A DNA stretch of 64,000 nt, taken from positions 60,844,866 to 60,908,865 of the forward strand of contig CM037871.1 of assembly GCA_021292105.1 (NCBI GenBank). Direction: 5' to 3'. The stretch comes from Anadara kagoshimensis. Lineage: Eukaryota > Mollusca > Bivalvia > Arcoida > Arcidae. The notes beneath the pieces are model-generated. The model had not been told where the DNA came from, searched no databases, and saw nothing but the letters and a program-made list of their open reading frames with translations. A program made the position numbers and the translations under genes. Positions 1 through 64,000 of this stretch are shown here, in pieces. Within the stretch, counting starts at the first letter, position 1. Each line of letters begins with the position of its first letter.

Positions 1-1045
1 ACAACAGCATTAGTGAGTACTGCAAGACCACTCCCAGCACATATACAGCACATACATAAATAGCACTGAGTAACACTACAATTTGCAGTCACTGATCATC
101 CTGATATATAAGGCAGTCTAAATTTTACATGCCAAAATAGCTCCCAATAATGGAGATAGGCATGACCTACTTCAGAATATTTTTCAGAATGCATTATGTA
201 TATTATATGTGATATCACCATGATGTATATTGCTGTATTGTCATGTCTCACAGATATAGCTACATTCATTCTAATTTGATGTCATACTTCACAGTTCTGC
301 ACTTGTTACTGTTCCTCACCTGTGACAGGTAAACATAAAGATAAAAATCTGTAATGGGGGCTGTACATAACCAAGTACGATCATATAACTTTAAGTTTGA
401 GGAAGTTTATCCTATGTATCATGTTGGTATTAACACTGGACAAAGAAAATCAAACAAAAATGTGTTTTTACTCCATGTCTGTGTAGTCAAAAAATATGTA
501 ACATACATTTTATACTGTATTGTTCTTAAGGCCAGTAAAATACAATGTTGTTGTACATGTATAAACTTTAATTAATTTTATCAAATCTTATGGATCAGTA
601 AAATCTATTAGAAGTTAAAGAACTTCAACATTCCCAAATCTTTAATGCACTTAGTTATTGTATTTTTACTGTAAGTAAATCAGTAGTGACTGGAAAATAA
701 AACAATAGTTAGAATGAAAATGGGTATCTGTTACTATGGTTACCTTATAAATTTGATTTCTGTTCTCTATATATTATATATATTTATATTACTGGTTACA
801 TAGATAATTTGAATCTGATACTCACATGTACCGTAGGTTACAAACACAATACACAGTATTAAACTATATATTATAAATATTTACCGTAAGTGTTGTAAAT
901 CTTACTTTATCTATTTATGTATATGTGTATCATTATTATTATTATAATCAGTATCATTTATTATCATGTAACAAATTTTTATTAAAAATAAAATTACATG
1001 AATTTGATGAAGAATGGTCTTTTTTTTACACCTGCAGCTTTTTAT
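1..1045. other. AT-rich flank, nothing recognised
   Basis: No exon, RNA gene or clear repeat was recognised. Short open frames here lack codon structure, splice sites and any family motif. The stretch lies downstream of the COPS2 stop codon. Confidence 0.5.
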
Positions 1046-1303
1046 TATACCCTTGCTTTTAAGAAGAGGGGGTATACTGGTTTACCTCTGTAGTTCTGTC
1101 TGTCCGTCTAAAACAAAAATTTTCTTAACAGTTTTTTCAGCAACTTCTAAACACAGCCACATGGATTTTGAAGTTCAGTATGAGGTCCCATGCCACAATT
1201 TCCGAATTCAAATCTGCCAGATATCTAAGTACATCCTGTTTACCAACTATGTTTATTTTTCGACATTTACAGTCAATGGTTGAAGTTAAAAGCTGGGGTA
1301 TAC
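1046..1303 (+). mobile_element. Small non-autonomous element, family C (tataccc ends)
   Basis: It starts with tataccc and a short hairpin (complementary arms about agggggtata) and ends with ggggtatacc. The same start, followed by a run of ctgtctgtc-type bases, recurs at about 43103 and 45430, so this is a dispersed family. No coding capacity is seen. The superfamily is not assigned. Confidence 0.5.
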
Positions 1304-1324
1304 CAATTGAATAAAATCATAACC

Positions 1325-3022
1325 AGAGGCTCAGTGTGGCTGAGCCTGTATCGCTCACCTGCTTTTAAAGCAAATTTGTATATATGCTTTTCCCATAGGG
1401 TCCAATGTGAAACAATGTTCTCCGCTGGCAGCCATGTTTTATGGCAGATCAGAAAAATTTTGGCAATCTATGTAAAGGACCTTCTATACTTTATTCCTGT
1501 AAAGTTTGGTTAAGTTTGCTTCAGTAGTTTCAGAGGAGATAGCCAAAATGTGTTTTTCCCATAGGGTCCAATGTTAAAGCCAAAATGTGTTTTTCCCATA
1601 GGGTCCAATGTTAAACTATGTTCCCCACTGGCAGCCATGTTTTTAGGCGGATCAGAAAAATTTCGGCAATCTTTACAAAAGACCTTCCATACATCATTCC
1701 TGTAAAGTTTAATTGAATTGGCTTCAGTCGTTTCAGAGGAGATAGCCAAAATGTGCGTTTTCCCATAGGGCCCAATGTTAAACTTTGTTTGGCCCTGGCG
1801 GCCATTTTTTTTTGGCGGCTCAGAAAAATTTGGGCAATCTTAGTAAATGACCTTACATACATTATTCGTGTAAAGTTTGGTTTGAATTGGCTCAGTGGTT
1901 TCAAAGGAGATAGCAAATATATGCTTTTCCCATAGGGTCTAATGTTAAACTATCTTCTGTGCTGGCGGCCATGTTTTTTGACGGATCAGAAAAATTTTGG
2001 CAACCTAAGTAAAGGACCTTCCTTACACCATTCCTGTAAAGTTTGGTTAAATTTGCTCTAGTCACTTCTGAGGAAATAGTCAAAAATGCATTTTTCCCAT
2101 AGGGTGCCATGTTAAACTATCTTCTGCGCTGGCAGCCATGTTTTTTGGCGGATCAAAATAATTTCAGCAATCTAAGTAAAGAAGCTTCTATATATCATTC
2201 CTGTAAAGTTTGGTTAAGTTTGCTTCAGTAGTTTCAGAGGAGATAGCCAAAATGTGTTTTCCCATAGGGACCAATGTTAAACTATGTTCCCCGCTGGCAG
2301 CCATGTTTTTAGGCGAATCAGAAAAATTTCGGCAATCTTTGCAAAAGACCTTCCATACATCATTCCTGTAAAGTTTAATTGAATTGGCTTTAGTCGTTTC
2401 AGAGGAGATAGCCAAAATGTGCGTTTTCCCATAGGGCCCAATGTTAAACTTTGTTTGGCCCTGGCGGCCATGTTTTTTGGTGGATCAGAAAAATTTGGGC
2501 AAACTTAGTAAATGACCTTACATACATTATTCGTGTAAAGTTTGGTTTGAATGGGCTCAGTGGTTTCAAAGGAGATAGCAAATATATGCTTTTCCCATAG
2601 GGTCTAATGTTAAACTATCTTCTGTGCTGGCGGCCATGTTTTTTGACGGATCAGAAAAATTTTGGCAATCTTAGTAAAGGACCTTCCTTACACCATTCCT
2701 GTAAAGTTTGGTTAAATTTGCTCTAGTCACTTTTGAGGAAATAGTCAAAAATGCATTTTTCCCATAGGGTCCCATGTTAAACTATCTTCTGCGCAGGCAG
2801 CCATGTTTTTTGGCGGATCAAAATAATTTCGGCAATCTTAGTAAAGGACCTTCTATACATTATTCCTGTAAAGTTTGGTTAAAATTGGTTCAGGGGTTTC
2901 AGAGGAGATAGCTAAAATGTGAAAAGTTTACAGACGGACTGACTGACAGACTGACGGACTGACGGACGACGGATGCCGAGTGATGGCAAAAGCTCACATG
3001 GCCTTTAGGCCAGGTGAGCTAA
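1325..3022 (+). mobile_element. Helitron-like non-autonomous element with about nine 167-bp core repeats
   Basis: The core is a direct tandem array of about 167 bp whose units begin near tttttcccatagggtcc (about 1388, 1597, 1764, 1929, 2094, 2264, 2429, 2596, 2763). It ends with a gacggac-rich stretch and a palindrome, agctcacatggcc / ggccaggtgagct, followed by ctaa. A tandem core plus a terminal hairpin and CTRR-like end is typical of the bivalve repeats called pearl elements or Helitron-associated interspersed elements; that assignment is inference. Open frames inside are by-products of the repeat. Confidence 0.6.
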
Positions 3023-3175
3023 AAATGGAAAATCCCATATTCATTGTCGATTTATGGCTTGGCATAGGTTCAGCCTCAAGTAAGAAACACTGTTACTTTG
3101 TCATGGCTTTAACTGTTTTGCTCTATCACATTATGATTGATAGGGACTTTAGTTGGCTGATTGGTCTATGTGGCT

Positions 3176-3530
3176 TGTTAGCTAGCTAAACAGGAGGTGC
3201 TTACCCTTCCGGAACACCTGGCCTCATTTCCCTGACGGAAGTTAACATGTCTAACCTGACTTGTCAGTTCCAAAGTTTTATACTTTGCTTCTGGATTGTG
3301 ATTTGGACATGGATTAGTATGTTTGTTTTTACTTTGCTTCTGGATTGTGATTTGGACATGGATTAGTATGTTTGTTTTTACTTTGCTTCTGGATTGTGAT
3401 TTGGACATGGATTAGTATGTTTGTTTTTACTTTGCTTCTGGATTGTGATTTGGACATGGATTAGTATGTTTGTTTTTACTTTGCTTCTGGATTGTGATTT
3501 GGACATGGATTAGTATGTTTGTTTTTGACA
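3176..3530 (+). mobile_element. 5'-truncated retroelement tail with a 49-bp tandem repeat (x5)
   Basis: The stretch from gctagctaaacaggaggtg to tatgtttgtttttgac matches the 3' untranslated tail of the reverse-transcriptase element at 26300-27374. Only the tail is present, as expected after incomplete target-primed reverse transcription. Its last part, starting tttgcttctgg at 3284, is repeated five times with a 49-bp period (3284, 3333, 3382 and on). Confidence 0.6.
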
Positions 3531-3866
3531 TACCTATGGTGCCTAGCTTCTTATCCCATTTGGGCAAATTCAAGCGACAAAAATCTCCATTCATAGCATC
3601 AAAAGAGACTGCCAATATTATTGAATTTAAATTTAGGAAAATCCTAGCTAAGGAATGATTGTAAAACTGGGGCCAAATTCCATGCCTGTATAAATGACAC
3701 TAATGGTTAAACTCATTATTCACAAATACAATTATTATGTTTACAAAATTGTAGCACTTTATTTTCTGGTTTTCACATTTAACAAGTAGTACAGTATAGA
3801 GACTACAAACAATCTCCATGATTAAAATTTAATTGTCCATTTGATCTTTTTTGTCCTTATAAAAAA

Positions 3867-4155
3867 CCAGTCGCTGATGTCACAATACAGCACTGGTCGC
3901 TGATGTCACAATACAGCACTGGTCGCTGATGTCACAATACAGCACGGTCGCTGATGTCACAATACAGCACCAGTCGCTGATGTCACAATACAGCACCAGT
4001 CGCTGATGTCACAATACAGCACCAGTCGCTGATGTCACAATACAGCACCAGTCGCTGATGTCACAATACAGCACCAGTCGCTGATGTCACAATACAGCAC
4101 CAGTCGCTGATGTCACAATACAGTACCAGTCGCTGATGTCACAATACAGCACCAG
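3867..4155. repeat. 26-bp minisatellite, 11 copies
   Basis: The unit cgctgatgtcacaatacag plus 7 bases is repeated head to tail 11 times with few differences. It lies 0.8 kb beyond the COPS2 stop codon. No coding or RNA function is suggested. Confidence 0.9.
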
Positions 4156-4718
4156 TTTTATTAAAGAAGACAACTACAATGTGTAACACAAAGTAGAAGA
4201 ATATCACAAGCTATGTATCAATAAGCTCCTGGGTCCATACACAATTCCCAAATTCTCTGATAATTATTTCCCTTTCATGGATTTTTTATTTGGGAGGATG
4301 TAACCAAGTAATTCAGGGTACATCATTAATTCCACTACATCACATCAAATCAAATACTTTTTATGTAAAGTTTTATAAACTTCTCAGCTTTTAAAATAAC
4401 ATAAGCTTTGCTGAGCATCATAATTTTTGTTGTACAGCAGACGCTGAAAGCAACTGTTTTGATGAAAACTTTGGACTGTGAAAAAGACACTTGTCACTGT
4501 ATCTGGTATCAATAAATGATAATTATATATTTTACTCTTGTTGGATATATACAATGTGCATGTAGTGAACACTGTGCCAAAGTGTACCAGTACTTACTAA
4601 AGAGTGTCATGAATCTATAATTAATCAGCAGATAGTTTGGGAATCACATATTCTGGTTCACCGATACACACACACACATGTATTTATTATCCAGTGACAT
4701 CATACTGATAATATGAAA

Positions 4719-4993
4719 AATCTTGACCACATAGAATGGCGATACTTGTTACGTATCATATTTTAATGCCTTGACCACACAGAATGACCATACTTGTTAA
4801 ATATGATATTTAAATGTCTTGACCACACAGAATGGCCATACTTGTTAAGTATATTTTATTGACTTGACCACGTGCACACAGAATGGCCATACTTGTTAAA
4901 TATGATATTTAAATGTCTTGACCATGGAGAATGGTCATCACTGTTAACTATGATATTTTATTGTCTTGACCAGAGAGAGCGGTCATCACTGTT
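4719..4993. repeat. Degenerate ~48-bp tandem repeat touching the COPS2 stop codon
   Basis: Six diverged units begin cttgaccac and contain gaatggccatacttg. The array ends within a few bases of the COPS2 stop codon, so it makes up the proximal 3' UTR. Read on the minus strand it contains AATAAA-like hexamers (for example 4962-4957), possible poly(A) signals. The interval 4156-4718 beyond it shows nothing recognisable. Confidence 0.65.
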
Positions 4994-4997
4994 TTTA

Positions 4998-24914
<19,917 letters not shown>

Positions 24915-25310
24915 TTTGTTTGGAGTGAAAGAGTGTGTCCGTTTAAACTTTGTAAAATTTCTCGAAGATCCTATTTCTTCTTGCATATCCCTCCTTTGCA
25001 ATATGAGCACTTGTAGATATCGTAATGTATACTGGCGTACAATTTTTAAGCATAATTCATAATTATGCTCATAATATTAAAATTCCATAAATTATATTCT
25101 ACAAAAATGAACATATGAGTATTAGCTTAATTTTCAGCTTATCTTGAATTTGTCTTTCAATCAAAAACAAACATACTAATCCATGTTTAGTTGAAGTCCT
25201 TCCACTGCTTGGTACAATACATTCTCTTGACGGTTATCCCAGCTTACCACTTTCATTGTAAAATGCAGGTTGTTTTGCATGGTTAGTTCAAGTTGATTTA
25301 ACTCATTATG
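24915..25310. promoter_or_regulatory. COPS2 5' flank, half of the shared divergent region
   Basis: This lies between the COPS2 ATG and the inverted-repeat element. No TATA box or CpG-rich core was recognised. The promoter role is inferred only from its position. Confidence 0.35.
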
Positions 25311-25319
25311 CGATCAAAG
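25311..25319. repeat. 9-bp target-site duplication, left copy
   Basis: CGATCAAAG is repeated exactly at 27508-27516, directly outside the inverted-repeat element. Confidence 0.75.
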
Positions 25320-25459
25320 GAATACTAGTCAACTCGTTCCAATTCCAACTCGTTCCAACTGATTTTTGCCAACTCGTTCCACTTTTGACTACCAACTCGT
25401 TCCAACTGAATTACCAACTCGTTCCAACTTTTTTTGCCAACTCGTTCCAACTTCTTTTT

Positions 25460-25567
25460 CTTTATTTTATTTTATTTTATTTTATTTTATTTTATTTTAT
25501 TTTATTTTATTTTATTTTATTTTATTTTATTTTATTTTATTTATTTTTTTTATTTTATTTTATTTTA
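25460..25567. repeat. (TTTTA)n microsatellite
   Basis: About 20 pentamer copies lie inside the left arm of the inverted-repeat element. The open frames through it are artefacts. Confidence 0.9.
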
Positions 25568-26299
25568 ATAGATAAACTTCCCCATAGTCTCCTTTAAACC
25601 CATTAAACCTGACGTACTATCATCTCTGGAATAGCATAATGTAGAAACAAGTAAATTATCTAACAAATAAATAATAAATAATACCATGGATGGTGATCAC
25701 AATTAATTGCTATTTCTTTGTTTATTACGGCTGTCGGAACTCTACTAGTAGGTAGATCGGCACCATAAAAGATTTAACCGGATACAATGTAGTTTGTCCG
25801 GTTAACAAGCGCATTAATTAGCGGGTTAGCAGCGTATCCTTTATTTTTTAATACATGACAATGGTTTAAAAACGCAAATTATTCTTAAACAAAATCAAAC
25901 GAACTTTTAAAAAACTACTTACGATAACAGTAAAAAATAACAACGCACCAATCAGAATGAATAAAATAATAAACACATTAAGAAAAGAAATGAAGAAAGA
26001 TACAAAAGAAATAAAGAAAATAAAAAATGTAACATTAAAAAAAAAGAAAAGAAAACTGTGCCATATAATAAATATCTTTTGGAACTTTGGACTATTGTGG
26101 CTCAACCACGTGGCTAGAGCTGGGCAACGTTGTGATTAATTAAAAATTAGGAGATCATTGGTTTTTAAATCAATTTAATATTATCTTAAATTAATTATTT
26201 AATTATATTAAAAGTTGTAACGAGTTGGTAACAGCTAAAATCATTAAAAATTCTTAAAATGAGTTGGTAAAAAAGTTGGAACGAGTTGGTAAAAAAGGT

Positions 26300-27374
26300 T
26301 GGTTGATTTTTCTACACTATACACCACAATCCCTCATTCTAAATTGAAAGAACGTCTTAAAGAAATTATTCACTTGTCTTTCTTCTACAAAAACGGTAAG
26401 CCAAGATACAAATATCTGGTGCTGAACAGGGATTCTGGTTATTTTGTCAAGCATCATGCGGATTCCAAACTAAAATATACTGAAGATACCATCAACAAAA
26501 TGTTGGAGTTTTTGATAGATAACATATTTGTTGTGTTTGGTAATATAGTATTTCAGCAAACAATCGGTATACCAATGGGTACAAACTGTGCACCATTGCT
26601 TGCTGATTTGTTTCTTTATTCTTACGAAGCAGAATTTATGCAGAACCTTGTTAAATCTGGAGAGAAAACTGTCGCCAAATCATTCAACTCAACATACAGA
26701 TACATAGATGACGTTCTGTCTCTTAACAATCCTAAATTTGGAGACTATGTAAATGTCATCTATCCTAGTGAGCTTGAAATAAAAGACACGACTGATTCCT
26801 CATGTTCTGCTTCATATTTAGACTTATACCTGAATTATGACGCACAAGAAAGGCTACATTTGAAACTTTATGACAAACGTGATGACTTCAATTTTTCTAT
26901 TGTCAACTTTCCTTTTTTATGCAGCAATATACCTGCTTCTCCTGCTTATGGTGTATTTGTTTCCCAATTAATACGCTATGGTAGAGCTTGTTCCCACTAC
27001 GGGGACTTTGTACAACGAAGTAGGCTGCTTGCAAATAAATTGTTGACTCAGGGATATTGCAAGCCTAGGCTTATCAAGGCCCTCAAAAAGTTTTATGGCC
27101 GTCATCACAGTATTGTTGATAAGTTTGATGTCTCTGTGTCCAGGATTGCCTTGGATATATTTGACGTCTCATAGTTCCATGTTCCTTTCACACAATTTTG
27201 ATTACACACGTGACGGGTGTAGCTAGCTAAACAGGAGGTGCTTACCCTTCCGGAGCACCCGGCCTCACTTCCCTGGTGGAGGTTCACGTGTCTAACCTAA
27301 CTTGTCAGTTCCAAAGTTTTTACTTTGCTTCTGGATTGTGATTCGGAAATGGATAAGTATGTTTGTTTTTGATT
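26300..27374 (+). mobile_element. Fossil reverse-transcriptase element, 3' part (probable Penelope-like or LINE-like)
   Basis: One open frame runs from the 5'-truncated edge to 27174. It shows reverse-transcriptase motifs in order: FSTLYTTIPH, IPMGTNCAPLLADLF and the catalytic YIDD at about 26701-26712, then NFPFLCSNIPASPAYGV and ALKKFYGRHHSIVDKF. A 200-bp untranslated tail follows (aaacaggaggtgcttaccc). This type of RT recurs in invertebrate genomes and from memory is grouped near Penelope-like elements. No endonuclease domain is present, so the copy is partial and is treated as a fossil. A broken copy lies at 11115-12150 and three tail-only copies lie at 3176, 16801 and 24484. Confidence 0.75.
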
Positions 27375-27516
27375 GGAACGAGTTGGTAATTAAAACAGAG
27401 ATGTAAAATCCCTGCATAAAAAAGTGGAACGAGTTGGTAAAAAAGTTGGAACGAGTTGGCGAAAATCAGTTGGAACGAGTTGGAATTGGAACGAGTTGAC
27501 CAGATACCGATCAAAG

Positions 27517-28041
27517 ACCAAGAAACAACTCATTCTGTATCAGTAGATGATTAGAACGTACAGTAAACAACCACTGTGGCATAGAAAAAAATAAATGAAA
27601 TAATATTAAGATAATAATAAGATTATATTTCCGATCTCAGTTGCATACAGTTAGTGGCATGAAACATTCCGATATAGTGAGATAGTGGGAAGGAACTACA
27701 GAAAGAGTCCAAGTACCATACACCAGGATCTTTCAGACACATAGTTTACACCAATCACGCAATAAGACTATCACTTCCGTATATTTGGCAGAAAATTTTA
27801 TATATGTGGAATTAATGAGAATTTTATTTAGAAGAGATCATGTCTCTAATCAGTAATCACTTGTAGAAGTTAACTTTTATATACGTCCGGCTCATTTAAA
27901 CATCATACAAAGAACATGTTAGAGGCAATATCATCCAAGTAGATTATCCACATCAGCAGCACCGGCTACAGTGAATGAGTGAAAAATGCTGAAGTTTTGA
28001 TTATTTTGTGTTTGATTGTCACAAGATTATATTATAGAAAT
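27517..28041. promoter_or_regulatory. SLC30A5 5' flank, half of the shared divergent region
   Basis: AT-rich sequence upstream of the SLC30A5 start. No core promoter motif was recognised. An in-frame upstream ATG at 27979 and a possible acceptor, attatattatag, at about 28037 leave the 5' end uncertain. Confidence 0.35.
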
Positions 28042-28091
28042 ATGGCAGTCGGTGGTTTATTACCTAATAGAGCTATCTACCCATCTTCCAG
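28042..28091 (+). CDS. SLC30A5: SLC30A5 exon 1 (residues 1-17)
   Basis: It encodes MAVGGLLPNRAIYPSS and ends in phase 2 before GTTAAT. The N-terminus is poorly conserved, so this exon is less certain than the others. An in-frame ATG at 27979 would add 21 residues. Confidence 0.65.
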
Positions 28092-31000
28092 GTTAATACA
28101 TTTTATCAGAATTTCATCTAGAATACAATTCATTAATTCATCAATTATCACAAAAATTATAGTTGATCCTAGGCAAGAGACCAGATTGACCCTCCACACA
28201 GAAGAGTTCAAGACTGCTGTTTAAAGAGTCAAATACCATAATTCCCAGGATAATGGAAGCCGTGGGTGGTTTCTAGATTTCATTTATTACTTTTAGTGGC
28301 TTTGTGCACATAATGGCTTAAAATGATCCATTTATATTTTTACATTCTTTTAAGATTCTTCAAAAGTATTCTTATTTAATTTAGCTGATTTCTGCTTATT
28401 TATTGATAAACATTAACATTATCATCAGGTCTGGGATCAGCCCGAAACGGGGGATCTCCCGATCGGGGGACATTCAAAGGGAGGTAATTCTCCCGGATGT
28501 TAAACGCGAGTACACAGGAGAGTTCCACTGATCGCGAGTAATACTACCTTATGTAAACTTCCGGTAGATTATGCATATAAACTAGTGGTTGTCAATAAAG
28601 CTATAAACAAAAATGGCAGACGTATCGGCAGTGTTTTCCGATGATGGTTATTTGATTTGTAATTTTAATTCAATTTAAAACATTTTAATACCTTATTTTA
28701 TCTTGTTTTTCGATAGTTTTTGTAATTTTAATACAATATGTTCTCTTGTTTTCTGATGATTTAGTTGAACACAAATTTATTAGTAATTTTAACTCTGTTG
28801 TTTTTTATCCGAATTATCTGGTTTTATTTTACAGATTTTAACTTTTACCCCCCCCCCCCCCCATAATTAAATTTAAAAACCAATTCTTGTGGTTGCAAAT
28901 GAACTGTTACAAACGTTTTTGTGCCTTTTTTAAATTTATATAAAATCGGTTATGCCAATTGATTTTTTTTATTAAATACACTAATGTGAATAGAGTAACA
29001 CAATCAGAAGCCCTCGGCCAACTAAAAATTAAAACAATAGGTTCCTATTGTGTAACAATTACATAATAATAATAATAATAATAATAATTATAATAATAAA
29101 AATATTAATAAATTTTATTATAGTCTCATCATGATATATACAACATATAGAACACTATAAGCACACATAAAATATATAAATATGCCACTCTTAAAAGAGT
29201 TATAAGAGACTGTAATTATAGAAACTTTAAAACAAAAAACCTTATTAAAAACATGTCATATACATGTAATTACAGGTGTGAAGCCATGGGTTTAGCTTGG
29301 AGTGTCTCTGTTGTGTTTCCTAGGTCTACTTTCGTTGATGGCTTCTATGCGAAAGTTTTTTTTGACAACTGGCCAGCTGTTAAAACAACTACTCAGTTCG
29401 GAGTCATTATAAAGCATTTTGATGCGATAATTAAACCTGATTAACTTCCACTATTCTGTTGTTTCGTTATTGTTTGTGCTTACTGCAATTCTTTCAGTTC
29501 TTGATTTTTTTAGATGGGCTAGCCATATTTTGTACATCATTCTCCAAATTTAAACATGTTTAAAAGTTCGTCCTATTATTTTGTAATATTTATGATAATT
29601 AACTTTGATTGTACCTCCCATCACACATCTGTACAAGGTAAAACAACAATCCTTTCAGTAATTCTGTACCCGTAACTACGGTGTAATTTTATCTGTAGTT
29701 TTTTAACCGGAAGTACGTTTTTGAGAGTATAACTTTCGTTCCGCACGATAAATTTTTTTTCCGCACGACAGATCGTTAGAAAAATATGTTTACTATTACT
29801 CCTCAAAATTTCAAGCCCCCGAACGTAGAAATGAAACCCCGCGGCCGTTTTTAAGAAAGGTATATCATTTTAGGTCGATTTTCAGCCCGTTTCTATGCAA
29901 ACAAATGTAATGCGCATGCGCGATGTTATAGTCACAGAAACGCTTAGACGCTTTATCCCCCGAACGGGCGATTTCAATTTATCCCCCGTTTCGGGCTGAT
30001 CCCAGACCTGATCATATCTCTTTAATATCATGACTGATGTTGAGACCATTAAGAAAGTGCATCTGCCCACAAACTAGGCCCTAGTCATTTTCTATAAGTA
30101 TCTGTTAAACAAATATGATTCTATTTGTTAAAGATTGAAAGTATTTTATATTAATAATTGAATGTTACAGGCTGACTAATCAAATTTATTTATAGTGTTT
30201 GATTTTGGTACAATTTCCATACAAAAAAATCTAAATTCCTAGTAATTTTCATGAAAAAAAATGGGAAAATCCATCTAATTTGACCTTTTCATTTTCTCTG
30301 TCCGTTTATCCATTTTTATGGTACAAATCTGTCATAAACGGATAAATCTGTCCAATTGATCAGCCTGACGTTAAGAAAGCGCAGCAGACAACTATGACAG
30401 AAGTTATTATTCTAATTTTAGCATAAGCCAAATGCAAATGCAGATTATGCACTAGGTTAAACCTTTCGAAACTCTAATCCATTTTTATATATTTTTTAGG
30501 AAAAATTCTGAAATCATTCGAAAATTTCAGTTACTGACAGTATGATAATCAATACCTTTTAATATTTGTGAGTGATGTTTTGGAAAACGTATATGTTGCA
30601 AATCCCACAATAATGTTGTTTTTACAGAAAACCTGCAGGCAACAATTTATGCATGTGATTTCCCACCTATAGAAAGTTTGATCTATGATTATAGCTTTAT
30701 AACCTAGATTTACTGTCACAATGCCTTACAAATTATTGTCTAAATGAACGTTTTTATTTTACATTTTCAGTATAATAAGGTACCTCGTGTTACTAATTGG
30801 ATCAAAGTTTTTCAGAGCTGTTGGATTGTTTTTGTCATACGATCTACTCAAGTTAATACCAGTAGTGCTGTTTCTTTTCATCATCAAAGCAGGGTAGGTA
30901 TCAAGTCAATTCTAGTAATAATTTATAATCTTATTCTGATTTCAGTAGTGCTTTGTGACAAGTCTTGAGGGTACAAGAATTTGTTTTCGTCCTAAATATG

Positions 31001-34000
31001 AAATTCTCTTTCTCAGAAACGTTAAATTCATGAACATGTATATGGCAGTTAAATACATAACAGTTTAGCAGGATAAAATTGAACTTTGTTCATTAATATA
31101 AATGTACCTATATGGTAGCTCACTGCAATCTGAATGATTTGGTAACTAGCAGCTTATATCATAATCCAGGAATCAGCATCCAATTTTTTAAGTTTTTCAA
31201 AGGAAATAACGTTCAAAGGTTTTTGTTGGAGGTTTTAAAGGAAACTGAAACTAAACTTGTAAAAAATGATTGTCATTTTGATTAGACTTGAATTTAATTT
31301 TTTGTTTTTGTCTTATGCATCACATTTCTAATTACTTATCTTTTTTGTAGGAGCAGTCTACCATTGATATTTCTTCAGAAACCTTTTTCATCTGGAAATA
31401 GATTAACCAAAAATCAGGTAAAATATTTAAGTTTGTTTTTTCGAAAAGCGAGTTTTAATCATGTTTAAGATAATGATAATAGAATTCAAAAATGTTGTTA
31501 TTGAATCATTATGCTGTCATCCAATAAAAACAACTTTTTTTGTTTGATCTCCGAAACTATTCATGTGAATGTACCTGTGAGGTATTGAAAAACTATAATA
31601 ATTACCGTAAGTCAATGACTTAAGTTTTTTTATTCGCGAATGATCTTGATCATTCTCGAATGTAGCTGTTACATGCAGATTTCTCAACCCGAATATTCTT
31701 CCGTTACAGAAAATCAACTCTCTCTCGTATGTAGGTCGAAGTTTGAATAAAGGGAGATAATTCAAATTTCAATAACTTTTGTATTCTATGGATTTGATGG
31801 GTAAATTGTCATGTAAATGGGGTTTATTTATTGAGTAATATTGATTTAGTAAGAAATTGATACGAGATTGAAAAGAGAACGCTGCATTTTGTTGTATTTG
31901 AGGATAGAATATGTTGATGACGTCACGCGGATCCCCCCTCCCGGTCAACAGATTTTTTTCCTTGTATATATTATAATCTGAAATCTGATTGGTTGAGATC
32001 GTCTTCTTGACCCAGATGTTAGCTATTTTTAGCAGTAATTAACTTTTAATGGTTTTATCATACCTGCCAACCCTCCCGATCAGGGATTGAGATTAACGGG
32101 CGCCAAGTTTTTCGCTCTGGGCGATAAATGTATCATACACAGGTCGCCCAGGGCTGCCAGGTGGCGATTAGAATTTTCAGTTCGGTGTATTTGACATTCC
32201 GATCCGTTTACCGATTTCCTGTTTATATTTCTGACTGGCGACAATAATAGTAAAATTGAAAAATGGGTATCATATAGTTAACAAGTGTAAATGGACCGGT
32301 GTTCCGACCGGAATTCAAATATGGTGCCATTTCGTTTCCTTTTCTGATATTTATGTATAACATGATACTTCCGGCTTTCTGCCATGTGGAAATTTTTAGG
32401 AGCATCGACTCCAAAGGCTAAACAAGGACCTGCGGAAAAACGAAAGTACTATCAAGAGTATGATAAGTCCAAACGCATCGGAGCATATAAAAAGCCATGG
32501 GAAGATGGCAGGCCTTGGTTGTATGATACGCAGGACGGAATGAAGTGTGCCGATTGTGTAGAGTTCGACAGGAAAAAAATCTGTATTTACCGAGGGTTGC
32601 ACTAGTTATAAACTTGACAGTGTAAATAAACATGACATTTCTGAATCTCACAAACAGGCCCAAGCCTTTAGTAATGCAAAACAAGTTCCTGCTAATAAAT
32701 CAAAATCTGCCCAAATTATACAGTCATTGACATTGGCAGTACCTATAGATCAACATTTTCTGCAAAACCATTCGTCAATGTAATTGCAGATGTTGAATAT
32801 CGAAAAGTAAAGCAAGGGATAGAATAATCCAAATGTATATGCCTGATATATTCAGATCAACCATCACTCTTGACAGTTCATTGTATGGCTCATCGAAAAG
32901 TTAAGCTCAATCCCTGCTGATGTGAGGAGTCTCCCCATATTAAGACAAAAATTTTGGAATTTTGTGCTATCATACTGCTTTTCCCGTTTTTCAAAGCATT
33001 CCGTGAAGTCATCCTTAAAAATTATAAATTGATTAGAGTGAAATCTGGGATAGCGATCACTTTGTAGAGTGGTCATCTGTCAACTACATTTTTATCATGT
33101 ACAGAACCTTTGTAGAGGGGTCACCTGTCAAACCCAGTCAGCGGGGATCCTAACGGCCACCCGATTGAAAAAATTGTTGTTTACAAGATTTACTAAAATT
33201 ATGCTGGTCTCTGGAATAAAAGTCTTCCAAAAATTATCGAATTCTTAAAACACAACTCTGGTGATATAAATAATAATAAAATAATAGTTAATTTTTTCAA
33301 GTTATTAATTTATTTAAAAAATATCCTCAATTATGACATGAAAGATATCAGAAGCTTATTAGCTCACCTGAGCCAAAGGCTCAGATGAACAATTGTCATC
33401 TATCTTCATCCGTCTTGTATAAACTTTTTAGCTCACCTGAGCCAAAGGCTCAGATGTGCAATTGCCATCTATCTTCGTCCGATGTGCGTCATGTATAAAC
33501 TTTTCACATTTTTTATCAATTCCTCCAAAACTACAGAGCCAAATTGGATGATATTTGACAGTAATGGTCAAGTAAGGGGTTTTCAGATTTGCACAAATGC
33601 AAGGATTATGTCCCCTTGGGGCCCCATAAAGGGGAAATTTGTGAAAATCTTTAAAAATCATCTGCTCTGAACCTACAAGAGATATAACTTAGATATTTCA
33701 TGTAAAACACTATGGGCACCTAGTTTTAGATTTGCACATATTGTAGCTTTAGGGGCCAAAATGAGATAATGGCAAGGTACTTGAGGGGGAAATTGCAAAA
33801 TTAATGTATTTGTCAATATATTTGAAAACTATAAGCTTTTTGTATGGGCATCATCATCATGTGTATTGGAATACTGTAGGCATTTGCACAACGGTCATTT
33901 TGATATATGAATAGAGGTCATAAGTTCAAAGGTCAAGGTCATAGATGTAAACGAATACTGAAATGGTTAATTATCTCAAAAACTTTGAACTCTTTGTGTA

Positions 34001-37000
34001 GGCATGTATATTAGAATATTGTAGGCATTTGCCTTACGGTCATTTCCATATATGAACGAAGGTCATAGGTTCAAAGGTCAAGGTCATAGATGCAAACAAA
34101 TACTGAAATGGTGAATTATCTCAAAAATGATAAACTTTCTCTATAGGCATGTATATCAGAATGTTATAGGCATTTACACAATGTTCATTTTGATATATGA
34201 ATGTAGGTCATAGGTCTAATGGTCAAGGTTATAGATGCAAATGAATACTGAAATGATTAATTGTCTTAAAAACTATAAACTTTTTGTATAGGCATATATG
34301 TTAAAATATTGTAGGTATTGGCCTAACGATCATTTTGATATATGAATGAAGGACATGAGTTTAAAAGTCAAGGTCACTGATGCAAACAAATACTGACATG
34401 GTTAATTATCTCAAAAACTATAAACTTTTTGTATAGGCTTCTAAATTGTAGGTATTGACCTAATATTCATTGCGATATTTAGATTAAGGTCATGGGTTCA
34501 AATTTTTCTTTACCTTTTTAGTTGTTTATAAACAATATATTGTAGCTAGATTTCAGATATATTATATGTAGCACTCTTATGACTAGTTATGTTATAATAA
34601 ATTTGCAAAAAATCCTTACATATAATTGGCCCTTACTGCTGAAAATTTATTTGGACATTCTCTTTAATTAATGTCAATGACCATTGAACCTCTGCATGAG
34701 ATATGTACTCAGCTGCATGTGAGCATTAAGGCTCATGGACCTCTTGTTTAATATTAGGGTCTCCATGACGATGGAAGTAACTTTGACCATCCTTGATGGT
34801 TCCATACATGCATTTATTCGGATTGAACTATTTCCTACATGAATCCTTAATATTGGTCCAATGTGTGAATATTAAAACAGCCCCATGCTCATAGTCTGCA
34901 CATTGCACACTACATGAACCCGCTATGTTGTGTTGGGAGCAATGCAAGGTGAACATAACAACCTCCTTTCAGTTACCTGACAACTTCATATACCTGACAC
35001 TACATTGATGGAGACACTGAACTCCCTGTCTTTCTAATCTTTCGCGAATTTTAGTACTTTCAGTACTTTGATTAAATTCAAGGACTCTTAGCTTAGAAAA
35101 AAATTTTGACTGGGGCACAAAACACCATTCAAAAAAATATAATAATATATAATAATAATAATAATAACAATATCTTTAAAGTATTGGCTAATCATTAATA
35201 CAATCTAAGGGAGATAACTCCAACTTATATAAATGATATAAATGATTACGATGATTAGATATATATTATATATAAACTTGAATGATGTCCTGTTATGTTA
35301 TATATTTTAGTGGTTCAGGGTTACAAGGCATGCATTTTTTGGTGGAATCATCAACCTTCTGTGGCTTTTTGGACTGACATTATGTGGCCCATTGAGGTAA
35401 GGCAAAGTCAGTGTATTTTCCCTTTTTATAAGCTCTATTGATAACTTATTGGGATTGTTCTAGTTGTGTGTGGTATTGTTAGTATATCAGTATGGTTTTC
35501 TCAGGTGATACATACCTTGGTACTAACTAAGTATGTCAGTTTTATGGTATTTTGAAATTTTGTGAAAAAAAAAAGAAAACTTATTCATATATGTTGAAGC
35601 AATTTTGATGAAGTGGTCATAGCACAAATCTAACATGAAGTACTTTTGTTTCTTATACAATGTTCAGTCAAATATGAAAATCCAAAACAATTATAACAAT
35701 GCCATTTCTTATATACTGAAACATTCAAGAGATACATAACATGGCATTGAAATTACAATGATACAGAACATGAACTGTCGGTCGGTTATCTGGCCAGTAT
35801 AAATGCTGTAAGACCAAACTTACGTATTCATTCTCCAGATTCCACAATATTAGTGATGTTGGCATGTCAAAATGATGTGCAATAAAATCAAAATATAAAA
35901 CAAAACTCGATCCTTGTAGTAACTGTAGAAGCCATACAAGACATCCATAGAATTCTTGATATTATATTACTGTAATGAACCTTGATGATAGATTTATATG
36001 TTCTTCTTGTAGGACCATACTGTTATTTGAGCACAGTGATCTGGTGATTATAGCAGGAGCAAGTGCCTTGTTTAGTATCAGTGGTGGACCAGCAAAGGTT
36101 AGTTATCATCATCACCTTCTCCTCCTCTCCCCCTCCTCCTTTATAGCAGAAGCAAGTGCCTTGTTTAGTATCAGTGGTGGACCAGCAAAGGTTAGTTATC
36201 ATCATCACCCTTCTCTTCCTCTCCCCCTCCTCCTTCCCCCTCCTCCTTTATAGCAAGAGCAAGTGCCTTGTTTAGTATCAGTGGTGGACCAGCAAAGGTT
36301 AGTTATCATCATCACCCTTCTCCTCCTTCCCCCCTCCTCCTTCCCCCTCCTCCTTCCCCCTCCTCCTTTATAGCAAGAGTAAGTGCCTTGTTTAGTATCA
36401 GTGGTGGACCAGCAAAGGTAGTTATCATCATCACCCTTCTCTTCCTCTCCCCCTCCTCCTTCCCCCTCCTCCTTTATAGCAAGAGCAAGTGCCTTGTTTA
36501 GTATCAGTGGTGGACCAGCAAAGGTTAGTTATCATCATCACCCTTCTCCTCCTTCCCCTCCTCCCTCCTCCTTTATAGCAAGAGTAAGTGCCTTGTTTAG
36601 TATCAGTGGTGGACCAGCAAAGGTTAGTTATCATCATCACCCTTCTCCTCCTTCCCCCTCCTCCTTCCCCCTCCTCCTTACCCCTTCTCCTTTATAGCAG
36701 GAGTAAGTGCCTTGTTTAGTATCAGTGGTGGACCAGCAAAGGTTAGTTATCATCATCACCCTTCTCCTCCTTACCCCTCCTCCTTTATAGCAGGAGTAAG
36801 TGCCTTGTTTAGTATCAGTGGTGGACCAGCAAAGGTTAGTTATCATCATCACCCTTCTCCTCCTTCCCCCTCCTCCTTCCCCCTCCTCCTTACCCCTTCT
36901 CCTTTATAGCAGGAGCAAGTGCCTTGTTTAGTATCAGTGGTGGACCAGCAAAGGTTAGTTATCATCATCACCCTTCTCTTCCTCTCCCCCTCCTCCTTAC

Positions 37001-40000
37001 CCCTCCTCCTTTATAGCAGGAGTAAGTGCCTTGTTTAGTATCAGTGGTGGACCAGCAAAGGTTAGTTATCATCATCACCCTTCTCTTCCTCTCCCCCTCC
37101 TCCTTCCCCCTCCTCCTTTATAGCAAGAGCAAGTGCCTTGTTTAGTATCAGTGGTGGACCAGCAAAGGTTAGTTATCATCATCACCCTTCTCCTCCTCTC
37201 CCCCTCCTCCTTACCCCTCTCCTTTATAGCAGGAGTAAGTGCCTTGTTTAGTATCAGTGGTGGACCAGCAAAGGTTAGTTATCATCATCACCCTTCTCTT
37301 CCTCTCCCCCTCCTCCTTCTCCCTCCTCCTTTATAGCAAGAGTAAGTGCCTTGTTTAGTATCAGTGGTGGACCAGCAAAGGTTAGTTATCATCATCACCC
37401 TTCTCTTCCTCTCCCCCTCCTCCTTACCCCTCCTCCTTTATAGCAAGAGCAAGTGCCTTGTTTAGTATCAGTGGTGGACCAGCAAAGGTTAGTTATCATC
37501 ATCACCCTTCTCTTCCTCTCCCCCTCCTCCTTACCCCTCCTCCTTTATAGCAGGAGTAAGTGCCTTGTTTAGTATCAGTGGTGGACCAGCAAAGGTTAGT
37601 TATCATCATCACCCTTCTCCTCCTTCCCCCTCCTCCTTCCCCCTCCTCCTTACCACTCCTCCTTTATAGCAAGAGTAAGTGCCTTGTTTAGTATCAGTGG
37701 TGGACCAGCAAAGGTTAGTTATCATCATCACCCTTCTCTTCCTCTCCCCCTCCTCCTTACCCCTCCTCCTTTATAGCAGGAGTAAGTGCCTTGTTTAGTA
37801 TCAGTGGTGGACCAGCAAAGGTTAGTTATCATCATCACCCTTCTCTTCCTCTCCCCCTCCTCCTTCCCCCTCCTCCTTTATAGCAAGAGCAAGTGCCTTG
37901 TTTAGTATCAGTGGTGGACCAGCAAAGGTTAGTTATCATCATCACCCTTCTCCTCCTTCCCCCCTCCTCCTTCCCCCTCCTCCTTACCCCTTCTCCTTTA
38001 TAGCAGGAGTAAGTGCCTTGTTTAGTATCAGTGGTGGACCAGCAAAGGTTAGTTATCATCATCACCCTTCTCTTCCTCTCCCCCTCCTCCTTCCCCTCCT
38101 CCTTTATAGCAGGAGCAAGTGCCTTGTTTAGTATCAGTGGTGGACCAGCAAAGGTTAGTTATCATCATCACCCTTCTCTTCCTCTCCCCCTCCTCCTTCC
38201 CCCTCCTCCTTTATAGCAGGAGTAAGTGCCTTGTTTAGTATCAGTGGTGACCAGCAAAGGTTAGTTATCATCATCACCCTTCTCTTCCTCTCCCCCTCCT
38301 CCTTCCCCCTCCTCCTTTATAGCTGGAGCAAGTGCCTTGTTTAGTATCAGTGGTGGACCAGCAAAGGTTAGTTATCATCATCACCCTTCTCCTCCTTCCC
38401 CCCTCCTCCTTCCCCCTCCTCCTTACCCCTTCTCCTTTATAGCAGGAGTAAGTGCCTTGTTTAGTATCAGTGGTGGACCAGCAAAGGTTAGTTATCATCA
38501 TCACCCTTCTCCTCCTTACCCCTCCTCCTTTATAGCAGGAGTAAGTGCCTTGTTTAGTATCAGTGGTGGACCAGCAAAGGTTAGTTATCATCATCACCCT
38601 TCTCCTCCTTCCCCCCTCCTCCTTCCCCCTCCTCCTTACCCCTTCTCCTTTATAGCAGGAGCAAGTGCCTTGTTTAGTATCAGTGGTGGACCAGCAAAGG
38701 TTAGTTATCATCATCACCCTTCTCTTCCTCTCCCCCTCCTCCTTACCCCTCCTCCTTTATAGCAGGAGTAAGTGCCTTGTTTAGTATCAGTGGTGGACCA
38801 GCAAAGGTTAGTTATCATCATCACCCTTCTCTTCCTCTCCCCCTCCTCCTTCCCCTCCTCCTTTATAGCAAGAGCAAGTGCCTTGTTTAGTATCAGTGGT
38901 GGACCAGCAAAGGTTAGTTATCATCATCACCCTTCTCCTCCTCTCCCCCTCCTCCTTACCCCTCCTCCTTTATAGCAGGAGTAAGTGCCTTGTTTAGTAT
39001 CAGTGGTGGACCAGCAAAGGTTAGTTATCATCATCACCCTTCTCTTCCTCTCCCCCTCCTCCTTACCCCCTCCTTTATAGCAGGAGTAAGTGCCTTGTTT
39101 AGTATCAGTGGTGGACCAGCAAAGGTTAGTTATCATCATCACCCTTCTCCTCCTTCCCCCCCCTCCTTCCCCCTCCTCCTTACCCCTTCTCCTTTTAGCA
39201 GGAGCAAGTGCCTTGTTTAGTATCAGTGGTGGACCAGCAAAGGTTAGTTATCATCATCACCCTTCTCTTCCTCTCCCCCTCCTCCTTACCCCTCCTCCTT
39301 TATAGCAGGAGTAAGTGCCTTGTTTAGTATCAGTGGTGGACCAGCAAAGGTTAGTTATCATCATCACCCTTCTCTTCCTCTCCCCCTCCTCCTTCCCCCT
39401 CCTCCTTTATAGCAAGAGCAAGTGCCTTGTTTTAGTATCAGTGGTGGACCAGCAAAGGTTAGTTATCATCATCACCCTTCTCCTCCTCTCCCCCTCCTCC
39501 TTACCCCTCCTCCTTTATAGCAGGAGTAAGTGCCTTGTTTAGTATCAGTGGTGGACCAGCAAAGGTTAGTTATCATCATCACCCTTCTCTTCCTCTCCCC
39601 CTCCTCCTTCTCCCTCCTCCTTTATAGCAAGAGTAAGTGCCTTGTTTAGTATCAGTGGTGGACCAGCAAAGGTTAGTTATCATCATCACCCTTCTCTTCC
39701 TCTCCCCTCCTCCTTACCCCTCCTCCTTTATAGCAAGAGCAAGTGCCTTGTTTGTATCAGTGGTGGACCAGCAAAGGTTAGTTATCATCATCACCCTTCT
39801 CTTCCTCTCCCCCTCCTTACCCCTCCTCCTTTATAGCAGGAGTAAGTGCCTTGTTTAGTATCAGTGGTGGACCAGCAAAGGTTAGTTATCATCATCACCC
39901 TTCTCCTCCTTCCCCCCTCCTCCTTCCCCCCTCCTTACCCCTCCTCCTTTATAGCAAGAGTAAGTGCCTTGTTTAGTATCAGTGGTGGACCAGCAAAGGT

Positions 40001-43000
40001 TAGTTATCATCATCACCCTTCTCTTCCTCTCCCCCTCCTCCTTACCCCTCCTCCTTTATAGCAGGAGTAAGTGCCTTGTTTAGTATCAGTGGTGGACCAG
40101 CAAAGGTTAGTTATCATCATCACCCTTCTCTTCCTCTCCCCCTCCTCCTTCCCCCTCCTCCTTTATAGCAAGAGCAAGTGCCTTGTTTAGTATCAGTGGT
40201 GGACCAGCAAAGGTTAGTTATCATCATCACCCTTCTCCTCCTTCCCCCTCCTCCTTCCCCTCCTCCTTACCCCTTCTCCTTTATAGCAGGAGTAAGTGCC
40301 TTGTTTAGTATCAGTGGTGGACCAGCAAAGGTTAGTTATCATCATCACCCTTCTCTTCCTCTCCCCCTCCTCCTTCCCCCTCCTCCTTTATAGCAGGAGC
40401 AAGTGCCTTGTTTAGTATCAGTGGTGGACCAGCAAAGGTTAGTTATCATCATCACCCTTCTCTTCCTCTCCCCCTCCTCCTTCCCCCTCCTCCTTTATAG
40501 CTGGAGCAAGTGCCTTGTTTAGTATCAGTGGTGGACCAGCAAAGGTTAGTTATCATCATCACCCTTCTCCTCCTTCCCCCTCCTCCTTCCCCCTCCTCCT
40601 TCCCCTCCTCCTTTATAGCAAGAGTAAGTGCCTTGTTTAGTATCAGTGGTGGACCAGCAAAGGTTAGTTATCATCATCACCCTTCTCTTCCTCTCCCCCT
40701 CCTCCTTCCCCCTCCTCCTTTATAGCAAGAGCAAGTGCCTTGTTTAGTATCAGTGGTGGACCAGCAAAGGTTAGTTATCATCATCACCCTTCTCCTCCTT
40801 CCCCTCCTCCCTCCTCCTTTATAGCAAGAGTAAGTGCCTTGTTTAGTATCAGTGGTGGACCAGCAAAGGTTAGTTATCATCATCACCCTTCTCCTCCTTC
40901 CCCCCTCCTCCTTCCCCTCCTCCTTACCCCTTCTCCTTTATAGCAGGAGTAAGTGCCTTGTTTAGTATCAGTGGTGGACCAGCAAAGGTTAGTTATCATC
41001 ATCACCCTTCTCCTCCTTACCCCTCCTCCTTTATAGCAGGAGTAAGTGCCTTGTTTAGTATCAGTGGTGGACCAGCAAAGGTTAGTTATCATCATCACCC
41101 TTCTCCTCCTTCCCCCCTCCTCCTTCCCCCTCCTCCTTACCCCTTCTCCTTTATAGCAGGAGCAAGTGCCTTGTTTAGTATCAGTGGTGGACCAGCAAAG
41201 GTTAGTTATCATCATCACCCTTCTCTTCCTCTCCCCCTCCTCCTTACCCCTCCTCCTTTATAGCAGGAGTAAGTGCCTTGTTTAGTTCAGTGGTGGACCA
41301 GCAAAGGTTAGTTATCATCATCACCCTTCTCTTCCTCTCCCCCTCCTCCTTCCCCCTCCTCCTTTATAGCAAGAGCAAGTGCCTTGTTTAGTATCAGTGG
41401 TGGACCAGCAAAGGTTAGTTATCATCATCACCCTTCTCCTCCTCTCCCCCTCCTCCTTACCCCTCCTCCTTTATAGCAGGAGTAAGTGCCTTGTTTAGTA
41501 TCAGTGGTGGACCAGCAAAGGTTAGTTATCATCATCACCCTTCTCTTCCTCTCCCCCTCCTCCTTCTCCCTCCTCCTTTATAGCAAGAGTAAGTGCCTTG
41601 TTTAGTATCAGTGGTGGACCAGCAAAGGTTAGTTATCATCATCACCCTTCTCTTCCTCTCCCCCTCCTCCTTACCCCTCCTCCTTTATAGCAAGAGCAAG
41701 TGCCTTGTTTAGTATCAGTGGTGGACCAGCAAAGGTTAGTTATCATCATCACCCTTCTCTTCCTCTCCCCCTCCTCCTTACCCCTCCTCCTTTATAGCAG
41801 GAGTAAGTGCCTTGTTTAGTATCAGTGGTGGACCAGCAAAGGTTAGTTATCATCATCACCCCCTTCTCCTCCTTCCCCCCTCCTCCTTCCCCTCCTCCTT
41901 ACCCCTCCTCCTTTATAGCAAGAGTAAGTGCCTTGTTTAGTATCAGTGGTGGACCAGCAAAGGTTAGTTATCATCATCACCCTTCTCTTCCTCTCCCCCT
42001 CCTCCTTACCCCTCCTCCTTTATAGCAGGAGTAAGTGCCTTGTTTAGTATCAGTGGTGGACCAGCAAAGGTTAGTTATCATCATCACCCTTCTCTTCCTC
42101 TCCCCCTCCTCCTTCCCCTCCTCCTTTATAGCAAGAGCAAGTGCCTTGTTTAGTATCAGTGGTGGACCAGCAAAGGTTAGTTATCATCATCACCCTTCTC
42201 CCCTCTTCCCCCCTCCTCCTTCCCCCTCCTCCTTACCCCTTCTCCTTTATAGCAGGAGTAAGTGCCTTGTTTTAGTATCAGTGGTGGACCAGCAAAGGTT
42301 AGTTATCATCATCACCCTTCTCTTCCTCTCCCCCTCCTCCTTCCCCCTCCTCCTTTATAGCAGGAGCAAGTGCCTTGTTTAGTATCAGTGGTGGACCAGC
42401 AAAGGTTAGTTATCATCATCACCCTTCTCTTCCTCTCCCCCTCCTCCTTCCCCCTCCTCCTTTTAGCAGGAGTAAGTGCCTTGTTTAGTATCAGTGGTGG
42501 ACCAGCAAAGGTTAGTTATCATCATCCCCTTCTCTTCCTCTCCCCTCCTCCTTCCCCCCTCCTCCTTTATAGCTGGAGCAAGTGCCTTGTTTAGTATCAG
42601 TGGTGGACCAGCAAAGGTTAGTTATCATCATCACCCTTCTCTTCCCTCTCCCCCTCCTCCTTACCCCTCCTCCTTTATAGCAGGAGCAAGTGGCCTTGTT
42701 TAGTATCAGTGGTGGACCAGCAAGGTTAGTTTATTTCATCATCACCCTTCTCCTCCTCTCCCCCCCCCTCCTACCCCCTCCTCCTTTATAGCAGGAGTAA
42801 GTGCCTTGTTTAGTATCAGTGGTGGACCAGCAAAGGTTAGTTATCATCATCACCCTTCTCCTCCTTACCCCTCCTCCTTTATAGCAGGAGCAAGTGCCTT
42901 GTTTAGTATCAGTGGTGGACCAGCAAAGGTTAGTTATCATCATCACCCTTCTCCTCCTTACCCCTCCTCTTTTATAGCAGGAGCAAGTGCCTTGTTTAAT

Positions 43001-43433
43001 ATCAGTGGTGGACCAGCAAAGGTTAGTTATCATCATCACCCTTCTCCTCCTTACCCCTCCTCCTTACCCCTCCTCCTGTATAGCAGGACCAAGTGCCTTG
43101 TTATACCCCCCGCTTAAAAAGTGGGGGGTATATAGTGATAGGGGTGTCCGTCCTAACGTCCTTCCGTTACACCTTAGGGTACCTATCTCTTATCTGCAAC
43201 TCCTCCTAAAACCTTCAATGGATTTTCATGAAACTTTCACACAATCTTTGTGATATAATGTAGATGTGCACCTCCTATTTAAAAATTTGATCCGATGGAT
43301 TTTCGGGAGCGGGGGGTATTTTTTGTGAGCTTGTGGCTCACAGTTTTTAGCTCACCTGAGCCAAAGGCTCAAGTGAGCTTTTCTGATAACAATTTGTCTG
43401 TTGTCTGTCGTCGTCGTTGTCGTCGTTGTCGTC

Positions 43434-43475
<42 letters not shown>

Positions 43476-46400
43476 ACGAACCACTGGGCAGATTTCAACG
43501 AGACTTGGTCAGATGCATGTCTTGGTCGGTGCAATTCAAATTTGTTCGTGGTGTTGCCATGGCTACCATAACTAGGTCAAGGTGACCTAGGGGTGCAAAA
43601 ATCTTAAAAAATCTTCTTCTCCGAAAGTATTGATTAGAGAAAAAATCTGATGTGATATTTGGCTTCTCTAGGGTCTTTAGCCTATAGTTTGTTCATTTTG
43701 TGAAATTCGGACAAAAAATAGGTTACGCGTTTTTGCGTTTAATTTGAAAAAATCGTAAAATAGCTTCAAATTGTTATAACTTGACTATTTGGCCAGATAA
43801 TGACATGGGGTTTTCAGTTTTGACATCTTCTTGTTAGTATCTTCAAATTGAGGTCAAGGTCAATTGTGAAGGTCGTGACCTAATTTTTTTTACCTCTGAT
43901 TATAATTATTATCTCGAAAACTATAAACTTTTTGTATAGGCATGTATATTAGAATGTTGTAGGTATTGATACAACAATCATTTTGGTGTATAGAAAAAGG
44001 TCATGGGTTCAAAGGTCAAGGTCACAGATGTAAAACAATACCAAAATGGTTACTTATCTCGAAAACTATAAACTTTTTGTATAGGCATTTATATTAGAAT
44101 GTTGTAGGTATTGATACAACGATCATTTTGATATATAGAAAAAGGTCATGGGTTCAAAGGTCAAGGTCACAGATGCGAAACAATACGGAAATGTTTAATT
44201 ATCTCGAAAACTATAAACTTTTTGTATAGGCATGTATATTAGAATGCTGTAGGTATTGATACAACGATCATTTTGATGTACAGAAAGAGGTCATGGGTTC
44301 AAAGGTCAAGGTCACAGATGCGAAACAATACGGAAATGTTTAATTATCTCGAAAACTATAAACTTTTTGTATAGGCATGTATATTAGAATGTTGTAGGTA
44401 TTGATACAACGATCATTTTGATGTATAGAAAAAGGTCATGGGTTCAAAGGTCAAGGTCACAGATGCGAGACAATACCGAAATGGTTAATTATCTCGAAAA
44501 CTATAAACTTTTTGTATAGGCATGTATATTAGAATGTTGTAGGTATTGATACAACAATCATTTTGATGTATAGAAAAAGGTCATGGGTTCAAAGGTCAAG
44601 GTCACAGATGCGAATCAATACCGAAATGGTTAATTATCTCGAAAACTATAAACTTTTTGTATAGGCATGTATATTAGAATGTTGTAGGTATTGATACAAT
44701 GATCATTTTGACGTATAGAAAAAGGTCATGGGTTCAAAGGTCAAGGTCACAGATGCGAAAACAATACTGAAATGGTTAATTATCTTGAAAACTATAAAAG
44801 TTTTGTATAGGCATGTATATTAGAATGTTGTAGGTATTGATGCAATGATCATTTTGATGTAAAGAAAAAATTCATTGGGGTTTAGTATTTATGTTTTCTT
44901 TAAATCTATCAGCTAGCCATTAGTTATCAGGTGAGCGTATAAGGCCCATGGGCCTCTTGTTCTAGTTTAGTATCAGTGGTGGACCAGCAAAGGTTAGTTA
45001 TCACCATCACCCTCCTCTTCCCTTCTCCTTCCCCTCCTCCTTCCCCTTCCTCCTTCTTCTCCTTCCCCTCTCCTTCTCTTCTTCCCCCTCCTCCTTTATA
45101 GCTGGAGCGAGTGCCTTGTTGAGTATCAGTGGTGGACCAGCAAAGGTTAGTTATCATTGTTGTTGTCATCATTGTCCTGTTCTAAACTTTAATAAATACA
45201 TGTACCATCAAAATAATCATCAGTATCTTCATCATCATCATCATCATCATTATCATCATTGTTATTGATGTAAAAACTGTTCTCAATTTCCATGGGTACA
45301 AGTGTTTTGATGATAAAAAGTTGAAAACTCATTGTATTATAATAATTTCAGACTCATGGTGCTGTATTTTCATTATTGCTGTTATGACATTACTTTTATA
45401 ATGTCAAACTTGTGGTGCTATATTTTTATACCCCCTGCAAACTAGTTTGAGGGGGATATATAGGAATCACCATGTCTGTCTGTCTGTGTAAAAATTTTGT
45501 CCGGGTGTTGGCCAAGGTGTGTCATGACCTTGAACCAAGGTCATATCAGAAAGGTCAAGGTTGTGGGAAAAGTATGTTTGAAAATCATGTCCGGGGCGTA
45601 TCTCACAGCTGCTTTAGATGACTGACATAAAACTTCACATTGTTAATCTTCATGGTCCAAAGATGTGTCATGACCTTGAACCAAGGTTATATTGCATTAA
45701 CCCTTATAGATGATGGGAGCATGAGTATTTGGCTCTCAAGAGACAGTTCTAGATTGTTGCTGTTATAACATTTCTTATATAGTTTCAGACTTGTGTTGTT
45801 GTATTTTTTTATCGTTGTCATTATTAGGTTACTGTTATAATTTCAGACTCGTGGTGCTGTATTTTTATCGTTGCTGTTATTTTTTACTTTTATAATTTCA
45901 GACTCGTGGTGCTGTATTTTTTATCGTTGCTGTTATAACATTACTTTATTTGATCATGATGAGAGACTGGATCACCTATCAGATCATGAACGTATCCTTG
46001 ACATTTATTGCTGGGTCAAATCAGAGGCCAAAATATATGTAGTTAAATTTCCTTTACCATTATAAATTGATCTTTAAGGTAATTTCTTTTACAGAACCAC
46101 TATGGTAGCTCAGTTGGTAGAGTGCTTGCTCCATATGTGAAAGATTGTGGGTTTGAACCCCAGCCAGGGTTTGACCAAGATTTTGAAATAAGTAGTAAAT
46201 GTTCTTTCGCCAAGCAATCAGCATTTAGAAATAAAAGTCACAAGGTCCTTTGGAAGAGACCTTATAAACTAATGCTCCATGTCATGGCAGGCACACATTA
46301 AAAAACCCTCCCTGCACATTGCCCTGCAAAAGTATAAATTTCCTGCTACTTCGAATATAGCTGGTGATATCTCGATATAAATGAAATATTCCTGACTGGG

Positions 46401-49400
46401 ACATGAAACACCATTCAGGTAACCAATCTTAAAACAGATGTCCTTTGTCAAAATAGACATCACACAGAAAAATACTCTTCACTAGCCATTGTTATTACAT
46501 GAATATAAATTTTTGCTACTATGCTTATACATGTTGTATTGAAAATACTCTGGACTAGGATTGAAATGTGACAACTCAGTTCACTATACCTTTGTATATA
46601 TACTCTGTTTCCATGTAGAGAAAATAATCACAGACATAAAAACACAGTTCACTGACACTGCTGTGGAAATGAAATAAAGGTTGACAGTAGTAGTGTACCC
46701 TATGATAAACTCATTGTTTATAATTGTTCACATTTACATTAATTCCATCAGTGCATCAGAATCTGTCTCTCTCCATTCTTTCTTTGAGACACTCTCATAT
46801 TAAATAGATGAACCTTTAAATAAATGAATAAATAACAAATTATTTAATTTCAAATAACTGGACCCATTAGAACATACAATCAAAGAGAGATTAGTAGATT
46901 ACTCCATTTATTGTAAATGCAAAAATTTAGATTTTGCACATTTGAAGACTAATCAATTTCATAGATTTTTGCACCATATATCAGCATGTACATGATTGAT
47001 GTGCTTAATTTCCTTGACAGTTTAATCAGCTTCACATGGTAGTGATAAACATCATACTATATTTACACATCTGTTTTATCATGTTGTTAACTTTATTGGA
47101 TGGTCAGACCACAAGGTAAGTTTGTTCTAATCTCTGATTTTGAATGAGGATAACTTTAATGGATGTAAAACTAAAATTTCTTTATTTGTTATTTCTGGTG
47201 AAGCAGAACACCAAACTACAGTAAAACCTCGCCATTGTTTGTTCTGTTACATTTCATTATAAAGGGGTTTGTTCTGTTACACTTCATTATAAAGGGGTTT
47301 GTTCTGTTACATTTCATTATAAAGGGGTTTGTTCTCTTACACTTCATTATAAAGGGATTTGTTCTGTTACACTTCATTATAAAGGGGTTTGTTCTGTTAC
47401 ACTTCATTATAAAGGGGTTTGTTCTGTTACACTTCATTATAAAGGGGTTTGTTCTGTTACACTTCATTATAAAGGAGTTTGTTCTGTTACATTTCATTAT
47501 AAAGGGGTTTGTTCGGTTACACTTCATTATAAAGGGGTTTGTTCTGTTACACTTCATTATAAAGGGGTTTGTTCTGTTACACTTCATTATAAAGGGGTTT
47601 GTTCTGTTACACTTCATTATAAAGGGGTTTGTTCTGTTACACTTCATTATAAAGGGGTTTGTTCTGTTACACTTCATTATAAAGGGGTTTGTTCTGTTAC
47701 ACTTCATTATAAAAGGGTTGGTTCTGTTACATTTCATTTAAAGGGATTTGTTCTGTTACACTTCATTATAAAGGGGTTGGTTCTGTTACACTTCATTATA
47801 AAGGGGTTTGTTCTGTTACACTTCATTATAAAGGGGTTTGTTCTGTTACACTTCATTAGAAAGGGGTTTGTTCTGTTACACTTCATTATAAAGGGGTTTG
47901 TTCTGTTACACTTCATTATAAAGGGGTTTGTTCTGTTACACTTCATTATAAAGTTATAAAGGGGTTTGTTCTGTTACACTTCATTATAAAGGGGTTTGTT
48001 CTGTTACATTTCATTATAAAGGGGTTTGTTCTGTTACACTTCATTATAAAGGGGTTGGTTCTGTTACACTTCATTATAAAGGGGTTTGTTCTGTTACACT
48101 TCATTATAAAGGGGTTTGTTCTGTTACACTTCATTATAAAGGGGTTTGTTCTATTACACTTCATTAGAAAGGGGTTTGTTCTCATACACTTCATTATAAA
48201 GGGGTTTGTTCTGTTACACTTTATTATAAAGAGGTTTGTTCTGTTACACTTCATTATAAAGGAGTTTGTTCTGTTACACTTCATTAGAAAGGGGTGTGTT
48301 CTGTTACACTTCATTATAAAGGGGTTTGTTCTGTTACACTTCATTAGAAAGGGGTTTGGGGATATACAAAAAACTGAAGAAATAATTGTTTAGACTTCAA
48401 AATACACATGTACTGTGTTGATGTGTTGATAAGAATGATAAGTAATGTGTAAATTTTAAGGAGGGGACATTATAATGAGGCTTTATTGTACTTTTAGCTG
48501 GTGTGTGACACTGTTACTTTATTTATGATTTGACTAAGAATGCATTGATTTGCAACTTTTATTAATGCAAGCCCATTTTGCAGATTATTATTTTAAAATT
48601 TTTGTTGCATTACACATACTGTAATACTGGCACCAGACCAACACATGTCAACTCTAGCATGTCAACAAATGTAAAAAATCACCAAAAACCCTTTAAAATT
48701 GATGCTCAGTGTAATGGAAAATCCTCCATGCACATTGCCCTGATTGTACTGCAAAGTTAAAATTTTCTGTCATTTTACAAATAGCTGGTGATGTCTTGAT
48801 ATAAGTAAAATATTCTTGACCGGGACATAAAAACCCTATTTAATAAATCAATGCACAAAGTAGAATTTTTTATATGTAGCAAAATCAGACCCCAGTTTTA
48901 TGGGGATGTTAGATGCATTATTATATTCACTAATTTAGATAGATACTTATATTTTCATCCCTTTTTTATGTATATTCCATAGGGTGGTGTTGTCCTGTTA
49001 GCTATAACATTGTGTATAAAAGTTGGGTATGACAGTGCCGCTAAGAAGTTATGTGTGGATATCGGTGGTTCTAAGCGACTTCATGCTTTATCAACCATGT
49101 TACAGGGCATACTTCTATGTCCTTGGGCATTTTTTATATATGTTACCAAAGAGGTAGGTGTCTTTTATATAAATTAACAGTAGCCCATGGCTCCAAAAAA
49201 ATGAGTCTGGATCTCTAAATTTTACACATCTTATCTATTTATTATTATCACAACTTCATTTCTGAAGTGGCCTGGACCCCCAACTAAATAGTTAAGCTTC
49301 ATAATTTAAGACATTAAATGCCCATAAGTAAATTGTCAAACATTTATACCTTGTAGTTACTGGTCATTGTAGATAGTTCAAGCAACTTTTATTCGCGGCT

Positions 49401-52339
49401 ATTAACTTACTAGATTCTTAAAAATGTCTCAACTATAAACTTTTTTGATATAGACTATAACTGAATATTGGATGTAAAAAATACTGTTTACAGAAATAGG
49501 TTCACTACTATAAATTGTCACAATTATTTTGTCCTCTCAAAACATTTGAAAATTAACTGCACTTGAATAAAATTTGGTTTACAGGAATGAAACATGTATA
49601 AATTTAACATCTTTCAAATGGGAGATTTTAATCTGATTTGGTTTGTGCATATAAAATCTAACAGTTTTAATGACATTTCCTTAAAAAATGAATTTAGTTG
49701 AAATAGAATTTTAGTTCACTTGAGATTTCACTTGAGATTTCACTTGAGATTTGGCTTTCATATATTGCACTTTATATATATGTATAATACATGCATTGTA
49801 TTCTTATCTAAAACATTTCATTTGCATTTGAATAAGTTCTTGTCTACAGTTTTGCTGATTTTGCAGAGATTTTTTTCAAAGTTGTATAATGAAAATGCAC
49901 TTGTTTATTCAGTGTAAATGTGGAAAGAAATAGAATAGTTTACTTTATATAGGATTTAAGACAAAATGTTTACTAGAGTCTATAACATCAGTCTTTGTTG
50001 AAAATCACTTAATTTACATCTCTTTGTTTTTTTCAGACTGAAATAGAATCATGGCTGTATTTATTGTTTTGTTTTTTTTTCAGACTGAAATAGAATCATG
50101 GCTGTATTTATTGTTTTGTTTTTTTTTCAGACTGAGATAGAATCATGGCTTTATTTATTGTTTTGTTTTTTTCAGACTGAGATAGAATCGTGGCTGTATT
50201 TATTGTTTTGTTTTTTTCAGACTGAGATAGAATCATGGCTGTATTTATTGTTTTGTTTTTTTTTTCAGACTGAGATAGAATCATGGCTTTATTTATTGTT
50301 TTGTTTTTTTCAGACTGAGATAGAATCATGGCTGTATTTATTGTTTTGTTTTTTTTTTTCAGACTGAGATAGAATCATGGCTGTATTTATTGTTTTTTTT
50401 TTTTCAGACTGAGATAGAATCATGGCTGTATTTATTGTTTTGTTTTTTTCAGACTGAGATAGAATCATGGCTGTATTTATGTTTTGTTTTTTTTTCAGAC
50501 TGAGATAGAATCGTGGCTGTATTTATTGTTTTGTTTTTTTCAGACTGAGATAGAATCGTGGCTGTATTTATTGTTTTGTTTTTTTCAGACTGAGATAGAA
50601 TCATGGCTGTATTTATTGTTTTGTTTTTTTTTCAGACTGAGATAGAATCGTGGCTGTATTTATTGTTTTGTTTTTTTTCAGACTGAGATAGAATCGTGGC
50701 TGTATTTATTGTTTTGTTTTTTTTTTCAGACTGAGATAGAATCATGGCTGTATTTATTGTTTGTTTTTTTTTTTCAGACTGAGATAGAATCATGGCTTAT
50801 TTATTGTTTTGTTTTTTTCAGACTGAGATAGAATCATGGCTGTATTTATTGTTTTGTTTTTTTTTCAGACTGAGATAGAATCATGGCTGTATTTATTGTT
50901 TTGTTTTTTTTTCAGACTGAGATAGAATCATGGCTTTATTTATTGTTTTGTTTTTTTCAGACTGAGATAGAATCATGGCTGTATTTATTGTTTTGTTTTT
51001 TTTTTCAGACTGAGATAGAATCATGGTTGTATTTATTGTTTTGTTTTTTTTCAGACTGAGATAGAATCATGGCTGTATTTATTGTTTTGTTTTTTTTCAG
51101 ACTGAGATAGAATCATGGCTGTATTTATTGTTTTGTTTTTTTCAGACTGAGATAGAATCATGGCTGTATTTATTGTTTTGTTTTTTTTCAGACTGAGATA
51201 GAATCATGGCTGTATTTATTGTTTTGTTTTTTTTCAGACTGAGATAGAATCATGGCTGTATTTATTGTTTTGTTTTTTTCAGACTGAGATAGAATCATGG
51301 CTGTATTTATTGTTTTGTTTTTTTCAGACTGAGATAGAATCGTGGCTGTATTTATTGTTTTGTTTTTTTCAGACTGAGATAGAATCATGGTTGTATTTAT
51401 TGTTTTTTTTTTTTCAGACTGAGATAGAATCATGGCTGTATTTATTGTTTTGTTTTTTTTCAGACTGAGATAGAATCATGGCTGTATTTATTGTTTTTTT
51501 TTTTCAGACTGAGATAGAATCATGGCTGTATTTATTGTTTTGTTTTTTTTCAGACTGAGATAGAATCATGGCTGTATTTATTGTTTTGTTTTTTTTCAGA
51601 CTGAGATAGAATCGTGGCTGTATTTATTGTTTTGTTTTTTTTCAGACTGAGATAGAATCATGGTTGTATTTATTGTTTTGTTTTTTTTCAGACTGAGATA
51701 GAATCATGGCTGTATTTATTGTTTTGTTTTTTTTCAGACTGAGATAGAATCATGGCTGTATTTATTGTTTTGTTTTTTTTCAGACTGAGATAGAATCGTG
51801 GCTGTATTTATTGTTTTGTTTTTTCAGACTGAGATAGAATCATGGCTGTATTTATTGTTTTGTTTTTTTCAGACTGAGATAGAATCGTGGCTGTATTTAT
51901 TGTTTTGTTTTTTTTCAGACTGAGATAGAATCATGGCTGTATTTATTGTTTTGTTTTTTTCAGACTGAGATAGAATCGTGGCTGTATTTATTGTTTTGTT
52001 TTTTTCAGACTGAGATAGAATCATGGTTGTATTTATTGTTTGTTTTTTTCAGACTGAGATAGAATCATGGCTGTATTTATTGTTTCCATTGTGCCTTGTG
52101 ATATTTTTTATATTTGTGGTGGACTTTTATATAGAAGCAGTTGTTCTCAATCATTTACAACCACCAAAGACGGCTGTATGTGGCACGTATGCCGTGGCTA
52201 TTAGTGCTTTATTTCTGGGTATGACCTGGGATCATCCTCTCATGGCAAAGATTACGACTATGCATAAACTGAAGGAAATAATAACAGAAGATCATGTGTT
52301 ATCTGGGGGCGTGGTCTTTAGTTTAATGACATTTTTACG
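28042..52339 (+). CDS. SLC30A5: Zinc transporter ZnT5, N-terminal half (exons 1-9, runs off the window)
   Basis: ZnT5 is a cation-diffusion-facilitator zinc exporter of the early secretory pathway. It pairs with ZnT6 and supplies zinc to secreted enzymes such as alkaline phosphatase. It has an unusually long N-terminal block of extra membrane helices, and that block is what lies here. Nine exons give about 348 residues; phases agree at all junctions except inside exon 6. Matches to human ZnT5 include KFFRAVGLFLSYDLLK, FLQKPFSSGN, LLWLFGLTLCGPLR, FEHSDLVII, SGGPAKTRGAVFF, GWSDHKGGVVLL, CVDIGGSKRL and EDHVLSGGVV. The zinc-binding CDF domain lies beyond the right edge. Start 28042 is chosen because the length before the first helix fits the family. 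Exons 5, 6 and 9 are followed or preceded by tandem copies of their own splice-site regions. Confidence 0.93.
28426..30010. mobile_element. 1585-bp non-autonomous DNA element with perfect 30-bp inverted ends (SLC30A5 intron 1)
   Basis: The ends are caggtctgggatcagcccg... and its exact complement, identical over 30 bp, with weaker pairing continuing inward. ATCAT flanks both sides (28421-28425, 30011-30015), a 5-bp direct repeat; a 3-bp TCA reading is also possible, so the superfamily is open. The inside has a C run (28848-28862) and an (aat)n run (about 29068-29098) and no transposase. Perfect ends suggest recent insertion. Confidence 0.8.
30016..30770. other. SLC30A5: SLC30A5 intron 1, right part, nothing recognised
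   Basis: AT-rich intron sequence. No family or conserved motif was recognised. Confidence 0.45.
30771..30893 (+). CDS. SLC30A5: SLC30A5 exon 2 (residues 17-58)
   Basis: It encodes IIRYLVLLIGSKFFRAVGLF, then SYDLLKLIPVVLFLFIIKAG, the first two membrane helices. Acceptor TTTTCAG, donor GTAGGT. Confidence 0.92.
31351..31417 (+). CDS. SLC30A5: SLC30A5 exon 3 (residues 58-80)
   Basis: It encodes SSLPLIFLQKPFSSGNRLTK and NQ, matching human FQKPFSSGKTITKHQ; ends in phase 0 before GTAAAA. Confidence 0.93.
32384..32830 (+). pseudogene. Decayed hAT-type transposase fragment (ZNF862/C17orf113-like)
   Basis: The first frame reads MWKFLGASTPKAKQGPAEK and DGRPWLYDTQDGMKCADC, like the TTF/BED-type N-terminus of ZNF862-like proteins. 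In a different frame downstream come LDSVNKHDISESHKQAQAF and ANKSKSAQIIQSLTLA, also typical of that family. The frame is lost near 32580 and nothing of the catalytic core is seen. It lies in SLC30A5 intron 3. The preceding 31418-32380 shows nothing clear apart from an acctgccaaccctcccgat stretch of mollusc-repeat type. Confidence 0.6.
33358..34748 (-). mobile_element. Helitron-like element, family B, minus copy (SLC30A5 intron 3)
   Basis: It starts with the hairpin agctcacctgagccaaaggc, duplicated once over about 72 bp (33358-33430), and has about five ~145-bp core units with gttcaaaggtcaaggtca. It ends ggctcatggacctcttgtt. Structure and ends mirror the copy at 22003-23408. From 34749 to 35310 only AT-rich intron and a SINE-tail-like bit at 35110 are seen. 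Confidence 0.7.
35311..35396 (+). CDS. SLC30A5: SLC30A5 exon 4 (residues 81-109)
   Basis: It encodes WFRVTRHAFFGGIINLLWLF and GLTLCGPL, one membrane helix; 86 nt, phase 2, donor GTAAGG. Confidence 0.94.
36013..36097 (+). CDS. SLC30A5: SLC30A5 exon 5 (residues 109-137), founder of the array
   Basis: It encodes TILLFEHSDLVIIAGASALF and SISGGPAK; 85 nt, phase 0 at the end, donor GTTAGT. The internal bases gattatagcag already look like a 3' splice site, and the 41 nt after them are what was amplified downstream. Confidence 0.94.
36098..43102 (+). repeat. Exon-derived tandem array: ~65 pseudo-exons with splice sites at both ends
   Basis: Units of about 95-125 bp run head to tail. Each has ttagttatcatcatcaccc, a C/T-rich tract of variable length, ttatagcag, 41 nt of exon 5 (gagcaagtgcc ... 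gaccagcaaag) and gttagt. So each unit carries a strong-looking 3' splice site, a 41-nt exon copy and the same donor as exon 5. I counted about 65 complete copies by eye. The exon part is nearly invariant while the pyrimidine tract varies in length. Open frames on both strands come from the repeat and are not genes. Confidence 0.95.
43103..43346 (+). mobile_element. Family C element inserted in an array unit
   Basis: It starts ttataccccccgctt with a hairpin to gtggggggtata and ends near gagcggggggtatt. It interrupts the array unit after gtgccttgtt and is directly followed by a family B element. Confidence 0.6.
43347..44961 (-). mobile_element. Helitron-like element, family B, long minus copy
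   Basis: It starts ttttagctcacctgagcc, has a (gtcgtt)n stretch at about 43400-43440, then about seven ~145-bp units containing ggttcaaaggtcaaggtcac, and ends catgggcctcttgtt. The units here are more alike than in the other two copies, which suggests recent homogenisation. The broken array unit resumes at 44965 with tttagtatcagtgg. Confidence 0.75.
44965..45165 (+). repeat. Right-hand remainder of the exon 5 array
   Basis: The split unit resumes at 44965, and one further unit (41-nt copy at about 45106-45146) follows, with small changes such as gagcgag and ttgagtatc. An (atc)n run lies at about 45225-45260. Confidence 0.85.
45352..45901 (+). repeat. Tandem copies of the exon 6 acceptor region (5 including the exon)
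   Basis: Copies of ataatttcag followed by actcgtggtgctgtattt start at 45352, 45408 (AG lost), 45789, 45847 and 45902 (the exon). Unit length is about 55-60 bp; the second unit is split by a family C element. From 45352 and 45789 the frame closes quickly; from 45847 it stays open to the exon 6 donor. Confidence 0.88.
45430..45756 (+). mobile_element. Family C element inside the exon 6 acceptor array
   Basis: It starts ataccccctgcaaactag with a hairpin to gtttgagggggatat, followed by a gtctgtctgtctg stretch. The array sequence resumes with ttgctgttataac. Confidence 0.6.
45902..45991 (+). CDS. SLC30A5: SLC30A5 exon 6 (residues 138-168), one base short of frame
   Basis: From the last acceptor the exon reads TRGAVFFIVAVITLL and then loses frame; one base further on, FDHDERLDHLSDHE follows, as in the family. 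The exon is 90 nt where 91 are needed to meet exon 7. The missing base lies in acattactttatttgat, at about 45950. A duplicated acceptor at 45846 would instead give 145 nt in open frame. The donor, cGTATCC, is weak. Confidence 0.75.
46097..46417 (+). mobile_element. tRNA-derived SINE-like element (SLC30A5 intron 6)
   Basis: The head reads ggtagctcagttggtagag (box A) and gggtttgaaccccag (box B); the anticodon arm does not fold properly, so it is not a working tRNA. The tail, tgatatctcgatataaatg ... gggacatgaaacaccatt, recurs at 48640-48840. The rest of this intron (46418-47029) shows nothing clear. Confidence 0.65.
47030..47115 (+). CDS. SLC30A5: SLC30A5 exon 7 (residues 168-196)
   Basis: It encodes SHGSDKHHTIFTHLFYHVVN and FIGWSDHK, matching human HMLYTAIAFLGVADHK. 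The acceptor is TTTAATCAG; the closer TTGACAG ten bases upstream would bring in a stop. Confidence 0.88.
47219..48488. mobile_element. pogo-like MITE hosting a minisatellite (SLC30A5 intron 7)
   Basis: The left end cagtaaaacctcgcc and right end gaggctttattg are inverted relatives, each flanked by TA (47217-47218, 48489-48490). CAGTAAAACCTC ends are like pogo/Tigger elements. Almost the whole inside is the 30-bp minisatellite. Confidence 0.6.
47236..48357. repeat. 30-bp minisatellite, ~37 copies
   Basis: The unit is ggggtttgttctgttac plus acttcattataaa, with few differences. The 30-bp length keeps a frame open on both strands, giving repeated ten-residue peptides with no sign of a gene. The unit resembles the right end of the surrounding MITE. 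Confidence 0.95.
48640..48840 (+). mobile_element. Decayed SINE-like tail
   Basis: tccatgcacattgccctg and agctggtgatgtcttgatat match the body and tail of the SINE at 46097-46417. The tRNA head is missing. Confidence 0.5.
48983..49153 (+). CDS. SLC30A5: SLC30A5 exon 8 (residues 197-253)
   Basis: It encodes GGVVLLAITLCIKVGYDSAA, LCVDIGGSKRLHALSTM and LLCPWAFFIYVTKE; 57 codons, phase 0 at both ends, donor GTAGGT. Confidence 0.95.
49154..50026. other. SLC30A5: SLC30A5 intron 8, left part, nothing recognised
   Basis: AT-rich intron sequence with a small triplication, cacttgagattt, at about 49717-49752. Confidence 0.5.
50037..52052 (+). repeat. Tandem array of the exon 9 acceptor: 44 extra copies
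   Basis: Each ~46-bp unit is the first 30 nt of exon 9 (actgagatagaatcatgg ... tttattg), then ttttg, a run of 7-12 T and cag. I counted 45 cag-actga junctions by eye including the true exon at 52053. Variation is mostly in T-run length and a few substitutions (atcatgg/atcgtgg). Units of 45 bp keep frame and others shift it, so translated repeats of TEIESWLYLLFCFFQ appear only in patches. Confidence 0.95.
52053..52339 (+). CDS. SLC30A5: SLC30A5 exon 9 (residues 254-349)
   Basis: It encodes TEIESWLYLLFPLCLVIFFI through EDHVLSGGVVFSLMTFLR; 287 nt, phase 2, donor GTGAGT. Only this last of 45 acceptors continues into the full exon. Confidence 0.94.
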
Positions 52340-52679
52340 GTGAGTTTTCCTTAATTACATTTTAAATTGTTGTATCTTGTCATCTGTCTTTCTTATAGGT
52401 TAAAGTAGCTTGTAGATTCTGAACGGAACGTGTAAGTTACAACAGAGTAACATGTATTTAAGCATTTAACTTTAAGATATGGGAATTATGGTTGTGTAAC
52501 TGCAGTAGCTATTTCAAGGACAAGTGCGTTATGATTCTGGAATAGCTATAGCAGTTTATATGACCATAATTATCATATCCTTATATTACCAATCACACTG
52601 CTCCAAAATCAGATGATTTCCAAACTTTTGAAAAATTTAAATTCCCACCTTCTACAACTGTGTTATGACATTGATTACT

Positions 52680-55600
52680 AGTAATTGTATTAATTACGTC
52701 ATATGTCGGTCACATGCTGGATGGCAATATTGTGGTATGATAATACTTTTAGTGTGATGTCATTGATTGTATTAATTACGTTATATGTCTGTCACATGCT
52801 GGATGGCAATATTGTGGTATGATAATACTTTTAGTGTGATGTCATTGATTGTATTAATTACGTCATATGTCGGTCACATGCTGGATGGCAATATTGGTAT
52901 GATAATACTTTTAGTGTGATGTCATTGATTGTATTAATTACGTCATATATCGGTCACACTGGATGGCAATATTGTGGTATGATGATACTTTTAGTGTGAT
53001 GTCATTGATTGTATTAATTACGTCATATGTCGGTCACATGCTGGATGGCAATATTGTGGTATGATAATACTTTTAGTGTGATGTCATTGATTGTATTAAT
53101 TATGTCATATATCGGTCACATGCTGGATGGCAATATTGTGGTATGATAATACTTTTAGTGTGATGTCATTGATTGTATTAATTATGTCATATGTCGGTCA
53201 CACACTGGATGGCAATATTGTGGTATGATAATACTTTTAGTGTGATGTCATTGATTGTATTAATTACGTCATATGTCGGTCACATGCTGGATGGCAATAT
53301 TGTGGTATGATAATACTTTTAGTGTGATGTCATTGATTGTATTAATTACGTCATATTGGTCACACACTGGATGGCAGCAATATTGTGGTATGATAATACT
53401 TTTAGTGTGATGTCATTGATTGTATTAATTACGTCATATGTCGGTCACACACTGGATGGCAGCAATATTGTGGTATGATAATACTTTTAGTGTGATGTCA
53501 TTGATTGTATTAATTACGTCATATGTGGTCACACACTGGATGGCAGCAATATTGTGGTATGATAATACTTTTAGTGTGATGTCATTGATTGTATTAATTA
53601 CGTCATATATCGGTCACATGCTGGATGGCAATATTGTGGTATGATAATACTTTTAGTGTGATGTCATTGATTGTATTAATTACGTCATATGTCGGTCACA
53701 CACTGGATGGCAATATTGTGGTATGATAATACTTTTAGTGTGATGTCATTGATTGTATTAATTACGTCATATGTCTGTCACATGCTGGATGGCAATATTG
53801 TGGTATGATAATACTTTTAGTGTGATGTCATTGATTGTATTAATTACGTCATATGTGGTCACACATGCTGGATGGCAATATTGTGGTATGATAATACTTT
53901 TAGTGTGATGTCATTGATTGTATTAATTACGTCATATGTGGTCACACTGGATGGCAATATTGTGGTATGTAATACTTTTAGTGTGATGTCATTGATTGTA
54001 TTAATTACGTCATATGTCGGTCACATGCTGGATGGCAATATTGTGGTATGATAATACTTTTAGTGTGATGTCATTGATTGTATTAATTACGTCATATGTG
54101 GTCACATGCTGGATGGCAATATTGTGGTATGATAATACTTTTAGTGTGATGTCATTGATTGTATTAATTACGTCATATGTCGGTCACATGCTGGATGGCA
54201 ATATTGTGGTATGATAATACTTTTAGTGTGATGTCATTGATTGTATTAATTACGTCATATGTCGGTCACACACTGGATGGCAATATTGTGGTATGATAAT
54301 ACATTTAGTGTGATGTCATTGATTGTATTAATTACGTCATATGTCGGTCACACACTAGATGGCAATATTGTGGTATGATAATACTTTTAGTGTGATGTCA
54401 TTGATTGTATTAATTACGTCATATGTCGGTCACACACTGGATGGCAATATTGTGGTATGATAATACATTTAGTGTGATGTCATTGATTGTATTAATTACG
54501 TCATATGTAGGTCACACACTGGATGGCAATATTGTGGTATGATAATACTTTTAGTGTGATGTCATTGATTGTATTAATTACGTCATATGTCGGTCACACA
54601 CTGGATGGCAATATTGTGGTATGATAATACTTTTAGTGTGATGTCATTGATTGTATTAATTACGTCATATGTAGGTCACACACTGGATGGCAATATTGTG
54701 GTATGATAATACTTTTAGTGTGATGTCATTGATTGTATTAATTACGTCATATGTCGGTCACACACTGGATGGCAATATTGTGGTATGATAATACTTTTAG
54801 TGTGATGTCATTGATTGTATTAATTACGTCATATGTCGGTCACATGCTGGATGTCAATATTGTGGTATGATAATACTTTTAGTGTGATGTCATTGATTGT
54901 ATTAATTACGTCATATGTCGGTCACATGCTGGATGTCAATATTGTGGTATAATAATACTTTTAGTGTGATGTCATTGATTGTATTAATTACGTCATATGT
55001 TGGTCACACACTGGATGTCAATATTGTGGTATGATAATACTTTTAGTGTGATGTCATTGATTGTATTAATTACGTCATATGTCGGTCACACACTGGATGG
55101 CAATATTGTGGTATGATAATACTTTTAGTGTGATGTCATTGATTGTATTAATTACGTCATATGTCGGTCACACACTGGATGGCAGCAATATTGTGGTATG
55201 ATAATACTTTTAGTGTGATGTCATTGATTGTATTAATTACGTCATATGTTGGTCACACACTGGATGGCAGCAATATTGTGGTATGATAATACTTTTAGTG
55301 TGATGTCATTGATTGTATTAATTACGTCATATGTCGGTCACACACTGGATGGCAGCAATATTGTGGTATGATAATACTTTAGTGTGATGTCATTGATTGT
55401 ATTAATTATGTCATATGTTGGTCACATGCTGGATGGCAATATTGTGGTATGATAATACTTTTAGTGTGATGTCATTGATTGTATTAATTACGTCATATGT
55501 CGGTAACACACTGGATGTCAATATTGTGGTATGATAATACTTTTAGTGTGATGTCATTGATTGTATTAATTATGTCATATGTTGGTCACATGCTGGATGG

Positions 55601-58600
55601 CAATATTGTGGTATGATAATACTTTTTGTGTGATGTCATTGATTGTATTAATTACGTCATATGTCGGTCACACACTGGATGGCAATATTGTGGTATGATA
55701 ATACTTTTAGTGTGATGTCATTGATTGTATTAATTATGTCATATGTTGGTCACATGCTGGATGGCAATATTGTGGTATGATAATACTTTTAGTGTGATGT
55801 CATTGATTGTATTAATTACGTCATATGTCGGTCACACACTGGATGGCAATATTGTGGTATGATAATACTTTTAGTGTGATGTCATTGATTGTATTAATTA
55901 CGTCATATGTCGGTCACACACTGGATGGCAATATTGTGGTATGATAATACTTTTAGTGTGATGTCATTGATTGTATTAATTACGTCATATGTCGGTCACA
56001 CACTGGATGGCAATATTGTGGTATGATAATACTTTTAGTGTGATGTCATTGATTGTATTAATTACGTCATATGTTGGTCACACACTGGATGTCAATATTG
56101 TGGTATAATAATACATTTAGTGTGATGTCATTGATTGTATTAATTACGTCATATGTCGGTCACACACTGGATGGCAATATTGTGGTATGATAATACTTTT
56201 AGTGTGATGTCATTGATTGTATTAATTACGTCATATGTCTGTCACATGCTGGATGGCAATATTGTGGTATGATAATACTTTTAGTGTGATGTCATTGATT
56301 GTATTAATTACGTCATATGTCTGTCACATGCTGGATGGCAATATTGTGGTATGATAATACTTTTAGTGTGATGTCATTGATTGTATTAATTACGTCATAT
56401 GTCGGTCACACACTGGATGGCAATATTGTGGTATGATAATACTTTTAGTGTGATGTCATTGATTGTATTAATTACGTCATATGTCGGTCACACACTGGAT
56501 GGCAATATTGTGGTATGATAATACTTTTAGTGTGATGTCATTGATTGTATTAATTACGTCATATGTCGGTCACACACTGGATGGCAATATTGTGGTATGA
56601 TAATACTTTTAGTGTGATGTCATTGATTGTATTAATTACGTCATATGTCGGTCACACACTGGATGGCAGTATTGTGGTATGATAATACTTTTAGTGTGAT
56701 GTCATTGATTGTATTAATTACGTCATATGTCGGTCACACACTGGATGGCAATATTGTGGTATGATAATACTTTTAGTGTGATGTCATTGATTGTATTAAT
56801 TACGTCATATGTTGGTCACACACTGGATGTCAATATTGTGGTATGATAATACTTTTAGTGTGATGTCATTGATTGTATTAATTACGTCATATGTCTGTCA
56901 CATGCTGGATGGCAGCAATATTGTGGTATGATAATACTTTTAGTGTGATGTCATTGATTGTATTAATTACGTCATATGTCGGTCACACACTGGATGGCAG
57001 CAATATTGTGGTATGATAATACTTTTAGTGTGATGTCATTGATTGTATTAATTACGTCATATGTCTGTCACATGCTGGATGGCAGCAATATTGTGGTATG
57101 ATAATACTTTTAGTGTGATGTCATTGATTGTATTAATTACGTCATATGTCGGTCACACACTGGATGTCAATATTGTGGTATGATAATACTTTTAGTGTGA
57201 TGTCATTGATTGTATTAATTATGTCATATATCGGTCACATGCTGGATGTCAATATTGTGGTATGATGATACTTTTAGTGTGATGTCATTGATTGTATTAA
57301 TTACGTCATATGTTGGTCACATGCTGGATGGCAATATTGTGGTATAATAATACTTTTAGTGTGATGTCATTGATTGTATTAATTACGTCATATGTCGGTC
57401 ACACACTGGATGTCAATATTGTGGTATGATAATACTTTTAGTGTGATGTCATTGATTGTATTAATTACGTCATATGTCGGTCACACACTGGATGTCAATA
57501 TTGTGGTATGATAATACTTTTAGTGTGATGTCATTGATTGTATTAATTACGTCATATGTCTGTCACATGCTGGATGGCAGCAATATTGTGGTATGATAAT
57601 ACTTTTAGTGTGATGTCATTGATTGTATTAATTACGTCATATGTAGGTCACACACTGGATGTCAATATTGTGGTATAATAATACTTTTAGTGTGATGTCA
57701 TTGATTGTATTAATTACGTCATATGTAGGTCACACACTGGATGTCAATATTGTGGTATGATAATACTTTTAGTGTGATGTCATTGATTGTATTAATTACG
57801 TCATATGTCGGTCACACACTGGATGTCAATATTGTGGTATGATAATACTTTTAGTGTGATGTCATTGATTGTATTAATTACGTCATATGTCGGTCACACA
57901 CTGGATGTCAATATTGTGGTATGATAATACTTTTAGTGTGATGTCATTGATTGTATTAATTACGTCATATGTCGGTCACACACTGGATGTCAATATTGTG
58001 GTATGATAATACTTTTAGTGTGATGTCATTGATTGTATTAATTACGTCATATGTAGGTCACACACTGGATGTCAATATTGTGGTATGATAATACTTTTAG
58101 TGTGATGTCATTGATTGTATTAATTACGTCATATGTAGGTCACACACTGGATGTCAATATTGTGGTATGATAATACTTTTAGTGTGATGTCATTGATTGT
58201 ATTAATTACGTCATATGTAGGTCACACACTGGATGTCAATATTGTGGTATGATAATACTTTTAGTGTGATGTCATTGATTGTATTAATTACGTCATATGT
58301 CGGTCACACACTGGATGTCAATATTGTGGTATGATAATACTTTTAGTGTGATGTCATTGATTGTATTAATTACGTCATATGTAGGTCACACACTGGATGT
58401 CAATATTGTGGTATGATAATACTTTTAGTGTGATGTCATTGATTGTATTAATTACGTCATATGTCGGTCACACACTGGATGGCAGCAATATTGTGGTATA
58501 ATAATACTTTTAGTGTGATGTCATTGATTGTATTAATTACGTCATATGTTGGTCACACACTGGATGGCAATATTGTGGTATGATAATACTTTTAGTGTGA

Positions 58601-61600
58601 TGTCATTGATTGTATTAATTACGTCATATGTCGGTCACACACTGGATGTCAATATTGTGGTATGATAATACTTTTAGTGTGATGTCATTGATTGTATTAA
58701 TTACGTCATATGTCGGTCACACACTGGATGGCAATATTGTGGTATGATAATACATTTAGTGTGATGTCATTGATTGTATTAATTACGTCATATGTCGGTC
58801 ACACACTGGATGTCAATATTGTGGTATGATAATACTTTTAGTGTGATGTCATTGATTGTATTAATTACGTCATATGTAGGTCACACACTGGATGTCAATA
58901 TTGTGGTATGATAATACTTTTAGTGTGATGTCATTGATTGTATTAATTACGTCATATGTAGGTCACACACTGGATGTCAATATTGTGGTATGATAATACT
59001 TTTAGTGTGATGTCATTGATTGTATTAATTACGTCATATGTTGGTCACACACTGGATGGCAATATTGTGGTATGATAATACTTTTAGTGTGATGTCATTG
59101 ATTGTATTAATTACGTCATATGTCGGTCACACACTGGATGTCAATATTGTGGTATGATAATACTTTTAGTGTGATGTCATTGATTGTATTAATTACGTCA
59201 TATGTCGGTCACACACTGGATGGCAATATTGTGGTATGATAATACATTTAGTGTGATGTCATTGATTGTATTAATTACGTCATATGTCGGTCACACACTG
59301 GATGTCAATATTGTGGTATGATAATACTTTTAGTGTGATGTCATTGATTGTATTAATTACGTCATATGTAGGTCACACACTGGATGTCAATATTGTGGTA
59401 TGATAATACTTTTAGTGTGATGTCATTGATTGTATTAATTACGTCATATGTCGGTCACACACTGGATGGCAATATTGTGGTATAATAATACTTTTAGTGT
59501 GATGTCATTGATTGTATTAATTACGTCATATGTCGGTCACACACTGGATGTCAATATTGTGGTATGGTAATACTTTTAGTGTGATGTCATTGATTGTATT
59601 AATTACGTCATATGTCGGTCACACACTGGATGTCAATATTGTGGTATGATAATACTTTTAGTGTGATGTCATTGATTGTATTAATTACGTCATATGTCGG
59701 TCACACACTGGATGGCAATATTGTGGTATAATAATACTTTTAGTGTGATGTCATTGATTGTATTAATTACGTCATATGTCGGTCACACACTGGATGTCAA
59801 TATTGTGGTATGATAATACTTTTAGTGTGATGTCATTGATTGTATTAATTACGTCATATGTCGGTCACACACTGGATGGCAATATTGTGGTATAATAATA
59901 CTTTTAGTGTGATGTCATTGATTGTATTAATTACGTCATATGTCGGTCACACACTGGATGTCAATATTGTGGTATAATAATACTTTTAGTGTGATGTCAT
60001 TGATTGTATTAATTACGTCATATGTCGGTCACACACTGGATGGCAATATTGTGGTATGATAATACTTTTAGTGTGATGTCATTGATTGTATTAATTACGT
60101 CATATGTAGGTCACACACTGGATGTCAATATTGTGGTATAATAATACTTTTAGTGTGATGTCATTGATTGTATTAATTACGTCATATGTCGGTCACACAC
60201 TGGATGGCAATATTGTGGTATGATAATACTTTTAGTGTGATGTCATTGATTGTATTAATTACGTCATATGTCGGTCACACACTGGATGGCAATATTGTGG
60301 TATGATAATACTTTTAGTGTGATGTCATTGATTGTATTAATTACGTCATATGTAGGTCACACACTGGATGTCAATATTGTGGTATGATAATACTTTTAGT
60401 GTGATGTCATTGATTGTATTAATTACGTCATATGTCGGTCACACACTGGATGTCAATATTGTGGTATAATAATACATTTAGTGTGATGTCATTGATTGTA
60501 TTAATTACGTCATATGTCGGTCACACACTGGATGTCAATATTGTGGTATGATAATACTTTTAGTGTGATGTCATTGATTGTATTAATTACGTCATATGTC
60601 TGTCACATGCTGGATGTCAATATTGTGGTATGATAATACTTTTAGTGTGATGTCATTGATTGTATTAATTACGTCATATGTCTGTCACATGCTGGATGTC
60701 AATATTGTGGTATGATAATACTTTTAGTGTGATGTCATTGATTGTATTAATTACGTCATATGTCTGTCACATGCTGGATGGCAATATTGTGGTATGATAA
60801 TACTTTTAGTGTGATGTCATTGATTGTATTAATTACGTCATATGTCTGTCACATGCTGGATGTCAATATTGTGGTATGATAATACTTTTAGTGTGATGTC
60901 ATTGATTGTATTAATTACGTCATATGTCTGTCACATGCTGGATGTCAATATTGTGGTATGATAATACTTTTAGTGTGATGTCATTGATTGTATTAATTAC
61001 GTCATATGTTGGTCACACACTGGATGTCAATATTGTGGTATAATAATACATTTAGTGTGATGTCATTGATTGTATTAATTACGTCATATGTCGGTCACAC
61101 ACTGGATGGCAATATTGTGGTATGATAATACTTTTAGTGTGATGTCATTGATTGTATTAATTACGTCATATGTCTGTCACATGCTGGATGGCAATATTGT
61201 GGTATGATAATACTTTTAGTGTGATGTCATTGATTGTATTAATTACGTCATATGTCGGTCACACACTGGATGGCAATATTGTGGTATGATAATACTTTTA
61301 GTGTGATGTCATTGATTGTATTAATTACGTCATATGTCGGTCACACACTGGATGGCAATATTGTGGTATGATAATACTTTTAGTGTGATGTCATTGATTG
61401 TATTAATTACGTCATATGTAGGTCACACACTGGATGGCAATATTGTGGTATGATAATACTTTTAGTGTGATGTCATTGATTGTATTAATTACGTCATATG
61501 TTGGTCACACACTGGATGGCAATATTGTGGTATGATAATACTTTTAGTGTGATGTCATTGATTGTATTAATTACGTCATATGTCTGTCACATGCTGGATG

Positions 61601-62130
61601 GCAATATTGTGGTATGATAATACTTTTAGTGTGATGTCATTGATTGTATTAATTACGTCATATGTCGGTCACACACTGGATGGCAATATTGTGGTATGAT
61701 AATACTTTTAGTGTGATGTCATTGATTGTATTAATTACGTCATATGTCGGTCACACACTGGATGGCAATATTGTGGTATGATAATACTTTTAGTGTGATG
61801 TCATTGATTGTATTAATTACGTCATATGTAGGTCACACACTGGATGGCAATATTGTGGTATGATAATACTTTTAGTGTGATGTCATTGATTGTATTAATT
61901 ACGTCATATGTTGGTCACACACTGGATGGCAGCAATATTGTGGTATGATAATACTTTTAGTGTGATGTCATTGATTGTATTAATTACGTCATATGTTGGT
62001 CACACACTGGATGGCAGCAATATTGTGGTATGATAATACTTTTAGTGTGATGTCATTGATTGTATTAATTACGTCATATGTTGGTCACACACTGGATGGC
62101 AGCAATACTGTGGTATGATAATACTTTTAG
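52680..62130 (+). repeat. 82-bp satellite, ~115 copies (SLC30A5 intron 9)
   Basis: The unit runs gtcattgattgtattaatta, cgtcatatgtcggtcacac, actggatggcaatattg, tggtatgataatactttt, agtgtgat. Variants differ at a few fixed positions: gtcgg/gtagg/gttgg/gtctg, cacac/catgc, ggcaat/gtcaat/ggcagcaat, and actttt/acattt. The array begins about 340 bp after the exon 9 donor. No transcript or gene is evident. Confidence 0.97.
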
Positions 62131-64000
62131 GTTTTGTCACAGAAGGAAAGGGAAAATCACAGAGTAAATGTAAATGTTTGATTATAGCTAAAACAACCAA
62201 AGAGATGAAATACATGTATTTCACATTTATGAATACATATACATGTATGTAGACCACATATATTACCCTCCACTTTGGACATGTACTAGATATAAAGACG
62301 CATGTGATGTAGTTCATGTGTCAAGTAGATTCCCATATATCCCAGGAGCATCTCATTTCTTAGGTTCAAATACAACTTGAGCAGATTCTATTGTTAGAAA
62401 GTTATTTTGCTTGCTAAAGATCTGCTGTTTTCACAGTGTACTCCAATTTTCTGGCATCATATGAGCCGTTCCATGAGAAAAGGGTCCTTAGAGCCAAAAC
62501 AATAAAATGACGTAATTATCAAAAACAATGACGTCGTAATTTTGGTGCTCTGAAAAACACCTGCACTCTCCGTCTGCAAACATAATTTTAAGACAAATCG
62601 CGTTTGTGTATAAAAATAAGAACACTGCTACTCATGTTTAATAATTTTTGGTAGATATCTAGATGGTCAGTGTACTTTCTGTTACATAACGGGTACAAAT
62701 ATATACATGTATGTCGAGATCTACGTTGTTTTTGACGGTGTGTCCTGATGAAAATCAGTGATTGATTATGGAGTCGGACATCCTAAAATAGATTATTTGT
62801 CCATATCGAGACGTTATTGATAATAAATAATGTCCAATAACCATTATAAATCATAAATTTAACACTGATCAGGTCTTTTAAATAATCCAAGTCGGAAATG
62901 CAGACTATACTTGACCTACATAGCTTCTTTGTTGCTATGTTATTCATAGAAACATTTAGGGGATTTCCAAAACCAGATACATGGGGCTACTTTTTGGGGA
63001 AATCATTGCAGTGACCCAGAGGTAACACTTATATTCCATATTACGGACAATATTACTTTTATTATTATTATTTAGATTTTACAATGTGGATCAAGTTTAA
63101 TCCCAAGTCAAGAATGATTGTGGGACTACAAAATATGACGGTGTTTAAAAACATGCCGGCGTAGTGTCGATTTTCCAAAATCGATACTTTTCTGAATATG
63201 ATGTTTTCGGACGTGAAAGAACATTGGAGAGAAAACATTATTTTTTATAATATCAATTCACATATGAATGTTTGCAATTTGTGAAAAAATTTTCTTATGG
63301 AAATAAATAAATAAATAAAGATCAACTCAACTTAAATTTTCTGAAAAAAATTATATTATACTAAAATTTACATTGTTAGTTTATGTTATACTGCAATGAA
63401 CAAATTTCATCGAGATGCTGCCAAGAAAATGCAGAGAGAGAGAGAGAGTTTAAGAGTTTAACGCCACGTTATTGCTAGGGTCATTTGCTACTTTTGAATT
63501 TTTATGAAATAATACATTCTAAAGTCGCACATGACAATTTCATGCGCTTTTTTTAAATGTATTATTTTATGAAAATTCAAATGTAGCTCATGACACTAGC
63601 AAAGTTTATGCTAAGCTAACGACAGGACTAATAAATCTATCGCTACTGGTCTTGGACCAAATACATGCCCTTGGATTGAGATTTCCCTATATCATATGAT
63701 CAGTAGCGATTGATTCTTATTCTCACACCTTATTCCTTTAAAATCCATTTAAAGCTTCCAAGTCACAAAACAGCTGTTTAAATTCAGGCGTAGCGTGTAG
63801 CCTGTCTCAACCCTAGGGTAAGAAAAGGAAACCCAACATGGGTAAAAACGCGGAATTTCCATGTCACAAGTATGATGGTTGGTTGAATGTTGCTTAACGT
63901 CGCATTAGCAATTTTTCAGCTATTCGCGACGAGAAATATTTTATTAATCTCTATGGATTAATCTATGAACAATTTTGTGTATGCATGTGAAGTGCGAGTG
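62131..64000. other. SLC30A5 intron 9 or flank, no gene recognised
   Basis: No exon resembling the next part of ZnT5 was found. There are simple repeats (aaat at about 63300, ga at about 63436) and, near 63865-63950, ttggttgaatgttgcttaac, which resembles a dispersed mollusc repeat. Confidence 0.5.

Follow-up and report, generated by a model that had tools for sequence, protein, structure and literature searches.

SLC30A5/ZnT5 was located in the window (64,000 nucleotides of contig CM037871.1 of the bivalve Anadara kagoshimensis) by tblastn with a human ZnT5 sequence as the query, and the downstream part of the gene matched the Cation_efflux family (PF01545, E = 1.9e-51). Both results bear out the identity proposed in a sequence-only reading of this DNA. 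The part covering exons 2-6 matched no Pfam family, and a PDB homologue search with exons 5-8 gave no matches. A second SLC30A5 copy is located 1.35 Mb away on the same contig; the array-bearing copy in the window is called A and the second copy B. The features of A are displayed in Table 1, where a slash within a motif marks the splice cut.

Table 1. Exons, arrays and insertions of SLC30A5 copy A (positions in the window).
Feature	Position	Strand	Basis
Exon 5 (85 nt), authentic acceptor TTGTAG, donor AAAG/GTTAGT	36013..36097	+	tblastn, splice sites, frame
Exon 5 piece (50 nt) present in every unit: TTATAG + CAG + 41 nt	36048..36097	+	sequence comparison
Main array: 64 complete units, then left half of the broken unit	36098..43102	+	TRF, unit-by-unit comparison
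Transposon-like insertion inside one unit, 1863 bp	43103..44965	.	
Broken unit, right half, with donor at 44993; last unit, with exon copy at 45102-45145	44966..45145	+	
Acceptor-side copies before exon 6, unit ~56 bp, interrupted by another insertion	45352..45901	+	
Exon-6-like starts	45352, 45408 (AG lost), 45789, 45847	+	
Authentic exon 6, lacking 1 nt relative to B (frameshift or consensus error)	45902..45991	+	
Array on the acceptor side of exon 8: 44 additional CAG/ACTGA acceptors ahead of the authentic one; unit ~45 bp	50037..52052	+	
Exon 8; end 2 nt shorter than in B	52053..52339	+	

In the assembly, exon 5 of SLC30A5 is followed by an array. Tandem Repeats Finder (TRF) reported it at 36119-43102 with a period of 107, 64.4 copies and a score of 10704, which is far beyond chance, and the complete units are followed by the unit split by the transposon-like insertion and by a last unit. 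The complete units present the intron start, a C-rich tract, a TATAG acceptor, an exon copy and a GTTAGT donor, in this order. Counting the real exon 5 donor, A has 67 donors, and 65 pseudo-exons of 41-45 nt are complete, in agreement with the approximately 65 described before. The interval 36013..45146 assigned to them does hold the array, although about 1.9 kb of it is inserted DNA. Likewise, exon 5's end was indeed amplified together with the beginning of the intron as one unit, but the copied exon piece has 50 nt instead of the 41 claimed. The first six nucleotides of this piece, TTATAG, form the acceptor end in each unit, and this exonic motif became acceptor-like, as had been suggested, because the pyrimidine-rich DNA of the intron was joined before it.

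The complete units measure 93-122 bp from anchor to anchor, with lengths that mostly change in steps of 13 since the pyrimidine tract contains 13-bp subrepeats. Counted from TATAG/, the pseudo-exon has 44 nt in 59 of the 64 copies, 43 in three and 45 in two (3 nt less if it is counted from CAG/), and neighbouring pseudo-exons are separated by 49-109 nt, with a median of 63. All 64 units retain an acceptor end of TATAG or TTTAG. The longer motif ttatagcag was assigned to every copy, but TAGCAG is found in 38/64 (two of them as TTTTAGCAG), the remainder having TAGCAAG (23) or TAGCTG (3). The donor gttagt, also ascribed to all copies, is exact (AAAGGTTAGT) in 62/64, and the other two have a 1-nt loss that still leaves a GT. 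Furthermore, in the 60/64 units without indels in this region, no substitution occurs across 22 exon-core and 6 donor positions.

Relations among units were judged by unit-by-unit distances. Units are most alike when 18, 21 or 39 positions apart in the array, a pattern expected from block duplication, and at a lag of 39 units 18 of 25 unit pairs are at most 3 edits apart. Such near-repetition could also be produced if the assembler had made the length of the array, though not its existence, for instance by misjoined reads duplicating blocks, and the 1-nt indels in the units, together with the two indels that break the frame in exons 6 and 8, are signs of a possibly noisy consensus. We give this explanation a low probability, because a low-copy version of the same structure is found in B, elsewhere on the contig, because 23 unit types persist after homopolymers are collapsed, in an order that is no simple alternation, and because both copies have a long array at exon 8. 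The array length is that of one assembly.

Splice-site strength was scored with small weight matrices built from SLC30A5 alone (14 donors and 15 acceptors, exon 5 included). Sixty-five of the 66 decoy donors score the same as the real exon 5 donor. Regarding the acceptors, the 3' splice site attributed to each copy exists as a bare AG, but these C-rich decoys score far below the gene's own: their median is -3.8 at TATAG/ and 1.2 at CAG/, and that of the 15 authentic acceptors is 11.7, exon 5's own reaching 8.2. Two authentic sites are outliers, the exon 7a acceptor (-7.4, below the decoys) and the exon 6 donor (-3.1).

The reading frame gives a further view of the array. Inclusion of one copy shifts the phase, and normal protein needs the copies to be skipped, both as predicted beforehand. 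The stop had been expected only at a second included copy, with a TAG; instead, GAGTAAGT, which contains a TAA, is present in 37/64 copies, so the first included copy would usually run into a stop immediately. When each of the 65 pseudo-exons is included alone, 38 meet an internal stop, 25 a stop in exon 6, and two run to the end of the stretch read without a stop, of which one is in frame. Moreover, among the 268 pairs of a donor with an AG-bearing exon 6 start in A, only two are in frame into exon 6: the first donor with the last acceptor, and the second donor with the last acceptor, which gives an open extension of 93 nt. In B, 1/20 pairs holds the frame. According to this analysis, a duplicated segment is unlikely to act as a productive new intron.

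These properties could fit a reservoir of poison exons, in which some pseudo-exons would be included at a low rate, each time causing a premature stop and mRNA decay, and the array length tunes the output of the allele. That 63/65 pseudo-exons bring a stop if included alone, together with the exact donors and uniform exon cores, agrees with this idea. The uniformity of the units is equally expected from recent block duplication, the decoy acceptors are weak, and in B just two complete units precede the broken one, which suggests that no minimum number is needed; hence, this role appears rather improbable. A GTAAGT located 5 nt past TATAG/ in 37 units could, on the other hand, allow stepwise removal of the intron by recursive splicing, and as a donor it scores 7.4, within the gene's own range. 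This would be very surprising, since acceptor and donor do not abut as AG/GT (the closest arrangement is TATAG/CAGGA/GTAAGT, or its CAAGA form, with the sites 5 nt apart), the site is missing from 27/64 units and from all of B, and the acceptors are weak.

Three more boundaries of SLC30A5 carry repeats, at the acceptors of exons 6, 8 and 11. The exon 8 acceptor, with the authentic one included, is present 45 times in A and 66 times in B, and the exon 11 acceptor is tripled in one copy of the locus only. The exon 8 array was also considered as an in-frame coding repeat of 15 residues (TEIESWLYLLFCFFQ), and this was discarded given that the unit spacings of 44-49 nt drift out of frame; the open frame is kept by 1/45 acceptors in A and 4/66 in B, the authentic one counted. 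Two other arrays, of 82 bp (52684-62130) and 30 bp (47237-48358), match the exons of the gene over just 9-10 nt, which is chance level, and they were not taken as exon-derived. Exons 7a, 9 and 13 showed weak self-matches, and the histidine-rich exon 12 contains internal repeats; none of these was counted as a boundary repeat. The second copy of the locus, with its 5 donors, and the three acceptor-side arrays do not appear in the sequence-only reading.

Copy B carries 5 donors and 3 complete pseudo-exons in an intron 5 of 1.5 kb, compared with 9.8 kb in A, and shares with A the flanks, the broken unit and the last unit. At the site of the insertion in A, B has an insertion of 250 bp, and that of A has further sequence nested inside. 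From the left end of the stretch of A that was compared, both copies are colinear up to the contig end, where blocks of 83-99% identity are separated by large indels along the way; a probe from the left end of this block matched a dispersed repeat, and no TTAGGG repeats were found at the contig end. B has a single open frame from exon 2 through the terminal stop. Exons 6 and 8 are shorter in A, by 1 and 2 nt, so A may be a broken allele without splicing constraint, or the consensus may be noisy.

B most probably represents the other haplotype, retained in the assembly. The location of both copies on one contig and the two frame-breaking indels in A would also agree with a true segmental duplication, A being a paralogue in decay whose splicing has ceased to matter. 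This is unlikely: the block extends to the contig end, 12/1794 positions differ across the 12 exons whose lengths match, and the proteins are identical by eye where the frames match. In addition, same-chromosome pairs at 0.15-1.35 Mb recur in this assembly. With 65/360 candidates scored, 22 of the 87 listed Myosin_head matches form 11 near-identical pairs on the same chromosome; two of these pairs, on C15, are offset by 1.345 Mb, versus 1.350 Mb for SLC30A5. Among the matches listed, 8 pairs on different chromosomes passed the same criteria.

Boundary repeats were also surveyed by TRF and self-BLAST around 28 exons drawn from the 87 Myosin_head and 131 Mito_carr matches listed (218 in total). 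Twenty Myosin_head exons with an open frame of at most 150 aa were taken in table order, second members of pairs being dropped, and eight Mito_carr exons with the same frame limit were hand-picked; flanks of 400 nt were used for the 20 exons and of 300 nt for the eight. ABC_tran was discarded as a survey family, with 15/19 matches on one bacterial contig. The survey gave one clear boundary case, a degenerate two-copy duplication on the donor side of L070. A two-copy AT-rich 40-bp repeat in L057, with an acceptor-like ACAG, ends 11 nt short of the exon match and has no exon copy, and it was rejected; nor were self-matches of chance size (L056, L059) or arrays away from the exon (L046, L063, L072) counted. 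Boundary repeats occur at 4/15 SLC30A5 exons versus 1/28 surveyed (Fisher p = 0.043, or 0.100 without the index array), an enrichment that is no more than suggestive, given that the gene was picked for its array.

Altogether, the array is probably a hypervariable minisatellite whose unit lies across the boundary of exon 5 and intron 5, a so-called mirage, the units being skipped by splicing from the first donor to the last acceptor. The array would be transcribed and taken out as an intron. Its pseudo-exons would be passed over because their acceptors are weak and C-rich, the exons are short and their neighbours are close, and exon 5, recognised through the first donor and a stronger acceptor of its own, would be joined to the last exon 6 acceptor. 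This is the outermost pair, predicted by exon definition and not by shortest-intron pairing. The persistence of the array would require no function. In line with this interpretation, every complete unit contains both exon and intron sequence, 5' and 3' boundaries of the gene are multiplied, and haplotypes differ in copy number if B is the other haplotype.

In the amphioxus Adh work, mirages reportedly show germline and somatic length instability. Amphioxus mirages are reported to leave regular splicing undisturbed (PMC3087553; PMC3902484) and resemble the present case in having a boundary-spanning unit, effects on donor and acceptor sides, haplotypes that differ and AG/GT kept in many units (PMC3902484). 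The host here is a bivalve and not a cephalochordate; the duplicates named for amphioxus BflGb6 are numbered D1-D6, compared with about 65 units at one SLC30A5 boundary and 45-66 at another, and the amplification of four boundaries in a single gene differs from the mirages compared there. The donor-side repeat also yields complete pseudo-exons, unlike in amphioxus, because the exonic TTATAG turns into an acceptor. The array appears to be a splice-boundary repeat of the mirage kind, with a copy number far above the compared cases.

Other systems present partial parallels. In IFI6-type minisatellites (PMC4526556), a tandem repeat at the exon end also multiplies the donor, and downstream repeat units are reportedly used as donors and give isoforms, whereas in SLC30A5 almost every choice is predicted from the sequence to break the frame. 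Internal tandem repeats of human segmental duplications are likewise minisatellites, some at exon-intron boundaries and altering gene structure; they average 30-bp units x 4 and were compared with transcripts (PMC2812944). Intron gain by tandem duplication similarly copies splice signals with the pyrimidine tract, and a cryptic site gains a role from its new neighbour, while in SLC30A5 an existing boundary has been multiplied. No mollusc boundary-spanning minisatellite was recognised in the titles and abstract beginnings of nearby literature, among the matches listed, which is weak evidence of absence. The SLC30A5 array also suggests that amphioxus is not alone in having boundary-spanning minisatellites.

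More speculatively, and with little expectation that it holds, splice junctions could be preferred start points of tandem amplification here, the intron 5 arrays acting as opposite decoys and array length setting the output of correct mRNA; if true, this would explain the four amplified boundaries in one gene and the several-fold allele differences in intron length. Whatever its origin, intron 5 of A presents 67 identical or near-identical donors and then five exon-6-like starts, one without AG, for which two rules make opposite predictions: exon definition would join the first donor to the last acceptor, over 9.8 kb, and shortest-intron pairing the last donor to the first acceptor, over about 0.2 kb. 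In a heterozygote, this intron could reveal by which pairing rule the spliceosome operates, the short allele serving as a built-in control. As an extreme array of a known kind of repeat, it could be used to ask how cells choose the right splice site among look-alikes.

The tandem array of about 65 pseudo-exons that the sequence-only reading had placed behind exon 5 of SLC30A5 is confirmed with corrections, and its interpretation is partly supported. Counted by signal, the copy of the gene in the window (copy A) carries 67 donors, the real one included, and 65 complete pseudo-exons. The motif ttatagcag had been ascribed to every copy. Its acceptor end is indeed intact in all 64 copies of the main array, but TAGCAG itself is present in only 38, with TAGCAAG in 23 and TAGCTG in 3. 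The exact donor was found in 62 of these copies and GAGTAAGT in 37. Unit lengths vary mostly by 13-bp steps because the pyrimidine tract holds subrepeats. As for the identity of the gene, human ZnT5 aligns to it exon by exon, and its downstream part is a Cation_efflux protein.

Features of copy A (window scale; a splice junction is marked by a slash)
Feature	Position	Detail
Exon 5 of SLC30A5	36013-36097	end AAAG/GTTAGT
Main array, 64 complete units	36098-43102	unit 93-122 bp; exon end and intron start repeated
Insertion breaking one unit	43103-44965	after main array
Last unit, exon copy	45102-45145	downstream of broken unit
Exon 6	45902-45991	1 nt shorter than in copy B
30-bp array	47237-48358	about 37 copies in A, 33 in B
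Exon 8	52053-52339	2 nt shorter at its end than in copy B
82-bp array	52684-62130	intron 8; about 115 copies in A, about 19 in B
Exon 11 acceptor repeat (stretch L019)	68582-68869	79-bp unit; acceptors at 68582, 68661 and 68740

Regarding the history of the array, the distances between units fall at lags of 18, 21 and 39 units, which points to the probable duplication of many-unit blocks within it. Moreover, of the 64 units, the 60 that lack core indels show no substitution at the 22 exon-core and 6 donor positions, and this argues for a recent spread, homogenisation, or both.

Each pseudo-exon had been credited with its own splice sites, and this holds for the donors and, on the acceptor side, for the bare AG. 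Weight matrices derived from the splice sites of this gene give 65 of the 66 decoy donors the same score as the real exon 5 donor. Decoy acceptors score from -4.3 to 0.3 at TATAG/ and from -0.6 to 5.2 at CAG/, far below the median of 11.7 for the authentic set (n = 15, from -7.4 to 16.1, with 8.2 for the exon 5 acceptor). Neighbouring units are spaced 49-109 nt apart (median 63). By computation, including a single pseudo-exon through TATAG/ would bring a stop inside the pseudo-exon for 38 of the 65 and a stop in exon 6 for 25; of the remaining two, one stays open and in frame, and the other is out of frame yet open over the 120 nt read.

A second SLC30A5 copy (B) lies 1.35 Mb from A on the same contig, C15, of this 1.115-Gb assembly of 36 contigs. 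The two are colinear from the left end of the A stretch that was compared as far as the end of the contig, through blocks of 83-99% identity separated by large indels. Over the 12 exons whose lengths agree, they differ at 12 of 1794 positions. In B, 5 donors and 3 complete pseudo-exons were counted, and its intron 5 measures 1468 nt versus 9804 nt in A; the broken unit and the last unit are common to both, and the GAGTAAGT change was not found in the sequence of B. In exon 4 it is B that is shorter, by 3 nt; the frame of B is open from exon 2 through to the terminal stop. The losses in exons 6 and 8 of A may represent a broken allele or a consensus error.

Both gene families listed show recurrent pairs of near-identical, colinear genes that lie on one chromosome at distances of 0.15-1.35 Mb. 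Among the Myosin_head matches listed (65 of 360 candidates scored), 22 of 87 fall in 11 such pairs, two of them on C15 at almost the offset seen for SLC30A5; eight pairs on different chromosomes, also among the matches listed, passed the pair criteria as well, as would be expected of paralogues. This recurrence suggests uncollapsed haplotypes in the assembly, and B is taken to be the other haplotype of the locus. The assembly also includes a contig, C22, that accounts for 15 of the 19 ABC_tran matches (spread from 18 kb to 717 kb), several of which read through TGA; it looks like a bacterial contig within the animal assembly, presumably of Mollicutes type (code 4).

Upstream of exon 6, A and B each have four extra exon-6-like starts, and in each copy the AG of one of the four has been lost. 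The frame into exon 6 is kept by 2 of 268 pairs of a donor and an AG-bearing start in A (335 pairs with the AG-less start) and by 1 of 20 in B (25 likewise). This test is limited to the start of exon 6, and therefore the later losses in A play no part in it. The frame-keeping pair is the outermost one, with a second-donor variant in A as the sole exception. Judging from the frame, productive splicing would use this outermost pair, which would agree with exon definition and conflict with shortest-intron pairing.

Other boundaries are multiplied too; with exon 5, 4 of the 15 SLC30A5 exons examined have a multiplied boundary in A. Upstream of exon 8, with the authentic site counted, A has 45 CAG/ACTGA acceptors and B has 66, and TRF gives about 74 units for the B array. 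The exon 11 acceptor, with three copies in A and a single one in B, may be a young boundary repeat. Among 28 exons outside SLC30A5, one degenerate two-copy case was found, at a Mito_carr exon (L070, G000:C18:12275401-12276231) whose end and adjoining intron have a degenerate second copy about 156 bp away; it is an old donor-side boundary repeat. The 82-bp array of intron 8 shows no sign of an exon origin.

Minisatellites across an exon-intron boundary are called mirages in amphioxus, where regular splicing is reportedly undisturbed; the defining anatomy and the haplotype variation described there are common to the SLC30A5 array. In human IFI6, a minisatellite reportedly multiplies donors and those donors are used, and intron gain by tandem duplication is a related route. 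The SLC30A5 array differs from all of these in its scale, in an exon-internal acceptor that yields complete pseudo-exons, and in having opposed arrays at either end of intron 5. It is an extreme form of a known kind of repeat and a good natural experiment, with any function putative. If B is the other haplotype, the animal would be heterozygous for 65 versus 3 complete pseudo-exons.
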